From assembly GCA_001899635.1 (NCBI GenBank), contig MKVQ01000001.1, positions 1 through 64,000 on the forward strand: a DNA stretch of 64,000 bases, in the 5' to 3' direction. The translations under genes and the position numbers were made by a program. The notes under the pieces are model-generated. The model did no database searches, was not told the origin of the DNA, and saw only the letters and a list, made by a program, of their open reading frames with translations. Shown piece after piece: positions 1 through 64,000 of the stretch. Positions within the stretch are counted from its first letter, which is position 1. Each line of letters starts with the position of its first letter. The stretch comes from Myxococcales bacterium 68-20. Lineage in GTDB: Bacteria > Myxococcota_A > Polyangia > Polyangiales > Polyangiaceae.

Positions 1-236
1 TCGCGGCCGCTTTGTCTCTCTGCCAGAGCCGCTCTCTACGTGCGCTTGATTCGGGCGAGGGCGCCGCGTCCATACGAACGATCGGCGGACGTTCCGCACG
101 CCAACCTGTTCCCATCAGAGGTCGTGGCGCTCGTCCGCGTCTCAGCGTTCCCGCTCAGGTTCATTGGCGCCCCTGTCGGGCCGATGGTAACTGCCGCGCT
201 CGCTTCCCGCCCACGCCGCCCCGTGCGACAACCTCC

Positions 237-364
237 GTCCAACATCAACTCAGGACGGGCCTCCACCAGGACGGGCCTCCCGTCCAACATCAACTCAGGA
301 CGGGCCTCCACAGGACGGGGCTCAACATCAACTCAGGACGGGGCTCCACAGGACGGGGCTCCAC
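237..364. repeat. Three tandem ~40-bp direct repeats
   Basis: Three imperfect head-to-tail copies, each beginning CAACATCAACTCAGGACGGG and followed by one or two copies of a short CTCCACAGGACGGG-like element, lie immediately upstream of a protein-like reading frame that ends at 479. The copies differ in the length of the short element. They look like slippage or recombination products inside or beside an older gene. No gene is assigned to 1-236. Confidence 0.75.
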
Positions 365-367
365 GCG

Positions 368-479
368 CGACGCGCATAGGAGGGCAGTTGGTCCCGATGC
401 AAAGCCGCACTACCATCCGTTCGGAGAGCGAGGAAATCATCACATCTTCTTCGACGTGTTGGAAGTCTTCGCGCCGTGA
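368..479 (+). pseudogene. Possible C-terminal remnant of a polymorphic (Rhs-type) toxin
   Basis: The last ~37 codons before the TGA at 477-479 read like real protein, with a His-rich stretch PHYHPFGERGNHHIFFDV. The codons upstream in the same frame run into the tandem repeats and no longer look coding. A short His-rich C-terminus directly followed, 59 bp on, by a small low-GC gene is the usual arrangement of a polymorphic toxin tip and its immunity gene. That is inference: the toxin body is absent here and the family cannot be named. It could equally be an unrelated gene fragment. Confidence 0.35.
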
Positions 480-538
480 GCTTCCGGGGTTCCCTAAGGA
501 GTACTTGCCGTCGTACCAGGAGCGCTGCGGGGGGGAGC

Positions 539-988
539 ATGATGCATCTGGTCGATATCCTTGAGCACCTCTTCGGCGAAGTGGTGGGGGTAGGGGAATT
601 GCGGCGCTGGGAACTTCAACGGCAGTGGCGAGCGAGCTTCGCTCCGCAACTTGAGTCCTGGGCAGGACCGCTGAGGGACCACTGTTGGCACGCGCTCAGC
701 TACGGGCTTGTGTCCTCCCGTCGAGGCGCGGATGCTACGGACGTGTTCGAGGAACACTTGCGGCCTGGGGTGGTTCTCCTCGCAACCGAGGAGCCGAGCC
801 TGGCACCTAGCTATCGAGTCGTCTCGACGAGAGCCATTACCTATGGCGAGTTGAGCGAAAAGTGGGTGGGGGATCTATATTTGATCTCCGAAGATTGGAG
901 CTGGTCGTTCGTTATGACGCACGAGGGTGCGGCCTTGGGGCCATATTTCGTCGAGAGCGACTTGGGGTTTGCCGGAGAAGCGGGATGA
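539..988 (+). CDS. Putative immunity protein (DUF4275-like)
   Basis: A 149-residue, probably cytoplasmic protein with no signal peptide. Its C-terminal third has a DLYLISEDWSWSFVMTHEG block followed by GPYFV, which resembles the Trp/THE core I remember for DUF4275 proteins, many of which sit beside polymorphic toxins. The ATG at 539 is preceded by a G7 run ending in GAGC that serves as Shine-Dalgarno, so tract-length changes could alter expression. A second ATG follows at once. The gene is visibly less GC-rich than its neighbours and is flanked by a repeat array and an IS21 remnant, which points to horizontal acquisition. The immunity role is inferred from context. Confidence 0.6.
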   Translation: MMHLVDILEHLFGEVVGVGELRRWELQRQWRASFAPQLESWAGPLRDHCWHALSYGLVSSRRGADATDVFEEHLRPGVVLLATEEPSLAPSYRVVSTRAITYGELSEKWVGDLYLISEDWSWSFVMTHEGAALGPYFVESDLGFAGEAG

Positions 989-1112
989 GCTGCGGCGACG
1001 GAATCATTTGCGAAGGACGAGCGGGGATCGATAGATGCTTGAACGTTCTCCTCTCCATCAGCTCCTCGTGAAGGGACGGGCGGCACCTCGGAAGCGCGGA
1101 GCCGCATGCTCA

Positions 1113-1166
1113 CCCCCCCCCCAGCGGAGGCAGTCGCATCACGGCCGACCACGAGGTCGGGGGGGG
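1113..1166. repeat. C10 and G8 tracts facing each other (potential hairpin)
   Basis: A run of ten C (1113-1122) and a run of eight G (1159-1166) are separated by 36 bases, so the single strand could fold into a C:G stem. The element lies within the degraded IstA region. It may be a by-product of slippage; no function is visible. Confidence 0.5.
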
Positions 1167-1179
1167 AGCACCGAGATGG

Positions 1180-1475
1180 AGCCGAGAGCTCCATCGCAGC
1201 CCGCTGACACGAGGCCGGATTGCTTGCGCTGTCGACGTCCACGAGGCCGCGCTCGAAGACTCGACTTCCGCGAGCTCTCCCGGGCGCGCAGACGAGCAGC
1301 GCGAACGCCTCTCGCGCGCCGCTTCCACTCGGTCACGAGCTCCCTCACGACCGTCCCTCCCACCGTGAACCCCTCCGCGACGATCATGTGCAAGCGCACC
1401 GCCGTGAGCCGCTGCTTGCCGCGCGTTCACTGCGGCGAGTCCTCGAGCAGCTCGTGAAGGCGCGCCTCTCTTGCT
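1180..1475 (-). pseudogene. istA: Degraded IS21-family transposase (IstA) fragment
   Basis: On the minus strand, frames open in pieces: an LHELLEDSP-like stretch, an in-frame stop, then MRLHMIVAEGFTVGG and VVRELVTEWKRR, and after a frame change RPGELAEVE and LVDVDSA. This order matches the DNA-binding helix and the start of the DDE domain (normally RPG-x-LAEVDFFEV) of IS21 IstA transposases. Only the N-terminal part is present, it is frameshifted, and no istB or terminal repeats were seen. It is therefore a dead insertion-sequence remnant. Nothing else was recognised between 989 and 1621. Confidence 0.6.
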
Positions 1476-1621
1476 CCCAGATTGTACTGCGCCAAGAGGT
1501 ACCGATGGCGCACTGACAGAACGAGGGCGAGTTCCAAAGTCGAAGCGCCGTCCGTCAGTCCGTCACACATGAGACGCCCGAGCTTCGCGGCGCGCCCCTC
1601 GGCGTCACCCGCTCGCGCGTG

Positions 1622-3502
1622 TCAGGACACGGCCTGGACGAGGAGCGCGGTCATGCGGCGGGCGAAGCCGTTCGGATCTTCGAGCTGGCTGCCTTCGGAG
1701 ATGAGCGACTGCTCGTAGAGGAGCGTGACCCAGTCGGCGAGCTTCGGATCGTTCGCGTCCTTCGCCGCCAGCGCCGCGAGGGCCTTCACCGCGGGATGCG
1801 TGGGGTTGAGCTCGAGGTTGCGCTGGCCCTTCGGGAGCTCCTTGCCCGAGCGGGCGAGGAGCTTTTCGATATGGGCGGGCATCGCGGCGCCTGCGAGGAC
1901 GAGGCAGGCGGGCGACTCGGTGAGGCGGCTCGAGACGGCGACCTCGCGGACGCGGCCCTCGAGGACCTTCTTTGCGGCGGCGACGAGGGGCTCGAGCTCC
2001 TTGCCGGCTTCCTTCTGCTTCTCGTCTTCCGCGTCGGGGAGCTTCACCTCGGCGCGCATCGCGTTGACGAGCTTCTTGCCGGCGTGCTCGCCGAGGCCTT
2101 CGGCGGCCCACGTGTCGACGGCGTCGGTCATGAGGAGGACCTCGAAGCCGCGCGCGCGCAGCACCTCGAGGTGAGGGGAGCCGGAGAGCGCTTCGCGGGA
2201 CTCGCCGGTCACGTAGTAGATCGCGTCCTGGCCTTCCTTCATCCGCGCGATGTAGTCGTCGAGCGAGACGAGATCGTCGGCGGAGCCGCCCTCGGGGACG
2301 TAGGTGGAGGACCACCGCGTGAGCGTCGCGATGCGCTCCTTCCACTCGGGATCGACCGCGAGGCCTTCCTTGAGGATGCGGCCGAACGATGCCCAGACGG
2401 CCTTGTAGTCCTCGGCCTTGTCCTTCGCGATCTCGTCGAGCAGGTCGAGCGCGCGCTTGGTGACCTGCTTCTTGATCGTCTTGAGCGTCGTCGACTCCTG
2501 GAGGAGCTCGCGCGAGACGTTGAGCGGGAGATCGTCGGAGTCGACGAGGCCGCGCACGAAGCGGAGCCACTGCGGGAGGATCGCTTCGCAGTCCTCCATC
2601 ACGAGGACGCGCTTCACGAAGAGGCGGACGCCGCGCTGCTTGCGGGGATCGTCGAGGTCGAACGGCGGGTTCTTCGGCACCCAGAAGAGGCCGACGAACT
2701 CCTGCGTGCCCTCGACGCGGAAGTGCGTCCGTGCGACGGGCGGCTCCCAGTCGTGGGTGAGGTGCTTGTAGAGCTCCTCGTATTGCTCGTCGGTGATCTC
2801 GTTCTTCGGGCGCTGCCAGAGCGCGCGCCCACGGTTGATCGTCTCGCGCTGCGGCGGCTCCTCGGGCTTCTCCGCGTCGCGCGTCTCGAGCTCGATCGGG
2901 TAGGCGACGTAGTCGGAGTAGCGGCGGACGAGATCGCGCAGGCGCCAGGGCTCGAGCATCTCGGCGTGCTCCTCCTTGAGGAAGAGACGAAGCTCGGTGC
3001 CGCGGGCGGCGCGCTCGGCGGGCTCGACCTCGAACGTGTCGCGTCCGGTCGACGTCCACTTCCAGGCCTTGTCGGTGCCGGCGGCGCGCGAGACGACCTC
3101 GACGCGGTCGGCCACCAGGTAGGCGCTGTAAAAGCCGACGCCGAACTGACCGATGATCGAGACGTCCTTCTTCGCGCCCGCCTCGAGCTTCTCGATGAAC
3201 GCGGCGGACCCGGACTTCGCCACGGTGCCGAGGTTCTCGACGAGCTCGGCCTCCGTCATGCCGATGCCGGTGTCCTCGATCACGAGCACCCTGGCCTCGG
3301 GCTCGACCCGCAGGCGGATGACGAGCTCGGGCTCGCCCTCGAGGAGCGCCGGCTCGGTCAGCGACCGGAAGCGCAGCTTGTCGAGCGCGTCGGACGCGTT
3401 CGACACGAGCTCTCGAAGGAAGATCTCCTTGTTCGAGTAGAGCGAGTTGATGACGAGGGACAGAACTCGGCCGACCTCGGCCTGAAAGGCATGCGTACCC
3501 AT
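1622..3502 (-). CDS. htpG: Molecular chaperone HtpG (Hsp90 family)
   Basis: A 626-residue cytosolic ATP-dependent chaperone, almost the same length as the E. coli protein (624). The N-terminal GHKL ATPase domain shows all the expected boxes: [20 protein letters not shown], then [20 protein letters not shown], then [18 protein letters not shown]. The middle domain (about 230-490) and the dimerisation domain follow without a break. The ATG at 3502 gives the conserved [16 protein letters not shown] start. It is transcribed away from an unrelated gene and appears monocistronic. Hsp90 assists late folding of clients under heat or oxidative stress. Family and function are very secure. Confidence 0.97.
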
Positions 3503-3658
3503 CTGGCTTCTCCGGTCCGCGTCATAATCATCGAGCGGGAGCTTGAGAAGCCCTGTTCTTTCCCCGGCGCTCGCGCGAGACGCAAGTCGAGCGAGAGCCG
3601 GCCGCGCCCCCGCGCAGCCGGCCCATGTCGAGCAGCGCCCCTCGCGCTCTCTAAGCGG

Positions 3659-4042
3659 TCAGCTTTTGTACGTCGCGTACGCGGTGAACACGAGCGTGCG
3701 GGAGCAGGGGGCGGTCCCCGTCTGTCCGTTGCACGGATCGTCCCCCTCGTACTTCGTCGCCTTCTGCTCGAGGCCGCGGAGGACGGCGCGGGTGATGTCG
3801 TGGCCGCCGTCGCGGCACGAGCTCTCGCCGCACGGGATCAGGAAAAGCGCGGGGGCGTGCTCGACGACCACGCGCCGGATGTGCGAGGCGTCCGCGATCC
3901 CGAGGTCACCCCGGCGCTCGCTCACCTCCAGGCGGAGCGACTCGAGGTCAGGCGCAACTGCAATCAGACGAGGGGCCTCGTCCTCGCGGCGACGCCGCTC
4001 GCTGGTCCGCTCCGCGGCTGCCCGGCCGCGTCGGAAATTCAA
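3659..4042 (-). CDS. Conserved hypothetical protein with paired cysteines
   Basis: About 127 residues, Arg-rich at the N-terminus, then a compact domain with IPCGESSCRDGGHDIT and a later C-x4-GTAPC pair. The regularly placed Cys residues and the HIRRVVVEHAPALFL strand suggest a small metal- or disulphide-stabilised domain. The family was not recognised. There is no ATG in the open frame; the TTG at 4042, preceded by GGGGGAAG, is the longest workable start, and a stop lies just upstream in frame, so the N-terminus is uncertain. It sits between htpG and a divergent oligopeptidase, with a 206-bp shared upstream region. Confidence 0.6.
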   Translation of the reverse strand: MNFRRGRAAAERTSERRRREDEAPRLIAVAPDLESLRLEVSERRGDLGIADASHIRRVVVEHAPALFLIPCGESSCRDGGHDITRAVLRGLEQKATKYEGDDPCNGQTGTAPCSRTLVFTAYATYKS

Positions 4043-4248
4043 GACTTCCCCCAGTCAAGACGTCGTACCACTCGTTCTCCTGCCTTTCGGTACTGCACTT
4101 GCACGCCGAAACGATGAGTAGGGTAGCCGTCCTGCGCAAAGGCACAAGCGCGACGGCTCGGCTCCATACTTAGGCCGCGCGACTGCGGTAGACTCACGCA
4201 TCCATCCGCTCGCTCTCGTTCTCTCCTTCACTCCGCACTTTTCCGCGC

Positions 4249-6291
4249 GTGGGCCCGACGATGACCGTGAACAATCCGCTGTCGACCATCTCCGTTCCCG
4301 TTCCGTTTCACCAGGTCCGTGCCGAGCACGTCGAGTCCGCCATCGATGCGCTCATCGCACAATCGCAGGCCAGGCTCGACGCGATCGGTTCGGCGCCGCG
4401 CACGTATGAGGCCTCGCTCGGCGCGCTCGACCTCGCGACGAGCGAGCTCGACTTCGCGATGAACGTCGCCAGCCATCTCGAGGCCATCGACGGAACGCCG
4501 GAGATGCGCGCGGCCTACAGCCAGATCCTGCCGAAGGTGAGCGCGTTCGCGAGCAAGATCATGCTCTCCGAGCCGCTCTACCGGGCGCTCCGCGAGCTCT
4601 CCCAGACGGATGCCGCGAAGAGCCTCGATCCGGCTCGCGCGCGCTTCCTGAAGAAGACGCTGGCAGACTTTCGCCGGAACGGCGCCGAGCTCGACGAGAA
4701 GGGGAAGGCCCGCCTCGCGGAGATCGACGTCGCGCTCTCCGAGCTCACGCTCAGGTTCGCGCAGAACGTCGTCGATGCGACCGCTGCGTTCGAGCTCATC
4801 GTCGAGGACAGCGCCCGGCTCGCGGGCCTCCCCGAGGGCGCGATCGCGGCCGCGAAGAAGAGCGCGGAGGAGAAGGGCAAGACGGGCTTCCGGCTCACGC
4901 TCCAGGCACCTTCGTACGGCCCGGTCATGAGCTTCGCCGACGATCGGGCGCTCCGCGAGACGATGTACCGCGCGAACATCACGCGCGCGTCGAGCGGCCA
5001 GTGGGACAACCGCCCGATCATCCGCGAGGTGCTCGCGCTGCGGAAGGAGAAGGCGAAGCTCCTCGGCTTCGCTCATTTCGCCGATCTCGTGACCGACGAT
5101 CGGATGGCGAAGACGGGCAAGACGGCCCTCGACTTCGTGACGATGCTCAAGGGCAAGCTCGAGGCCGCGTTCGGGCGGGAGAACGAGGAGCTCGCGGCCT
5201 TCGCGGGCGCGAACGGGCAGGCGGAGCCGCTCGAGCCGTGGGACATCGCGTATTGGGCGGAGAAGCAGCGGCGCGCGCTCTACGCGTTCGACGAGGAGAC
5301 CCTCCGCCCGTACCACCCGCTCGACCGGCTGCTCTCCGGTCTGTTCGAGGTCGCGACGAGCCTCTACGGCGTCACGATCGAACGCGACCCGAGCGCGCCG
5401 ACGTGGCACGAGGACGCGACCGCGTGGAGCGTCCACGACGAGGCCGGCAAGCGTCTCGGCTGCTTCTACCTCGATCTCTTCCCGCGTGAGACGAAGCGTG
5501 ATGGGGCATGGATGGGCGGCGTCATCGATCGTCTCCCGGGCACGAACGAGGAGCGCGAGAACATCGCCGTCATCGTCGCGAACGTCACGCCTCCGCGTGG
5601 CCCCGGGCAGCCGGCGCTCCTGAACCACCGCGAGGTGGAGACGCTCTTCCACGAGTTCGGGCACATGATGCATCACCTCCTCTCCGAGGTGCCGATCCGC
5701 TCGATGGCAGGGACGCGTGTGGTCTCCGACTTCGTCGAGCTCCCGTCGATGATCATGGAGAACTGGACGTGGGAGCGTGACGCCCTCGACCGCTTCGCGC
5801 GTCACGTCGACACCGGCGAGCCGATCCCCGCCGAGGTGAAGGACCGCATGCTCCGCGCGAGGACCTATCGCGCGGCGAACGCGCTCACGCGGCAGGTCGG
5901 CTTCTCCACCGTCGATCTCCTGCTCCACACGGAGTTCGACGAGGCGACGCACGGTGACGTGATGACGTTCGCTCGCGACGTCTTCGCGAAGTTCTCACCG
6001 ACGGCGCTGCCCGCGGACTACGCGATGCTCGCCTCGTTCTCGCATCTCTTCGGCTCGGCGTACGGCTACGCGGCGGGCTACTACTCGTACCAGTGGTCCG
6101 AGGTGCTGGAGGCGGACGCCTTCGGGCGCTTCCGCGAGGCGGGCATCCTGAGTCGCGCGGTCGGCGACGCCTTCAAGCAGACGATCCTCTCGCGCGGCGA
6201 CACCGAGGATCCCGCGGTCCTCTATCGCTCGTTCCTCGGTCGCGACCCCGACGTCGCCGCGCTGCTCACGCGGCTCGGCGTAGCGGCCTGA
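4249..6291 (+). CDS. M3 family zinc oligopeptidase (oligopeptidase A/Dcp-like)
   Basis: A 680-residue cytosolic metallopeptidase that trims short peptides, including degradation products and cleaved signal peptides. The zinc motif is clear: HEFGHMMHH with His468, Glu469 and His472. The third ligand region, MIMENWTWE, lies about 35 residues on, as in PrlC and Dcp. C-terminal GYAAGYYSYQWSEVLEADAF is also diagnostic of the family. No signal peptide is present. The start is GTG at 4249, or possibly the ATG at 4261. Length fits the family (about 680 aa). The gene stands alone, and its promoter probably shares the 4043-4248 region with the divergent gene. Whether it is PrlC- or Dcp-type in specificity cannot be settled from sequence alone. 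Confidence 0.95.
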   Translation: MGPTMTVNNPLSTISVPVPFHQVRAEHVESAIDALIAQSQARLDAIGSAPRTYEASLGALDLATSELDFAMNVASHLEAIDGTPEMRAAYSQILPKVSAFASKIMLSEPLYRALRELSQTDAAKSLDPARARFLKKTLADFRRNGAELDEKGKARLAEIDVALSELTLRFAQNVVDATAAFELIVEDSARLAGLPEGAIAAAKKSAEEKGKTGFRLTLQAPSYGPVMSFADDRALRETMYRANITRASSGQWDNRPIIREVLALRKEKAKLLGFAHFADLVTDDRMAKTGKTALDFVTMLKGKLEAAFGRENEELAAFAGANGQAEPLEPWDIAYWAEKQRRALYAFDEETLRPYHPLDRLLSGLFEVATSLYGVTIERDPSAPTWHEDATAWSVHDEAGKRLGCFYLDLFPRETKRDGAWMGGVIDRLPGTNEERENIAVIVANVTPPRGPGQPALLNHREVETLFHEFGHMMHHLLSEVPIRSMAGTRVVSDFVELPSMIMENWTWERDALDRFARHVDTGEPIPAEVKDRMLRARTYRAANALTRQVGFSTVDLLLHTEFDEATHGDVMTFARDVFAKFSPTALPADYAMLASFSHLFGSAYGYAAGYYSYQWSEVLEADAFGRFREAGILSRAVGDAFKQTILSRGDTEDPAVLYRSFLGRDPDVAALLTRLGVAA

Positions 6292-6348
6292 GCGCGCCGG
6301 GGGGGCTCCGCGAGGAGGACCGCGCCGAAGCGTGGCCGGCTGCTGCGG

Positions 6349-7059
6349 CTACTCGGGCTCCTCGGCGTACGTCATCACGAGATACATGATGCACTCCTTG
6401 CCGCCGACGTTGACGTAGGAGTGTGGCACGTCCGCCTCGAAGACGATGGCATCGCCGGTCTCGAGCCGGTGCGACTCGGTGTGGCCGCCCGGTCGATCGA
6501 CGACGATCTCGAGCTGCCCCTCGACGACGACGAGGTTCTCGACCGTGCCGGGCGCGTGCGCATCGGCGGCCTCCGTGGCCTTGGCCGCGAGGCGCAGCTC
6601 GTAGAACTCGGCGCGGCGAGGCCCGTCGAACGGGAAGAGCGCGCGTGAGCTGAAGGTCCCGCCGTGGCTCGTCAGGACCTTCGCGTTCTCCTTCCGGAGG
6701 ACGGTCGTGCCTCCCGCTTCACGCGCCTGGATCAGCGTCGCGAAGGTGACGTCGAGCGCTCGCGCGATCTTCCAGAGGACGTTGATCGTGGGAGCGCTCT
6801 GGCCGAGCTCGATCTGACCGAGCATTGCCCGGCTGACGCCCGACCGCTGCGACAGCTTCTCGAGCGACAGACCGCGCCGCATTCGCAGGCGCCGTAGGTT
6901 CGCCCCCACGATCGGCGCGAGGTCGGAGCCCTCGGTCGCGGCCGGCGGGTACGCCCACTCCTCCTTCGCCTCGGGCTTGCCGTTCACCGGCGCGCCGGCG
7001 CGCTCGTCTCCCGACGCGTCCTTCTTCTTCTTGGTGCTGCTCTCTCGAACGGATTTCAC
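6349..7059 (-). CDS. XRE-family regulator with C-terminal cupin domain
   Basis: A 236-residue transcriptional regulator: a Lys-rich disordered N-terminus, a helix-turn-helix at about 50-105 (LRRLRMRRGLSLEKLSQRSG, then SRAMLGQIELGQSAPT) and a cupin beta-barrel at about 155-230 (GQLEIVVDRPGGHTE, GDAIVFEADVPHSY). HTH-cupin proteins usually repress transport or catabolic genes and sense a small ligand in the cupin. I chose the GTG at 7059; the frame stays open to 7149, but that extension overlaps a better small gene. The intergenic gap to that gene is 16 bp, so the two are probably one transcript under the operator-like inverted repeat at 7296-7309. Ligand unknown. Confidence 0.9.
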   Translation of the reverse strand: MKSVRESSTKKKKDASGDERAGAPVNGKPEAKEEWAYPPAATEGSDLAPIVGANLRRLRMRRGLSLEKLSQRSGVSRAMLGQIELGQSAPTINVLWKIARALDVTFATLIQAREAGGTTVLRKENAKVLTSHGGTFSSRALFPFDGPRRAEFYELRLAAKATEAADAHAPGTVENLVVVEGQLEIVVDRPGGHTESHRLETGDAIVFEADVPHSYVNVGGKECIMYLVMTYAEEPE

Positions 7060-7075
7060 GAGCCCAGCTCGAGCT

Positions 7076-7255
7076 TCATCCGACGATGGGCGTCCACATC
7101 GGGACCCAACAGAACCAGACCGGAACGACGAGCGCCTGCGGGGGCGCACCGCTTGCCATGGGCATCATCGCCTCGACCGTGCGCTCGTCGCGCACCATCT
7201 TGCGCTGGCGGAAGGCTTCGAGGTCGATGACGTTGGCGGCGTTGCTCTTGGGCAT
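7076..7255 (-). CDS. Small 59-residue protein upstream of XRE-cupin gene
   Basis: An ATG at 7255 opens a 59-codon frame that ends in TGA at 7076. It reads as convincing protein: a polar N-terminal half MPKSNAANVIDLEAFRQRKM, then a short hydrophobic, Trp-rich tail with VVPVWFCWVPMWTPIVG. It is followed after 16 bp by the regulator gene and preceded by a promoter-like region with an inverted repeat. The family was not recognised. The C-terminus could be a membrane anchor or a protein-interaction tail. It could also act as a leader peptide for the regulator; the sequence does not decide. Confidence 0.55.
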   Translation of the reverse strand: MPKSNAANVIDLEAFRQRKMVRDERTVEAMMPMASGAPPQALVVPVWFCWVPMWTPIVG

Positions 7256-7291
7256 GTCGGGCCTCCGGGGTTGGCTGTCCGGCTTTTACGT

Positions 7292-7320
7292 AGCATCCGC
7301 TTTAGCGGACGATCTGTCAA
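7292..7320 (-). promoter_or_regulatory. Promoter-like site with inverted repeat, candidate XRE operator
   Basis: On the minus strand a perfect TTGACA (7315-7320) is followed after 17 bp by a weak GATGCT -10. Between them lies the inverted repeat TCCGC-TTTA-GCGGA (7296-7309). A dyad in the spacer, upstream of a gene pair ending with an HTH regulator, is the classic place for an autoregulatory operator. The -10 is poor, so the promoter call is tentative. Confidence 0.45.
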
Positions 7321-7422
7321 GGTGGACGCCAGTCTGTTTTGACGGATGGCCCAGGCAGATCGGTTCTCGGACCTTCCTGCAGAGCTTGGGACCCCGGCTT
7401 TCGGTGCGCGCCTCGAGCTCAG

Positions 7423-7983
7423 CTACTTCATGCAGCGCTGCCAGGCCGACGTCGAGGTCGCTGCCATCGCGCACGTGTATTGTGCACGCGTCGCGGTGCA
7501 GGGAGCTTCGCCGTGCTGCTGGCGCGCCATCTGCTTCGCCTGCTCGATGACCTCGGGCGGCACGCCCTGGAGCTGCGGGTTCTTCGCGATCTCGAGCTCG
7601 AGGTACTTGTCCATCACGTGGTTGCACTCGGACTTCGACACGGCGCCCTTGCCGCCGCTGTCCTTCGCGCCACCGGGCTTCGAGCCCTTCGTGCTTGCGT
7701 CGCCGTTCGACTCGGGCGGCGGCGCCTCGCCTACCTTGGTCGTGTAGGGCTGAGTCGGATCGGCCTTCGCCTCTCGCGACGCCGCGTCGTCGTCCTCTTC
7801 GCCGTGGAGCCGCGCGTCCGAGAGCGAGTTGGCGGGAACGCCTTCTTCCTTCTGGGGCGTCTTCGGCGGCGGTTGCGACTCGCCACACGCGACGAGCCCG
7901 ACGAGACTCGAGGAGAGGCCAATGAGCACAGCCACGAGAGTGAGGCGATCGACGGCGCGGCGCACGAATGCAGCGTATGCCAT
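7423..7983 (-). CDS. Putative lipoprotein with C-terminal cysteine domain
   Basis: A 186-residue exported protein. A signal peptide ends in the lipobox LVAC with Cys33 as the lipidated residue, so it should be anchored in the periplasm or outer membrane. A long acidic, low-complexity linker (about 35-110) leads to a small helical domain of about 70 residues with four Cys (SECNHVMDKYLELEI, APCTATRAQYTCAM, WQRCMK), probably forming two disulphides. Start ATG at 7983 gives a normal signal peptide. It is divergent from the fusion transporter gene with only 72 bp between them, so the two may share regulation. Function unknown. Confidence 0.8.
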   Translation of the reverse strand: MAYAAFVRRAVDRLTLVAVLIGLSSSLVGLVACGESQPPPKTPQKEEGVPANSLSDARLHGEEDDDAASREAKADPTQPYTTKVGEAPPPESNGDASTKGSKPGGAKDSGGKGAVSKSECNHVMDKYLELEIAKNPQLQGVPPEVIEQAKQMARQQHGEAPCTATRAQYTCAMAATSTSAWQRCMK

Positions 7984-8055
7984 GCATCGGCGCGTTGCCA
8001 GCCGGCTCGTCGGGCGAGTACGGTGCACCGGTTCTCGTCCCCGCCGTTTGCGCGC

Positions 8056-9993
8056 ATGTCGCTCCTCGTCCTCAGCATCGTCGCGCTGGCGCTCGGCCCA
8101 GGCATCATCACCCTCGCGGGAGCACGCTCGTGGGTGTACGCGCTCGTGGACGGCTTCGTCATCGTCACGATCAGCGGCATCGCGGTGATCCACATCCTGC
8201 CGCAGGCGATCCTCTCGTCCGGAGCGTGGGCGTTCGTCGGCGCGGCGGCCGGCCTGTTCGGTCCGATGCTGCTCGAGCGCAAGGACCACGCGCACCACGA
8301 TGACGTTCGCGGCGGCGACCGGGCGAAGCATCGACCGGCGATGGCGCTCGCGCTCCTCGGGATCGCGATCCACGCGTTCCTCGATGGCTCGGCCTTCGCG
8401 GGGAACGACGACGGTCACGGTCACGGTCATGATCACGGCCACGGCGCTTCCGAGCTGCTCGCCCTCGCGGTGGTGCTCCATCGCATTCCCGAGGGGCTCG
8501 CGATCTGGTGGCTCGTCCGCGCGCAGCGTGGCGGCATCAAGACGGCGATCGTTGCGCTCTCGATCGTGGCGGTCGCGACGGTGCTCGGCTCCCGGTTCGG
8601 CGACGAGCTCGCGCACGGGACCGGGGCGTCGTTGTTCTCGTTCGTGCAGGCCGTCGTCGCCGGCTCCCTCCTCCACGTCATCATCCATCACGCGCCGCCT
8701 TCGGTCGCCTGGACCCATCATCACCATCACGCGTCCGAGGACCGCCGGCTGCCGAGCGCCGAGGTGCACGTCACGGCGGCCGAGCACGACCACCCCGAAG
8801 ACGCGGCGGGCGCTCGGGCCGCCCACGGGGCGTCGGGCATCGAGCCCGATCCTCATCACGATCGCGGGCTCCAGCTCGCTCCGGCGCTCGGCGCCTTCGC
8901 GGGGATGGCGCTCCTCTTCTTCGTGTCGACGAGCCATCCGACGGCGCAGCGGATCTCGCACGAGATCGCGATGGGACCGACCTTCGTGACGCTTGCGCGC
9001 GAGAGCGCGCCGGCCCTCCTCGTCGCGTACCTCGCGTCGGGGCTGGTCCACGCCTTCCTTCCGCAGAGCGTCGTCACATGGCTCTCGAGGGGCGGGAGCC
9101 TCTCGCACTCGCTGCGCGGGCTGCTCGTCGGCCCGCTGTTGCCGGTCTGCTCGTGCGGAGTGCTCCCGCTCTATCGCTCGATGCTCGCGCGCGGCGCGCC
9201 TCGTGCGGCGGCGCTCACGCTCCTCGTCGCGGCGCCGGAGCTCGGGCTGGCGACGTTCCTCGTATCGTGGTCGCTCCTCGGCGGGACGTTCACGCTCGTG
9301 CGCGTTCTCGCCGCCGTCGTCACGGCGGTCGTGATCGGCTACGGCGTGACCCGGCTCGCGCGTCGCCCGGGCGTCGTCGAGGCATCAGCTCCGGTCCCTG
9401 CCATCACGCCGCTTCCGCCGTGGCGGACGCGACTCTGGTCGGGCCTTCGCTACGGTCTCGGAGACACGGTCGATCACACGACGCCGTGGATCTTGATCGG
9501 CCTCGCGGTGGCGGCGTTCGCCGAGCCGCTGCTCGACGGGGAATCAGTCGCGCGCGTGTCGTCGTGGATCGACGTGCCCGTGTTCGCTGCCCTCGGCGTG
9601 CCGATCTACGTCTGCGCATCGGGAGCGACGCCGCTCGTGGCGGTGCTCCTCCACAAGGGGGTGTCGCCGGGGGCAGCGATCGCGTTCCTGCTGACCGGGC
9701 CGGCGACGAACCTGATGACGTTCGGCGTGCTGCGGGGCCTGCACGGAAGGCGGGTCGTTGCGCTCTTCGCGGCGGCGATGCTCATCGTCCCGACGGCGAT
9801 CGGCTGGGTGGCGAACCTGGCGCTCTCGCAGGAGCGACCCGAGATGCTTCACATCGCGGTGCACGAGCCCGCGACGATGATCGAGACCGTCGCCCTCGCC
9901 ATTCTCGGCCTGCTGGTCGCGATCTCGCTCGTCCGCCACGGTCCTCGCCACATGGTCGCCCAGCTCGTGACGAACAACGGCCACCAGCACTGA
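8056..9993 (+). CDS. ZIP-like transporter fused to YraQ/ArsP-type permease
   Basis: A 645-residue polytopic membrane protein with two parts. Residues 1 to about 270 look like a ZIP-family metal transporter: several hydrophobic helices, a His-rich loop DGHGHGHDHGHGASE and the metal-site signature HRIPEG (142-147). A second His-rich loop (WTHHHHHASED) follows. Residues about 290-645 match the DUF318/YraQ/ArsP permease family, with GPLLPVCSCGVLPLYRSML, where Cys365 and Cys367 form the CxC pair of that family. ArsP-like proteins export organoarsenicals, and relatives export Cu/Zn. ZIP proteins normally import. The joined architecture is unusual and suggests bidirectional or metal-gated transport; substrate unknown. 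ATG 8056 places the first helix at the N-terminus. Confidence 0.85.
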   Translation: MSLLVLSIVALALGPGIITLAGARSWVYALVDGFVIVTISGIAVIHILPQAILSSGAWAFVGAAAGLFGPMLLERKDHAHHDDVRGGDRAKHRPAMALALLGIAIHAFLDGSAFAGNDDGHGHGHDHGHGASELLALAVVLHRIPEGLAIWWLVRAQRGGIKTAIVALSIVAVATVLGSRFGDELAHGTGASLFSFVQAVVAGSLLHVIIHHAPPSVAWTHHHHHASEDRRLPSAEVHVTAAEHDHPEDAAGARAAHGASGIEPDPHHDRGLQLAPALGAFAGMALLFFVSTSHPTAQRISHEIAMGPTFVTLARESAPALLVAYLASGLVHAFLPQSVVTWLSRGGSLSHSLRGLLVGPLLPVCSCGVLPLYRSMLARGAPRAAALTLLVAAPELGLATFLVSWSLLGGTFTLVRVLAAVVTAVVIGYGVTRLARRPGVVEASAPVPAITPLPPWRTRLWSGLRYGLGDTVDHTTPWILIGLAVAAFAEPLLDGESVARVSSWIDVPVFAALGVPIYVCASGATPLVAVLLHKGVSPGAAIAFLLTGPATNLMTFGVLRGLHGRRVVALFAAAMLIVPTAIGWVANLALSQERPEMLHIAVHEPATMIETVALAILGLLVAISLVRHGPRHMVAQLVTNNGHQH

Positions 9994-10184
9994 TCCGCGA
10001 GAAAGCCGGCGACCCTTCGAGCGCCGTGTCGCTCGAGGGCGGACGGTGACGTCCGCGTGGCGGTCGAAGCGCGCGCGGTCTCCGTGCCCGTGTGAGGGGA
10101 AATCGAGCCCGGGCCCTCAAGCTCGAGCGGCACTGGACAGCGAAAGTCGCTATGGTCGAGCTTGGGAGAGAGGGAGCTCGAAGT

Positions 10185-12842
10185 ATGCGTAAGGTTCTGC
10201 TCGGTGCGGTTCTCGGTTCGATGATCGTGGCGGTTGCGTGCTCGGGGGCGGAGGACGGATCGACATTCACACGAGACGGCGACGAAGGCGGGCTCACGGA
10301 GCCGCCCGGATCGTTCGGGCCGGGGGAGGATGGCGGTGAAGAAGAGGGGGGAGTTGGTGACGGCGGCATCGACTGCGATGCGAACCCCGGCCTCTGCTCC
10401 GAGGCGGCCGTCTGCGGAGATGGCAAGCCCGGCCTTGGCGAGAGCTGCGACGACAACAACACGAAGGATGGCGACGGCTGTTCGTCGAAGTGTCAGATCG
10501 AAGCGCCGTACTGGGCGTGTGCGTTCGGCAGCGCGTGCGTCGACGTTCGCGACTGCGATGCGCTCGTGGACGCCGGTCTCGCGAACGGGGACGCTGGTTG
10601 TGTCGCGCCGCCGAAGCCGGCGGTCTGCGGTGACGGTCTGATCGACCCCGGTGAGGCGTGCGACGACGGCAACCAGAACCCCGGCGACGGCTGCGCGCTC
10701 GACTGTTCGGCGATCGAGGCGAACTTCGCCTGCCCGACACCCGGTGCTCTTTGCGTGACGACGATGGTGTGCGGTGACGGCTTCGTCACCGGCAGCGAGC
10801 AGTGTGACGACGGCAACAAGGTCGGCGGTGACGGCTGCTCGGCGACGTGCGCACGCGAGGCCGGATGGGTCTGTCCGGTGCCCGGCGTCTCGTGCAACGC
10901 GGCTGCGTGCGGCGACGGTCTCGTCGCCGGAGCGGAGGAGTGCGACGACAAGAACACCGCGAACGGGGACGGCTGCAGCTCCACCTGCAAGCTCGAGACG
11001 ACGACGGCGACCGTCGCTCCAACAACGACCACGCCCGGAAAGACGACGATCACGCACTGGAAGTGCCCCACGCCGGGCCAGGCGTGCGAGAAGACGACGT
11101 GCGGTGACGGCGTCCGTGAAGGCACCGAGCAGTGCGACGACGGCAACAAGAAGGCCCTCGACGGCTGCTCTCCCGACTGCGAGTGGGAGCCGAGCTGCCC
11201 GAACGGGAAGTGCGCCTCGCGCTGCGGCGACGGCTTGCTCTTCGACTTCGACGCTGACGGCGACGGAAACATCGACGAGGAGTGCGACGACGGCAACACC
11301 CGTAACGGCGACGGCTGCTCGAGCACGTGCAAGAAGGAGCCGGGCTATGACTGCACCGCGGTCGTCGCGAGCGACCCGGCGTTCATCGACGTTCCGGTCG
11401 TCCTGCGCGACTTCAGGTTCCCGGTCGCGGCGAACGGGCCGGATGGCCACCCGGACTTCGAGTTCTACGCGTGCAACGTGGTGACGACGAACCTCGTCGA
11501 GTCCACCCTCACGAATCGTCGCCCGGTCTTTCGCTACGACGGCACCGGGAACAACCCTGAGACGGGCACCGATCAGAACGGGCGTTGCGGTGCGGCCGCG
11601 AACGCCCCCGACCGGAGCAAGCAGCTCACGAGCGCTGCGTCCTTCGCGGAGTGGTACACCGACGGTGGGCGCGCCCGCCGCGTCGACGACACGATGCTCC
11701 GCCTGACCCGCACGGGCACGGCGGGCGACTACTCGTACGTCTTCAGCAGCAAGACCGACGAGCCGTACAAGACGCGTAGCGGATTCTTCCCGCTCGACGG
11801 AAAGGGCTGGGGGAACGAAGGAACGGGGTCCGGCGGCTCCCACAACTTCGCCTTCACCACCGAGCTCCGGTTCTGGTTCACCTACGACAACACGAAGTCT
11901 CCCGAGCTAGCGTTCAGCGGCGACGACGACGTCTGGGTCTTCGTCAACGGCAGGCTGGCGCTCGATCTTGGCGGGCTTCACGGCGAGCAGGCGGGCTCGT
12001 TCATCCTCAATCCTGCCAAGGCCGCTTCTCTCGGCCTGACGAACGGGCACGTCTACGAGATCGCGCTCTTCCACGCGGAACGCCACACGGAGGACTCCAA
12101 CTTCAAGCTCACGCTGCGCGGCTTCGTGAAGAAGCGCTCGGTCTGCTCGAACGTCTGCGGCGACGGCATCAAGACGCGCGAGGAGCAGTGCGACGAGGGC
12201 AATGCGAACACGAACTCCGGCGCGTACGGCTCGTGCCGGCTCGACTGCAAGCTCGGTCCGTATTGCGGTGACAAGGTCACGACGAACCCGCCGGAGATGT
12301 GCGACGACGGCACGAACCTCACCTCGTGGGCACCGTCGGCGAGCTCGACTGCGTGCGCGCCGGGCTGCAAGAAACCGACGTACTGCGGTGACGGCATCAT
12401 CCAGGGGGCGTTCGGCGAGCAGTGCGACAACGGCACGGCGATGAACACGGGCGCGTACGGCATGTGCAACCCCGACTGCAAGCCCGGACCGCGCTGCGGT
12501 GACGGCGTCGTCCAGGGCGGTGACGGCGAGCAGTGTGACAACGGCTTCAACCTCACCGACTACGTCAAGCACCCGACCGCGACGGACTGCGCGCCTTCGT
12601 GCAAGCGGCCCCGTTCGTGTGGTGACGGCGTCGTCGACTTCCCGTTCGAGCATTGCGACAACGGCCCGGCAAACACGAGCAACGGCGCCTACAACTCGTG
12701 CACCACGGAGTGCGTGCTCGGCCCGCGCTGCGGTGACGGGATCGTCCAGGCCGCCGCCGGTGAGCAGTGCGACGATGGCAATCGCGTCAACGGCGACGGC
12801 TGCTCCGCGGCTTGCCTCAAAGAGGTCGGCGGTCCGAAGTGA
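10185..12842 (+). CDS. Large DUF4215/fibro-slime domain lipoprotein
   Basis: An 885-residue surface lipoprotein. A signal peptide with lipobox AVAC begins at the ATG at 10185, behind GAGAGGGAGC. Six Cys-rich DUF4215 units (pattern CGDG...E-x-CDDGN...GDGCSSTC) occupy about 75-420. A fibro-slime/PA14-like beta-sandwich at about 430-650 carries FSGDDDVWVFVNGRLALDLG, GGLHGEQAGS and HAERHTEDSNFKL. Six more, looser Cys-rich units complete the protein. The fibro-slime domain is known from surface proteins that bind carbohydrate, and the Cys repeats probably make a rigid disulphide stalk. It stands alone between the fusion transporter and the TonB receptor. Its exact ligand cannot be read from sequence. 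Confidence 0.92.
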   Translation: MRKVLLGAVLGSMIVAVACSGAEDGSTFTRDGDEGGLTEPPGSFGPGEDGGEEEGGVGDGGIDCDANPGLCSEAAVCGDGKPGLGESCDDNNTKDGDGCSSKCQIEAPYWACAFGSACVDVRDCDALVDAGLANGDAGCVAPPKPAVCGDGLIDPGEACDDGNQNPGDGCALDCSAIEANFACPTPGALCVTTMVCGDGFVTGSEQCDDGNKVGGDGCSATCAREAGWVCPVPGVSCNAAACGDGLVAGAEECDDKNTANGDGCSSTCKLETTTATVAPTTTTPGKTTITHWKCPTPGQACEKTTCGDGVREGTEQCDDGNKKALDGCSPDCEWEPSCPNGKCASRCGDGLLFDFDADGDGNIDEECDDGNTRNGDGCSSTCKKEPGYDCTAVVASDPAFIDVPVVLRDFRFPVAANGPDGHPDFEFYACNVVTTNLVESTLTNRRPVFRYDGTGNNPETGTDQNGRCGAAANAPDRSKQLTSAASFAEWYTDGGRARRVDDTMLRLTRTGTAGDYSYVFSSKTDEPYKTRSGFFPLDGKGWGNEGTGSGGSHNFAFTTELRFWFTYDNTKSPELAFSGDDDVWVFVNGRLALDLGGLHGEQAGSFILNPAKAASLGLTNGHVYEIALFHAERHTEDSNFKLTLRGFVKKRSVCSNVCGDGIKTREEQCDEGNANTNSGAYGSCRLDCKLGPYCGDKVTTNPPEMCDDGTNLTSWAPSASSTACAPGCKKPTYCGDGIIQGAFGEQCDNGTAMNTGAYGMCNPDCKPGPRCGDGVVQGGDGEQCDNGFNLTDYVKHPTATDCAPSCKRPRSCGDGVVDFPFEHCDNGPANTSNGAYNSCTTECVLGPRCGDGIVQAAAGEQCDDGNRVNGDGCSAACLKEVGGPK

Positions 12843-12921
12843 TCGCGAGCTTCGCCGGCCGTTCAGGCCGGCGAGGCTTCGCGCGAGCCGGGCCATCGGC
12901 GCGGAGCCAGTGGCCCCTTTG

Positions 12922-13005
12922 GGGAGGTCGCTTCCTCGGTAACGATCCTGCAGGGCGCGCTCCGGGAGGTCGTGTCCTCGGTAAACGTCCTGCAGGGCGC
13001 GCTCC
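12922..13005. repeat. Two tandem 42-bp repeats
   Basis: Copy one (12922-12963) and copy two (12964-13005) both read GGGAGGTCG-CTTCCTCGGTAA (or GTGTCC in copy two) and end CTGCAGGGCGCGCTCC. They differ at only a few positions and occupy the middle of the 382-bp gap between the DUF4215 lipoprotein and the TonB receptor. No gene or terminator was recognised in this gap. Confidence 0.75.
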
Positions 13006-13224
13006 GCGGCCACTTCGTTCCGCTGTCCACGGTCGTACACACGAGGGCCTTCGGAGCCCGGGCCCCAGGTCATTGCTCGCTCGAGCGTGCCGAGTGCCGC
13101 GCGGCGACCGTCGCGTGTCGACCGTCATGGCTCGGTACGCGTCAGCGGTCGCGCATGTGACGAACCGAGGACCGTGCTTGACCCGCGCGCGATCGCGGCT
13201 AGGGTGCGCGAACCGAAAATTTCA

Positions 13225-15525
13225 ATGAAGTTCAACACTTCATCAAAGTTTCGGTTCATCAATCCATCAATCGTGCGCCGCTCGTCCGTCCTCTCCCGCA
13301 TTCTCCTCCTCGCGCCCGCCGCGTTCGCGCTGGCGTTCGCGCAGCCCGCACGCGGTGATGAGCCGCCGCCCGAGCCGCCTCCTTCCGACGCGAAAGGAGC
13401 GAAAGAGAAAGAGGCGGACGATCATCAGCACGAAGACGCGACCGTGACGGTGCGCGGTCGCGTGCCCGCGCCGAGCCGCGGGGCGAGCGACTTCAACCTG
13501 CGCGTCGGTGAGCTCTCGCGCGTGCCGCGCCAGAACGCGGCTGACCTCCTCAAGCTCGCACCGGGCATCCTCCTCACCAACAAGGGCGGCGACGGTCACG
13601 CCGAGCAGGTCTTCCTCCGCGGCTTCGACGCGAGGGAAGGGCAGGACATCGAGTTCACCGCCGGCGGCGTGCCGATCAACGAAGCGGGGAACCTGCACGG
13701 AAACGGCTACGCCGATCTACACTTCATCATCCCCGAGCTCGTCGAGGGGCTGCGCGTCATCGAGGGGCCGTTCGATCCGCGGCAGGGCAACTTCGCGGTC
13801 GCCGGGAGCGCCGCCTACGATCTCGGGCTCACGCGCCGTGGGCTCACGGCGAAGTACACTCACGGCTCGTTCGCCACGCGGCGCATGCTCCTCCTCTGGG
13901 GACCGACGCGTGAGAGCACGCACACCTTCGCGGGCGCGGAGCTCTTCGACACCGACGGCTTCGGGCAGAACCGCGGCGCCAAGCGCGGAAGCGCGATGGG
14001 ACAGTACGAGGGGCGCCTCGGGCGCAACGGGAGCTGGCGGATCGGCGCGCAGGCCTACACCTCGCAGTACAAGAGCGCGGGCGTCGTCCGCGCCGACGAC
14101 GTCGCGAGCGAGCGCATCGGCTTCTACGACACCTACGATCGCCGGCAGGGCGGTGACTCGTCACGCTACAGCGTGTGGGGCGACATCGAGACGAAGTCCG
14201 GTGACACGCTCCTCAAGCAGCAGCTGTTCTTCATCATGCGCGACATGCGCCTGCGCGAGAACTTCACCGGCTTCCTCCTCGACGTCCAGCAAGCGCAGCA
14301 GAACCCGCACGTGCAGCGCGGCGATCTCCTCGACCTCCACGTCGATTCGCAGACGCTCGGCGCTCGTGGCTCGGCGCGATGGCGAACGAAGGCGCTCGAC
14401 CAGACGCAAGAGCTCGAGCTCGGGTACTTCGCCCGCGCCGATCGCACGGCGTCCTCGCAGCATCGGATCGATCAGTCGGGCGCGCCGTACCTCACCGAGA
14501 CCGACCTCGATTCGCGGCTCGGCAACATCGGCATCTACGGCGACGCCGGCCTGCGTCCATTCTCCTGGCTCACCTTCCGCGGCGGCGCGCGTGGGGACAT
14601 CTTCACCTACGACGTGCTCGACGCGTGCGCCCAACGCAGCGTGCGAAAGCCGTCGGCGGCGAACCCGCCCGGCGACCAAAGCTGCCTCTCGCAGCAGGAC
14701 GATCCTGCGACGGGAGGCGTTCGGTACCGTGAGCCGCACGATCGGCGGGGCACGGCGAGCATTGCTGTGATGCCTCGTGGTTCGGTCCTCATCGGCCCGT
14801 TCACCGGATTCACCGCGTCGGTATCCCTGGGGAAGGGGATTCGCTCGATCGATCCCGTGTACATCAACCAGGATCTGCCGACGCCCTTTGCGAACGTCGA
14901 GGCCGGCGAGCTCGGCGTGAGCTACGCGCGCGGGGTCGGCGACGTCGAGCTGATGGCGCGCTCGATCTTCTTCCAGACGCACGTCGATCGCGACCTCATC
15001 TTCAGCGAGACCGCCGGGCGCGCGACGCTCGCGAACGGGACGACGCGCACGGGCTGGGTCGGTGCGGTGAGGGCGACCGGGCCATGGTTCGATCAGGCCG
15101 CGAACGTCACCTTCGTCCGCTCGACCTTCGACGATACACATCTCCTCGTTCCGTACGTGCCCGACGTCGTCGTGCGCTCGGATACGGCCATCCATCACGA
15201 GCTGCCGTTCCGGGCCGACGGCGAGAAGCTCACCGGCGCGCTCGCGAGCGGGATCACGTACGTCGGCCGGCGTGCGCTGCCGTTCGGGCAGCGCAGCGAC
15301 GAGATCTTCACCGTCGACGCATCGGCCTCGGTCGCCTGGCGCATGTTCGAGGTCGCGCTCGTGGCGACCAACTTGCTCGACCGGCGCTATCGCCTCAGCG
15401 AGTTCAACTACGCCTCCGACTTCCGGACTGCGCAGCAGCCGACGCTCGTGCCCGGTCGTCACTTCGCGGCAGGAGCGCCGCGCGGGCTGTTCCTGACCCT
15501 CACGGCCACCCTCGGAGGTACGTGA
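13225..15525 (+). CDS. TonB-dependent outer-membrane receptor
   Basis: A 766-residue receptor: signal peptide, a His/acid-rich N-terminal segment (KEADDHQHED), a plug domain (NAADLLKLAPGILLTNKGGD, VFLRGFDAREGQD, INEAGNLHGNGYADLHFI) and a 22-strand-type barrel ending LFLTLTATLGGT. Such receptors import scarce metals, metal chelates or sugars with energy from TonB-ExbBD. The ATG at 13225 lacks a clear ribosome site; the GTG at 13273 is an alternative. The stop overlaps the start of the next gene (TGATG), and two lipoproteins follow, the second His-rich, which favours a metal substrate. No siderophore-specific motif was seen. Confidence 0.93.
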   Translation: MKFNTSSKFRFINPSIVRRSSVLSRILLLAPAAFALAFAQPARGDEPPPEPPPSDAKGAKEKEADDHQHEDATVTVRGRVPAPSRGASDFNLRVGELSRVPRQNAADLLKLAPGILLTNKGGDGHAEQVFLRGFDAREGQDIEFTAGGVPINEAGNLHGNGYADLHFIIPELVEGLRVIEGPFDPRQGNFAVAGSAAYDLGLTRRGLTAKYTHGSFATRRMLLLWGPTRESTHTFAGAELFDTDGFGQNRGAKRGSAMGQYEGRLGRNGSWRIGAQAYTSQYKSAGVVRADDVASERIGFYDTYDRRQGGDSSRYSVWGDIETKSGDTLLKQQLFFIMRDMRLRENFTGFLLDVQQAQQNPHVQRGDLLDLHVDSQTLGARGSARWRTKALDQTQELELGYFARADRTASSQHRIDQSGAPYLTETDLDSRLGNIGIYGDAGLRPFSWLTFRGGARGDIFTYDVLDACAQRSVRKPSAANPPGDQSCLSQQDDPATGGVRYREPHDRRGTASIAVMPRGSVLIGPFTGFTASVSLGKGIRSIDPVYINQDLPTPFANVEAGELGVSYARGVGDVELMARSIFFQTHVDRDLIFSETAGRATLANGTTRTGWVGAVRATGPWFDQAANVTFVRSTFDDTHLLVPYVPDVVVRSDTAIHHELPFRADGEKLTGALASGITYVGRRALPFGQRSDEIFTVDASASVAWRMFEVALVATNLLDRRYRLSEFNYASDFRTAQQPTLVPGRHFAAGAPRGLFLTLTATLGGT

Positions 15526-16334
15526 TGGCCAAGCTCACCACGCGCGTCGTCGCGCTCGCTGTCGCCCTTGCTGGAGCCGCTTCTGCGTGCACCGGCACGA
15601 CGGGCTCGGAGATCGTCTCGTTCGAGGCGTTCGCTTCCGGCCCCGCCGATCTCCCGCCCGACACCGCGACGCGCGGTCTCTCGTTCACCAACGGCTCCGG
15701 TTGGTCGATCACGCTCACTCGTGCGCGCCTCCACATCGGCGCGGTGTACTTGAATCGCTCGGCACCCATCTCCGGCGGTCAGGAGCGCCAGTGCTTCCTG
15801 CCCGGCATCTACGTCGCCCAGGTGACGACGGGCATGGACGTCGACGCGCTCTCACCCGCGCTGCAGCGGTTTCCCGCGCCCGGCAGCGGGACCGCCGACC
15901 ACGCGGTCACCGGCGAGGTCTGGCTCACCGGTGGCCGCATCGACGAGCCCGAGGACCGCAGGACGATCGCCGATGTCGCCGGTACGGCGACGCGAGGCGG
16001 CGAGTCGATGCGCTTCGAGGGGACGGTCACGATCGGCACGAACCGCAAGAACCGGGACGTCGATCCTGCGCGGCCCGGCGCGAAGCCGCTGTGCGCGGAG
16101 CGCATCGTCTCACCGATCGCGACGTCGATCACGCCGACCAATGGCGGCGCGCTCGTCGTTCGCGTCGATCCGCGCGCGTGGTTCGCCAACGTCGACCTCG
16201 GCGAGCTCGAGCCCGTGTCGTCCGAGAGCGACCTCCGTCGGATCCCGGACGAGGCCGAGCCACCGGCGGCGGACAACCTCTATCGCGGGCTTCGCGGAGC
16301 CACGGGCGTCTATCGGTTCGAGTGGATCGACTGA
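15525..16334 (+). CDS. Lipoprotein coupled to TonB receptor
   Basis: A 269-residue lipoprotein beginning in the TGATG overlap with the receptor gene, so translation is coupled. The signal peptide ends in a GAASAC lipobox. The mature part is beta-rich and contains SGWSITLTRARLHIGAVYLN, one internal Cys (RQCFLPGIYVAQV) and a C-terminal YRFEWID. Proteins with a TLTRARLxIG-type strand beside TonB receptors may deliver or accept the transported substrate, but the family is not known to me. Surface or periplasmic location is likely. Its partnership with the receptor follows from position. Confidence 0.85.
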   Translation: MAKLTTRVVALAVALAGAASACTGTTGSEIVSFEAFASGPADLPPDTATRGLSFTNGSGWSITLTRARLHIGAVYLNRSAPISGGQERQCFLPGIYVAQVTTGMDVDALSPALQRFPAPGSGTADHAVTGEVWLTGGRIDEPEDRRTIADVAGTATRGGESMRFEGTVTIGTNRKNRDVDPARPGAKPLCAERIVSPIATSITPTNGGALVVRVDPRAWFANVDLGELEPVSSESDLRRIPDEAEPPAADNLYRGLRGATGVYRFEWID

Positions 16335-16441
16335 GGTCGCGAGCCTGGCGTGGCGACGCTTCAGCAGGTCGTCAACTGTAGAAGCAATCACATCCTTGCA
16401 GCTATCGCCGCCTGGACTATCTCCACGGTGGGAACTCGGAA

Positions 16442-17644
16442 ATGAAGAAGACCGCTCTTGCTCTCACCCTCGGCGCCGTGGCCTCGCTTGCAGCTTGCGA
16501 GGCGCACGATCATGACGACGTCGCGCCGAACCTCACCGTCACGATCTCGGGAGAGGGGGGTGCGCTCACAGGCTTCGCGTTCCCGCCGGCATCGGCGAAC
16601 GCCCTCGCCTTCGTCGACGGGTGGGACGTGAAGTTCGAGCGCATCCTCGTCACCGTCGACGACATCGCCCTTGCGGACAACCCCGACCTCAACCCCACCG
16701 ATCAGTCGCAGACCGGCCACGTCGTCGCGACCGCGAAGGGCCCATGGGCCGTCGACATGTCGAAGCCCGGTGCGGTCACGGACATCCGGCCGATGGCGCA
16801 GACGTTCCCTCTCTCCGATGATCACGATCACGATCATGATCACGGCCACGCGCACGGCGGCGAGGGCAGGAACCCGAGCGCCCAGCCGCTCGCGCGCTTC
16901 GACGCGCTCGACGGCAACAAGAGCTTCGATCCGGCGACCCGCTACGCGTTCGGCTTCGACATCGTCACGGCGTCCGCCGCCGCCACGCCCACCAACCTCG
17001 ATGAAGCCGCCAAGGCCGACTACGCCGAGATGACGGCGAAGGGGCTGAGCGTCCTCTACGTGGGCACGGCGACGTTCAAGGGCGTCGACTGCAAGTCGTC
17101 CGATCCGACCTACGAGTTCGAGAAGCTGCCGAAGACGGTGAAGTTCCGCTTCGGGTTCAAGACGCCGACGACGTACAAGAACTGCCAGAACACCGACCTG
17201 CGCGGCAAGGCGTTCGACGGCGAGGAGGCGCAGCGCGGCGTCCAGGTCAGCGATCCGACGACGGCGCAGATCACGCTCCATGTCGACCATCCGTTCTGGA
17301 ACACGGTCGATCACGACGCTTCCGATCTCTACTTCGATCAGATGGCGGCGATCGCTTCGCCGGACGGAACGCTCACGATCGACGACCTCGCGAAGCTCGA
17401 CTTCACGAGCTTCAAGGACAGCGAGGGCAAGCCGCTCCCCTGGCGCTCGTGCATCGCCGACAAGCCGGTGAAGAGCGGAATGCGCAAGTTCGATTCCGGC
17501 AGCGTGCCGGTCAATGCGAGCGCCGCGCCCGAGTCGGCGCTCCGCAACTACGCCGACTTCGTCTCGTACCAGCAGAGCACCCAGGGCCACCTCAACGCCG
17601 ACGGCCTCTGCGCCGTCGAGCGCCGGTTCGCCGCCCCGCGCTGA
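16442..17644 (+). CDS. His-rich lipoprotein, probable metal binder
   Basis: A 400-residue lipoprotein (lipobox SLAAC) following 107 bp behind the receptor-coupled lipoprotein. After the Cys comes EAHDHDD, and at about 120-140 there is an alternating Asp/His run, DDHDHDHDHGHAHGG, typical of zinc, copper or nickel capture. The remainder is beta-rich with WDVKFERILVTVDDIALAD, broadly like the SGWSITLTRARL strand of the preceding protein, so the two may be distant relatives. With the TonB receptor it would make a metal-acquisition set on the cell surface. Metal identity is not evident, and no regulator of the Fur type lies nearby. Confidence 0.85.
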   Translation: MKKTALALTLGAVASLAACEAHDHDDVAPNLTVTISGEGGALTGFAFPPASANALAFVDGWDVKFERILVTVDDIALADNPDLNPTDQSQTGHVVATAKGPWAVDMSKPGAVTDIRPMAQTFPLSDDHDHDHDHGHAHGGEGRNPSAQPLARFDALDGNKSFDPATRYAFGFDIVTASAAATPTNLDEAAKADYAEMTAKGLSVLYVGTATFKGVDCKSSDPTYEFEKLPKTVKFRFGFKTPTTYKNCQNTDLRGKAFDGEEAQRGVQVSDPTTAQITLHVDHPFWNTVDHDASDLYFDQMAAIASPDGTLTIDDLAKLDFTSFKDSEGKPLPWRSCIADKPVKSGMRKFDSGSVPVNASAAPESALRNYADFVSYQQSTQGHLNADGLCAVERRFAAPR

Positions 17645-17664
17645 GCGCCGCGCGCCCGCGCGGG

Positions 17665-17759
17665 CTACGAGGTAGCGCGCTCGGGCGTGCCGGCTCGGAC
17701 GAGCGTTGGTGCCGGCACTACGATGCAGCGCGCTCGGGCGTGCCGGCCCAGACGAGCTT
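17665..17759 (-). repeat. 53-bp tandem duplication of a gene's 3' end
   Basis: The last 14 codons of the amidotransferase gene (17718-17759, encoding KLVWAGTPERAAS and TAG) are repeated downstream at 17665-17706, where the same frame would read TLVRAGTPERATS and TAG. The copies are close to identical over about 42 bp. The second copy lies beyond the stop, so it is normally untranslated unless read-through occurs. Confidence 0.8.
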
Positions 17760-18593
17760 CGGTGAAGGACCGCGATCGATCCGGAGCAGCGTTCCTTCGG
17801 GGAGCTCGCGCCAGGGCTCCTCGGTGAGCCGCTCCGACGCGACCAGCACCGCATGGCGCCGCGACGTCCAGCTCGGGGGGGCTGCGGGGATCGGCGTGGT
17901 CGTGTCGCGTGTCTCACGCACGCGTCCGAGATCGTGCGGCGTGCGCTCGAGGAGGAAGAGCGAGCGGCCGAAGCGGTGGACGAAGCAGGACGCTCCGTCG
18001 GAGAGCAGGAAGTTGAACGCGCCGGCCTTGCGTGCGCGAAGCTTCTCGGTCGCGACCGCGATGACACGCGTCGCCTCCGCGCGGGCGGTCGCGCACGATC
18101 CGAGGCGCGTGAGGCCCGCCTCGTCGAGGCGCGTGAGGAGGAACGCGAACAGGACCTCGCTGTCGGTGTCGCCGCGAACCTCCGCGAGGCGCATGGGCGA
18201 GGTCTCCGCGCGGAGAGACGCATGATCGACGAGCGTACCGTTGTGCGCGAACACCCAGCCGCTCTGCACGAACGGGTGCGTGTTCTCGATGCTCGTCGGG
18301 CCGACCGTCTTCTGGCGGACGTGCGCGATGAGGACCGTGCCCGCGCTCCGCGATGCGAGCTCGAGGAAGCGATCGCACTCACCGGCCGGGGCGGTCCCCT
18401 TGTGGACCCGCCACGTCGCGTCGTGCGGTGATCGTGCCGACGGCGGCGGGATGGAGTCGGGCCCGCCGTGAGCCGCGACGCCCCAGCCATCGGGGTGCTC
18501 TCGCGAGAGGCGAGCGAGGCTTCGTGGAGCCTCCTTCAAGACAAGCCCGAATTCCGTGATCTCGGAAGCAACGACCCCGACCAGCCTGCACAT
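17718..18593 (-). CDS. Class II glutamine amidotransferase (YafJ-like)
   Basis: A 291-residue cytosolic protein with an N-terminal nucleophile fold. Cys2 follows the initiator Met (MCRLVGVVAS), which becomes the catalytic residue. Other family marks are EHPDGWGVAAHGG, GTVLIAHVRQKTVGPTSIEN, THPFVQSGWVFAHNG and RGDTDSEVLFAFLL. These proteins hydrolyse the amide of glutamine or a related substrate; YafJ homologues have no assigned partner, and some relatives act in ergothioneine or gamma-glutamyl chemistry. No synthetase partner is adjacent, so the donor/acceptor reaction is open. The start is fixed by Cys2. Confidence 0.92.
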   Translation of the reverse strand: MCRLVGVVASEITEFGLVLKEAPRSLARLSREHPDGWGVAAHGGPDSIPPPSARSPHDATWRVHKGTAPAGECDRFLELASRSAGTVLIAHVRQKTVGPTSIENTHPFVQSGWVFAHNGTLVDHASLRAETSPMRLAEVRGDTDSEVLFAFLLTRLDEAGLTRLGSCATARAEATRVIAVATEKLRARKAGAFNFLLSDGASCFVHRFGRSLFLLERTPHDLGRVRETRDTTTPIPAAPPSWTSRRHAVLVASERLTEEPWRELPEGTLLRIDRGPSPKLVWAGTPERAAS

Positions 18594-18799
18594 GCAACCA
18601 ACCCGGGCCGCGTTGTGAAGTGGCGCGGCGCTCTTTGTTCTACCACTCGCCCGAGCGCCGTCGAGTTTCGTGAGCGGCGCAGATCACCGCCGTCGCGGAC
18701 CTCGAGCTCAGCCATCTGCCGCGCACTTCGGTCGCTCCGGCCTTCCGGCGCTGCCGCCGTCGTGCGTGCGCTGGATGCCGACCGTCCGACGGCGTACCC

Positions 18800-19100
18800 G
18801 ATCGAGAGGATCGGCCTTCCCGTCGAGCGCGAGGAAGACAGGCCCGGCTGCGAGATCGTTTGGTGACCGAACAACGCCGCGAGGGGCCATCGACAGTCCA
18901 GGGGACGAGCGATCGAAGAAGAGCGACGCCTTCGAGGGGGAGGAGGGAAGACCCCGCTGCGGGATCGTTTACTGAGTAGACGACGTCGCGGAGAGGCAGC
19001 GACCGTTCAGGGCACGAGCGATCGAAAAGGAGCGACGCCGTAGAGGAGGACGAAGGGAGGCCCCCGCCGCGTGATCGTTTAAACGACGCCGCGAGAGTCC
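18800..19100. repeat. About three tandem ~110-bp degenerate repeats
   Basis: The landmark GATCGTTT recurs at 18854, 18963 and 19073, giving periods of 109 and 110 bp. Between landmarks each unit also carries (C/G)ACGAGCGATCGAA, AGCGACGCC and an AGGAGG-rich segment. The array fills the middle of the 758-bp gap between the amidotransferase and the anchor-L lipoprotein. Frames across it code for similar peptides on the minus strand, but they lack coding character. No gene was recognised in 18594-19351. Confidence 0.7.
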
Positions 19101-19351
19101 ACCGGCCCCGAACGCTCGCGGGTACGACCCGGACACTCGACGGGGCGACGCCGTTCATGAAAGCGATGCCGCTGACGCGCCGCTCGTCTCGCGAACGTCG
19201 CGAGAGGGGAAACTCTGGCGTGGCAGGAATCCAGGAGTAGACTCATCCGGCCACGCCGTATTCGGGGCAGCGTGCACGCCGGCACAGCGGTCGCAGCTTG
19301 CTTCGTCTCGTAGCGACATGTCGAAGGCCGGTCCACGGACGGGAGTGACTC

Positions 19352-20575
19352 ATGATTCGAACTTCGTTGCTTTCTGTCTGTTTGCTCGGAGGCATCCTCG
19401 CAGTCGCGTGCTCGAGTAGCCGTGACTCCGGCTTCGAGGAGGGCAGCTCCAGCGGCGGCGGCTCGAATGAGGGCACGTTCGGCAACGGCAAGGACGGCGG
19501 CGGGTCGGGCGCGACGTGCAACCCGAACCCCGCCAACTACGACATCCCCGGTAACAACTGCGACGACGACGGCGACGGCACGGTCGACAACCCGCCGACC
19601 TGCGATGACGGCCTCGCGGCGAACGGCGACGCCGACGATCTCGCGAAGGCGATCGGCATCTGCGCGAAGGCGAGCGACAAGGGCTACGGCCTCGTCTCGG
19701 CGACGTTCACGCGCGGCTACGGGCGGAACGACGCCCCGAAGGTCGAGCAGCACGGGATCCTCCCCAAGTTCGGAGACGTCATAAAGCCCCGTGAAGGCGG
19801 CATGCTCGGCGTCCTCAGCACCGGCTACGCGCGCGAATACAACGGTAATGGCAACGCGCCGTTCGGCGGCGTGACAGGTTCCGGCTTCCTCAAGTTCAAC
19901 GGGAAGGACTGGTACAACTTCGGCAATACGTTCGGGGACAAGGGCAATGGCTCGGCGCCCCCGGGGTTCCCGAAGGCCGCGGCGGGCTGCAAGCAGGAGG
20001 ACATCGTCAACGATGTCATCTCGCTCAAGCTCGAGCTGAAAGCGCCGGCGAACGTGAGCGGCATCCGGTTCGACTTCAACTTCTACTCGGGCGAGTGGCC
20101 GGCGTACGTCTGCTCGCCGTTCAACGACGGGTTCATCGCCTACCTGACCGCGCAGGGCTTCAACGGCGGCAAGGGCGACAACATGTCCTTCGACAAGGAC
20201 AACAACCCGGTCAGCGTGAACAACGGCTTCTTCGATCGCTGTACGCCCAACTTCGAGACGGGCTGCGCGCCTGACTCGGAGGGCAAGGCGACCGCCGCGT
20301 GCCCTGGTGGCGTCGCAGAGCTCGGGGGCACCGGCTTCGGCATCGAGGGCTCGTGGTGCAGCCCCTTCCCCGACGGTAACAAGACGAAGAGCACCAACGG
20401 CGGCGCGACCGGCTGGCTCACGTCGCAGGCGCCGGTACAGCCCGGCGAGACGTTCACGCTCGAGCTCATGATCTGGGACACGGGAGACGCCCTGCTCGAC
20501 TCGAGCGTTCTCATCGACAACTTCACGTGGGTCCAAGGGACGGTCGATACCGCGACGGACCGCCCGCCGAAGTGA
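19352..20575 (+). CDS. Choice-of-anchor-L-like domain lipoprotein
   Basis: A 407-residue surface lipoprotein with lipobox LAVAC and a Ser/Gly-rich linker. An acidic segment NNCDDDGDGTVDN resembles a calcium-binding thrombospondin-3 type loop. The main domain has the features I associate with choice-of-anchor-L proteins: an initial AKAIGICAKASDKGYGLVSA block, the core FDFNFYSGEWPAYVCSPFND and a closing LDSSVLIDNFTWV. Such proteins are common cell-surface components in myxobacteria, probably adhesive. It is monocistronic, with a repeat-rich region upstream. Ligand unknown. Confidence 0.88.
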   Translation: MIRTSLLSVCLLGGILAVACSSSRDSGFEEGSSSGGGSNEGTFGNGKDGGGSGATCNPNPANYDIPGNNCDDDGDGTVDNPPTCDDGLAANGDADDLAKAIGICAKASDKGYGLVSATFTRGYGRNDAPKVEQHGILPKFGDVIKPREGGMLGVLSTGYAREYNGNGNAPFGGVTGSGFLKFNGKDWYNFGNTFGDKGNGSAPPGFPKAAAGCKQEDIVNDVISLKLELKAPANVSGIRFDFNFYSGEWPAYVCSPFNDGFIAYLTAQGFNGGKGDNMSFDKDNNPVSVNNGFFDRCTPNFETGCAPDSEGKATAACPGGVAELGGTGFGIEGSWCSPFPDGNKTKSTNGGATGWLTSQAPVQPGETFTLELMIWDTGDALLDSSVLIDNFTWVQGTVDTATDRPPK

Positions 20576-20630
20576 TCCGAGGTTGACGCGCGCGGCGCGA
20601 GCGAGCATCGATCGGGTCGGGTAAGACCAG

Positions 20631-21038
20631 ATGACCCCTCTGAAGCTGTATCGATCGATCCGCATCGTGTCCGCGGTCTTGCTCGCCGCGGTGGCCGTGC
20701 GCCACGTCGTGCTCGCCGCCGGCGCCCACGGGAGCGTTGCTCGTCACGTCGGCTTCGTGCTCGTCAACGTCGTGCTCGCGGCGCTGCTCGTGTGGCGGCC
20801 GCGCTGGGCGTTCTGGCCGGCGATTGCGCTGTCGGCGCAGCAGATGTGGAGCCATGGCCTCGAGCTCTCGGGCTCGTTCCTCGGAACGGAGCCGCTCGAT
20901 TGGGAGTCGCTGGCCGTGTGCCTCTTCTTTCCGACGCTCGTCACGGTCCTCTTCATCGAGCGGCGTGAGCTCGCGGACGCAGCGGCAGCGGCACAGGCAG
21001 ACGCGGAAGCCGAGGCTGACGCAGGCGCCGAGGCCTGA
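20631..21038 (+). CDS. Small integral membrane protein, unknown function
   Basis: A 135-residue protein with three to four hydrophobic helices (IVSAVLLAAVAVRHVVLAA, VGFVLVNVVLAALLVW, WAFWPAIALSA, LAVCLFFPTLVTVLFI) and an Ala/Glu-rich cytoplasmic tail. No Cys or charged active-site motif is visible. It starts 55 bp after the anchor-L lipoprotein, on the same strand, and could share its transcript. The family was not recognised. Confidence 0.7.
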   Translation: MTPLKLYRSIRIVSAVLLAAVAVRHVVLAAGAHGSVARHVGFVLVNVVLAALLVWRPRWAFWPAIALSAQQMWSHGLELSGSFLGTEPLDWESLAVCLFFPTLVTVLFIERRELADAAAAAQADAEAEADAGAEA

Positions 21039-21058
21039 GCTTCGCGCCAGCGTGCGGC

Positions 21059-21955
21059 TCAGCGCCTGAAGGCGATCGACGAGGGGATCTCGCGGATCAT
21101 CGTCAGCGCGCGCACCGCCGCGTCGATCGCGCTCCCGACCGGCTCGAAGCACCACGAGAGCGAGGCCGTGCGTTTCGCCGGATCGATCTCGAGCGTCGGC
21201 ACGTCGAAGCGCGCGAGCGCCAGTAGGAACCCGCGCACCTTCGGGACGAGGAAGTGCTCCGCGTCGATCCGGGCCCCCTGGATGACGAAGAGGCCGTCGA
21301 ACGAGGCATCGCCGACCTCGACCTCATGGCGCCAGCCCATCGCCTTCGCCACGGCTGCGAACAGGGCTTCGTGCTTCACGACGAGCCGAGGCGTGGCCCG
21401 CGCGACGCTCGTCACGAGCTGCATCGACACCTCGGCGAGCTTGCCGCTCTCGGTCGGCAACGCCGATGCCCTGAGGACGAACGGCGCCTCTCGATGTCGG
21501 AAGCGCGCGACGCAGGACCACCACCCCTCGGTCTCGACCTCGACCGCGATGTTCCTCGTGGCCTCGCGGACGATCTCGTTGAACGAGCGGACGAAGGCGT
21601 CGCCGTCGGCGGTCGAGAGCAGGGGCCCGCTCTTTGCGATGCGAGGCGGATCGTCGACCTCGGCAGGGACCTCGAGCCACTCCTCCTCCAGCGCGGGGGC
21701 GCGCGCGATCCACGCATCGAGCTCGTCGGCATACGCGGAGAGGAGCACCTCGGCGCGCGAGAGCTTGTCGAGCGATTCAGCGCCGATGAGCTCGAGAGCC
21801 GAGCGGAGCTCCGCGAGACGCTCGCGGAGATAGGGCTCGAGGCTCGTCCAGAACGCCTCGGTGAGCAGCGTCTCGCGTTCTCGGATCCGCGCGTCGAGGT
21901 CGACGAGGCGGGCGCGGATGCCGACGTAAGCATCGCGGTAGAGATCCGCCGACAT
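21059..21955 (-). CDS. Hypothetical protein with coiled-coil N-terminus
   Basis: A 298-residue soluble protein with no signal peptide. The N-terminal ~90 residues are helical and charged (LVDLDARIRERETLLTEAFW, LRERLAELRSALELIGAESL) and probably form a coiled coil. The C-terminal ~200 residues alternate strands and helices, ending in FEPVGSAIDAAVRALTMI. Overall it resembles the class of proteins with DUF3137-like or other chimeric domains, but I cannot name the family. Gene end lies 21 bp from the convergent membrane gene, so a shared terminator region is likely. Confidence 0.65.
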   Translation of the reverse strand: MSADLYRDAYVGIRARLVDLDARIRERETLLTEAFWTSLEPYLRERLAELRSALELIGAESLDKLSRAEVLLSAYADELDAWIARAPALEEEWLEVPAEVDDPPRIAKSGPLLSTADGDAFVRSFNEIVREATRNIAVEVETEGWWSCVARFRHREAPFVLRASALPTESGKLAEVSMQLVTSVARATPRLVVKHEALFAAVAKAMGWRHEVEVGDASFDGLFVIQGARIDAEHFLVPKVRGFLLALARFDVPTLEIDPAKRTASLSWCFEPVGSAIDAAVRALTMIREIPSSIAFRR

Positions 21956-22044
21956 CCTGTAGTGTGGCCCCCGCCCTTGCCATCACGCAAGGCGAGCCGA
22001 GCGCGCACACCACCGCCTGCGGCGCGCTGAAGCTCGTGGTTCCA

Positions 22045-22410
22045 CTACTCGGTGGGAAGGCCCTTCTCTTTCCACTCGCGCCAGCCGCCGGCCATCGACC
22101 GCACGTTGCGGTAGCCCATCTTCTGCAGGCTCTCCGCCGAGAGGGCCGAGCGGAAGCCGCCGCCGCAGTAGAGGACGACGTCGGCATCGAGATCGGGGAT
22201 CGCCTTCTCGATGTCGCGCTCGAGGATCCCGCGACCCATGTGACGTGCGGTCTTGATGCGACCTCGTGCGAACTCGCTCTCCTCGCGCACGTCCACGAGG
22301 GCGAAGCTCGAGCCCTTCGCGATGCGCTCGGCGACCTCTTCGGTGGAGATCTCGGTGACGTTGGCGCGAGCTTCCGCGCACAGCTTCTCGAACCTCGGGG
22401 AATGATCCAT
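22045..22410 (-). CDS. Rhodanese-like domain sulfurtransferase
   Basis: A single 121-residue rhodanese domain. The active-site loop is YCGGGFRS, with Cys as the persulfide carrier, and the surrounding ALVDVREESEFARGRI and GWREWKEKGLPTE are typical. It lacks a signal peptide and is probably cytosolic, moving sulfane sulfur for thiolation or detoxification. It is transcribed away from the FAD-dependent oxidase gene, with 72 bp between starts. Family assignment is firm, physiological acceptor unknown. Confidence 0.93.
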   Translation of the reverse strand: MDHSPRFEKLCAEARANVTEISTEEVAERIAKGSSFALVDVREESEFARGRIKTARHMGRGILERDIEKAIPDLDADVVLYCGGGFRSALSAESLQKMGYRNVRSMAGGWREWKEKGLPTE

Positions 22411-22482
22411 GGCCGATTCCTACCGCATCCGGCGCGGGCCCCGTCAACCGTCGTTTGCGCCGCAGCGAGGGGCAGGTTACGC

Positions 22483-23912
<1,430 letters not shown>

Positions 23913-23916
<4 letters not shown>

Positions 23917-25175
23917 AGGCGATCGGCCGTGCGGCAGCGCTCGGCTTCGTCGCGCTGACGGCTGCGGCCGCTGCCTGCTCGGACGATCCGCCGGTGGACG
24001 TCCCCGTCCGAAGAGCACCTCCGTCGAAACATCAGCCCCTCGTCGATGCGCTCACCGACGACGCGCACGCATTCGCGTTCGCGAACGGCGACTGGGAAGA
24101 GGACCTCGGCGATGCCCCGTTCTACGGCCTCGCCTGGCTCTCTCGTCGCGCCGCGTCGGGCAACCTCGATGCCGACGGGCTCGCGCGCAGGGACGCCGCG
24201 CTCGCGCGGGCGATGACGCTGCTCGAGGGCAACCTGCTCGAGGGCGACGTGCAGGACAAGGTCATGGCCGCGCTCGGAGTCATCGAGTACGTCGGCGCGT
24301 CGCGCGATCGGAGCGTCGTCCCCGCGCTCGACGACTTCGTCGATCGGCTCGACTCGCTCACCCGTACGCTCGGCGACTACATCGAGGCCGGAGCCGATCG
24401 GAGCTGGGCCCTCAGGACGTACGGTCCCACGGCGGTGACGGCGCTGGTCGCGCTCGTCCAGGCGCAATACGCGCTCCTCGTCGGCGGCGAGCGCGCGCAG
24501 GAACGAATTGCTCGCACGCTCGCGATCGACGCGAAGATTCGTGAGCGAGCGCTGACGGACCTCTCCGATGTGGCGACGGGACGCCGGTCGCGCGGATATG
24601 CCTTCGCTCCCGGACAGCCCGGGCTCTCCGACTATCCGAACCTGGCGATGCTCCTCCTCAAGGCGCGCCTCTTCCGCCTGACGAAGCGCGAGGAGTTCCG
24701 GCTCGAGGCGCGCGCGGTCTACGTCGCGCTCCAGCCGCTCAAGCTCGCGGATGCGCCGGCGCGATACTCGTCACCGTATGCGAAGGCCTCGCTCGGCATC
24801 GACACCCGCGACCTGTCGACGCTGTCGAGTCAGAACTACCTTACGCTCGGCTTGCTCCTGCTCTTCGAGATCACGGGCGAGCAGCGCTTCGTCGACGAGG
24901 CCGATCGGATGCTCGACGGGATCGCCGCGATGCGCGGGCCGTGGTGTGCCAGCGACGTGCACGACCCCTCCGCCTGTGCGCCGGCGTGCGCGGCGGGAGA
25001 GGCGTGTTTGGCGACCGCCTGCGCCGCCGATCGATGCACGAGCGGGCTCCTCCACCACGTCGTGAACGGACGCCTCGCCTTGCCGGAGGACGGGACGCTC
25101 TTCTGCTCCGGCTGCAACCTCCAGACGCTGTATGTCGCGGGCTACCGCCGTGCGCTGGCAGGCGAGCCGTACTGA
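23913..25175 (+). CDS. Lipoprotein, possibly alpha-helical toroid
   Basis: A 420-residue lipoprotein (lipobox TAAAAAC) translationally coupled through ATGA to the upstream oxidase. The mature part is mostly helical with repeated pairs such as GLAWLSRRAASGNLDADG, ARAMTLLEGNLL and SSQNYLTLGLLLLFEIT, suggesting an (alpha/alpha) toroid like that of some glycoside hydrolases or of cellulase-associated proteins. Late in the sequence is a Cys-rich loop (CASDVHDPSACAPACAAGEAC, split over about 20 residues) and a final Cys pair FCSGCNLQTLYVAGYRRAL. No catalytic motif was found, so enzymatic function is uncertain. Function in concert with the oxidase is unproven. Confidence 0.8.
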
Positions 25176-25227
25176 GAGAACCCGAATCGGCTGAGCTCTG
25201 GAGCGCGACTCACGCTACCGTAGAGGG

Positions 25228-25863
25228 ATGCGCTTTTGCGTGCTCCTCCCGAGCGGCCTGGTCCTCTCCACGATCCTCCTCGCGTGCGGTGGTGCGACCG
25301 CGCCCGCGATCGGTGACGGCGACGGAGCGAGCAGCGGGAACGGCAGCGGAACCGGTGCTGGCTCGGGCAGCGGTACTGGAGGCGGAGGCGGAGGCGGGGG
25401 AGGCGCCGACGCTGCGGTCGATCCCGTCGACGCCGGCCTGCCGGACGATCCGGACGAGGGGGACTCCGACCCGGGCCTGATTGGATGCGGCGCGACGAAG
25501 TGCAAGTCCTCGGGCGGCGTTCTCGGCTCGGCGAACGCATCGTATTGCTGCGTCGAGCGAGGTGCTGGTGGGCCGATCTCGACGTGCAAGAACGCGGCGG
25601 TGAGCTCGTGCAACGGCCACCGCTTCCTTTGCGACGAGGCGGCGGACTGCACGAACGGCGTCTGCTGCGCCGAGGTGCAGACCTCCGGCGGCAACGCGTG
25701 GGCAATGTCGACGTGCCGAGCGTCGTGCGCCACGGGCGCCTCGCGCTTCCAGGTCTGCAAGACCGACGACGAGTGCGAGGGCAGCGGCTCGTGCAAGGCC
25801 TACGACTGCGGCAACCTCTTCCCCGGCCTCCGCTTCTGCCGGAAGCCGGACCGCTGCAAGTAG
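25228..25863 (+). CDS. Cys-rich secreted lipoprotein with Gly-rich linker
   Basis: A 211-residue lipoprotein with lipobox STILLAC. Residues 30-85 are a very Gly/Ser/Asp-rich linker, including a run of nine Gly. The C-terminal ~120 residues hold about 15 Cys (IGCGATKCKSSGG, YCCVERG, CADEAADCTNGVCC-like pattern), probably a compact disulphide-rich domain. No family name is available to me. It starts 52 bp behind the toroid lipoprotein, on the same strand. Confidence 0.8.
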   Translation: MRFCVLLPSGLVLSTILLACGGATAPAIGDGDGASSGNGSGTGAGSGSGTGGGGGGGGGADAAVDPVDAGLPDDPDEGDSDPGLIGCGATKCKSSGGVLGSANASYCCVERGAGGPISTCKNAAVSSCNGHRFLCDEAADCTNGVCCAEVQTSGGNAWAMSTCRASCATGASRFQVCKTDDECEGSGSCKAYDCGNLFPGLRFCRKPDRCK

Positions 25864-25993
25864 CGGTGTCACATGCGCTGGTGCTCTTCGCATCGCGAGC
25901 GACGCGAGGACGCTCGCGTACGCGTCCGGAGCTCGGCGAGCGCATGGCAGCGCCGCGATTCCGGCGAGCGCTCCACGTCGATTCGATCTGGCC

Positions 25994-27241
25994 TCAGTAG
26001 AGGATGCGCGTGCGGATCGACGTCGGCAGCGCCTTGATCGCTGCCCGCACCTCGTTCGCGACCTCCTTGTCGAGATCCATGACGAGGTAGCCAACCTCGG
26101 GATCGGTCGCGAGGACCTGGCCGAGGACGTTCGCGTTCCGATCCGAGACGATCTTGTTGATGTCGCGGAGGACGCCCGGGACGTTGCGGTGCACGTTGAG
26201 GACGCGGTGGGCGCCCGGGATCTTCGCCTGATCGATGACCGGGAAGTTCACCGCGCCCGCCGTCGCGCCGGTGTTCGTGTAGCGCGTCAACGTGTTCGCG
26301 ACCTCGCGGCCGATCGCCTCCTGCGCCTCCGCGGTGGAGCCGCCGATGTGCGGGGTGAGGACGACGTTCGGGAGCCCGCAGACGACGCTCTTGAAGACGT
26401 CCTCGTTGCCCTCCGGCTCGTCGGGATAGACGTCGAGCGCCGCGCCCCCGAGCTTCTTGGCCTTGATCGCCGCCGCGAGGGCGTCGAGGTCGACCACCGT
26501 GCCCCGGCTCAAGTTGAGGAGGCAGGCATCGCTTTTCATGAGGGCGAGCTCCTTCTCGCCGATCATACCGCGCGTGTGCGGCGTCTCCGGGACGTGGAGC
26601 GTGACGAAGTCGCTCTGCGCGAGCAGGGCCTCGAGCGACTCGACCGCCTTGTTGTTCCCCATCGGGAGCGTCGCGCGGATGTCGTACGAGATGACCCGCA
26701 TACCCATCGCCTCGGCGAGGACGCCGACCTGCGAGCCGATGTGGCCGTAGCCGACGATGCCGAGGGTCCGGCCGCGGACCTCGTGCGCGCCATGCGCGAC
26801 CTTGCGCCAGCGACCTTCGTGGACCTCGCGGGACCGATCCCCGAGGTGGCGCGAGAGCATGATCACCTCGGCGATGACGAGCTCGGCAACGCTGCGGGTG
26901 TTGCTGAAGGGCGCGTTGAAGACGGGGACGCCACAGCGCTTGGCGGCCGCGAGGTCGATCTGGTTCGTCCCGATGCAGAACGCTCCCACGGAGAGGAGGC
27001 GCTTGCCGGCCTCGAGCGCGCGAGCGGTCACGCGCGTCTTGCTCCGGATGCCGAGCAGGTGCACGCCGTCGGCGAGGCGCTCGATGAGCTCGTCCTCCTT
27101 CAGCGCGCGCGAGACGGCCTCCACCTGGAATCCCTCCGCGCCGAAGATCTCGTGGGCGGACGCGTGGACGTTCTCGAGCAGGAGGACCTTGATGTCCTGC
27201 TTGGGGAACGACGTGGGGACGGGCGTGCTCTTGGGCGCCAT
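25994..27241 (-). CDS. serA: D-3-phosphoglycerate dehydrogenase with ACT domain
   Basis: A 415-residue enzyme for the first step of serine biosynthesis: 3-phosphoglycerate plus NAD+ to 3-phosphohydroxypyruvate. The Rossmann fold carries GIVGYGHIGSQVGVLAEAMG. Catalytic residues of the family are visible in NLSRGTVVD (Arg), YPDEPEGNED (Glu) and TPHIGGSTAEAQE (His). A C-terminal ACT-type domain (VLRDINKIVSDRNANVL, VGYLVMDLDKEV) would give serine feedback control, as in the E. coli-like enzyme (410 aa). I start at ATG 27241; the frame is open to 27280 with other possible starts. The gene is isolated from other serine genes. Confidence 0.94.
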   Translation of the reverse strand: MAPKSTPVPTSFPKQDIKVLLLENVHASAHEIFGAEGFQVEAVSRALKEDELIERLADGVHLLGIRSKTRVTARALEAGKRLLSVGAFCIGTNQIDLAAAKRCGVPVFNAPFSNTRSVAELVIAEVIMLSRHLGDRSREVHEGRWRKVAHGAHEVRGRTLGIVGYGHIGSQVGVLAEAMGMRVISYDIRATLPMGNNKAVESLEALLAQSDFVTLHVPETPHTRGMIGEKELALMKSDACLLNLSRGTVVDLDALAAAIKAKKLGGAALDVYPDEPEGNEDVFKSVVCGLPNVVLTPHIGGSTAEAQEAIGREVANTLTRYTNTGATAGAVNFPVIDQAKIPGAHRVLNVHRNVPGVLRDINKIVSDRNANVLGQVLATDPEVGYLVMDLDKEVANEVRAAIKALPTSIRTRILY

Positions 27242-27339
27242 GGGGGCACCGAACATAGCGAAACCGACGCTCCGCGTCATCTCCGCTCGAGCTTGTGGCC
27301 CGTCTGAGAACCGCGACCCGTGTGTCTCGTCTCAAAGCA

Positions 27340-27819
27340 TCACAGCCGTTCGCGAGGTCGACCGTTCTCCAGGTCCTTCTCGATCATCACCTTGAGGTCG
27401 TTCCAGCCGTGCTCGTCGGCGCGCTCGATCATGACGATGTCGTGCTGGAGCTGCATGCGACGCTCGGCGAGCGCTTCGATCCGAGCCTTGGTCTTCGCTC
27501 TCGCCCCGCGAACGTATCCACCTTCGTAGAGCTCCACCTTCAGCTCGGCGATCCTCCCGTCGATCGCGGCGATCTCCGTCTGGAGCTGCGCGCGGAGGTC
27601 GAGCTGCTCGCGCCGGACGACGGCAACCGGGTCGTTCTTCTCGTCGATCACCGTCGTCTCGAGCTTCTCGATCCGGTCGCGGTCGCGGGCCGAGCGGAGC
27701 TCGGTGGTCGAGGCTTCCTTCCGCTCGGCCTCCTCCGCGGACTTCTTGCAGGCGCCGATGCAAAGCGCCGCGACGCCGGCTCCGAGCACGAGCACGCGCA
27801 CTCCGTGGTTCGAGCGCAT
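27340..27819 (-). CDS. Coiled-coil lipoprotein
   Basis: A 159-residue lipoprotein (lipobox LCIGAC followed by KKS) that is almost entirely charged helix, for example EQLDLRAQLQTEIAAIDGRI and RIEALAERRMQLQHDIVMI, so it should form a long coiled coil in the periplasm or under the outer membrane. No other domain is visible. It is transcribed away from the secreted 28013 gene with 193 bp between, containing no recognisable other feature. Function unknown. Confidence 0.8.
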   Translation of the reverse strand: MRSNHGVRVLVLGAGVAALCIGACKKSAEEAERKEASTTELRSARDRDRIEKLETTVIDEKNDPVAVVRREQLDLRAQLQTEIAAIDGRIAELKVELYEGGYVRGARAKTKARIEALAERRMQLQHDIVMIERADEHGWNDLKVMIEKDLENGRPRERL

Positions 27820-28012
27820 GACCTTCTCCGCGTGGTGAGTCGCGTCACGCCGATGCGTTCAGCGTGCCAGTAGGACGCTGGACGCGCCGCTCTGCGGCGG
27901 GCGCGAGCTCCGGCGAACGCCCCAGCTCTTGCGGGCTCGTAGATCCTTTTCGCACGAGCTCCGTAAGGGACGGTCACGGCATGGCGCTGCTCGTGTCGAG
28001 AAGAGGTGGCTC

Positions 28013-28513
28013 ATGAAACACTGGATTTTCGGTGCGATTACGCTGTCGTGCTTGGCCTTCGGAGGCGCGGCGATCGCGTGCCCGGCCGGCAACGGCGAAG
28101 GCGCCATCCGGCCCGTCGTGCAGAACGTCTCCCTCCAGGCGAGCGAGCTGACCGGGCGCGCGAGTCAGCTCGAGTCGGCCGCGCGCTCGCGCGACGCGAG
28201 CGCGCGCGCGCTCGAGCAGGAGGCCGATACGCTGTCGAGCCGGGCGCGGATCCTCCGGAACCAGGCGGGGCTCGTGAACGTCGCGGATCGGGCGAGCATC
28301 CTCGCGATCGCGGACGAGCTCTCGCTGCGTGCGTCGAGCAGCCGGTCGCAGGCGGCCGAGGAACGAGCGCAGGCCTCCGATCTGAGAATCGAGGCCAGGA
28401 GCCTCCGCCAGCGCGCGATCGCGCTCGTCCGCGGGACGAGCACGGGTGGAGGCGGCTGGCGTACGCGAACGACGAGCACCCCGCTCCCCGTCGAGCGCGG
28501 GGTGACGCTCTGA
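28013..28513 (+). CDS. Secreted coiled-coil protein
   Basis: A 166-residue protein with an N-terminal signal peptide (LSCLAFGGAAIAC, possibly lipidated) and a strongly helical body rich in Ser/Ala/Arg/Glu, for example SLQASELTGRASQLESAARS and ARALEQEADTLSSRARIL. The body shows a repeating heptad-like pattern and probably forms a long stalk or coiled coil. The ATG at 28013 is preceded by AGAGGTGG, a good ribosome site. A Gly-rich segment near the C-terminus precedes RTTSTPLPVERGVTL. Function unknown. Confidence 0.75.
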   Translation: MKHWIFGAITLSCLAFGGAAIACPAGNGEGAIRPVVQNVSLQASELTGRASQLESAARSRDASARALEQEADTLSSRARILRNQAGLVNVADRASILAIADELSLRASSSRSQAAEERAQASDLRIEARSLRQRAIALVRGTSTGGGGWRTRTTSTPLPVERGVTL

Positions 28514-28639
28514 CCTCGCGCTACTTCCTTACGAGTCTGGCGGGGTTACGCGTGGATCACGTGACCACCGGCCGTCCGAAAGACAGGCTCCGGACTGCGC
28601 TAAGTGCGCGGATGTATTGGCGGCGACATCCGGCACGCG

Positions 28640-29380
28640 ATGTGCGACAGGGTGGTCGTGGCTCGCTTCATCCAGGTCCTCGGCGGGTGGACGCTCGCAC
28701 CCATCCTCGCTCTGACCGCCTGCGTCTCAGCCGAGGCCGCCGCCGAGCCGGTGGAGCAAGGCGATCAGGCCGTCACCGCCGACTACGACACCTACGCTGC
28801 GTTCGCGACCCGCCATGGCATGGCGCCCCGCTCGAATCGCGCGCTCGTGATCGGCATTCGTGGGCGCGACCTCACGGGCAATGTGCATTCTGCACGCGTC
28901 ACGCGGACGTACGACGACACGCTCGTCGTGCTCACGCCGGACCAGCGGATGTTCCGGCTCGCGGTGTCGACCCATCCCTGGGAGACCGTGGGGAAGGCGG
29001 GCGTCCCGGACGTCGATCGTGACGGCCGCGCAGACGTGGGGATGATCCGTCCGGGCAAGTACCTGGCGGTGCGCCGCGAGTCGAGCCGCGACATCGCCGG
29101 CGCGCGCACGTACCAGGTCGTCACGGCGGCCGGCAGCGACCGGCTGCCGGGTTACCGCAACACGGACCAGGACGACGTGTACTCCGCCGCCGAGCGCGCT
29201 GCGTCCGAGGCGCGCGGTGACGTGCTGACGGCGGTGCTCTTCCACCAGGGGGGCGACGGGGCGCCTGCGGCAGTCGGATGCCAGGTCCTCGATGCCGATG
29301 GCATCCGTCGGCTTGCGAGCGAGGTGGGCGCGCGCTTCGATTACCTGCTCGTCGACGCCAACGAGGTGGAGGTTCCCTGA
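28640..29380 (+). CDS. Putative lipoprotein, unknown family
   Basis: A 246-residue exported protein with lipobox LALTAC. The mature part begins DYDTYAAFATRHGMAP and contains NRALVIGIRGRDLTGNVHSA, VPDVDRDGRADVGMIRPGKY and QVLDADGIRRLASEVGARF. The VPDVDRDGRADVG loop resembles a calcium-binding DxDxDG motif. I do not recognise the family. Start ATG 28640 is preferred to 28604 because it puts the signal sequence near the N-terminus. No operon partner is evident. Confidence 0.75.
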   Translation: MCDRVVVARFIQVLGGWTLAPILALTACVSAEAAAEPVEQGDQAVTADYDTYAAFATRHGMAPRSNRALVIGIRGRDLTGNVHSARVTRTYDDTLVVLTPDQRMFRLAVSTHPWETVGKAGVPDVDRDGRADVGMIRPGKYLAVRRESSRDIAGARTYQVVTAAGSDRLPGYRNTDQDDVYSAAERAASEARGDVLTAVLFHQGGDGAPAAVGCQVLDADGIRRLASEVGARFDYLLVDANEVEVP

Positions 29381-29447
29381 TCGGAAGGGACCGGCGTTCT
29401 TCGGAGGGAAGGAAGCGTCGGGAGGGACGTAAGACCTCGCGTCCCCG

Positions 29448-29978
29448 ATGGTCGCCCTGCTCTCGAACGCCGCCAATCCCTTCGCTCAGGTGACGCCTCA
29501 CGTGCCGGCCGAGGCGCTGGCGGTCGCGGCCGGAGCATTGATCGGCGTGGCGATCTACGGCCTGGCGTTGGCGCTGCTCTCGCGCCGGAAGCCGCGGCGT
29601 CGGCCCGCGTTCCAGGGAGCGGCCGCAGACATCGCGTCCATCGCGTCCTACGCTGCGGTGCCGGCCGTGCGCCGGTATCGCGACGTCGCCGCGTCTCATC
29701 CTCCGCCCCGCGTCTTCGCGGCGCCGGCGCCCTACTCGAACGCGCTCGCGGCGGGTGGGTTCGCGAAGATGGGGTTTGCGTTCGGTGAGCGCGTCCATGC
29801 CGGGCCGACGAGCGCGAACGAGGCCGCCGATGACTCGATCCCCTGCGAGCTCGAGTCGATGCCGTTGGTCTCCGGCGGCTCGTCCGACGAGACTGGCCCG
29901 ATGGCTGCGGTGACCGTGCAACCGATCATCCCGATCGGCGATCCCTCGATGCCGATCGGAGAGGCGTTCGGCTCGTGA
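29448..29978 (+). CDS. Single-pass membrane protein, unknown function
   Basis: A 176-residue protein: a short N-terminal segment, one transmembrane helix at about 22-45 (EALAVAAGALIGVAIYGLAL), then a basic RRKPRRRP stop-transfer stretch and a hydrophilic tail with Pro-rich turns. No catalytic motif. It lies 67 bp beyond the previous lipoprotein gene and 96 bp before cassette A. The family was not recognised. Confidence 0.6.
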   Translation: MVALLSNAANPFAQVTPHVPAEALAVAAGALIGVAIYGLALALLSRRKPRRRPAFQGAAADIASIASYAAVPAVRRYRDVAASHPPPRVFAAPAPYSNALAAGGFAKMGFAFGERVHAGPTSANEAADDSIPCELESMPLVSGGSSDETGPMAAVTVQPIIPIGDPSMPIGEAFGS

Positions 29979-29991
29979 TCATCCGCCGTCC

Positions 29992-30031
29992 GCTCGAGCT
30001 CGAGCTCGAGCATGCATCCGGCGCGCGCCGG
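29992..30031. other. Long palindromes between 29448 gene and cassette A
   Basis: A 20-bp perfect palindrome, GCTCGAGCTCGAGCTCGAGC (29992-30011), is followed by a second perfect one, CCGGCGCGCGCCGG (30018-30031), in the 96-bp gap before the first gene of cassette A. They could be a bidirectional terminator, a binding site for a dimeric regulator or both. No promoter -10/-35 pair is convincing. Confidence 0.4.
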
Positions 30032-30074
30032 TGACCTCGACTTCGACGACGCCCGGCGGACTGATCGCGGTAGG

Positions 30075-31160
30075 ATGCGCGCGATGCGGAGTCGCCGGGC
30101 AATCCGCGCGGCCGTTCTTCTCCCTGCTGTCGCGACGATCGCGATCGCGGGAGTGGCGCGCGCGCAGTCGAGCGCGTCGCCGAGCGTCCCGATCCTCGCG
30201 CTCGATTGGAGCGCTCCGCCCGAGTGCCCCGACGCGGCGCACGTGAAGGCGCGCGTCGAGCAGCTCGTCGGGCACACGCACGGCGACAAGACGCTTGCCG
30301 CCGAAGGTCGGATGACCGCCTCGAAGGCGCGCTATCGCGTCGAGCTTCGCATCGGCGCCGGCGCGCCCTCGCGACGGACGATGACCGGCAGCGACTGCGC
30401 GCGGCTCGCCGAGGCAGCGGCGTTGATCTTCGCGCTCGATATCGATCCCGAAGCGCTCACGCGCGCGACGACGGCGCAGGTCGAGCCCGAGAAGGCGCCA
30501 GCTCCCGGGCCTCGCCGTCCTGACGGCGATAGCGACGACGCAAGCGACACGCTCCGCGAGCGCGCGCCCGAGAAGCCGGACGCGCTCGTCGGCCCGCGCC
30601 GCGATAGACAGGCGGGCCCGCGTCACCATGGCGACGAGCCTGGCGAGCCTGTCGAGATCGGCGTCGCGGCCCGGCTCTTGTTCGATCAAGGCTCATTGCC
30701 TAAAGCCACGCTCGGTCTCGGAGCGGCGGTCGAGATCGCGCGGGGCCTCTTCTTCTTCGACCTCGGCCCTTCGATCTACCGGCGCCGGTTCGTCGGCGGT
30801 CCGCGCTCCGGGAGCGGGGGCGCCTACGTCGAGCTCACGACGCTCAACGCTCGAGGATGCGCGCGCCACACGGCCCCGCCGTTCCAGGTGCGCGCGTGTC
30901 TCGGCGGCGAGCTCGGCCGTGAGGGGACGCGCGGCGTCGGCATCGCGGAGCCGACCGCGTCGTCTGCCCTATGGGGCGCCCTCTCGATCGGCCTCGAAGC
31001 TCGAGCGTGGGAGCGCAGCCGCTTATCGCCGTCGTTCGGCGTGGGCGTCGGACACCCGGTGGTCGCTCCGGACGTCGCCATCCACGGCTTCGGTAGGCTC
31101 TTCGAGCCGCCTATTCTCTTCGTTCGCGCGCATCTGGGGCTGGAGGTGCGCCTTTTTTGA
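30075..31160 (+). CDS. Cassette A outer-membrane-like protein
   Basis: A 361-residue exported protein: signal peptide, an N-terminal globular domain with LALDWSAPPECPDAAHVKARV and TGSDCARLAEAAALIFALDI, a Pro/Asp-rich linker (about 135-200) and a beta-rich C-terminal part with alternating aromatic and small residues that could form a membrane barrel. The matching gene of cassette B (56689) shares the SAPPECP/SAPAECP motif, the second Cys motif and length (363). It opens the cassette, 61 bp before the sigma factor. Role may be sensing or transport for the system it precedes. ATG 30075 follows CGGTAGG. Confidence 0.8.
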   Translation: MRAMRSRRAIRAAVLLPAVATIAIAGVARAQSSASPSVPILALDWSAPPECPDAAHVKARVEQLVGHTHGDKTLAAEGRMTASKARYRVELRIGAGAPSRRTMTGSDCARLAEAAALIFALDIDPEALTRATTAQVEPEKAPAPGPRRPDGDSDDASDTLRERAPEKPDALVGPRRDRQAGPRHHGDEPGEPVEIGVAARLLFDQGSLPKATLGLGAAVEIARGLFFFDLGPSIYRRRFVGGPRSGSGGAYVELTTLNARGCARHTAPPFQVRACLGGELGREGTRGVGIAEPTASSALWGALSIGLEARAWERSRLSPSFGVGVGHPVVAPDVAIHGFGRLFEPPILFVRAHLGLEVRLF

Positions 31161-31220
31161 CGACGTCGTGATGATTCTCCGGCGCGCCATCACTAACCCC
31201 GAGTGCACTCGCCGCATGCC

Positions 31221-31793
31221 ATGTCGGGGATCGTCGCGGAGTTTCCGCTGAGCACGGATCCACCTGCGCGCGCGCCTGCGCTGACGTTCGAAGAGGTGTA
31301 CGAGCAGCACTACCGCTTCGTCTGGCGCGTCCTTCGAACCTTCGGTCTCTCGCGCACGGCGGTCGACGACGCGACGCAGGACGTCTTCGTCGTCGTCCAT
31401 CGCCGCCTCCCGGAGTTCGAAGGTCGGAGCACCGTCCGCACCTGGCTCTTTCGCATCGCGAGCTGGGTGGTCGCGCATGAGCGCCGGCGCTTCCGGTCGA
31501 AGCCGGAGCACGCGCCGATCGACGACGACATCTCCGACGCCTCCCCCGGACCGTTCGACGTCGCCGCTCGCAGTCAGGCGCTCCGCGAGGTCGAGCGCCT
31601 CTTGAGTCTCATGGACGAGGAGAAGCGCCTCGTCTTCGTCCTCATGGACCTCGAAGAGATGAAGGCGGCCGAGGTCGCCGAGCTCTTGGAGACCAACGTC
31701 AACACCGTGTACTCGCGCCTCCGCCTCGCGCGCGAGCAATTCCGGCGTCTGCTCGAAGCGAGCCACGCGTCTCGGAAAGGAAAGGAACCGTGA
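31221..31793 (+). CDS. ECF-family RNA polymerase sigma factor (cassette A)
   Basis: A 190-residue sigma-70 factor of the extracytoplasmic-function type. Region 2 is clear at about 20-85 (YEQHYRFVWRVLRTFG, DDATQDVFVVVHRRLPEFEG, TVRTWLFRIASWVV) and region 4 at about 120-180 (EKRLVFVLMDLEEMKAAEVA, NVNTVYSRLRLAREQFRRLL). It lacks regions 1 and 3. The ATG at 31221 is preferred over an upstream GTG. Stop overlaps the next gene in GTGA. Such factors are normally held by a membrane anti-sigma factor, and the next gene is the likely one. It should direct polymerase to its own operon or a linked set. Confidence 0.93.
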   Translation: MSGIVAEFPLSTDPPARAPALTFEEVYEQHYRFVWRVLRTFGLSRTAVDDATQDVFVVVHRRLPEFEGRSTVRTWLFRIASWVVAHERRRFRSKPEHAPIDDDISDASPGPFDVAARSQALREVERLLSLMDEEKRLVFVLMDLEEMKAAEVAELLETNVNTVYSRLRLAREQFRRLLEASHASRKGKEP

Positions 31794-32488
31794 GCGAGCT
31801 GTCACCGAAAGAGCTCGAGATCATCGAGACTCTTCGATCCGAGTGGGGGCCCACCGGCGCGAAGCCGCCGTCGCCGGAGGCGATCCGAGCGCGGCTCGCC
31901 GACAAGCCTTGGCTCGCCCGTCCGGTTCCGTCGCGGACTGCGCCGCGATTCGTGCGCCTCGTCGGCGCGACGATGGCGACCGTCGGGCTCTGCACATTCG
32001 GCTTCGTCGCGCTTCGCGAAGACGCGAAGCCGGCGGCGAGCGTCGCGATCGAGCCGCCCCGTGCGCCTTCGCCGGTCGTGCCGAGTGCGCCTTCGCCGGT
32101 CGCGGCGTCGTCCGCCTCGCCGTCGGTCGAGCCGACGATCGCGATCGAGTCGCTGCCCGACGCGCCGCCGGTCGCGACGGCCGTCCGCGCTGCGCGAAAG
32201 CTCGGGGCCGAGGCCGACTCCGACACGCTCGCCGAAGAGCTGGAGCTCGTGCGCGCCGCGCAAAGCGCGCTCCGCGAAGGCGCTCCCGATCGCGCGCTTC
32301 GACCGCTTGCGACACACGCGTCGCGCTTTCCACGCGGCGTCCTCCGCGACGAGCGCATGACGCTCCAGGCGCTCGCGCACTGCGCGCGCGGCGACGTCGC
32401 GACCGCGCGCGCGCTCAAATCCGAGCTCGAGCGCGTCTCACCGGGCTCTTCGCACCTCCAACGCCTCGCCTCCTCGTGTGCCCGATGA
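31790..32488 (+). CDS. Cassette A membrane regulator, putative anti-sigma with TPR-like tail
   Basis: A 232-residue protein starting with GTG in overlap with the sigma gene. A cytoplasmic N-terminal part of about 55 residues (KELEIIETLRSEWGPTG) precedes one membrane helix at about 55-75, then a Pro/Ser/Ala-rich periplasmic linker, then a helical C-terminal ~80-residue domain with LELVRAAQSALREGAPDRAL and ALKSELERVSPGSSHL, similar to tetratricopeptide repeats. The topology fits an anti-sigma factor, with the tail sensing something outside. A matching protein follows the sigma gene in cassette B. The anti-sigma role is inference from position and topology, since no zinc ZAS motif is seen. Confidence 0.75.
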   Translation: MSELSPKELEIIETLRSEWGPTGAKPPSPEAIRARLADKPWLARPVPSRTAPRFVRLVGATMATVGLCTFGFVALREDAKPAASVAIEPPRAPSPVVPSAPSPVAASSASPSVEPTIAIESLPDAPPVATAVRAARKLGAEADSDTLAEELELVRAAQSALREGAPDRALRPLATHASRFPRGVLRDERMTLQALAHCARGDVATARALKSELERVSPGSSHLQRLASSCAR

Positions 32489-33684
32489 AGACCCAAGCCA
32501 TCCTCGGAACAGCGGTAGCGACCCTCGCGATCGGCATCGCCCTCCTCTCGGCCTGCGCCGACACGATCATCGCGGGCACCGATCCGCCTCCCGCCCCGGC
32601 TCCGAGCTTCGCCGGTCCCGACGCCGGGCCGCCTCCCGCGCCCGAGACGATGATGTGCATCTCGTACGATTGTCCGGAACCGTACGCGACCTGTCCCGGC
32701 AAAAAGGGACTCTGCAATTCGAATATCGACAACGACATCAACAACTGCGGTGCCTGCGGGAACAAGTGCAACTACGGAGACGCCGGCGCAGTCAACGCGC
32801 TCCTTTCGTGCCGCGCGGGTCAGTGCAGCGTCCAATGCGAGAGCCTCTTCGGCGACTGCAACGGCGTGATCGAAGATGGCTGTGAGGCCCATCTCGGACG
32901 AGACGAGGCAAATTGTGGTGCCTGCGGTAACGCCTGCAAACCCGGCGAGGTCTGCTGGCGCGCGGTGTGCGGCTGTCCTCCCGGCTACACGCAATGCGCA
33001 AGTCCCTTTGGGGGCGACGACGTCTGCGTGCGTCTCGACAACGATGCCCGCAACTGCGGAGCGTGCAATCTCCACTGCGCCGAGGCGGCCGACGACGCCG
33101 GTCCGCCGGCGTGGCCTTGCGGCCCGGGTGTGACGCCGGACAAGTGGGGCCCCATCTGCGAGGACTCCTCGTGCACATTCAATTGCACCGAAGGCTTCCA
33201 AAACTGCAACGACGACCTCTGCGGTGACGGCTGCGAGACCGATCTCGAGAACGATCCGAAGAACTGCGGAGCGTGCGGCCACCAGTGTTTGCCGGAGCAG
33301 GGATGCATCAAAGGCAAATGCGAATGCGGCGATCCGAAGCTGACCTTCTGCAACGGCAAATGCACCGAGCTCCAGACGGACCCGGCCAACTGCGGGGCAT
33401 GCGGCAATTTCTGTCCCGGATATTTGGATGTCTCCAGCAGCGCGCTCGGTAGTCCGACATGCGTCCTCGGTCGATGCGGATTCGCCTGTCCGCCCGGGCG
33501 CGCCGACTGCGACCATCGCATCGAGAACGGTTGTGAGGTCGACACGCGGCTCGACCCGCTGAACTGCGGTGGATGCGGGATCGAATGCGAGCGCGACGGC
33601 GGAGCGGAAGGTGCCCAGCCGTGCGCCGCGGGACAGTGTCTGACGAAGCCTTGCCCGCCGCCGGACGCAGGAGGTGTGTTTTGA
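32485..33684 (+). CDS. Cassette A Cys-rich lipoprotein, six NCGAC repeats
   Basis: A 399-residue lipoprotein (lipobox LLSAC) coupled by ATGA overlap. After a Pro-rich linker it has six units built on N-C-G-A-C-x-x-x-C, for example NNCGACGNKC, ANCGACGNAC and LNCGGCGIEC, spaced by segments with DGCE(T/V)D and CxGxC motifs. The many Cys probably pair within units to form a rigid, elongated disulphide stalk. The cassette B counterpart (59155) also has six units in the same order. It was not recognised as a named family; likely surface-exposed and proteinase-resistant. Confidence 0.88.
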   Translation: MKTQAILGTAVATLAIGIALLSACADTIIAGTDPPPAPAPSFAGPDAGPPPAPETMMCISYDCPEPYATCPGKKGLCNSNIDNDINNCGACGNKCNYGDAGAVNALLSCRAGQCSVQCESLFGDCNGVIEDGCEAHLGRDEANCGACGNACKPGEVCWRAVCGCPPGYTQCASPFGGDDVCVRLDNDARNCGACNLHCAEAADDAGPPAWPCGPGVTPDKWGPICEDSSCTFNCTEGFQNCNDDLCGDGCETDLENDPKNCGACGHQCLPEQGCIKGKCECGDPKLTFCNGKCTELQTDPANCGACGNFCPGYLDVSSSALGSPTCVLGRCGFACPPGRADCDHRIENGCEVDTRLDPLNCGGCGIECERDGGAEGAQPCAAGQCLTKPCPPPDAGGVF

Positions 33685-34826
33685 TTCGCCCGACCCGAGG
33701 CGCGTTCCTCGCGCTCCTTCTGTCTGCGAGCGGGGTGAGCCTGCTCGCGAGCTGCGCCGAGAGCGGTCATCCCGCCGCGCCGCTGCCGGACGCCGGCGAG
33801 CCGCCGAGCCCGGAGGCCAGCGTCCCTGTCGTCGAACAATGCCAAAAGGGCGCGTGGTGCCGCGTGGAGCTTCCGGAAGCACGCGTCTCCCTCAACGGGA
33901 TCTGGGGCTCGGGCCCGAGCGACGTATGGATCGTCGGCACTCCAGCGATTGTCCATCACTGGAACGGCTCGCGATTCGAGTCGAGCCGTATCGAGACGAA
34001 CCAGTCGCTATTCGGTATTTGGGGGAGCGGCAAAGACGACGTTTGGGCGTTCTCCACGACCCACTCGATGTGGCACGCGGTGCCCGACGCCGGCTGGTCA
34101 CGTTCGAACGGCACGGTCGGGATGCTCGACGGCGGCGGCTATCCCCCAGCGATCTCGGCGATGTGGGGGCCGAACGCGACGGATCTCTGGGCAGTCGGCC
34201 CGTCGACCGAGTTCGGCGTCCGCTTGCTGCCCTCGGTCTATCACTCCGAGGGCTGGCGCAACGGCGAGCCGGACTGGCAGCCGTCGCATACGGGCGATCC
34301 ATCCGCGTCGGGCGCGCCAGCGCTCGAGAAGATCACGTTCAACGCGGTCTGCGGCAGCTCCGACACGCGCGTCTGGATCGCCGGCAACGGCGGCAAGATG
34401 CGGTATTCGAGTGGCTGGAGAGGCGAGGCGACGACGTGGTCGCCGCTCAACAGCCACACGTCCAGGGATCTGTTCGCGCTCTGGTGCAGCCCCGACGGCG
34501 ACGTATGGACGGCCGGCGAAGGCGGCGTCATCCGGCGTATCACGCGCTCCGAAGACGGATACGTGGCCTCCGAGATCGAGACGCCGACGACGAGGAGCCT
34601 CCGCGGGCTCTGGGGCGCCGCAGCCGACGACATCTGGGCCGTCGGTGACGCTGGAACGATCCTGCATTGGGACGGCAAGGCTTGGAGTGTGCCTGAGGCG
34701 CCTCTCGGCGCGACCCAAGATAATCTCTTCGCGATCTGGGGAGCGAGCAAAGACGAGCTCTGGATCGCGGGGCGCAACGTTCTTCTTCACAACGGCAGCG
34801 CGCCGATCCGGGGCAAATCGCTATGA
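33681..34826 (+). CDS. Cassette A seven-bladed propeller-like lipoprotein (WG repeats)
   Basis: A 381-residue lipoprotein (lipobox LLASC). TTG start at 33681 in TTGA overlap with the previous stop, with GGAGG six bases upstream, supports this unusual start. Seven repeats carry the pattern GIWGSGxxDVWxVG: LNGIWGSGPSDVWIVG, LFGIWGSGKDDVWAFS, ISAMWGPNATDLWAVG, then variants near FNAVCGSS, LFALWCSP, LRGLWGAA and LFAIWGAS. Seven repeats of about 45-50 residues make a seven-bladed beta-propeller likely. It is probably a binding, not a catalytic, unit. Cassette B has two counterparts. Confidence 0.88.
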   Translation: MIRPTRGAFLALLLSASGVSLLASCAESGHPAAPLPDAGEPPSPEASVPVVEQCQKGAWCRVELPEARVSLNGIWGSGPSDVWIVGTPAIVHHWNGSRFESSRIETNQSLFGIWGSGKDDVWAFSTTHSMWHAVPDAGWSRSNGTVGMLDGGGYPPAISAMWGPNATDLWAVGPSTEFGVRLLPSVYHSEGWRNGEPDWQPSHTGDPSASGAPALEKITFNAVCGSSDTRVWIAGNGGKMRYSSGWRGEATTWSPLNSHTSRDLFALWCSPDGDVWTAGEGGVIRRITRSEDGYVASEIETPTTRSLRGLWGAAADDIWAVGDAGTILHWDGKAWSVPEAPLGATQDNLFAIWGASKDELWIAGRNVLLHNGSAPIRGKSL

Positions 34827-36166
34827 GGTCCAAGCTCATCGTCGTCGCTGGCGTCCTCGCTTCCGCCTCGGCGCTCGTCCACTGCTCGTCGAGCGAGACG
34901 CCCGACGCTCCGTCCGAAGACGCGAGCGTCCGGCCCGACGTCGTCGTGGCGGACGCGGGCGACGCTTCACCCATCACCGACGCGGCGATGGAAGACGAGT
35001 TCGAGATTCCCGACGGCGCGATCGTGTGCGATGCCACTCCTTGCGCGTTGGCCATCGGCTCCGGCTACACGAGCGCGTCCCTCGGAGGCTTCTGCGCGCT
35101 CCTCGACGACGGCACCGTCCAGTGCTGGGGGCACGGACCCGTTCGCAGGCTCGGCTACGACATCGACGCGAGCAGCCTCCTCGAGCAGTTCAGCAGCGCG
35201 CCTCGCCGGGTCGAGGGCCTCTCCGGCGCGACGAGCATCGGCGTCGGCGGAGACAACGGATGCGCGGTCGTGTCCGACGGGGGCACCTATTGCTGGGGCA
35301 ACGCCGCGCTCGTCAACGCGGGGGTCGATCCGGACGCGAGCGCGCCGATCGTCGCGCCGGCGCTCGCCACGCGCCAGGATCTCGTGCCTCCGGCCTCCGC
35401 GGTCGCCGTCGGAATGAACACGGCGTGCGTGACGGACGACGCCGGCGCGATGCGCTGCTGGGGGCACAACGGAAGCGGCCAGCTCGGACGTCCTCCCGCC
35501 GCGTCCGCGCCACCGGCCGAGGTCGCGATCGAGCAGCCGGTGGCGATCGCCGCTCCGGCCGACGGGCGGACGTTCGCGATCACCGAAGGCGGAGAGATCT
35601 TCTCCTGGGGCGCGGACAGCACGGGGCGAGCGCGGGATTTCCTCCTCGGTCGCGATACCTCGGAAGATCCCGATCCGGTCCCTCACGTCTTCACCGGAGT
35701 CTCCGGCGTGCGCGCTGTCTCGTCGGGGACCAACCATTCGTGCGCCATCATCGGGCGGCGCGTCGAGTGTTGGGGGGGGAGCACGCTGGGGGACCTCGGA
35801 CGCGGCGCGACCGGCGTGTTCCCATCGCCCCCTGCGCCGACGATCCTCGAGGCCGTCGCGCCCGGCGAAATTCCGCTGCACCTGTCCGTGGACTACGCGC
35901 GCTCGTGCGTCGTCATGGGCAGCGGCAGCGTCTACTGCTGGCAGTCGCGAGACTCGGTCGACGCGGGCGCCGGAGAGCCATGGCGCGTCGAAGGTCTCAG
36001 CGGACCCGCTGTGGCCGTTACGTCGGTGCAGCGCACTACCTGCGCGCTCCTTCGTTCGGGGGTCGTCGAGTGTTGGGGCGCCAACATCACCGGCGCGCTC
36101 GGTCGCGGCATCGAGGATCACTTCTTCGTCGATCCGAATCCAGGTCGCGTGTTGTTCGCTGATTAG
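34823..36166 (+). CDS. Cassette A RCC1-repeat lipoprotein
   Basis: A 447-residue lipoprotein (lipobox ALVHC) coupled by ATGA. Seven repeats of RCC1 type end in CWG or a close variant, for example ALLDDGTVQCWGHG, CVTDDAGAMRCWGHNGSGQL and TCALLRSGVVECWGANITGA, so a seven-bladed propeller is likely. Each blade typically has a Cys pair across the turn. An eight-base G run at 35772-35779 within CWGGS could cause slippage and phase variation. The counterpart in cassette B is the truncated gene at 62710. Surface ligand unknown. Confidence 0.9.
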   Translation: MRSKLIVVAGVLASASALVHCSSSETPDAPSEDASVRPDVVVADAGDASPITDAAMEDEFEIPDGAIVCDATPCALAIGSGYTSASLGGFCALLDDGTVQCWGHGPVRRLGYDIDASSLLEQFSSAPRRVEGLSGATSIGVGGDNGCAVVSDGGTYCWGNAALVNAGVDPDASAPIVAPALATRQDLVPPASAVAVGMNTACVTDDAGAMRCWGHNGSGQLGRPPAASAPPAEVAIEQPVAIAAPADGRTFAITEGGEIFSWGADSTGRARDFLLGRDTSEDPDPVPHVFTGVSGVRAVSSGTNHSCAIIGRRVECWGGSTLGDLGRGATGVFPSPPAPTILEAVAPGEIPLHLSVDYARSCVVMGSGSVYCWQSRDSVDAGAGEPWRVEGLSGPAVAVTSVQRTTCALLRSGVVECWGANITGALGRGIEDHFFVDPNPGRVLFAD

Positions 36167-36183
36167 CCAGAAAGCGTAATTCG

Positions 36184-37056
36184 ATGTTTCGTGGCGTAAA
36201 GCTGGTTCTGATCGTCGTTCTTGGTATGACGGCAATTCATTGCTCGTCGAGTCGGACCGTGTTCGAGTCGGGGCCCGACGCGAGCGATGTTCCGCCTGAG
36301 CCGTTCATCGAGCCGCTGGAGGCCTCGGTCGACGCGGGACGCGTCGAGGTCGAGTGCACAGGGACGAACAGTCAGATCTACGTGCTGTCATCGAACCCGG
36401 CGGCGATTCACCGTTTCGATCCGGAGACGCTCACGTTCACCCGCCTCGGCTACCTCGATTGCCCGGCGACGAGCCCGTTCTCGATGGCCGTCGATCGCTT
36501 CAACAACGCCTGGGTCAACTTTCACGCGGGCAAGCTCGCCAAGGTTCGCCTCGACGATCTGCACTGCGAGCTGCTCGATTTTCGCAATCCGCCGAATGGT
36601 TCGTGGACCTTCGGAATGGGATTCGCCAGGAACGACGATGGAAAGGGCGAGACGCTCTTCCTCTCGAGCAGTGAGCTCTTCGATCTCGATTCGAAGACGC
36701 TCGAGGTGAGCCGCGTAGGATCGATGAACGTCTTCGGTATGCCCGAGCTGACGGGAACGGGTGACGGCCGCCTCTATGGCTTCACGCCCGACAACGGGGT
36801 CGTCACGCGCATCGACAAGTCGACCGGCGCGACCATCGAGACGCATCGGACGTCGGCGGTCGAGGCGGGCGACTGGGCCTTCGCGCAGTGGGGCGGCGAC
36901 TTCTGGCTCTTCACCCGCAACGGTCGGCAGGCTTCCTCGATGGTGACGCGCTACTCGCCGGAGACGCGGGCGTCGGTCGTCGCGGTCGAGGACTCGGGCA
37001 TCGTCATCCGCGGCGCGGGCTCGTCGACCTGCGCGCCGTTCAAGCCGGTGCAGTAG
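36184..37056 (+). CDS. Cassette A terminal lipoprotein, propeller-like
   Basis: A 290-residue lipoprotein (lipobox AIHCSS) starting 17 bp after the RCC1 lipoprotein. Repeats such as IYVLSSNPAAIHRFDPETLT, FSMAVDRFNNAWVNFHAGKL and GRLYGFTPDNGVVTRIDKST are typical of NHL/SMP-30-like propellers. It has no counterpart in the visible part of cassette B. ATG 36184 has no strong ribosome site. Likely co-transcribed with the cassette. Family not named. Confidence 0.78.
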   Translation: MFRGVKLVLIVVLGMTAIHCSSSRTVFESGPDASDVPPEPFIEPLEASVDAGRVEVECTGTNSQIYVLSSNPAAIHRFDPETLTFTRLGYLDCPATSPFSMAVDRFNNAWVNFHAGKLAKVRLDDLHCELLDFRNPPNGSWTFGMGFARNDDGKGETLFLSSSELFDLDSKTLEVSRVGSMNVFGMPELTGTGDGRLYGFTPDNGVVTRIDKSTGATIETHRTSAVEAGDWAFAQWGGDFWLFTRNGRQASSMVTRYSPETRASVVAVEDSGIVIRGAGSSTCAPFKPVQ

Positions 37057-37215
37057 CTTCGTCGGCGAGCTCGAAGCCAGATAGGCCCGCCATGCCGGAC
37101 GATGGCGGCGGCGCCGCGACCCGGCGGTCGACCTCATCGGCTTCACCGAGAGCCGGGGCCGGGGGCTGCCTGGAAGGCTCGCGCGAGCGGTGGACATCGT
37201 CGGTCCGGCGGGTAG

Positions 37216-38079
37216 GTGCCGCGCTCGGAGCTCAGCTTTCCCGTTGCCGCATCAGCGCCGGTCGGTCCACCCTTGACGCACCGGGCAAGTGGCGAAAGGT
37301 TGAGAGGCGTCGTGTGTCCCCGCTGCCGCCAGAACGCTCCGATCGTCTATCGCGGTGTGAGTGCGTATTGCACGGCTTGCGGCGCGCCACGGATGCCGCT
37401 CGCGAACACGTCGGTGAACCTCGCGGGTCAGCCGTCGAAGGTCGGGGGCACCGTTGCCCGCGTGTTCGGCTGGCTCGTCCTCGCGGGCGGATGGGTCCTC
37501 GCCGCGGCCCTCGCCGGTCTCATCTTTCTCCTGGGGGGGGAGTGGGCAGCCGCGGTCGTGGGCGGTCCGATTGCGCTCATCGCGTCTCTGATCGCGTACG
37601 CGCTCCTTCGCAGCGGGCGCGAGCTGAGGAAATCCGGCGACGACACCGAGGCGGCAACGAAGAACCAGGCCATCTTCGCGCTCGCGAACACTCGTAACGG
37701 GGTGCTGAAGGCGTGGGACGTCGCGCAGATGCTCCAGGTCACGCCGAAGGAAGGCGACGACATCCTCACGAAGCTCGCGAAGGAGCACCCGGATCACGTG
37801 ACCGTCGACGTCGACGACGAAGGCAACGTCCTCTACCGCTTCCTGGCGGTTCACTGGGGAGGCCTTTCGCAGATGGCGCCCAATGCGCCGATGCCCCCGA
37901 ACATGCACGTGCGGGTGCAGGCGCCGGCTCCGCACCCGCCGGCTCCGCAGGCGCCGGCTCCGCAGCCGCGCGTCGCCGGGGACGCAGGGGAGGCGCTCAG
38001 GGGCGACGCGGTCGACCCTCGCGGGCGACTCGAGGACGAGCTCGCGGAGGCCGAGCCCGCGCGTCAGAAAGCGCGCTGA
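37216..38079 (+). CDS. Zinc-ribbon, two-helix membrane protein
   Basis: A 287-residue protein starting GTG 37216 (start uncertain). Residues 30-60 hold a zinc-ribbon, CPRCRQNAPIVYRGVSAYC, then TACG. Two transmembrane helices follow (VFGWLVLAGGWVLAAALAGL and IALIASLIAYALLRS). A soluble C-terminal half contains a winged-helix-like segment LKAWDVAQMLQVTPKEGDDI and a Pro/Ala-rich tail. An eight-base G run (37533-37540) within the first membrane segment could be phase-variable. Function unknown. Confidence 0.68.
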   Translation: MPRSELSFPVAASAPVGPPLTHRASGERLRGVVCPRCRQNAPIVYRGVSAYCTACGAPRMPLANTSVNLAGQPSKVGGTVARVFGWLVLAGGWVLAAALAGLIFLLGGEWAAAVVGGPIALIASLIAYALLRSGRELRKSGDDTEAATKNQAIFALANTRNGVLKAWDVAQMLQVTPKEGDDILTKLAKEHPDHVTVDVDDEGNVLYRFLAVHWGGLSQMAPNAPMPPNMHVRVQAPAPHPPAPQAPAPQPRVAGDAGEALRGDAVDPRGRLEDELAEAEPARQKAR

Positions 38080-38118
38080 CGGCGGAACCAGAGGCTACGC
38101 TCGTGGTCTGGACGATCG

Positions 38119-39309
38119 ATGCACTCGTCTTGGATCCTCCGAGCCGCGCTGTTTTCCAGTCTCGTCGTCGCTTGCTCCTCGCAGCGGCCGGCGGGGACCA
38201 ATGGCTCCGCCGCGACCGTGTCCGTCGCCGCGTCGAGCGCGCCCGAGCCGTCGACTCTCGAAGCGCCGGCGGCGAGCGCGAACGTGGATGCGGGCGCACT
38301 GCATCCCGTGAATCCCGCGAATCCCGTGAATCGGGTGAAGGAGGAGGCGGCGCCGCCAGATCCGACGTTCGACGAGATCGCGACCGTGCTCTTCGCCGAT
38401 CGGGCGAACCTCTCGGCCGTGACGGCGGCCTGCCCGTCGAGCACGCCGCCTGACGCGCGAGTGCGGTGCCTCTTCGACGAGCGCTACCGCGGCGACGCCG
38501 CTGCCGCGAGCCTCGCGCACGAGCTGTACGTGAAGTGGCGCGTCGTGGCGGGCGTGGAGGTCGCCCACACGATGAACGGCGGCTATCGCGGGATGATCCG
38601 GATCGAGCCCGCGCTTCCGATCAAGACGGAGCGCAAGCACATCGAGTGGATCGTGAGCGCGATGCGCGACTTCGAACGGTTCTTCGCCGAGCTCGATCGG
38701 CACGCTCCAGCCGGAGACGACGCCTCCGCGTCGCGGCCGAAGCGGTATCGCTTCAAGCCGATCACGCTTCGCTTCATGCGGTCGGTCGCGGCGCGCACGC
38801 CGAGCGCCTACGCACACGACTGGACCGTCGCCTGGAACCTCGCGGGCTCGCTCCATCGCTCGCCCGATGCCGTACGCGAGACGCTCTTCCACGAGATGTT
38901 CCACCTGAACGACTACGCTCATCCTCCGCCCGGCGGCGAAGCGTGGTCGTTCAGCGCGCTCGGCGCCGTCTTCGATGCGGTCGTGAAGAAGTGCGGGACG
39001 GCGATCCCGTGCCTCGCCCCGTACTCGCCGAACGACACGATCGTTCGCGGCGGCACGTACTACTCGTTCCAGCCCGGTAACGGCGTGCGCGAGTACGCCG
39101 CCGAGCTCGCCCTCCGCTACTACCGCGAACAGCGGGCGGTGCTCTTCTCGCACCCGAGCGCGGAATCGCCGTCCGGGCGCGCGGGCTCTTCGCCGAAGCC
39201 TCCCGTGCCCTCGTTCAAGTGCGGGCCGCCGGAGAACGCGCGGGCCTGGGCGTCGATGCGGGACGAGTTCTTCGGCGGCATCGACGTCGTTCCGCCGTGC
39301 GGCTCGTGA
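38119..39309 (+). CDS. Lipoprotein with HExxH zinc metalloprotease motif
   Basis: A 396-residue exported protein (lipobox VVACSS) with Pro/Ala-rich linker and a zinc-metallopeptidase signature HEMFHLND, His258 and His262 as ligands and Glu259 as catalytic base. The third ligand is not obvious. Segments such as DWTVAWNLAGSLHRSPDAVR and FQPGNGVREYAAELALRYY flank the site. It is anchored to the outer face of a membrane and could degrade proteins outside. It begins 39 bp after the zinc-ribbon gene and could be in one transcript. Family not named; activity unproven. Confidence 0.82.
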   Translation: MHSSWILRAALFSSLVVACSSQRPAGTNGSAATVSVAASSAPEPSTLEAPAASANVDAGALHPVNPANPVNRVKEEAAPPDPTFDEIATVLFADRANLSAVTAACPSSTPPDARVRCLFDERYRGDAAAASLAHELYVKWRVVAGVEVAHTMNGGYRGMIRIEPALPIKTERKHIEWIVSAMRDFERFFAELDRHAPAGDDASASRPKRYRFKPITLRFMRSVAARTPSAYAHDWTVAWNLAGSLHRSPDAVRETLFHEMFHLNDYAHPPPGGEAWSFSALGAVFDAVVKKCGTAIPCLAPYSPNDTIVRGGTYYSFQPGNGVREYAAELALRYYREQRAVLFSHPSAESPSGRAGSSPKPPVPSFKCGPPENARAWASMRDEFFGGIDVVPPCGS

Positions 39310-39354
39310 GCGTAGGACCGACGGCGTGAGGGACCGCCGCCCTCGGCCGCGCGG

Positions 39355-40605
39355 TCAATCGGTGAGCTTGTCGACCTTGCGGAGCTCGGGGAAGAGCACG
39401 GCCCAGCAGAGCACGACGAGGCACGTGCCGATGCCGCCGACGAGCACGGCGAGCTCCGGCCCGAGCCAGGCGGCAGTGACGCCGGACTCGAACTCGCCGA
39501 GCTCGTTCGACGCACCGATGAAGACCATGTTCACGGCGCTCACGCGGCCGCGCATCTCGTCCGGCGTGCGGATCTGGATGAGCGTCGAGCGCACGACGAC
39601 GCTGAACATGTCGAAGGCGCCGAGACAGAGGAGGGCGGCGAGCGAGATCGCGAACGTGCGTGACGTCCCGAAGGCGATCGTCGCGAGCCCGAAGAGGAAC
39701 ACCGCCGTGAGCATCGTCACGCCGGCGCGCCCGCGGAGCGGAAACCAGGCGAGCGAGAACGCGGTCGTGGCGGCGCCGATCGCGGGCGCGCTCCTCAGGA
39801 GCCCGAGCCCCCAGGGACCAACGTGGAGCAGGTCACGCGCGAAGATCGGCAGGAGCGCGACTGCCCCGCCGAGGAGCACTGCGAAGAGGTCGAGCGAGAT
39901 CGCCCCGAGGATCGGCTTGTCGGACCACACGTAGCGGATGCCGGCGACGAGCTCCCCCCACGTGGCGCGTCCGGTCGGTCTCGGCGAAGCGTTCTTCGGG
40001 TCATGTCCGATCGCGACGATGGAGAGGAACGCGACGAACGCCATCGCAGCGCACACCGCGTAGACGATGCTCGCCTTGCCGGTCGCGGCGTAGAGGACGC
40101 CGCCGAGGGAAGGGCCTGCGATCATCGCGAGCTGCCAGCACGACGAGCCGAAGGCGACGGCGCGCTCGAGCTGCATCTTGTCGACGAGGCTCGGCATGAG
40201 TGCCTGTCCTGCGGAGCCGCTGAACGCGCGGATCGCCCCGAGGACGATGAGCACGCTGTAGATGGGCAGGAGGCTTCTCCCGCCGAGATGCGAGATGATC
40301 GCGAGTGTCGCCGCCGACGAGGTGACGCCGAGGTGGCAGAGGATGAGGATCCGCCGCCGATCGTGGCGGTCGGCCAGATGTCCGCCGGGCAGGGCGAGCA
40401 GGAAGCCCGGCAGGAAGATCGCGAGGCCGGACAGCCCGAGCGCGAGGGCCTTGCCGGTGATCTCGTAGACCTGCCAGCCGACCGCGACGCTGAGCATCTG
40501 GGTGGCGACGATCAGCGCGACGCGCGAGACGAGATAGAGGGTGTAGCGGCGATTCGCGAGGAGCGAGCGAACGCCTGCTCCACCCGTGACGCCAGTCGCT
40601 GACAC
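39355..40605 (-). CDS. MFS transporter (EntS/enterobactin exporter-like)
   Basis: A 416-residue polytopic transporter with about twelve helices. The loop between helices 2 and 3 has GGHLADRHDRRRIL, an MFS signature, and GRVSAVNMVFIGASNELGEF is typical of the EntS-like class that exports siderophores or drugs. GTG at 40605 is chosen because AAAAGGGCAGG precedes it; the frame is open to 40653. Neighbours are not siderophore genes, so substrate is unknown. It is convergent with the metalloprotease gene. Confidence 0.9.
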   Translation of the reverse strand: MSATGVTGGAGVRSLLANRRYTLYLVSRVALIVATQMLSVAVGWQVYEITGKALALGLSGLAIFLPGFLLALPGGHLADRHDRRRILILCHLGVTSSAATLAIISHLGGRSLLPIYSVLIVLGAIRAFSGSAGQALMPSLVDKMQLERAVAFGSSCWQLAMIAGPSLGGVLYAATGKASIVYAVCAAMAFVAFLSIVAIGHDPKNASPRPTGRATWGELVAGIRYVWSDKPILGAISLDLFAVLLGGAVALLPIFARDLLHVGPWGLGLLRSAPAIGAATTAFSLAWFPLRGRAGVTMLTAVFLFGLATIAFGTSRTFAISLAALLCLGAFDMFSVVVRSTLIQIRTPDEMRGRVSAVNMVFIGASNELGEFESGVTAAWLGPELAVLVGGIGTCLVVLCWAVLFPELRKVDKLTD

Positions 40606-40796
40606 GCCTGCCCTTTTAGGAGAACCAGACCGCGATGACGAGCCCAACCGCACGGTCGCGCTCGCGCGACGCCACGGCTCCTTCCGCGGCGGTCCGGCGT
40701 GGTGCTCGAAACCCGGACGCCGGCCGGGCCCGCGCGATCCCGCGACGGGCCGGACTGAAACGCCATCAACGTGAGTTTCGTGGTACTCGGTTCCGT

Positions 40797-42248
40797 GTGA
40801 AGCGGGAGAGGGACTGTCGCTCGACGCTGGGCGTGGCGGTCATGTTCGCAGCGCTCTCGTTTGCGAGGCCCGCCCGCGCGGACGACGGAGCCACGCCTCC
40901 GGTGCCCGAGCCGTCTCCGCAGTCGGATCCCGTCGCGCCGCCTTCGGAGTCGTCGCCTCCGGAGGCGGCGTCGCCGGTGCCTTTCGCGCCGCCGTCGCCC
41001 GCACCGCCGCCGTCGCCTGCCGCCTCGCCGGAGCCGCTCGCGTCGGAGCTCGGCGAGAGGTCTCCGCGCTTCGGGGCGAAGGGCTCGATCGTGGTGACGG
41101 CCGGCGTCGACGTCTCCATCGGCTCGACGAGCTACGACAACAGCTCTGCGGAGAGCTTCGTCGTCACGTTCGCGCCCGGCGCCAGCTACTTCATCGTCGA
41201 CGGCGTTTCCATCGGCCTCGAAGGGACGATCGCTCACAGCGCCCAGCGGAGCTACGGCGTCGACGACAGTCTGGTCGGCGTCAAGACGACCGCGTGGAGC
41301 ATCGGGCCGCGGGCGGGCGTCAACGTGTGGCTCTCGAGAATCCTGTCGCTCTACCCGCGGCTAACGCTGGGGCTCGAGTCGGTGCGACGGGACGAGCGGG
41401 TCATCGAGGGCGCATCGCCGTCGACGGCCGGCAACCCGCTCGGTATCCCATCGACGACGCGCCTCGGTCCATATGCGTCTCTCTTCGTGCCGCTGCTCCT
41501 CCATCCGGCGCCGCACGTGTTCTTCGAGGTCGGTCCTTCGCTGTTCCACGAGCTTGGGCGCGCCGGGGGCGGTCCGGAGATCGGCGGCCAGCGGACGTCG
41601 ATCGGCGCTGGCATCGGTGTCGGTACGTGGTGGGGAGGCAAGACCGACCGTGTCCCGTCGCAACCGGCGGAGCGGACGCCGGCAGCGCGCTTCGGCGACG
41701 AGCGCACCTTGGTGCTCGGCGGCCGGATCGGCGGCAGCTACACGTCGTATGCGGGTACGCGCTCCGAGACGGCGGGACTCTCGGTTGGTCCGGCGATCGA
41801 CTACTTCATCACCGAGCGCTTCTCGGTGGGCCTGGGCGTCGCGTACCATCGCTCGCACCGTCGAGCGCTGCAGTCGACGGGGGCCGAGATCGAGCAATCG
41901 AGCAACGGCATCAGCTTCGCGCCGCGCGTCGGGATCGACTTCCCGATCACGTCGCGGCTGTCGCTCTACCCGCAAGCCGCGGTCTCGTTCGGCTCCGGAT
42001 CGATCACGCTCGAGAGCGCTGGTTCGCGGCTCGAGTATTCGGAGACGACCGTGACCGTCAGCGGGTTCGCGCCCCTGTTGATCCACGCAGCTCCGCATGC
42101 ATTCATCGGCTTCGGCCCGTACGTCACCCGGGACGCCGAACGGGAGGTGGAGATCCGCTCCAAACGGGGCGGCGCGATCAACGGGGGCAAGGTCGACAAC
42201 CCGGGCACGTCAGTCGGTGCGAGCCTGGTCGTCGGCGGGTGGCTGTGA
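40797..42248 (+). CDS. Outer-membrane beta-barrel protein with internal duplication
   Basis: A 483-residue exported protein. GTG 40797 gives a signal peptide (LGVAVMFAALSFARPARA) and a Pro/Ser-rich linker to about 95. The rest consists of two similar halves, about 100-285 and 300-480: each has a TAGVDVSIGSTSYDN / GGRIGGSYTSYAGTR start, a PGASYFIVDGVSIGLEG / GPAIDYFITERFSVGLG segment and a LLLHPAPHVFFEVGP / LLIHAAPHAFIGFGP end. This looks like two eight-strand barrels or one of sixteen, generated by duplication. Transport, adhesin and structural roles are all possible. Confidence 0.83.
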   Translation: MKRERDCRSTLGVAVMFAALSFARPARADDGATPPVPEPSPQSDPVAPPSESSPPEAASPVPFAPPSPAPPPSPAASPEPLASELGERSPRFGAKGSIVVTAGVDVSIGSTSYDNSSAESFVVTFAPGASYFIVDGVSIGLEGTIAHSAQRSYGVDDSLVGVKTTAWSIGPRAGVNVWLSRILSLYPRLTLGLESVRRDERVIEGASPSTAGNPLGIPSTTRLGPYASLFVPLLLHPAPHVFFEVGPSLFHELGRAGGGPEIGGQRTSIGAGIGVGTWWGGKTDRVPSQPAERTPAARFGDERTLVLGGRIGGSYTSYAGTRSETAGLSVGPAIDYFITERFSVGLGVAYHRSHRRALQSTGAEIEQSSNGISFAPRVGIDFPITSRLSLYPQAAVSFGSGSITLESAGSRLEYSETTVTVSGFAPLLIHAAPHAFIGFGPYVTRDAEREVEIRSKRGGAINGGKVDNPGTSVGASLVVGGWL

Positions 42249-42466
42249 CCGACCGGAGCGCGCAGCGCGGGACTGGCGCGGTGCGTCGATGCCTGGACGA
42301 GGTGACAGGCGCGTGAGGCGGGGCACTGTGCCGTCCTTTCGAGGCGTTCCCCCGATCTCGACGGCTCGGATCCGCGTCGCTGGACCTCGTCCCGGTGCGC
42401 CATCGCTGAGCCTCTTGTGGCGGCATCATGACCGATTCCTGACGAAGGGATTTGTAAGGTAAGTGC

Positions 42467-43363
42467 ATGAAGAAGCGTGGTTATGGCTTGCTCGTGAGCT
42501 CGCCGTTCTTCGCGGTGCACATCGCGGCGGTCGCCGGGGTAGCGATCCTCGGTTGGTCCTGGAAGGGCTTCGGCCTCGCCATGGCCCTCTACTTCGTCCG
42601 GATGTTCGGCGTGACCGGCGCCTACCACCGCTACTTCTCGCACCGCACGTACCGTACGAGCCGCTGGTTCCAGTTCGTGCTCGCGTGGCTCGCGCAGACG
42701 AGCCTCCAGAAGGGCGCGCTGTGGTGGGCCGCGCATCACCGCGACCATCACAAGTACTCCGACACCAAGCTCGACCCGCACTCGTGGCGCGAAGAGGGCT
42801 TCTGGTGGTCGCATGTCGGCTGGATCCTCTCGCGCGATACCGAGGACACCGACTTCAAGAAGATCAGCGACCTCGCCCGCTACCCCGAGCTCCGCTGGCT
42901 CAACACGTACCATATCGTGCCCGGCGCTCTCCTCGGTTTCAGCCTCTGGCTCGTCGGCGGCTGGCACGCCTTCGTCTGGGGCTTCCTCGTCTCGACGACC
43001 CTCCTCTGGCACGGGACCTTCTCGATCAACTCCCTCGCGCACTGGTGGGGACGCCGTCGCTACACGACGACGGACGACAGCAAGAACAGCTTCCTGCTCG
43101 CCATCATCACGATGGGCGAGGGCTGGCACAACAACCACCACTACTACCAGCGCTCGACTCGCCAGGGCTTCTTCTGGTGGGAGATCGACTGCACGTATTA
43201 CATCCTTCGCGCGCTCTCGATGGTCGGTCTCGTGTGGGACCTCCACTCGCCGCCGAAGGCCGTGCTCGAGGGCAACATCGACGCGGGCCGTCCGCGCGCA
43301 GTCCGCGGGCCGGTCGATGCTCTGCCGAAGCCCGAGCCCACGGCCGAAGCCGCCGCGGAGTGA
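42467..43363 (+). CDS. Delta-9-type fatty-acid desaturase
   Basis: A 298-residue integral membrane di-iron desaturase. Three His boxes are in correct order: HRYFSH (54-59), HHRDHH (90-95) and HNNHH (221-225), with hydrophobic helices around them. The enzyme inserts a cis double bond in acyl-CoA or phospholipid chains, allowing membrane fluidity control or synthesis of unsaturated lipids common in myxobacteria. AAGGTAAG precedes the ATG at 42467. A strong Rho-independent terminator lies just beyond the stop, so it is monocistronic. Length is near the bacterial norm (about 300). Confidence 0.95.
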   Translation: MKKRGYGLLVSSPFFAVHIAAVAGVAILGWSWKGFGLAMALYFVRMFGVTGAYHRYFSHRTYRTSRWFQFVLAWLAQTSLQKGALWWAAHHRDHHKYSDTKLDPHSWREEGFWWSHVGWILSRDTEDTDFKKISDLARYPELRWLNTYHIVPGALLGFSLWLVGGWHAFVWGFLVSTTLLWHGTFSINSLAHWWGRRRYTTTDDSKNSFLLAIITMGEGWHNNHHYYQRSTRQGFFWWEIDCTYYILRALSMVGLVWDLHSPPKAVLEGNIDAGRPRAVRGPVDALPKPEPTAEAAAE

Positions 43364-43396
43364 GCGGGCGCGCACGACGCGCGCACCAAGGACCGA

Positions 43397-43438
43397 AGAA
43401 GAGCGGCGGGATTCGTCCCGGCCGCTCTTCTCCTTTTT
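43397..43438 (+). terminator. Rho-independent terminator after desaturase
   Basis: An 11-bp stem, AGAAGAGCGGC (43397-43407) with GCCGCTCTTCT (43421-43431), is extended inward by GGG/CCC with a small loop. A U tract follows (43434-43438). It is 33 bp beyond the stop codon. Confidence 0.88.
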
Positions 43439-43611
43439 GGTCATCTCGCTCTTCGAGCGACCGCGCTGATCTCGCAGCACGGTCGGTCGAAGGCCGCGCA
43501 GCGACGAGCGCGTCGGCCGTCAGCGGAGAAGCTACGTCGCTTCGGCGCGGCGCGGTCGATCGAGGGCCGCCCAAGCGACTCGGCGCGGGACCACTGCGGG
43601 CTCGAAGGAGC

Positions 43612-44043
43612 TCAGTCGTCGCGCTGCGGCTTCTTGCGGGCCGCCTTCTTCGCGCCGACCTTCTTCTTGTTCGAGAGCCGCCTGGCCTTCTGCGCCTTGC
43701 TGACCTTCGTCGGCTTGCGCGTCTTCGGGACGACCATCGCCTCGAGCACGAGGTCCTTCAGCTTCTGACGTGCGTCGGCGAGGTTCTTCGTCTGGTCGCG
43801 CGTCTTCTCGCTCTTGAGGAGGACGCGTCCCTCGGCATCGAGCTGGTTCTTCGCGAGGATCCGCAGGCGATCCCGCACGCTGTCGGACAGCGCCACGGTG
43901 TTCTCGAAGTCGAACGAGAGCTCGACCTTGGAGGCAACCTTGTTGACGTTTTGTCCTCCCGGTCCGGAGGACCTCACCGCCGTCCATTCGAGATCGCTTC
44001 CGGGGAGAGTGACCTTGTCGTTGATGACCAGCGGGCTGCTCAT
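43612..44043 (-). CDS. arfB: Peptidyl-tRNA hydrolase ArfB (YaeJ)
   Basis: A 143-residue ribosome-rescue factor that releases peptides from stalled ribosomes lacking a stop codon. The release-factor GGQ motif lies in SSGPGGQNVNKVASKVEL, and the C-terminal tail is Lys/Arg-rich (KKKVGAKKAARKKPQRDD) for the mRNA entry channel, as in E. coli ArfB (140 aa). Start at 44043 gives MSSPLVINDKVTLPG. Other start further up (44082) adds an unrelated extension. It is followed upstream by a CysZ-like gene on the same strand. Confidence 0.95.
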   Translation of the reverse strand: MSSPLVINDKVTLPGSDLEWTAVRSSGPGGQNVNKVASKVELSFDFENTVALSDSVRDRLRILAKNQLDAEGRVLLKSEKTRDQTKNLADARQKLKDLVLEAMVVPKTRKPTKVSKAQKARRLSNKKKVGAKKAARKKPQRDD

Positions 44044-44121
44044 GGGACCTTCGTCGTCGCACGTCTTCCGGGAGGTTCGCAAGGGCCTGACGGGCTCGAT
44101 TTCACGCGCATCACTCGATGA

Positions 44122-44910
44122 TCAACCGCATGCTCGATCCGCGGCGACCATCAACCGCGTCGCGCCCGCTACTCCGATCGGCAGCAGTACGAGGCCGACG
44201 CCGGGGACGAGGAGGAGGAGCGCGGCGGCGACTCCGAATCCGATCACGGCAGAGAGGTGGTCGCGGATGAAGCGAAGGCGCGAGCGGACGCCGACGCCGC
44301 GCAGCCCGAGCGGGTAGTCGAGGAGGTCGTAGGCGACGGCGAGCCCGGTCACGAGGAACTTGAGCGGGATCGTGACGACGCTCGCGGGCGGGACGAGGAA
44401 CGTGATGAGCGTTAGCAGGGCGAGGAGCGGCAGGCTCCACGCAAGCGCGACGAGCGTCACGCGGAGCGAGCGAAGCGCAGAGGCGAGGAACGGCTGGTCG
44501 GGCCACGTCCGTCCGCCGAGCGCGAGCTCCTGCCGGCGAGCGATCACGTCGAGCGCGAAGCCGGAGAGCGGCTGCGCCAGCGAGATCGCGACGAGGAACG
44601 AGACGACGATCCCCACGATCCAGAAGAGGACGCGGAGGAGCCAGATCCCCGCCGTCGTCCACTTGCCGTCGCCCTCGTCCCAGAGGGCGTGGTGCGCGAG
44701 GCTCGAGCCTCCCCACAGGGCGAGGGCGCCGAGGCCGAAGAACAGGACCGTCGCGACGAGCGTCGGGATGAGCGCCCAGCCCCAAATCGACGGGCGGCTG
44801 ACGATGAAGCCGAGGCCGCCGAAGAACGCGCTGACGCCGTCGAAGAAGCCGAGGCGCTTCTTCGACGGGAACGGGTTGGAGGGCGAGGCGGGCCGTGGCG
44901 GAGCCGGCAT
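44122..44910 (-). CDS. EI24/CysZ-like integral membrane protein
   Basis: A 262-residue membrane protein with a cytosolic N-terminus (FPSKKRLGFFDGVSAFFG) and several hydrophobic helices, for example GWALIPTLVATVLFFGLGAL and VAISLAQPLSGFALDVI. The N-terminal GFxxxxSRPSIWGWALIP pattern is characteristic of EI24 domain proteins, which include the sulfate transporter CysZ. The gene lies 78 bp from arfB on the same strand, both probably in one transcript. Sulfate transport is possible but not shown by sequence. Confidence 0.85.
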   Translation of the reverse strand: MPAPPRPASPSNPFPSKKRLGFFDGVSAFFGGLGFIVSRPSIWGWALIPTLVATVLFFGLGALALWGGSSLAHHALWDEGDGKWTTAGIWLLRVLFWIVGIVVSFLVAISLAQPLSGFALDVIARRQELALGGRTWPDQPFLASALRSLRVTLVALAWSLPLLALLTLITFLVPPASVVTIPLKFLVTGLAVAYDLLDYPLGLRGVGVRSRLRFIRDHLSAVIGFGVAAALLLLVPGVGLVLLPIGVAGATRLMVAADRACG

Positions 44911-45002
44911 CGTGAGGACCTAGCCTAACCACCCTGCGAGGATTGAGAAGGCGCGCCGCGCGCATTCACCGCTACCATGCGGCCGTGTCTTCTCCTTCGC
45001 AC

Positions 45003-46307
45003 ATGCGTGTAGCGACGGTCGCGCTCGTCGCGGCGCTGGCCCTGGCCCCGCTCTCGTCCGCGTGCCGTCCGAGCGGCGGCTCCACGAGCGACGCGCGGAT
45101 CACCGTGACCGAGAGCGGCGGCGAGATCGTGCTCGGCTCGAGGAAGGCCTCGCTGCCGACGGGCGACGTCGGAAAGGACGCTCCTGCCGTCACCCAGGAC
45201 GAAGCCGGGCGGAGGCTGGCCTATCGCACCCCCGCAGGGATGGCGCGGATCCTCTACGTCATCGGTGACGGTCTGTTCGTCGGTCCGCTCGTCGCGTTCC
45301 CGGTGGACTTCCGTGCAGCGCCGGACACCGACCATGCGCTCGGACCGCTCTTCGAAGCCGCGGGCCCGCGGCGCGCCGAGCTCGTCCGCGAGGTTCGTCG
45401 CGAGAAGGGAGAGGGCGGCGTCGTGCGCTTGCTGATCGATGCGGCCTACGTCGATGATCCCGCATGGGAGGAGACGCGAAAGCAGGTCCCTCCGGCGAAC
45501 GAGGCTGCGCTGCGCGACGGTCTCGCGAGCGGGCTCGAGGCCGGCAAGTCGGCGATCGCGCTTCGTCGTGCAGTCGGGGTGCTCGACCTGAAGGCGCCGG
45601 CCCGCGCGAAGCTCGTTGCTGCCCGGGCAAAGGAGCTCGCGGCCGGCGGAGAGGAGCCCAAGGCGGTCGCCGTGCTCCTGCGTGCGGTCATCGCCAACGA
45701 CAAGCAGAAGGCCGCCGAGATCGGATGCGAGGTGCTCGCGAAGCGTGCGGCCGCGCCGGCGGACGATGCGATGAACAGCCTCGTCGAGGCGGCCACGCTC
45801 GCCATCGCCGCGGCGGATGCGACGTGTCCTGATCCGAAGCTCGTCGAGTCCGTCCTCGCCGAGCCGTGCCTCCCGTACTACCGCTGCGGCGCGGCGGGGC
45901 CCGTCGCGTGGAGCGATACCTCGAAGCAGGACGAGCCGCTCTGCACCAAGGCCGAGCTCGCAAAGGCCATCGCGAGCGAGCTCGAACGAGCGACGCGCGA
46001 CGTGCTCGACGACGGAACGACGCGGCCGGGCCTGTTCGCGTACGCGTCGCTCCTCTCCAAGGACCGCCTCCCGGCCGCGTTCGTCAACGCGCATGCGCGC
46101 CGGCGCTACGCGCTCACGCAGCCGGCCGAGCCGCCGTGCGACGGCGATCTCGCCCCTAGCACGGCGTGCCACTGCGAGGAGGCCACGCTGCGCCTCTACG
46201 CGTGCAAGCAGCCGGAGGCTTCGATCGTCCACATCGGCGTCTGCCGCTTCGTCGTCGACGACAAGCAGAAGAAGATCCACAACGTCGTCGCGACGCCGCC
46301 GCCCTGA
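45003..46307 (+). CDS. Putative lipoprotein, mostly helical
   Basis: A 434-residue exported protein. The signal peptide from ATG 45003 ends in the lipobox LSSAC followed by RPSGG. A beta-rich N-terminal section (SGGEIVLGSRKASLPTG, GMARILYVIGDGLFVG) is followed by helical segments and a Cys-containing C-terminal domain (PCDGDLAPSTACHCEEATL). It looks like a myxobacterial surface protein with unknown function; no known family. It faces away from the EI24 gene, with which it shares a short upstream region. Confidence 0.8.
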   Translation: MRVATVALVAALALAPLSSACRPSGGSTSDARITVTESGGEIVLGSRKASLPTGDVGKDAPAVTQDEAGRRLAYRTPAGMARILYVIGDGLFVGPLVAFPVDFRAAPDTDHALGPLFEAAGPRRAELVREVRREKGEGGVVRLLIDAAYVDDPAWEETRKQVPPANEAALRDGLASGLEAGKSAIALRRAVGVLDLKAPARAKLVAARAKELAAGGEEPKAVAVLLRAVIANDKQKAAEIGCEVLAKRAAAPADDAMNSLVEAATLAIAAADATCPDPKLVESVLAEPCLPYYRCGAAGPVAWSDTSKQDEPLCTKAELAKAIASELERATRDVLDDGTTRPGLFAYASLLSKDRLPAAFVNAHARRRYALTQPAEPPCDGDLAPSTACHCEEATLRLYACKQPEASIVHIGVCRFVVDDKQKKIHNVVATPPP

Positions 46308-46316
46308 GAGCGGCTG

Positions 46317-47519
46317 TCAGCTCTCGGCGCGCTTGCGCGTTCGCGTGCTGCTCCGCTTCGTCGGAGCAGCGGAGGGGGCGACGTCGGCCCTCGTCCTCTT
46401 CGACTTCGGAGCAGGGGCGGTGCTGCTCGTCGTGGTGCTCGCGGAAGCAGCGGAGGGGGCGACGTCGGCCCTCGTCCTCTTCGGCTTCGTAGCAGGGGCG
46501 ACGCTGCTCGGAGGCGAGGGGACCGGTGACGGCGCCGGAGCGCGTGACGGGATGAACGACGCTGCCCTTGCGGCGAAGCTGCCTGCGGGCGCGGCCTTCG
46601 TGCGGCCCTCGGTCTTCTTTGCCTCGAGCTCCTCGAGCGTCTTCGGCCAGTCGCCGCGCATGAGCCGCGAGAGCGAGCGATCCGCCAGGAGCTTGCCCTC
46701 GGTCTGACACGTCGGGCAGTAGTTCGACTCGTTGTCCGCGTAGCGGATGCGTTGCACGGGCTTGCCGCATCGCGGGCACGGCTTGCCGTACTTGCCGTGC
46801 ACGGTCATCTCGGGGCGGAACGCGGTGACCTTCTCGGGGAACTCGCCGGCTTCCTTCCTGAGCCGATCGGTCCACTCCTCGAGAACGACGTGGATCGACG
46901 TGTGGAGTCGCCTGATCTCGTCGTCCGTGAGGCGTGACGTCAGCTTCACCGGGGACATGCATGCATGATGCAGTATCTCGTCGGAGTAGGCGTTGCCGAT
47001 CCCGCTGAAGAGGTGAGGGTCCGTGAGGGCGCGCTTCAGCGTGTGGTTCTCGCTCCGGAGGCGCGCGGCGAACGCGCCGACCTTCGAGCCCAGGATCTCC
47101 ATCCCGCCCGGATCGAGCGCCGCGAGCCTTGCGGCGCCGCGGAGGAGGTGGAGGCTGGCGCGCTTCTTCGTGCTTGCCTCGGTGAGGATCAGCGTGCCGC
47201 TGTCGAAGTCGAACGCCGCGAGCCCGACCTTGCCCGGGATGGGCGCGCCGGCGGGCTTCCACTTGAAACGGCCGGCGACCATGAGGTGGATCACGAGGTA
47301 GAGCTCGTCGTCCGCACGACCGTCGACGTCGAACGCGAGCACGATCCGTTTCCCGAGCCGCGACACCCTCGTGACCGTGAGGCCGGAGAGGGCGGTGAGC
47401 GGAGGCTCGGCCGTTCGCAGTACGAACGGGCTCCCGAGGCGGATGCGCTCGAGCGCATGGCCCACCGTTCGCGCGGCGATGTGCTCGATGTAGACGTCGA
47501 CATCGGGAAGCTCCGGCAT
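46317..47519 (-). CDS. Fpg/Nei DNA glycosylase with repeat-bearing C-terminal tail
   Basis: A 400-residue base-excision repair enzyme that removes oxidised bases and cuts the strand. The catalytic N-terminus MPELPDVDVY has Pro2/Glu3. The H2TH helix region is LTDPHLFSGIGNAYSDEILH and the zinc finger has CPRCG and CPTC. These end at about residue 275, normal length. A 120-residue extension follows, rich in Pro/Ala/Lys, with two copies of KRTRADVAPSAA produced by an 81-bp direct repeat (46365-46419 and 46446-46500). The tail probably gives DNA binding or protein interaction. Divergent from GNAT. Confidence 0.95.
   Translation of the reverse strand: MPELPDVDVYIEHIAARTVGHALERIRLGSPFVLRTAEPPLTALSGLTVTRVSRLGKRIVLAFDVDGRADDELYLVIHLMVAGRFKWKPAGAPIPGKVGLAAFDFDSGTLILTEASTKKRASLHLLRGAARLAALDPGGMEILGSKVGAFAARLRSENHTLKRALTDPHLFSGIGNAYSDEILHHACMSPVKLTSRLTDDEIRRLHTSIHVVLEEWTDRLRKEAGEFPEKVTAFRPEMTVHGKYGKPCPRCGKPVQRIRYADNESNYCPTCQTEGKLLADRSLSRLMRGDWPKTLEELEAKKTEGRTKAAPAGSFAARAASFIPSRAPAPSPVPSPPSSVAPATKPKRTRADVAPSAASASTTTSSTAPAPKSKRTRADVAPSAAPTKRSSTRTRKRAES
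46365..46500. repeat. Two 55-bp direct repeats in the glycosylase tail
   Basis: Copies at 46365-46419 and 46446-46500 (period 81) contain AGCAGCGGAGGGGGCGACGT and differ at about three positions. Both are in frame, encoding the duplicated KRTRADVAPSAA motif. Confidence 0.8.
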
Positions 47520-47616
47520 CGCTCGCTCACTCTATCTGGAGCGGCGTCTCCGCACGAGCGCGACCTCGCGGGGGCCGAGCGAGACAGGCACGTCTTCTGC
47601 GAGTAAGGTCCAAACC

Positions 47617-48114
47617 GTGAATGACGTTCGCGTTCGGACGATGACGTCCGCTGACCTCCCGGCGGTCGGGATCCTCGCCGGTCGACTCGTCCGGGCCCAT
47701 CACGGATACGATCCGCAGCGCTTCCTCGAACCGGTCGATCCCGAGCGCGGCTACGCCCGGTGGTTCGCCACGCAGCTCGACAGAGACGACACGATCCTTC
47801 TCGTCGCGGCGGACGATGATGGCATTGCCGGCTACGTCTATGCGCGGATGGAACCGCGTAGCTACAACGAGCTGCTCGACGCGTGCACGAAGCTCCATGA
47901 CATCTTCGTCGACGACCGCGTGCGCCGCCGCGGCGTCGGCGAGGCGCTGCTTCGAGAGACGTTCCGGCGAGCGCAAGAGAAGGGCGCCCCACGGGTCGTT
48001 CTCCTCACCGCCTCGCAGAACGAGTCTGCGCAGCGGCTGTTCGCGCGCGTCGGGTTCCGGACCACGATGCTCGAGATGACTCGCGAGATCGGGGCCGCGG
48101 ACGCGACGCGCTAG
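47617..48114 (+). CDS. GNAT-family N-acetyltransferase
   Basis: A 165-residue acetyltransferase. The acetyl-CoA loop is VDDRVRRRGVGEALLRETF (Q/R-x-x-G-x-G/A type) at about 100-115, followed by GAPRVVLLTASQNESAQRLF and the last strand VGFRTTMLEMTR, all typical. The GTG at 47617 follows AAGGTCC. Substrate unknown: could be an amino acid, antibiotic or protein. It is divergent from the glycosylase gene and convergent with exbD. Confidence 0.92.
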   Translation: MNDVRVRTMTSADLPAVGILAGRLVRAHHGYDPQRFLEPVDPERGYARWFATQLDRDDTILLVAADDDGIAGYVYARMEPRSYNELLDACTKLHDIFVDDRVRRRGVGEALLRETFRRAQEKGAPRVVLLTASQNESAQRLFARVGFRTTMLEMTREIGAADATR

Positions 48115-48130
48115 GGCACGGATAGTTGGC

Positions 48131-48691
48131 TCAATCGGTCGCGAACGTGATGTCGAACGCCTTCGTCTCGAGGAGCTTGCCGCCGTTCGAGATGGATCGC
48201 TTCGGCTGAGCGACCGCGTCCATCACGGCGATCATCTCGGAGTAGGGCATGTCGTTCGCGGCGTGAACGACCGCACGATCGAAGGCTCGATCCGTCGCAT
48301 CGCGATGAGCGCCGCTCGCCTTCCACTCTTCCGACACCTTCGCCGCGAGGGCGGGAAACGCGAGGGCCCCGGCCTTCTTGGGCTCACGCGGGATTTCGGT
48401 GCTGCGAAGGACCGTGCGTCCCTGCTTCCACGCGAGGATGAACTTGGTCGGGTCCGACGTCTCCACGTGGAGCCTCGCCTCCTCCTTGCAGTCCGCTCCA
48501 CAGGGAGGTGACTCCGTCACGGCCCCCGGGACCTGCGCGTCCGCCTCGAGTCGCTGGGTTCTCACCCAGACCGCGGTGATGAGGAGGAACGAGATCATCA
48601 CCATGAGGAGATCGATCATCGGGATCATGTTGACCTCCGAGTCGAGCGACCTTCGCTTGCCATTGCCGCCGTCGACGCTCACGCCTGCCAT
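48131..48691 (-). CDS. ExbD/TolR-family protein
   Basis: A 186-residue inner-membrane protein: short cytoplasmic segment, one membrane helix (MIPMIDLLMVMISFLLIT) with the essential Asp of the family in NMIPMIDLL, then a periplasmic domain. ExbD/TolR works with ExbB/TolQ to couple the proton gradient to outer-membrane transport or cell-envelope dynamics. No exbB/tolQ is adjacent, so it is an orphan subunit here. The ATG at 48691 follows AAGGAGG by six bases, a strong start. It could energise the TonB receptor at 13225, though that is only a guess. Confidence 0.88.
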   Translation of the reverse strand: MAGVSVDGGNGKRRSLDSEVNMIPMIDLLMVMISFLLITAVWVRTQRLEADAQVPGAVTESPPCGADCKEEARLHVETSDPTKFILAWKQGRTVLRSTEIPREPKKAGALAFPALAAKVSEEWKASGAHRDATDRAFDRAVVHAANDMPYSEMIAVMDAVAQPKRSISNGGKLLETKAFDITFATD

Positions 48692-48773
48692 CCGAGCCTC
48701 CTTCCGAACAGAGAGGCCGACCACTCCGGAGCGGCGAAGTTCCCCGCCGTCGAAGATGGAGAGGAGGCGGAAA

Positions 48774-48812
48774 AATGCAGCGAGCCCGCGACCGGGGCAC
48801 CGGCGCGGGCTC
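48774..48812 (-). terminator. Rho-independent terminator after Met-rich gene
   Basis: Minus-strand hairpin with arms GAGCCCGCG (48782-48790) and CGCGGGCTC (48804-48812), followed after a few bases by a T5 tract. It lies 19 bp beyond the stop of the Met-rich gene. Confidence 0.75.
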
Positions 48813-48830
48813 GTCGCGAAGGTCAGATGG

Positions 48831-49265
48831 TCACTTCGCCGGCGTGCCCATCATCATCGGCATGCCACCGCACATCATCATCATCGGCGCGCCCATGGCC
48901 ATCATCGAGCTCATGGCCTCGCAGCGCTCCTTCATGCGCGGCATCATCGACGAGTCCATCGGCATCATCTTCATCATCATGCCGTCCTTCGTCATCTCGC
49001 AGGACATCTTGCACATGATCGGCATCATGCCGCCGCCCATCATGGGCATCATCATGGGCATCATCATGCCGTTCATCATCGGCATGTTCATCGGCATCAT
49101 CATCGGCATCATGCCGCCCATGCCCATCGGCATCATGCCGCCCATGCCGCCCATCATCGGCATGCTGCCCATCGGCATGTTGCCCATCGGCATGTTGCCC
49201 ATCGGCATGCTGCCCATCGGCATACCCATCATCGATGCCCCGCTCATCATCGGCATGGCGTTCAT
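48831..49265 (-). CDS. Methionine-rich small protein (about 45% Met)
   Basis: A 144-residue protein with roughly 65 Met, arranged as short repeats such as MPMGNMPMGNMPMGSM, MGMGGMMPMMMPMN and MMPMMMPMMGGGMM. A C-terminal part also has Cys (IMCKMSCEM, RCEAM, MCGG). Met-rich motifs of this type bind Cu(I) or silver, as in CopC-like or ComL proteins, or absorb oxidants. The ATG at 49265 follows ATGGAGGAAGAACGC, containing GGAGGAA, a strong site; the frame is open farther up. No signal peptide is recognised, though the Met-rich start is hydrophobic. A terminator follows. Family unknown. Confidence 0.8.
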   Translation of the reverse strand: MNAMPMMSGASMMGMPMGSMPMGNMPMGNMPMGSMPMMGGMGGMMPMGMGGMMPMMMPMNMPMMNGMMMPMMMPMMGGGMMPIMCKMSCEMTKDGMMMKMMPMDSSMMPRMKERCEAMSSMMAMGAPMMMMCGGMPMMMGTPAK

Positions 49266-49480
49266 GCGTTCTTCCTCCATCGAGCCCTTCGGCTGAGTCG
49301 ACCCCTGCATCGAGCCTTTCGGCATGCGCGCTTTCACGCGAGCGACGCTAGCCCTGGGCGCCATGCGTGCACAATGCAGACGCCGGTTGGGTCGTCGTTT
49401 CCTCTGCCCGAGCGGACGGGCCTCTGTCCCACTTTTGCAGGTGCGTCCTGCGTGCTCGCCCCGCTCCGGCGCTCCCTGGA

Positions 49481-50404
49481 TCAGCGGGCCGCAGACGCAG
49501 GCTCGTGGAGCCGGTCGAGCCAGTGGAGCGCTTCGATCGTCCCTGCTTCGCGCAGCCACGGTTGGTCGTGTGGTCCAGGAACGACGCGGAACGTATGTGC
49601 GATCTTCTTCGCGCCGAGCTCGGCAGCGAGCGCCTCGCTCGACGTGCGCCACTGATCGAGCGTGCTCGTCAGGACGAGCATCGACTTGTCCGGGGAGCGC
49701 GCGATCTTCTCCGCGTAGCGCGGCGCGGCCCACGTGCCGATCGCGGTCTGGAGGCTGGCGCACGCGCCGAACAGGTGCGGGAGTCGCGTGAGCATCTCGA
49801 GCGCGACATAGCCGCCGAGCGACACGCCGCAGAGGGACGTCCGGGCGGCGTCGGCGAAGACGTGCGCTTCCTTCCGGCAGCGGGGGACGAGCGAGCGTTC
49901 GATCCACGACGCGTACGCGTCGAGGTCGGCCGGGCCTCGCGGATTCGGCATGAACGGGCACGCCATCGCGAAGCCGCGGAACGGACGCGCCTCGAGCTCG
50001 GCGTTCACCTCGTCGAGCCGGGCCTCCGTCCATTCCCCGCGCTTGCTCGTGCGCTCGATGGGGGCGCGCTTGAGCCGTTGCCATGCGCTCCCGAGGCCGT
50101 ACCGCTCGAGCCACGCATACGCGCCGAGCCGTTCGTTCGTCGTCTCCCCGAGGCCGTGGAGGAAGACGACCAGGGGGACGGGCTCGCTCGGGTTCTGCCA
50201 CCGCGGCGTGAGGAGGACGAAGCGGCGCCCGCCTTCGGTGATGTCGGTGAGCTTCAGGTTGCGGACGTCCGCCTCGGAGTCGTAGTCGCTCGTGAGGGGG
50301 GCGCGGGCGGCTCGCGCGGGACCCGCGACGAGACCTGCCCCGAGCCCGGTGAGGAACCGGCGGCGACCGACGAGCCAATCGAGCGGCGCACGACGACGGG
50401 CCAT
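49481..50404 (-). CDS. Tat-exported alpha/beta hydrolase
   Basis: A 307-residue protein with a twin-arginine-type signal (GRRRFLTGLGAGLVAG, residues 13-28) followed by an alpha/beta-hydrolase: VPLVVFLHGLGE oxyanion strand, nucleophile elbow GVSLGG (Ser195) and a final His in VVPGPHDQPWL. The family resembles feruloyl-esterase/phospholipase-type or dienelactone-like hydrolases, but specificity cannot be fixed. It acts outside the cytoplasm after folding. The gene is monocistronic and divergent from the tandem lipoprotein locus. Confidence 0.88.
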   Translation of the reverse strand: MARRRAPLDWLVGRRRFLTGLGAGLVAGPARAARAPLTSDYDSEADVRNLKLTDITEGGRRFVLLTPRWQNPSEPVPLVVFLHGLGETTNERLGAYAWLERYGLGSAWQRLKRAPIERTSKRGEWTEARLDEVNAELEARPFRGFAMACPFMPNPRGPADLDAYASWIERSLVPRCRKEAHVFADAARTSLCGVSLGGYVALEMLTRLPHLFGACASLQTAIGTWAAPRYAEKIARSPDKSMLVLTSTLDQWRTSSEALAAELGAKKIAHTFRVVPGPHDQPWLREAGTIEALHWLDRLHEPASAAR

Positions 50405-50642
50405 CGGGAGACCTTACCTCGTCCCGTCGGGAACGCCGGCAGACTCCAAGTTGGACGCTGGTCAAAAGATCCACCTCTGCGGGAGTCGGGGCGCGAAGCC
50501 CCTGGTCCAGCTCGACCGCGCGCCGCTCGGCAAGCCGAGCACGTCGTTCCCGCTCTTCGGACCCTCACTCCTGCGGCGGTTGATCCCCATTCCATTGCAG
50601 GAGCTCTTGGGCCTGCACTCGCCGAAGAGACGCAAAAGTGCA

Positions 50643-50671
50643 TTGCGCGTGGGGCATGGAGGCCTCAATAC
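50643..50671 (+). promoter_or_regulatory. Candidate promoter upstream of first tandem lipoprotein
   Basis: TTGCGC (50643-50648), 17-bp spacer, CAATAC (50666-50671), about 96 bp before the ATG at 50767. The corresponding site of the paralogue has TTGCGT-16-CAATAC (52301-52328) at nearly the same distance (92 bp). Conservation between the duplicated copies supports the promoter. The rest of the 362-bp gap (50405-50766) holds no gene; a small hairpin GGGGC-GCGAA-GCCCC is at 50488-50502. Confidence 0.4.
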
Positions 50672-50766
50672 AGCTGGCCTTCGTCGGGTGATGTAGGTCC
50701 TCGGGGTCGCCTCGATTCCTGCCTCTTTCTTCCCTCTCTCTCGCAGTTCCTCAAGGAGACAGCCAC

Positions 50767-52149
50767 ATGCGCAAAGGCGTCCTCGTTCTCGGTTCTCTCG
50801 CTGTCCTCGCCGGCGTCGTGGTCGCCTGCGGCGCAGAGAGGCGTAGTGCGTTCGAGTCGAACGGTGGTAGCGACAGCGGCTTCGAGGGGAGCACCGGTTT
50901 CACTCCGGGCCAGACGCCGTGCGAGGGGCTCGAGTGCAAGATCGTCGAGTGCGAGGGTGGCGAGAAGACGACGTTGCGGGGCAAGGTCTACGATCCGGCC
51001 GGCTCGAACCCGCTCTACAACGTGATGGTCTACATCCCGGGCGGCACCACTCCGGAAGACCTGCCTCCGATGAAGGACTCACTCGAGGAGGGCAGCATCG
51101 CCTGCGAGACGTGCGCGAGCGTCGTCGTCAACCCGCTCCGCAGCGCGCTCACCGACGCCAAGGGTGAGTTCGTCCTCGAGGACGTGCCGGTCGACAAGGA
51201 CATCCCGCTCGTCATCCAGGTCGGCAAGTGGCGCCGTCTCCTCCACGTCGACGTGACGAAGAAGTGCGACGAGAACAAGGTCGCCGACAAGACGCTGAAG
51301 CTCCCGAGGAACGGCAGCGAGGGCAACATGCCCCAAATCGCCGTGACGAGCGGTGGCTACGATGCGCTCGAGTGCTTGCTCCGAGGCATCGGCATCGATG
51401 ACAGCGAGTTCGTCATGGGCCACGACACCGGCGGTCACGTCCACGTGTTCAAGGGGCAGGGCGGCGGGATGGGTGAGCCTGCGAGGGACTTCTGGAACGA
51501 CTCCGAGCAGCTCAAGAAGTACGACATGGTGCTGCTCTCCTGCGAGTCGGGCGAGTACCTCGACAACAAGGGCGGAAGCGCGGCAGGCGCGCGCGGCTCG
51601 ATGTACGAGTACCTCAACGCCGGCGGTAAGGTCTTCGCCACGCACTACCACGACGTGTGGTTCAAGAACTCTCCGGCCCCCGAGTTCCAGCAGCTTGCGA
51701 AGTGGTCCTCGTCGGCCTCCGGGACCAACTACGAGGTGAACCAGAGCTTCCCCAAGGGCGAGAAGCTCGCCGAGTGGCTGCACGAGATCGGCGCCTCGTC
51801 GACGCTCGGAAAGATCGACCTCGAAGACGAAGCGATCCGGGCGACCGGGGTGAACGAGCCGTCCGTCCCGTGGATCTCGGCGTCGAACGGCAACCCCGTC
51901 TACTTCACGGTCAACACGCCGATCCTGCACGACGACGGCTCGCCCACGGAGCCCGAGGAGCAGTGCGGTCGCGCGGTCGTCACGGGACTCCACGTCGTCG
52001 ACCCGACCAAGGCGGCTCCGAAGAGCATCAGCTCCTGCGCCGTCGGCTCGGGTGGCCTCAATGCCCAGCAGAAGGCCGTCGAGTTCCTCTTCTTCGACCT
52101 CTCCGCCTGCGTGAGCGACGACAAGGTCGAGCCGCAGCCGCCGAAGTAA
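50767..52149 (+). CDS. Tandem-pair lipoprotein 1
   Basis: A 460-residue lipoprotein (lipobox VVVAC). A carboxypeptidase-regulatory-like beta domain (GEKTTLRGKVYDPAGSNPLY, then GEFVLEDVPVDKDIPLVIQV) leads to a section resembling class I glutamine amidotransferase or ThuA folds: ALECLLRGIGIDDSEFV, KKYDMVLLSCESGEYL, GGKVFATHYHDVWF. The possible catalytic Cys and His are only suggestive. About 65% of residues look identical to the next gene's product, including the signal peptide. Located on the cell surface, it could bind sugar or act on cell-wall material. Function unknown. Confidence 0.85.
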   Translation: MRKGVLVLGSLAVLAGVVVACGAERRSAFESNGGSDSGFEGSTGFTPGQTPCEGLECKIVECEGGEKTTLRGKVYDPAGSNPLYNVMVYIPGGTTPEDLPPMKDSLEEGSIACETCASVVVNPLRSALTDAKGEFVLEDVPVDKDIPLVIQVGKWRRLLHVDVTKKCDENKVADKTLKLPRNGSEGNMPQIAVTSGGYDALECLLRGIGIDDSEFVMGHDTGGHVHVFKGQGGGMGEPARDFWNDSEQLKKYDMVLLSCESGEYLDNKGGSAAGARGSMYEYLNAGGKVFATHYHDVWFKNSPAPEFQQLAKWSSSASGTNYEVNQSFPKGEKLAEWLHEIGASSTLGKIDLEDEAIRATGVNEPSVPWISASNGNPVYFTVNTPILHDDGSPTEPEEQCGRAVVTGLHVVDPTKAAPKSISSCAVGSGGLNAQQKAVEFLFFDLSACVSDDKVEPQPPK

Positions 52150-52184
52150 GTTCGCCCGCCTCCGAGCACAGCGCTCGCTCGCAT

Positions 52185-52231
52185 CAGCGCCGCGCTTCGC
52201 ACCTCCGGGTCGAGCGCGGCGCTGGTGTTTT
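52185..52231 (+). terminator. Rho-independent terminator after tandem lipoprotein 1
   Basis: Arms CAGCGCCGCGCT (52185-52196) and AGCGCGGCGCTG (52213-52224), then GTGTTTTG. It lies 36 bp past the stop. A degenerate version of the same hairpin follows the second copy near 53822-53872, consistent with duplication of the whole unit. Confidence 0.72.
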
Positions 52232-52300
52232 GTCGTGTGGCATGCGGATTCGCCATGCCGTGCTCGAGCCTGAAAGTGGCGACGAGACGTAGAAGAGCCG

Positions 52301-52328
52301 TTGCGTGGGGCGAACAATGCGCCAATAC
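52301..52328 (+). promoter_or_regulatory. Candidate promoter upstream of second tandem lipoprotein
   Basis: TTGCGT (52301-52306), 16-bp spacer, CAATAC (52323-52328), then GGCTGGCCTT as at the first copy. ATG begins at 52420. The conserved spacing and sequence within a gap otherwise divergent suggest it is functional. Confidence 0.4.
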
Positions 52329-52419
52329 GGCTGGCCTTGGTGGGGGCGACGAAGCAGCAGGTCGCCACGATTCCAGGCTCCCTTTCAATCCGTTCCGCAG
52401 CTCTCAAGGAGACAGCCAC

Positions 52420-53796
52420 ATGCGCAAGAGCGCGCTCGTCCTCGGTTCTCTCGTTCTCCTCGCCGGCGTCGTGGTCGCCTGCGGCGCAGAGAGGCGTAGT
52501 GCGTTCGATCCCGATTCGACCGCCGACAAGGACGCCGGCTTCGAGGGGGGGAGTACGGGCTTCACCCCGGGCCAGACGCCGTGCGAGGGGCTGGAGTGCA
52601 AGATCGTCGAATGCGACGATGGCGAGAAGACCACCTTGCGCGGCAAGGTGTACGATCCGGCTGGCTCGAACCCGCTCTACAACGTTACGGTCTACATCCC
52701 GGGCGGCAACGAGCCGGACGCCGACCTGCCCCCGATCCCCAGCTCGCTCGACGACGGCATCACGTGTGAGACCTGCAGCAGCGTCGTGTTGAATCCGCTC
52801 GTCAGCGCGCTCACTGACGGCAAGGGTGAGTTCGTCCTCGAGAACGTCCCCGTCGACAAGGACGTCCCGGTCATCGTGCAAATCGGCAAGTGGCGCCGGA
52901 AGTTCCAGATCGACATCACGAAGAAGTGCGAGCCGAACGACGTCAAGGACAGGACCTTCAAGCTCCCGGCGAGCTCGAAGGAAGGTGACCTGCCCCACTT
53001 TGCTGTCACGTCGGGCTCGAACGACGCGCTCGAGTGCCTCCTCCGGGGCATCGGCATCGACGACAGCGAGTTCGTCAACGGCCACTCCGACGCCGGTCAC
53101 GTCCACATGTTCAGCGGCTCCGGCGGCAAGATGGGCCCGAGCGCTCAGAACGAGCTCTGGAACGACGTTGAGCAGCTCAAGAAGTACGACATCGTCCTTC
53201 TCAACTGCGAGGGCAGCGAAAGCCTCTCAAACAAGGGCGGCTCGACGCCGGGCGCCCGCGGGGCGATGTACGAGTACCTCAACATGGGCGGCCGCGTGTT
53301 CGGCACGCACTACCAGCACGTCTGGTTCAGCAAGTCGCCGGAGTCCGAGTTCCAGGAGCTCGCCTCGTGGGCGGACGCGTACCCGCCGGATGACACCTTC
53401 GACGTGAACATGTCGTTCCCGAAGGGCGAGCAGATGGCGGAGTGGCTCCAGGAGACCGGCGCGTCGACGACGCTCGGCAAGATCCCGCTCAAGGCCGTCC
53501 GCGGCTCGGTCGCCGATCTGCGCGAGCCGGCGGTCCCGTGGATCATCAAGGACGGCCAACCCGGCGCGAAGTTCTTCACCGTCAACACGCCCATCTCGGC
53601 GCCTACGGAAGAACAGTGCGGCCGCGGCGTCTTCAGCGACCTGCACATCACCGACAGGGCCGGCCCGTCCTCGATCAGCGGGTGCGACATCTCGAAGGGC
53701 GGCTTGAACGGCCAGCAGAAGATCCTCGAGTTCATCCTCTTCGACCTGTCCGCCTGCGTCTCGGACGACAAGGTCGCGCCGCAGCCTCCGAAGTAG
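52420..53796 (+). CDS. Tandem-pair lipoprotein 2
   Basis: A 458-residue paralogue of the preceding protein with the same signal peptide (SLVLLAGVVVACGAERRSAF), regulatory-like beta domain and C-terminal amidotransferase-like portion. It keeps ALECLLRGIGIDDSEFV and the Cys strand KKYDIVLLNCEGSESL. Differences concentrate in surface loops (GGNEPDADLPPIP; WADAYPPDDTFDVN), suggesting divergence in ligand specificity. AAGGAGACAGCC precedes ATG 52420, identical to the first copy. Each copy has its own promoter and hairpin. Confidence 0.85.
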   Translation: MRKSALVLGSLVLLAGVVVACGAERRSAFDPDSTADKDAGFEGGSTGFTPGQTPCEGLECKIVECDDGEKTTLRGKVYDPAGSNPLYNVTVYIPGGNEPDADLPPIPSSLDDGITCETCSSVVLNPLVSALTDGKGEFVLENVPVDKDVPVIVQIGKWRRKFQIDITKKCEPNDVKDRTFKLPASSKEGDLPHFAVTSGSNDALECLLRGIGIDDSEFVNGHSDAGHVHMFSGSGGKMGPSAQNELWNDVEQLKKYDIVLLNCEGSESLSNKGGSTPGARGAMYEYLNMGGRVFGTHYQHVWFSKSPESEFQELASWADAYPPDDTFDVNMSFPKGEQMAEWLQETGASTTLGKIPLKAVRGSVADLREPAVPWIIKDGQPGAKFFTVNTPISAPTEEQCGRGVFSDLHITDRAGPSSISGCDISKGGLNGQQKILEFILFDLSACVSDDKVAPQPPK

Positions 53797-53969
53797 TCTG
53801 CGCGAGCATCGCGCTCGCCCGCACCGCGCCGCGCTTCGCACCTCGCCGGGGCTGCAGTGCGGCGTTGGTGTTTGGTGGCCGACGCTGCTGCTGCTGGGGC
53901 GATCAGCGGGCGCGCGCGAGCTCGGGCGTCGGTCGGCCCGACCGGCGCGGAGGTCCGCTGCTCAGGGCT

Positions 53970-55277
53970 TCAGTCCTTGTTCGAGGCGACGATCGGGCGC
54001 AGCGTCATCTGTCGATAGACCAGCATTCCGGCGGCGCAGACGAGGCCGAGGCCGGCGTAGATCGACCAGATCAGGAGCGGGTTCCGCGGGCCCTCCTTCG
54101 GCAGGTACTCCTTGATGAGCGGCCCGGAGACCTGGCCGCCGATCCAGGCGCCGATCGCGCTCGGGACGAATGCGAGGCCCATGTACATGCCGGCCTTCCC
54201 CTTGGGGGCGAAGCTGCCGATGAAGTCGTAGAAGCGTGGGCTGAACGTCATCTCGGCGATGGCGAAGATCGCGCCCGAGAGGCACGCTCCTGCGATCGTC
54301 GGCATGAGGCCCATCGTGGCCATCGAGAGCGAGCCGATGAGCACGCCGAGGATCATCGTCGTGACCGGCGAGAAGCGCTTCATGATCTTCGTGACGACGC
54401 CCTGACCGATCGCGATCGTCGCCGGGTTGATGAGGGTGATGATCTCGAGCGGAGCGTCCTTGTCGATGTGCCGCGTCATGTACTGCGGGAACGTCATGTA
54501 GAACTGCTCGATCATGAAGTAGTAGCCCGCGAAGATGAGCAGGAACGCGGTGAACCTCGGGTTCTTCAGCGCGTCCTTGTAGCCGCGGAGGAGCTCCCCG
54601 AGCGCGGGGCTCCGGGGCTTCTTCGACGCGTCGCCTCCGTCCGTCTGCGCGGCGACGTCGGTCGGCTCCTTGTAGAGGAAGGCCGCGATCCCGAGCGATG
54701 CGAGGCTGGCGACGACCGAGGTCGTCGCGACGAAACGGATGCCGACGAGCCAGCGGACGAAGTACGCGATGGTCTTTCCGACGACGCTCCCGCTGTTCAC
54801 CATCCGGTAGAAGACAGCGAAGCCGTCCGTCTGCCGTCCCGGCGGGCTCGTGCGGATCACGGTGCCGGTGATCACGGGCTTCATGAAGCCGCCCGAGATG
54901 GCGGCGAGCATCAGCGCGGCGATCACGAAGCCCTTCTGCGGGACGAGGAGGACGGTCGCGTACGCCGTCGCGTAACCGGCGAAGGCGATGATCAACGAGC
55001 GCTTGAACGAGATCCGATCGGCGATGGCCCCGCACGGGATCGGCGCGAGCGAGCCGACGAAGCGGAAGTTGCCGAGCGTCATGCCGACCTCGATGTCGCT
55101 CATCCCGACGACGGTGCTCAAATAGAGCGCGAGGCCTATGTAGAAGCCGTAATGCGCCATGCGCTCGAACAGCTCGATCGCGTTGGCGTAGTAGAACGTC
55201 GGCGGGAACTTCTCGGGCACTACGGGCCTCGCGTTGTCGCGGTAACCGGCCCTTTCGTTGGTCGCGTCTTCGCTCAT
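53970..55277 (-). CDS. MFS transporter, POT/peptide-carrier-like
   Basis: A 435-residue polytopic carrier with about twelve helices. The N-terminal IELFERMAHYGFYIGLALYL corresponds to the ExxERFxYYG signature of proton-dependent oligopeptide transporters, although the spacing and rest of the sequence (FRFVGSLAPIPCGAIADRIS, RFYDFIGSFAPKGKAGMYMG) place it in a diverged branch. It probably imports peptides or related nutrients with protons. Start ATG 55277 is typical. The next gene upstream, a broken fragment, is unrelated. Confidence 0.88.
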   Translation of the reverse strand: MSEDATNERAGYRDNARPVVPEKFPPTFYYANAIELFERMAHYGFYIGLALYLSTVVGMSDIEVGMTLGNFRFVGSLAPIPCGAIADRISFKRSLIIAFAGYATAYATVLLVPQKGFVIAALMLAAISGGFMKPVITGTVIRTSPPGRQTDGFAVFYRMVNSGSVVGKTIAYFVRWLVGIRFVATTSVVASLASLGIAAFLYKEPTDVAAQTDGGDASKKPRSPALGELLRGYKDALKNPRFTAFLLIFAGYYFMIEQFYMTFPQYMTRHIDKDAPLEIITLINPATIAIGQGVVTKIMKRFSPVTTMILGVLIGSLSMATMGLMPTIAGACLSGAIFAIAEMTFSPRFYDFIGSFAPKGKAGMYMGLAFVPSAIGAWIGGQVSGPLIKEYLPKEGPRNPLLIWSIYAGLGLVCAAGMLVYRQMTLRPIVASNKD

Positions 55278-55353
55278 CGCTGTCCGGATGTCCTAGCTGG
55301 ATCGGGTCGGGCTCGGAAGCCCCTCGAGGCGCGGGGCGCCGTTATGGCAGCGC

Positions 55354-55600
55354 TCAGCGTGTCCAGGCGTCGCCGAGCCGTAACACGAGCAGCTCCGACG
55401 GCGCGGTGGGGTCGTCCCGGTCGGTGACGGCGAACGCGCGGGTCGGGTCGTCCGGGTCGAAGGCGAGCCCCTCGGTCTTGTCGAGCAGGGGCGCGCCAGT
55501 CTCGTCGAGGACCAGCCCGAGCTCGAATGCGCGCGTCGCTTCGTCGAGGCAGCCGATCGTCACGGCGCTCACCGGACCATCGCGCGTCGCGTCGGGCGAG
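55354..55600 (-). pseudogene. C-terminal fragment of an esterase-like/phytase-like protein
   Basis: A short frame reads SAVTIGCLDEATRAFELGLV, then KTEGLAFDPDDPTRAFAVTD and ends LVLRLGDAWTR. TEGLAFDP-like blocks close beta-propeller domains of esterase-like-activity-of-phytase proteins. Only about 80 codons exist, without the main body or a convincing start; GTG 55572 is the longest with an open 72 aa frame. Most likely a truncated remnant. Could be a very short true gene but I consider it less likely. Confidence 0.4.
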
Positions 55601-55662
55601 TCCTCGGCGCAGCGACGTGTGCGCCGCGCGCGGGGTGAAGGCGCGTGCCGCTCATCGCGTCT

Positions 55663-56412
55663 TCAGCGCGACTCGTAGGTCTTCATCGCGGGCAGCTCGA
55701 GGATCGTGAGGAACCCGCCCTTGCCGCAGCCCGTGTCGATGACGACGACGTTCTCGCCGACCCACATGTCGAGCGGGTCCTCCGGTGTGAAGCTGGAGAG
55801 CTCCGGCGGGAGGTTCTCGGTCGCGGTGTGACCGCACACGACGCGCTTGCCGCGATAGCCCTCGAAGAAGCGCATCGTGCGCACCCACAAGAGCTGCGTC
55901 GGGTTCGCGGTCTCGGACGGGTGGAGCCACTTGCCGTCCTTCTCGATGAGGCCGGCGTGGACGTAGATCGCGTGCTCGTCCTCGTAGAAGTAGGGCAGGG
56001 CGTTCATCCAGTCGACGACATCGCCGGGGATGAAGTCGCCTCGCTGCATCGCGAGGAGCTCTTCGCGTGTGGGGAGCTCGTTGTCCCTGATCGGCTGGTT
56101 GCGGAACGAGCGGAGCATGGCGAGGCACCCGTTCGCGAGCGGGAGGACGAACTCCGGCCATCCACCCGAGGCGACGCGCAGCCAGCCGTCCTCGTGGTTG
56201 CCGCGGAGGCACACGATCTTCGCGCTCACCCGGCGCGGCAGCTCGTGGCGGACGAGCTCGACGACCCCGGCGCTGTCCGGTCCGCGATCGACGTAGTCCC
56301 CCATGAAGACGAGCGTGTCCTTCTCGTCGAGCGGCGGGAGCTTCCCGAGCGCCTTCTCGAGCGCAGCCAGATCGCCGTGGATGTCTCCGACCGCGAAGGT
56401 GCGGTTCGCCAT
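55663..56412 (-). CDS. Metallophosphoesterase, Ser/Thr phosphatase-like
   Basis: A 249-residue phosphatase with all calcineurin-like motifs in order: GDIHGD (residues 9-14), GDYVDRGPDS, LRGNHED and, later, VHAG and CGHTAT. These bind two metals for phosphoester hydrolysis. The size and GDYVDRGPDSAG form match PrpA/ApaH-like bacterial protein phosphatases; diadenosine tetraphosphatase activity is also possible. No signal peptide, so cytosolic. It is divergent from cassette B; the 276-bp gap between has no recognised gene. Confidence 0.93.
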   Translation of the reverse strand: MANRTFAVGDIHGDLAALEKALGKLPPLDEKDTLVFMGDYVDRGPDSAGVVELVRHELPRRVSAKIVCLRGNHEDGWLRVASGGWPEFVLPLANGCLAMLRSFRNQPIRDNELPTREELLAMQRGDFIPGDVVDWMNALPYFYEDEHAIYVHAGLIEKDGKWLHPSETANPTQLLWVRTMRFFEGYRGKRVVCGHTATENLPPELSSFTPEDPLDMWVGENVVVIDTGCGKGGFLTILELPAMKTYESR

Positions 56413-56688
56413 GAGACGCGAGGGTAGCCGTCACGCCTCGGGCCCGAAAGCGAGATGACGCGCTTCCATCGTCGATGGGCGACCGATGGCGACGAATCGG
56501 ATTGGAGCGAGGGACGCCGATGGTCGAGGAGAATTGCAGCGCACGACGTCTCACGCCCGGGCGAGCACGTGACCGCGCTCGCGCTCGCACGGATTGTCGG
56601 CGGGGGAACGTGCGTCGTCGAGCTCGGCCCTGGAGCGGGCGCCGATGGCCTGGCATCGATCGCGCGCGCACGATAGCTTCGCCTATTG

Positions 56689-57780
56689 GTGAAAGTGTTG
56701 GCGCGGTGGAGGGCGCTTCGAGCCTCGTACGCGTCCGCCCTGATCGGTCTCGTCTCGCCGCTGCTCGTCCCTCTGGACGCGCGCGCCGAAGGACCGATCG
56801 AGCAGATTGGACTCGACTACTCGGCGCCGGCCGAGTGCCCCTCCGCAGAGCAGGTTCTGCGGCAGATCGCGGGGTACACGGCGAAATGGACGCTGGCGCA
56901 CGGACGCGACGACGTGAGGCACTTTCGTCTTCGCGCCGAACATCGTGACGGCGCCTACGTCGGACGCTTCGATCTGCGAGAGGCGGACGGCACGACGGTC
57001 GGGCGTGAGGTCACCGGCGACAGCTGTGAAGACGTGGCGCTCGCTCTCGCCATCACGGTCGCGCTTGCGATCGATCCTCGTGCGACCGTCGGTGTCGGCG
57101 AGGAGTCACCGAGCCCGGTTGGCGTCCAGGTGACCGATGCTCCGCCCGCTCCGAACGATTCGTCGTCGCCACCTCGCGGTGAGCCCAAGGTAGGCACCGT
57201 GCCCGACAGACCGGTGAAGCCGGCGGCGCGCGCCGATGTTGCTTCGCCGCGCATGAACCTGGCCGTGGGAGCTCGAGTCGAGGGGACGACGGCGGTGTCG
57301 GGACTCCTCGCCGTGATCGACGCGTTCTTCGAGATCGAAGCGGAGCGGGCGATCGAGCGCCTTCCTTGGTTCCGGCCCGTCGTTCGCGTGGGGCTCCGGC
57401 AGAGCTTCACGCGTACTGCCAGCGTCGGAGACGCGCGGGTCGACATCGGCTGGACCGCGGGCCAAATCGAAGCCTGCCCGAGCCGTCTCGTGTTCGCTTC
57501 GCAGCTGTCGGTCGAGGGGTGTCTGGGCGCGAACGTCGGTGAGCTCACGGCGCTGGCGCGCGACATCCCCGGCGCGGAGCGCACGCGGCGCCTCTGGTTC
57601 GACTACGGAGGACTGCTTGCCCTGCGCTGGCAAGCTCATCCCAATTTGTTCGCCGAGCTGGCGGGGGCGTCGTGGGTGCCGCGAACGCGCGATCGACTGC
57701 GGGTTGCGCCCGATGGCCTGGTGAGCCGAGCGCCGGAGGTCGGCTTCTCTGCGGGGGTGGGGATCGGCTGGCGGTTCTGA
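56689..57780 (+). CDS. Cassette B outer-membrane-like protein
   Basis: A 363-residue counterpart of the 30075 product. Signal peptide; N-terminal domain with LDYSAPAECPSAEQVLRQIA and GDSCEDVALALAITVALAID, then a Pro/Ser linker, and a beta-rich C-terminus ending VGFSAGVGIGWRF, with terminal Phe as expected for a membrane barrel. The GTG at 56689 is chosen among TTG 56686 and GTG 56695. It sits 41 bp before the sigma gene. Function is inferred only from the shared cassette plan. Confidence 0.8.
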   Translation: MKVLARWRALRASYASALIGLVSPLLVPLDARAEGPIEQIGLDYSAPAECPSAEQVLRQIAGYTAKWTLAHGRDDVRHFRLRAEHRDGAYVGRFDLREADGTTVGREVTGDSCEDVALALAITVALAIDPRATVGVGEESPSPVGVQVTDAPPAPNDSSSPPRGEPKVGTVPDRPVKPAARADVASPRMNLAVGARVEGTTAVSGLLAVIDAFFEIEAERAIERLPWFRPVVRVGLRQSFTRTASVGDARVDIGWTAGQIEACPSRLVFASQLSVEGCLGANVGELTALARDIPGAERTRRLWFDYGGLLALRWQAHPNLFAELAGASWVPRTRDRLRVAPDGLVSRAPEVGFSAGVGIGWRF

Positions 57781-57821
57781 AAAAAGTTGATCGATTCCGG
57801 GGGGACCCGGCGTTCACGACC

Positions 57822-58406
57822 ATGACGGTCATCTCTTCCTCGCTCGCCGGGAGTGAAACCACTCTGCCGCGCGCCGCGAGGAGCCACGCCGAGGATCGTC
57901 AGCACGAAGTCGCCACCGCCCATTTTGCGAGCGTGTGGCGATTCCTTCGCACGCTCGGCGTTCCCTCCAACGCGGTCGACGACGCGACCCAGGAAGTCTT
58001 CCTCGTCGTCGCGCGCAAGCTCGAGAAGATTCGTCCGGGGTGCGAAAAGTCGTTCCTCTTCAGCACTGCCGTCCTCGTCGCGCGCCACTTGCGACGGAAA
58101 TACAGACACGAGGAGCTCGCGGTCGACCCCGACGACGAATCCCTCGAACCGACGCACGACGCCACGCCCGAGGACTCCCTCGGCAAGAAGGAGGAGCAGG
58201 ATCTCCTCCTCGTTCTGCTCGAGGGCCTGACGGACGAGCTTCGAACGGCGTTCGTCCTCTCCGAAATCGAAGGTCAATCCGTCCCCGAGATCGCAGCGGT
58301 GCTCGGTGTCCCCGTCGGGACCGCCGCGTCGCGTGTCCGTCGAGGGCGAGACAAGTTCGAAGAACGGCTGAAAAGAATGCAGATGAGAATGCGAGGTGGG
58401 CGATGA
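57822..58406 (+). CDS. ECF-family RNA polymerase sigma factor (cassette B)
   Basis: A 194-residue ECF sigma factor. Region 2: FASVWRFLRTLGVPSNAVDD and ATQEVFLVVARKLEKIRPG; region 4: LRTAFVLSEIEGQSVPEIAA and GTAASRVRRGRDKFEERL. The N-terminus is a little longer than in the cassette A sigma. ATG 57822 fits; the open frame runs farther up without coding look. Stop overlaps next start (ATGA). It is more diverged from cassette A than the rest of the cassette in the region 4 helix, so promoter specificity may differ. Confidence 0.93.
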   Translation: MTVISSSLAGSETTLPRAARSHAEDRQHEVATAHFASVWRFLRTLGVPSNAVDDATQEVFLVVARKLEKIRPGCEKSFLFSTAVLVARHLRRKYRHEELAVDPDDESLEPTHDATPEDSLGKKEEQDLLLVLLEGLTDELRTAFVLSEIEGQSVPEIAAVLGVPVGTAASRVRRGRDKFEERLKRMQMRMRGGR

Positions 58407-59158
58407 CCGAACGTCGTCCGCTGCTGGAAGAGAACGAGCTCTTCGCGAAGCTCGTCGCCGACGCAAGGCGGCGTGAACCGCCGCCCGAAGCGCTGGAGAG
58501 TCTGCATCAGAAGCTCGCCGCGCGTCCCGGGCCGTTTGCCCAGTTCGCGAGCATCGGCTTGCGGCGCTGGGGTTGGACCGCGCTTGCGGGGATCGTATCG
58601 CTCGCCGTGGTCGGTGTGGTGCACGGCCGACGAGCGCCGACCGAGGTCATCTCGGAGGCACCGTCGACCCTCGCACCGATGACGACGGTGACGGCTCCTC
58701 CTGCGTCGCCGCCGCTCGAAGCTCCGGCGATGCCGCCGGTGGCCTCCGTCTCCGTCGACGACCTTCCGAGCTCGTTCGCGGCGCCGGACACGAAAGACGT
58801 CGCGCCTCCACCGCGAACACGCTTCGCGCCGCCCTCTGCGCCGGCGTCGTCCGCGGTCCGTCCGTCCGAGTCGCATGCACGCTCCGTCCGGCGCGAGCTC
58901 GAGCTCATCGCGCTCGCACGAGCGGCGCTCACGAACGGAGACGTTCGCGCATGTCTCGCAGCGCTCGATCTTCACGACCGAGAATTCCCCGCCGGGCAGT
59001 TTGCCCTCGAAGCGAAGGTGATGCGGATCGAGGCTGCGTTCGCGGCCGGCGATCGGAACGGTGCTCGCTCGCTCGCTCGCGACTATCTCGAAGCGAACCC
59101 GAGCAGTCCCTACGACGCGCGCATTCGTTCGCTTCTTTCTTCCCTGGAGGACCGATGA
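58403..59158 (+). CDS. Cassette B membrane regulator, putative anti-sigma with TPR-like tail
   Basis: A 251-residue equivalent of the 31790 product: N-terminal cytoplasmic section (LLEENELFAKLVADARRREP), one membrane helix near 55-75 (WGWTALAGIVSLAVVGVVHG), a Pro/Ser/Ala-rich stretch and a helical C-terminal ~85 residues (ELELIALARAALTNGDVRAC, LARDYLEANPSSPYDARI) like TPR. It is coupled by ATGA at both ends. The regulator role rests on position and topology; there is no clear ZAS motif. The periplasmic tail could read cell-surface state. Confidence 0.75.
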   Translation: MTERRPLLEENELFAKLVADARRREPPPEALESLHQKLAARPGPFAQFASIGLRRWGWTALAGIVSLAVVGVVHGRRAPTEVISEAPSTLAPMTTVTAPPASPPLEAPAMPPVASVSVDDLPSSFAAPDTKDVAPPPRTRFAPPSAPASSAVRPSESHARSVRRELELIALARAALTNGDVRACLAALDLHDREFPAGQFALEAKVMRIEAAFAAGDRNGARSLARDYLEANPSSPYDARIRSLLSSLEDR

Positions 59159-60252
59159 AGGTTCGAATCGGCAGCTCTCTTCTTTTTGCCCTGGTGGGCG
59201 TGCTCGTCTTCGCGTGCACGTCTTCCGACGACGTGATCGTCGCCACGCGTCCCGACGCTTCTGCACCGATCTTCGTCGACTCGGACGGTGGCTCCGTGCC
59301 GGATGCTTCGAGCAGCGGCGGTATGTGCCCCACCGCGAACTGTCCTCCGGGGCACGCAACCTGTCCGCACAGCCAATTCCCGTGCTCCGATCTTCGCAGT
59401 GACGACAACAACTGCGGTGCATGCGGCAACGTCTGTCCGCAGCTCGCGGGCGGCAATGGTCTCAACATGCACGGCGCGATGCAGTGCGTCGACGGACAAT
59501 GCAAATTGTCTTGTGACGTCGGATACGCGAACTGCAATGGCTTGGTCGAGGACGGCTGTGAAGCGGACCTGGTCAGTGTCGAAAACTGCGGCGAATGCGG
59601 ACTGGCCTGCCCGGCCAACCATGCCTGTCTGGGCAGCAACTTGTCGCCCACGTGTGAATGCACCATCTATGGAAGCTGCGGCGCCTGCGGAAATTTTTGC
59701 CCGGAGAACACCGAGCCGCCGTTCCCGGAGGAGTGGAACGCGAGCTACGACTGTCGTGCCGGCGAATGCAACAAGCCCGGTTGCAACACGGGATATCAGG
59801 ATTGCAACGGCGACTTTGACAGGGCGGATGGCAACGGTTGCGAGACGAACACGTTCAATGACCCGCTGAACTGCGGCGGGTGCGGGATCAAGTGTCTCGT
59901 GAGCGAGGGCGAGATCTGTGAGAGCGGCCGCTGCATCTGCCGGTGTGGTGCGCGTTGCTCCCAAACTGCGCTCGACACGGACGTCAACAACTGCGGGGCG
60001 TGCCAGTTCTCGTGTCCGGAGGGCGAATACGGCAAGGACGATCATGCCTCGCGGGCCTGCACCAACGGCGTCTGCGGTTTCCGATGCGCGGCTCTCTGGG
60101 GAGATTGCGACGGCATGACCACCAACGGCTGCGAGACGAACCTCGGTAGCGACCCTCAGAACTGCGGGGCGTGCGGAGTTCGATGCGACGCAGTCGAAGG
60201 TCAGGCTTGCGTCGACGGGCGCTGTACCACCGAGGAGTGCACGATCAAATGA
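59155..60252 (+). CDS. Cassette B Cys-rich lipoprotein, six NCGAC-type repeats
   Basis: A 365-residue lipoprotein (lipobox LVFAC) with six N-C-G-x-C-type units: NNCGACGNVC, ENCGECGLAC, GSCGACGNFC, LNCGGCGIKC, NNCGACQFSC and QNCGACGVRC. The number and order match the cassette A protein. Between units DGCEAD, NGCETN and CxxxC segments recur. Probably a disulphide-rigidified stalk on the surface. ATGA overlap with both neighbours. Confidence 0.87.
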   Translation: MKVRIGSSLLFALVGVLVFACTSSDDVIVATRPDASAPIFVDSDGGSVPDASSSGGMCPTANCPPGHATCPHSQFPCSDLRSDDNNCGACGNVCPQLAGGNGLNMHGAMQCVDGQCKLSCDVGYANCNGLVEDGCEADLVSVENCGECGLACPANHACLGSNLSPTCECTIYGSCGACGNFCPENTEPPFPEEWNASYDCRAGECNKPGCNTGYQDCNGDFDRADGNGCETNTFNDPLNCGGCGIKCLVSEGEICESGRCICRCGARCSQTALDTDVNNCGACQFSCPEGEYGKDDHASRACTNGVCGFRCAALWGDCDGMTTNGCETNLGSDPQNCGACGVRCDAVEGQACVDGRCTTEECTIK

Positions 60253-61445
60253 GGCGCGTAGCTAGGCAGTTCTGGGCTCTTTCGATCGTGCCGGCGACGC
60301 TCGGCGCCTTCGCCGCGTGTGCGGCCGAAGGGGGGGCCTCCGGAACGCAGGTGGAGGTCCAACCGGACGCTTCGAGCACGGAAGCCGCGGCCGTCGTCGA
60401 CGACGCTTCGAGCGACGGCGCCACCGGGGACGCGGGAATCGAGAAGTGCAGCGCATCGGGGCTATGCATCGCCGACGTCCCGATTCCGCCCAAATCGTCC
60501 GTGACGAGCGTCTGGGGCTCGAGCGCCACCGACGTCTGGGCCGTCGGCAACCAAGGTCTCATCGCCCATTTCGATGGCTCTCGATGGGAAGTGGCCGAGA
60601 GCGAAGTGCCTGATGGCTCGCTCGTCTATACGGCGAGAGGCGTTTGGCTCGAGCGTCCCGACGACGTGTGGATCGTCGAGGGAGACCGCATCCGGCACGG
60701 GACGGGATGGAAGGGGCCGAAAGCGACGGAATGGTCGACCTTCCGATATCCCGTCATGAGTGGATACGTCTCGTACTTGCCGGCCGCGGTGCACGGCCTG
60801 GGCGATACGGTCTGGGTCGGTCACCTACGCCACTACGACCGTACTCCGGTCGAACGCATTTCGGGCTGGGTCGACGGTAGTCCCCGCGCCCGCGAGGGGC
60901 TCTGGGTTCGTACGAACGAGATTCGTGCGATCACGACGGCGCGCAAGGACGAAGTCTGGTTTGTCGGCTCCTGCAATCGCGCGCTCGCTCGCAGCTGCGC
61001 CTTCCGCGCGAGTCGGCCGGCAGAGGCTGCACCGGATGTCTCGTTCTCCGATTGGGAGCTCACGGAGTTCGACGCCCGGACGGAGCTACCTCTCTCCGCC
61101 GCATGGGCACATGCCGACGACGTTTGGCTCGTGGGCGAGGGAGGCGCGATTAGGCGCCTGACCGCGAGCTCGCGGCCGACGAAGAAGTTCGAGTTCGTAG
61201 GGAGTCCGGTTACCACCGATCTGCACGGCGTCTTCGGATTCGGTCCGGACGACGTGTGGGTGGTCGGCGAGGCCAGCACGGTCCTCCATTGGGACGGGAC
61301 GAGCTGGACGAAGCTCTCGACGCCGTTCGACCAAGAGAAGAACAAGCCGAGATTGCTCTCGGTCTGGGGCAGCTCGGCCGGCGACGTGTGGATTGCGGGC
61401 GACGGAACGATGCTGCACTTCCAGCGGGAGAAGATCGCGAAATGA
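60249..61445 (+). CDS. Cassette B seven-bladed propeller-like lipoprotein 1
   Basis: A 398-residue lipoprotein (lipobox AFAAC) with a Ser/Asp-rich linker and seven repeats of WG type: VTSVWGSSATDVWAVG, ARGVWLERPDDVWIVE, IRAITTARKDEVWFVG, LSAAWAHADDVWLVG, LHGVFGFGPDDVWVVG, LLSVWGSSAGDVWIAG and a weaker one near AAVHGLGDTVWVG. Each blade probably has Asp and Trp on the top loop. Overlap ATGA both ends. Binding role likely, no enzymatic motif. Confidence 0.87.
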   Translation: MRRVARQFWALSIVPATLGAFAACAAEGGASGTQVEVQPDASSTEAAAVVDDASSDGATGDAGIEKCSASGLCIADVPIPPKSSVTSVWGSSATDVWAVGNQGLIAHFDGSRWEVAESEVPDGSLVYTARGVWLERPDDVWIVEGDRIRHGTGWKGPKATEWSTFRYPVMSGYVSYLPAAVHGLGDTVWVGHLRHYDRTPVERISGWVDGSPRAREGLWVRTNEIRAITTARKDEVWFVGSCNRALARSCAFRASRPAEAAPDVSFSDWELTEFDARTELPLSAAWAHADDVWLVGEGGAIRRLTASSRPTKKFEFVGSPVTTDLHGVFGFGPDDVWVVGEASTVLHWDGTSWTKLSTPFDQEKNKPRLLSVWGSSAGDVWIAGDGTMLHFQREKIAK

Positions 61446-62713
61446 ACGTGGGAAGAGTTCGGGGCGCCGTCCTGCCGGCGCTCGGTGTGGTCACGGCACT
61501 TCTCGCGCCAGTCGCATGTGCGGAGAGCAACGCGACGTCGAGTCTCGACGACTTCGAGAACGTCCCGGGTGGCGAGGATGCTGCCGTTCCGACGACGACG
61601 ACGGAGGCGGGAACCAGCACGGACGCTGGACGGCCCGACGGGGACGCTTCGTCTCGCGCGACATGCAGTACGGGCGGCTTCTGCGTGACGCCCCTGCCGG
61701 CCACGTTCCCGCTCCTCGGCGTCTCGGCGCTCGACGCGGACGCCTGGGCGGTGGGGACACGAGGCGTCCTGCGGTGGGACGGAACGGTGTGGCATCACGT
61801 TCATGCGACGACGATCGAGGCTTCGGGAGCTCACAACGGAATCTGGACGGCGAAGGCGGACGATCTGTGGGTGACGACCGACAGAAAGGTCATTCGATAT
61901 TCCAAGCAAGGGGGCGCTACACAAGAATTTCGGGAGTTTTCGAACGATCTCGCTGTCAGGGCAAGTTGGCTCGACGCGAGCACGAACGCCCTCTGGGAGG
62001 TCGTGAGGCAGAACAACGGACAGTCGGCGGTCCATCGATTGCGTGACGCCGCCGGTGGCGAGCTCACGCGCGAAGATACGGGCATTCCGCTCTGGTCTGG
62101 AGACGGCGGTTCTTATCGCTGGTCGAGTATCTGGGGATTCGGCTCGTCGGATGTCTACGTCGGCGGCGAACATTGTCTGGTGAACGACTGTACGTGGGCT
62201 GCCTGGGCGCTCCGCGGGGCCATTGCGCACTACGACGGTACGAGCTGGTCGGTCACGCTTCTCGACGAGAGGCAACCCATTCATGCGATGTTCGGGACGC
62301 CGGGGCAGACCGAGCCTCGGAGGCTCTGGCTCTGGACTGGATATCGCCCTCTCTACAACCCATCGACGACGTCCATTCGACTCGTTTCGATTGCGAGCGA
62401 TGGCAGTCTCGGTGATCCAGTCATGACGAAAGACATGCCCATGCCTCCGGCCGATCCATCGGTGAACGCTCCGTGCTCCCATGTCGTGGGATCGATGCAG
62501 TCGGCCAACGCGGCTTGGCTTTCGAACGGCTGCCTGGTCTACCGTTGGAACGGAACGACCCTCGATGTGGTCCCCACCGCTGTCAACGGTGTGCCCGTCG
62601 GACGCGTGAGCTCGCTCTGGGGGGACGCCGCGGGTCGAGCGTGGATCGCGGGCCAAGGTCTCGAGTCGGGCGTGGGCTTCGCCGCTCTCCACACGGGAGG
62701 GAGCAATCCATGA
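61442..62713 (+). CDS. Cassette B seven-bladed propeller-like lipoprotein 2
   Basis: A 423-residue relative of the preceding one (lipobox APVAC). Repeats are weaker: LLGVSALDADAWAVG, HNGIWTAKADDLWVTT, RASWLDASTNALWEVV, WSSIWGFGSSDVYVGG, a longer insert and VSSLWGDAAGRAWIAG, again adding to seven. It lacks a counterpart in cassette A, so it was added here or lost there. Overlaps next gene in ATGA. Confidence 0.85.
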   Translation: MNVGRVRGAVLPALGVVTALLAPVACAESNATSSLDDFENVPGGEDAAVPTTTTEAGTSTDAGRPDGDASSRATCSTGGFCVTPLPATFPLLGVSALDADAWAVGTRGVLRWDGTVWHHVHATTIEASGAHNGIWTAKADDLWVTTDRKVIRYSKQGGATQEFREFSNDLAVRASWLDASTNALWEVVRQNNGQSAVHRLRDAAGGELTREDTGIPLWSGDGGSYRWSSIWGFGSSDVYVGGEHCLVNDCTWAAWALRGAIAHYDGTSWSVTLLDERQPIHAMFGTPGQTEPRRLWLWTGYRPLYNPSTTSIRLVSIASDGSLGDPVMTKDMPMPPADPSVNAPCSHVVGSMQSANAAWLSNGCLVYRWNGTTLDVVPTAVNGVPVGRVSSLWGDAAGRAWIAGQGLESGVGFAALHTGGSNP

Positions 62714-64000
62714 AGCGTTGGGCTGCAATTCTCGCGGGAGGAGCCGCCTGCGTTCTCGCCCTGTCCTGTGCGTCATCCGAAGAGGACGGGGCGCGTGAGG
62801 AGGGTGATGCCGGTGCGAATTCGAGCACCGAGGCGTCGAGCCCGTCTCCGGGAGACGCCTCGACGGATGCCGACCTGCCGGACGTGGACGCTGGGAGCCC
62901 GAAGCCGCGCGACGTGAAGTGCGAGGCCGAACCTTGCTACGTCGCCGTCAGCGGCAACGGCGGGCACCATATGTGTGGTTTGCTTTCCGACGGAACGGTG
63001 CGTTGCTGGGGCCGTGACACGCTCGAGCCTCCGGCCACGGCGGGAGCTCGCGGAGACGGCGCGCTCGGTCGCAATGCTGCCGTGTCCGTGATCGACGGTG
63101 CTACGCCGGCGCCGGTAGCGGGGCTCTCCTCTGTCGTGCAGATCAGCGTTGGCCCGAATCTCGGCGCCTGCGCGCGCACGGCGGACGGCGCCGTCTACTG
63201 CTGGGGACGCAACGACGCGGGGCAGCTCGGGCGACCGCTCACGGAGCAGCGCCTCGCCGTTCCGACGCGCGTCGAAGGGATCCCGGCGGTGAAGGACGTG
63301 CAGCTCGGCTACCGATTGGCTTGCGCCATCGCGGTGGAGGGCGGCGGGCTCTATTGTTGGGGCATCTTCGCGCCCGACTTCGCGTTCGAGTGGGACGCCT
63401 ACGGTATCGACGCCGCGCCGCTCACGCCGTTCCCGCCTCTGGCCGTGACGACGATCCCGGGGCCCCTCACGTCGCTCGCGATCGGGACCGCTGGATTCCC
63501 GGCCATGGATACGGTCATCGGTTTGCGCGAAGACAGGGTGCTCGTCAACATCGGCCCGCACGCCACGGGGCAGACGTCGGTGAATCCCCCGTGGTCGGGG
63601 CCGCTCGAGCGGTCTTCCGTCGTCCGTGCGTGGCCGTTCGCGTACCTCTCTGCCGACACTCAGCTGTGGCAATGGTTGCCGCGCAACGGCGGTAGGCCGT
63701 CTCGGAAGGTCTTTCTTCCGTCGACGCATCTCGTCGTCGACGCGAAGGTCTCCGCGTACTCCGCGAGCTCGTCGCAACAGGTCGAGCAGGGTGGGGCTCT
63801 TCTTGCGACAGGACGACTTTACCGATGGGGCGCGAACACGGCGGGCGCGCTCGGCGTCGATCCGAACGAAAAGCCTTCGGCGGAGTTTCCGATGGAGGTG
63901 GCCCAGCTCGGTGATCAGGTCGTCTCGTTCGCGACGACCCTCGAAGCGGCATGCGCGTCCCTGGTGAACGGTAGCGTCAAGTGTTGGGGGGCGAACTCCT
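62710..64000 (+). CDS. Cassette B RCC1-repeat lipoprotein (runs off window)
   Basis: At least 430 residues, still open at the edge. Lipobox LALSC, Asp/Ser-rich linker, then repeats ending in CWG or variants: LLSDGTVRCWGRD, ARTADGAVYCWGRNDAGQLG, VEGGGLYCWGIF, less regular central blades, GALLATGRLYRWGANTAGAL and LVNGSVKCWGANS. The last reads like the seventh, so the end is close. It corresponds to the cassette A gene at 34823. More genes of the cassette may follow beyond the edge. Confidence 0.85.
   Translation, partial: MKRWAAILAGGAACVLALSCASSEEDGAREEGDAGANSSTEASSPSPGDASTDADLPDVDAGSPKPRDVKCEAEPCYVAVSGNGGHHMCGLLSDGTVRCWGRDTLEPPATAGARGDGALGRNAAVSVIDGATPAPVAGLSSVVQISVGPNLGACARTADGAVYCWGRNDAGQLGRPLTEQRLAVPTRVEGIPAVKDVQLGYRLACAIAVEGGGLYCWGIFAPDFAFEWDAYGIDAAPLTPFPPLAVTTIPGPLTSLAIGTAGFPAMDTVIGLREDRVLVNIGPHATGQTSVNPPWSGPLERSSVVRAWPFAYLSADTQLWQWLPRNGGRPSRKVFLPSTHLVVDAKVSAYSASSSQQVEQGGALLATGRLYRWGANTAGALGVDPNEKPSAEFPMEVAQLGDQVVSFATTLEAACASLVNGSVKCWGANS

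Follow-up and report, generated by a model that had tools for sequence, protein, structure and literature searches.

Heads and payloads with separate histories in a family of sigma-factor and lipoprotein operons from a Labilithrix-related genome

At least 133 cassettes anchored on a gene for a cysteine-rich protein, C, are carried by the 11.9-Mb draft genome (52 contigs) that contains the window (the whole stretch of 64,000 nucleotides analysed here), a genome judged to be Labilithrix by its nearest named relatives. Comparison of trees and pairwise distances indicates that every one of these operons is chimeric, joining two parts that differ in history: a head, comprising P, S, R and the signal peptide and linker of C, and a payload of about 6.9 kb, comprising mature C, W, W, K and I. 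As judged from the same comparisons, heads and payloads have changed partners on many occasions, within the genome and between species, and the junctions of this re-pairing fall at two places, one just before the first cysteine codon of C and the other at the stop codon of I. The anatomy of the cassettes and the exchange of their parts are evident at the sequence level, and we posit, with a probability of roughly 0.6, that the cassettes would act as autoregulated sensors spanning the envelope, their surface modules being exchanged through recombination.

A large and conserved operon family

Cassettes A and B of the window lie on the forward strand, at the positions and in the gene order that a preliminary description had given them (Table 1). 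That description counted two copies, which proved to be a large underestimate: the ordered set forms a genuine, conserved operon, present at no fewer than 133 places in this genome and also in Labilithrix MAGs. The number 133 is a lower bound (the C search scored the best 49 of 223 candidates in this genome, and the I search the best 111 of 243) and leaves out three further heads in which a contig end truncates C (C34, C16 and C52). The last 150 residues of I gave at least 135 matches at E ≤ 1e-10 (best 150 of 214 candidates), whilst a nucleotide pattern marking where the I gene ends was dropped, having matched 19 of 48 known copies. Together the cassettes span 1.18 Mb, about 10% of the genome, on 37 of the 52 contigs. 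Contamination was considered as a source of the copies and thought unlikely, with cassettes on 37 contigs, four of them longer than 600 kb, and an estimated assembly contamination of 4.2%.

Table 1 Features of cassettes A and B
Feature	Position	Strand	Description
Cassette A
P	30075..31160	+	Signal peptide; alpha/beta domain at the N terminus, containing SAPPECP; linker; 8-stranded outer-membrane beta-barrel modelled at the C terminus
P-S gap	31161..31220	+	Putative promoter site for the cassette's own sigma
S	31221..31793	+	ECF sigma factor; Pfam/NCBIfam matches
R	31790..32488	+	Single-pass protein with TPR-like tail (weak TPR match); proposed anti-sigma factor
C, 5' part	32485..32655	+	Lipoprotein signal peptide and linker; head; position by homology
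Mature C	32656..33684	+	Six NCGxC units; first Cys codon (32656) is the payload start
W	33681..34826	+	Lipoprotein, Ycf48-like 7-bladed propeller; its TTG start codon (33681) overlaps the stop of C
K	34823..36166	+	RCC1-repeat lipoprotein; RCC1 repeats by Pfam/NCBIfam
x7	36184..37056	+	Terminal lipoprotein; weak kelch-like matches below cut-off
Cassette B
P	56686..57780	+	
P-S gap	57781..57821	+	Putative sigma-specific promoter; sigma clade 9
S	57822..58406	+	ECF sigma factor; Pfam/NCBIfam
R	58403..59158	+	Single-pass protein, TPR/BamD-like tail
C, 5' part	59155..59325	+	Signal peptide and linker; head; by homology
Mature C	59326..60252	+	Five NCGxC and one SCGAC; payload starts at the first Cys codon
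W1	60249..61445	+	Propeller-like lipoprotein
W2	61442..62713	+	Propeller-like lipoprotein
K	62710..64065	+	RCC1-type lipoprotein; extends beyond the window end (64000)
I	64062..65834		IgGFc_binding (PF17517) lipoprotein; past the window end; last gene of the payload

Sigma factor and regulator are both present in 117 of the 133 cassettes, and 90 have the exact order P-S-R-C-W-W-K-I. Where S and R lay side by side in the stretches examined, C came next in 117 of 122 instances and P and then C in two, with three lacking C, one of them pointing away from a payload; as these stretches were selected around C and I, the headcount of payload-less heads is biased. From the sigma gene onward, neighbouring genes of A and B either share 4 nt or lie almost end to end, and a 4-nt overlap between S and R is present in 70 of the 90 canonical cassettes. 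Cassette A lacks the final IgGFc_binding gene and has x7 in its place; x7 marks a payload variant, C-W-K-x7.

Retention of gene order in other genomes had been named beforehand as a test of the preliminary description, which it did not refute: the exact order P-S-R-C-W-W-K-I was found in 17 of 35 cassettes or fragments from Labilithrix MAGs. A genome scan for relatives of C, in which the best 80 of 385 were kept (79 loci), placed P-S-R next to C in Labilithrix MAGs, and a bin named 'Polyangiaceae bacterium' carries R-C-W-W-K-I cut at R (L072). Among the other taxa in these best 80, no P, S or R stood beside C, and C was accompanied by K at one locus (L094) and by I at another (L116). C matches occurred in 7 of 16 genomes searched by coordinates, near full-length only in two Labilithrix genomes (G009 and G011) and partial in the five others (best E 7e-34). 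For congeners, at least 54 C matches were obtained in the present genome (49 candidates scored), 39 in G003, and none in G002, G005, G008 and G010. Of 183 genomes from the order, scored at 7 candidates apiece, at least 75 contain I-like proteins at E ≤ 1e-60.

Re-pairing of heads and payloads at fixed junctions

The cassette had been viewed as a single, co-inherited and self-contained unit, a view that the separate histories of regulatory head and surface payload do not support. Trees and distances were computed for the 90 of 133 cassettes with the exact P-S-R-C-W-W-K-I order, cassette A being excluded. The payload tree contradicted 60 of the 61 strong splits of the head tree, and within-part controls showed contradiction at 7 of 43 splits and at 4 of 51; conflict inside the payload (mature C versus K and I) affected 8 of 47 splits. 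Pairwise distances (n = 90) correlated at 0.74–0.77 inside P-S-R and at 0.86–0.95 inside C-W1-W2-K-I, compared with 0.03–0.12 between the head and payload blocks; S was co-inherited with R at r = 0.74, the null maximum being 0.08.

The change from one history to the other lies inside C. In a window scan along the gene, its front correlated with the head at 0.32–0.34 and with the payload at 0.05–0.08, and after the flip these values became 0.07 and 0.79, respectively. The 70 nt preceding C likewise track the head rather than the payload (r with the head 0.13–0.14, null maximum 0.07), and r(R,C), at 0.12, exceeds its null maximum of 0.08, as would be expected if the front of C belongs to the head. 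For cassette A, assignment of the 5' part of C to the head applies, by homology, the inheritance pattern of the 90 canonical cassettes. For 49 pairs whose payloads are close and whose heads are distant, the homologous stretch began at a median position of -15 nt relative to C's first Cys codon and ended 0 nt from the I stop (quartiles -6 and +4); the payload-close pairs, 52 in number, were drawn from only 45 cassettes and are non-independent. Three contigs end inside C, and there the C genes are 91–93% identical and their sigmas 33–38% identical. Pairing is not fully random, with an I similarity of 0.53 for sigma pairs above 60% identity versus 0.46 (permutation p = 0.0005).

This last tendency, for close sigma pairs to have somewhat closer payloads, would fit plain lineage-specific amplification, whereby whole operons duplicated and diverged with no exchange and no special system, as would the runs of two to four complete cassettes in tandem, the whole-cassette orthologues between species (for example L073 and L078) and the purifying selection seen in four close pairs (dN/dS 0.23–0.58). 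Amplification predicts congruent head and payload trees, however, and meets 60 contradicted head splits out of 61, with within-part controls largely in agreement, and 49 payload-close, head-distant pairs whose homology is bounded by two nearly identical endpoints. As the sole explanation it could be rescued only by a shared assembly artefact, and we regard it as very unlikely.

Exchange between species was assessed in the 20 of 35 other-genome cassettes that have both S and I. Fourteen orthologue pairs were defined by S identity of at least 70% and reciprocal best hits (L057 and L060 share one locus of the present genome, which is counted twice). Eight of these head orthologues retained their payload and six had a different best payload partner, three of them clearly; small-margin payload differences were found at L086 (84 versus 78%), L061 (67 versus 60%) and L062 (67 versus 65%). 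At L065, I matches one locus at 90% and the head matches another. Shuffling looks weaker in the cassettes of other genomes, 19 of which gave r(S,I) of 0.21 (null maximum 0.31) and r(P,C) of 0.47.

Exchange probably proceeds by homologous recombination within the conserved block whose start is the junction cysteine codon of C. The payload could instead be a selfish or mobile gene block that inserts behind resident heads supplying promoter and signal peptide, with any surface function secondary. Such a block would account for the repeated ends of the 6.9-kb unit, for near-identical C genes recently spread behind different heads and for the patchiness among congeners (C in this genome and in G003; none in G002, G005, G008 and G010), but the payload genes include no recombinase class and no common sequence stood out after I. 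Payload-less heads are also few (3 of 122 S-R pairs, a count biased by the choice of stretches around C and I), and between species some whole cassettes sit in other neighbourhoods (L073), others being syntenic (L068). We consider a mobile block unlikely.

Predicted envelope proteins of the cassettes

P, previously taken for a secreted protein, models instead as an outer-membrane beta-barrel protein, with a small N-terminal domain and an 8-stranded barrel that resembles OmpA/NspA (Z 16.7 and 16.6) in a structural match list (VIA-align) bearing mainly on the barrel, residues 190–361, and uninformative on the N-terminal domain. An outer-membrane barrel as the predicted product of the first gene points to a trans-envelope relay. 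A Pfam search of 33 P proteins gave no match except one at chance level, and P and R of A and B contained no Pfam anti-sigma, FecR, STN or signalling domain. Identification of S as an ECF sigma factor was confirmed by Pfam and NCBIfam (regions 2 and 4), region 2 of B's sigma falling just below the Pfam cut-off. R is predicted to have one membrane span with a TPR-like tail beyond it: a hydrophobic 19-residue stretch above 1.6 is present in 81 of 90 proteins, around residue 62. A's R had no Pfam match, and B's R had TPR/YfiO-like Pfam matches only, below cut-off.

For the earlier claim that each cassette is regulated by its own sigma, the P-S gap offers a weak argument in favour. Its sequence is common within sigma clades in clade-wise alignments, with little sharing in clades 12 and 21 (two of the seven clades shown), and the signal is weak (r 0.07–0.095), above null. 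Counts of k-mers, and position counts of GGAAC and other short words, showed no common ECF-type motif upstream of P or S, and a head-specific signal sought upstream of P was not found. With heads and payloads having separate histories, a given payload is not bound to any particular sigma factor.

C, both W proteins, K and I resemble lipoproteins: lipobox-like signals are present in 79–89 of 90 copies of every one of these five, whereas the figure is 33 of 90 in P and 2 of 90 in S and R. Pfam and NCBIfam support the NCGxC/Stig1-like repeats of C, with scores against NF041328 (MXAN_6577-like cysteine-rich) of 93.5 for A and 46.1 for B, below the 100-bit curated cut-off; the count of exactly six NCGxC units is correct for A's C, and B's C keeps six units, one of which departs from the motif. 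The W proteins had been named for WG repeats, a label that found no counterpart in a genome search with WG_beta_rep (PF14903), which was equally matchless in every control genome. A's W scores 34.2 bits against PSII_BNR in Pfam (cut-off 27), and its 26-stranded model best matches the 7-bladed Ycf48 propeller (Foldseek 5ojr, E 4e-12), in agreement, for A's W only, with the seven repeats claimed per propeller. PSII_BNR matches 4 of 51 W proteins at E ≤ 0.01, and W1 and W2 of B gave sub-threshold or no Pfam matches. The RCC1 repeats reported for A's K were upheld by Pfam/NCBIfam, and IgGFc_binding is above cut-off in 12 of 12 I proteins (317 bits for B's I, the cut-off being 25.6).

Proposed function and relation to known systems

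In the sensor model that we favour, the head would provide an outer-membrane barrel P with a periplasmic domain, the ECF sigma S, the single-pass R and, from C, the signal peptide and tether, and the payload five lipoproteins: cysteine-rich C, two propellers W, the RCC1 propeller K and the IgGFc-like I. The payload may assemble at the cell surface upon a C stalk, and together with P would sense contact, a ligand or assembly state. The signal would pass from the periplasmic domain of P to the tail of R, R would then release S, and S would transcribe S-R-C-W-W-K-I from the P-S gap, forming a positive loop. Payload swapping would set different recognition modules under different switches and so create a combinatorial surface repertoire, perhaps used in prey, kin or substrate recognition. 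The preliminary interpretation, a self-regulated surface apparatus under a membrane-gated sigma factor, is partly supported.

The same anatomy, an outer-membrane barrel and a regulator with a periplasmic tail, would also fit a monitor of envelope stress or lipoprotein assembly, in which R and S sense payload misassembly at P and diversity reflects evasion of phages or predators. Alone, this does not explain more than 100 different switches, and PADLOC applied to ten cassette proteins returned no defence family beyond a weak TPR match; we hold such a monitor to be quite improbable. A larger role for the proposed sensors can be put forward tentatively, at rather less than even odds: more than 100 sensor-sigma heads may form a combinatorial surface-recognition repertoire in which payload exchange, through recombination at the one junction inside C, is ongoing and the pairing of switch and apparatus is reshuffled between, and perhaps within, populations. 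If true, this would be a bacterial analogue of receptor repertoires or antigenic variation, made of whole multi-gene modules.

Roughly a tenth of the genome is devoted to one kind of operon, and its sharp, repeated junction amounts to a natural rewiring experiment, with one surface machine under many sigma circuits and one circuit driving many machines. Should the machines act in recognition, a lineage with social predators among its relatives would carry a recombining repertoire encoded in its genome, which would bear on the reason why such genomes carry many ECF sigma factors. Gene order can persist while partners change, which calls for caution when co-function is deduced from synteny.

A literature search found, among its top-ranked matches, no publication on this operon type, in line with the earlier remark that no described system has this combination. 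The closest likeness in envelope-spanning order is to cell-surface signalling by FecA-FecR-FecI and PupB-PupR-PupI, which unite an outer-membrane barrel bearing a periplasmic domain, a single-pass regulator with a periplasmic C-terminal part and an ECF sigma (PMC9249621). Like the Fec regulators, R has a predicted single span and a C-terminal domain beyond it. Unlike FecA, P models as an 8-stranded OmpA-type barrel and not as a plugged TonB-dependent receptor, Pfam recognised neither a FecR nor an STN domain in the P and R proteins of cassettes A and B, and the output is a set of lipoproteins rather than an iron transporter, in more than 100 copies with exchangeable outputs. The polymorphic kin-recognition receptor TraA of myxobacteria likewise offers variable surface recognition, but is described as a receptor with a variable domain and not as a large operon family.

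Bacteroidetes SusCD loci comprise many paralogous ECF/anti-sigma pairs, each adjoining a surface-lipoprotein operon, and the cassettes resemble them in having paralogous ECF/regulator pairs beside such operons. The cassette genes, however, include no SusC/SusD or glycan enzyme, and we know of no description of exchange at a fixed in-gene junction for SusCD loci. CDI/Rhs polymorphic toxins have a conserved front and an exchangeable C-terminal end that meet at a fixed junction within a gene, as the cassettes do, but the cassettes exchange 6.9 kb and five genes up to the last stop codon of the operon, their front is a regulatory circuit, and no toxin or immunity family was seen in them. Antigenic variation (vls, pilE, VSG) relies on many variant cassettes and on recombinational replacement of surface-protein sequence, features that the present family shares; rather than a single expression site with silent stores, however, 117 of the 133 cassettes have their own sigma factor and regulator.

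Copy number and distribution of the cassette

Retracing of gene coordinates placed both cassettes of the preliminary description, A and B, where it had located them (table). They encode P (a predicted outer-membrane barrel protein), S (an ECF sigma factor), R (a single-pass regulator), C (a Cys-rich NCGxC lipoprotein), one or two propeller-like lipoproteins (W, or W1 and W2), K (RCC1-type) and, in B, I (an IgGFc_binding lipoprotein). The count of two, however, was too low: this genome, Labilithrix by its nearest named relatives, carries at least 133 C-anchored cassettes. A search of genomes for the ordered set recovered the exact order P-S-R-C-W-W-K-I (canonical below) in 90 of these 133 and in 17 of 35 cassettes or fragments from other Labilithrix genomes. 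Fourteen cassettes miss P alone in the run, S and R are present in 117 of 133, and the remainder are variants or fragments. Together they span 1,183,656 bases (10% of 11,892,454) over 37 contigs, with 70 on the plus and 63 on the minus strand and tandem arrays of up to four members.

Coordinates of the genes of cassettes A and B
Gene	Position	Strand	Remark
P of A	30075-31160	+	
S of A	31221-31793	+	
R of A	31790-32488	+	
C of A	32485-33684	+	
W of A	33681-34826	+	TTG start
K of A	34823-36166	+	
Terminal lipoprotein of A	36184-37056	+	
P of B	56686-57780	+	
S of B	57822-58406	+	
R of B	58403-59158	+	
C of B	59155-60252	+	
W1 of B	60249-61445	+	
W2 of B	61442-62713	+	
K of B	62710-64065	+	runs past window end
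I of B	64062-65834	+	outside window

A two-row C alignment, with which some genes yield two matches, was searched against this genome and 37 relatives. At home, with 49 of the 223 candidates scored, it gave at least 54 matches; one congener had 39, another 11, five others 1-4 and four none. Weak partial matches came from one genome of another family. In the home genome the full I protein gave at least 111 matches, with 111 of the 243 candidates scored. A query made from its final 150 residues gave at least 135 (150 of 214 scored) and recovered all 109 places listed for the full protein. We read 2.56 Mb around the matches, calling genes with a home-made codon-usage script that places some starts too late (e.g. 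W of cassette A) and assigning classes by profiles seeded from A and B. Cassette counts are lower bounds, the main analysis concerns one draft genome, and the cassettes are paralogues and so not independent samples. One I protein from another family of the order (G056:C195:2864-4648) scores E 3e-251, within the Labilithrix cassette range, which may reflect horizontal transfer or a contaminant contig.

Cassette proteins and a proposed envelope relay

An AlphaFold2 model of P (33 sequences, mean pLDDT 79) has an alpha/beta domain at the N-terminus (41-135), joined by a low-confidence linker to eight barrel strands (194-359); VIA-align ranked OmpA first (Z 16.7, rmsd 2.8 over 159 residues) and NspA next (Z 16.6, 2.7 over 149). 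The SAP(P/A)ECP motif described for the first gene is present in the window's cassettes but is not general, since its strict SAPxECP-like form occurs in just 38 of the 90 canonical P proteins. Nor does "exactly six" hold for every C protein: among the 90, the number of cysteine units is six in 73, five in 14 and seven in three. R has a TPR-like tail and, in 81 of 90, a hydrophobic span (>1.6) near residue 62. Lipobox-like signals occur in 82 C, 84 W1, 83 W2, 79 K and 89 I proteins of 90, the same pattern matching 33 P, 2 S and 2 R. W of cassette A was modelled at pLDDT 85 and pTM 0.82, with Ycf48 its best PDB match, and all 12 I proteins examined match IgGFc_binding. The cassette genes are under purifying selection (dN/dS 0.23-0.58 across four close pairs).

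S and R overlap (-4) in 70 of 90 cassettes, and 122 adjacent S-R pairs are followed by C in 117 cases, by P then C in two and by neither in three. This adjacency, together with co-inheritance, P's predicted barrel and R's span, suggests that P, R and S may act as a relay across the envelope, comparable to Fec/Pup signalling as presented in an excerpt of PMC9249621. The sigma factor would also switch on its own operon: the P-S gap holds a sequence common within some sigma clades (GACATTGCTC in one, CG.TTT...GATC in another) and correlates with the head, not the payload, weakly yet above null. An excerpt of a review (PMC8103513) gives around 55% of the ECFs covered by a prediction tool as autoregulated. 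One might guess that the surface module recognises prey, kin or substrates. No publication on such a system was found among the titles and abstract openings listed, with few subscription journals covered.

Head and payload have been exchanged at a junction inside C

Distances and FastTree trees were compared across the 90 canonical cassettes. Pairwise distances correlate at 0.74-0.77 among P, S and R and at 0.86-0.95 among C, W1, W2, K and I, but at just 0.03-0.12 between the two blocks; S-I, P-I and R-I lie below their permutation null maxima (0.16, 0.07 and 0.13), whilst R-C (0.12) exceeds its own (0.08). Of 61 head splits with support >=0.9, the payload tree shares one, and strong payload splits contradict the other 60; conversely, two of 66 payload splits are present in the head tree and 64 contradicted. 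Control comparisons within blocks gave 32 of 43 splits present and 7 contradicted (P versus S+R), 44 of 51 and 4 (W1+W2 versus K+I), and 37 of 47 and 8 (mature C versus K+I). Across 52 pairs (from 45 cassettes) whose I proteins are >70% identical, sigma identity averages 0.336 versus a background of 0.339. Heads and payloads have been exchanged.

C was scanned in 30-column windows. Columns 0-45 (signal peptide, lipobox and linker) follow the head (r_head 0.32-0.34, r_payload 0.05-0.08), window 30-60 is mixed (0.15 and 0.51), columns 45-90 follow the payload (r_payload 0.79, r_head 0.06-0.07), as do those beyond 90 (0.26-0.77, <=0.07). With coarser slices, r_head was 0.17 over columns 1-32, where the null maximum is 0.10, but fell to 0.06, below the null maximum, over 33-42. 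The 70 nt 5' of C track the head, not the payload; the 120 nt 3' of I track the payload slightly (r 0.06-0.07, null maximum 0.05). In the 49 of the 52 I-close pairs with sigmas <50% identical, DNA homology starts a median 15 nt before mature C's first Cys codon (10th percentile -165, 90th -3); its median endpoint coincides with the I stop (0 nt, quartiles -6 and +4). Some payloads may be longer, because homology between loci L023 and L017 runs into an extra K gene; one or two additional RCC1-type K genes follow I in several canonical cassettes (L014, L017, L020, L023 and L026). Three contig ends fall inside C genes that are 91-93% identical from about nt 110-200, with sigmas 33-38% identical; these are recent copies that the assembly left unresolved.

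Head gene order is not absolute, as L010 and L012 carry P behind R (S-R-P-C-...). In L048 and in L069 of genome MYX8, a P-S-R head lies beside a C-W-W-K-I payload but faces away, and is inverted or replaced.

Between species, we asked whether the best partners of S and of I in the window's genome belong to one cassette, using 20 cassettes from other Labilithrix MAGs having both. Among 14 reciprocal pairs with S >=70%, partners coincide in eight and differ in six, three of them clearly. The L065 head is 73% identical to C6:126126, its I 90% to C16:396898 (sigma there 38%; I just 54% at the head's partner); L074 has head 82% to one locus and I 79% to another (53% at the head's partner); L080 has head 79% and I 62% elsewhere versus 38%. 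L086, L061 and L062 differ by small margins.

Relatives and surroundings of cassettes A and B

Pairwise MAFFT alignments of A and B gave identities of 41% (C), 35% (S), 34% (R) and 33% (P). The payload of A is closest to C40:170108 and C4:190503, where the sigma is 36-37% identical, and its head to C23:288368 (sigma 53%), a locus with an ordinary I payload. For B, S, R, C, W1, K and I are all closest to L066 of genome MYX5. An extra gene at 40797-42248 (+) matches the P profile weakly (25.6 bits), with no sigma or regulator adjoining. Directly after B's I lies a Cys-rich lipoprotein gene (C1 65916-66968, +, locus L001), a 48% identical relative of which sits behind a different cassette, L055 of MYX5. 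Outside the window, a lone R-like regulator without payload (C1 71947-72774, +; L001 15947-16774), preceded by a possible sigma gene end and followed by a gene for a 1541-residue protein, is possibly a head with a different output.
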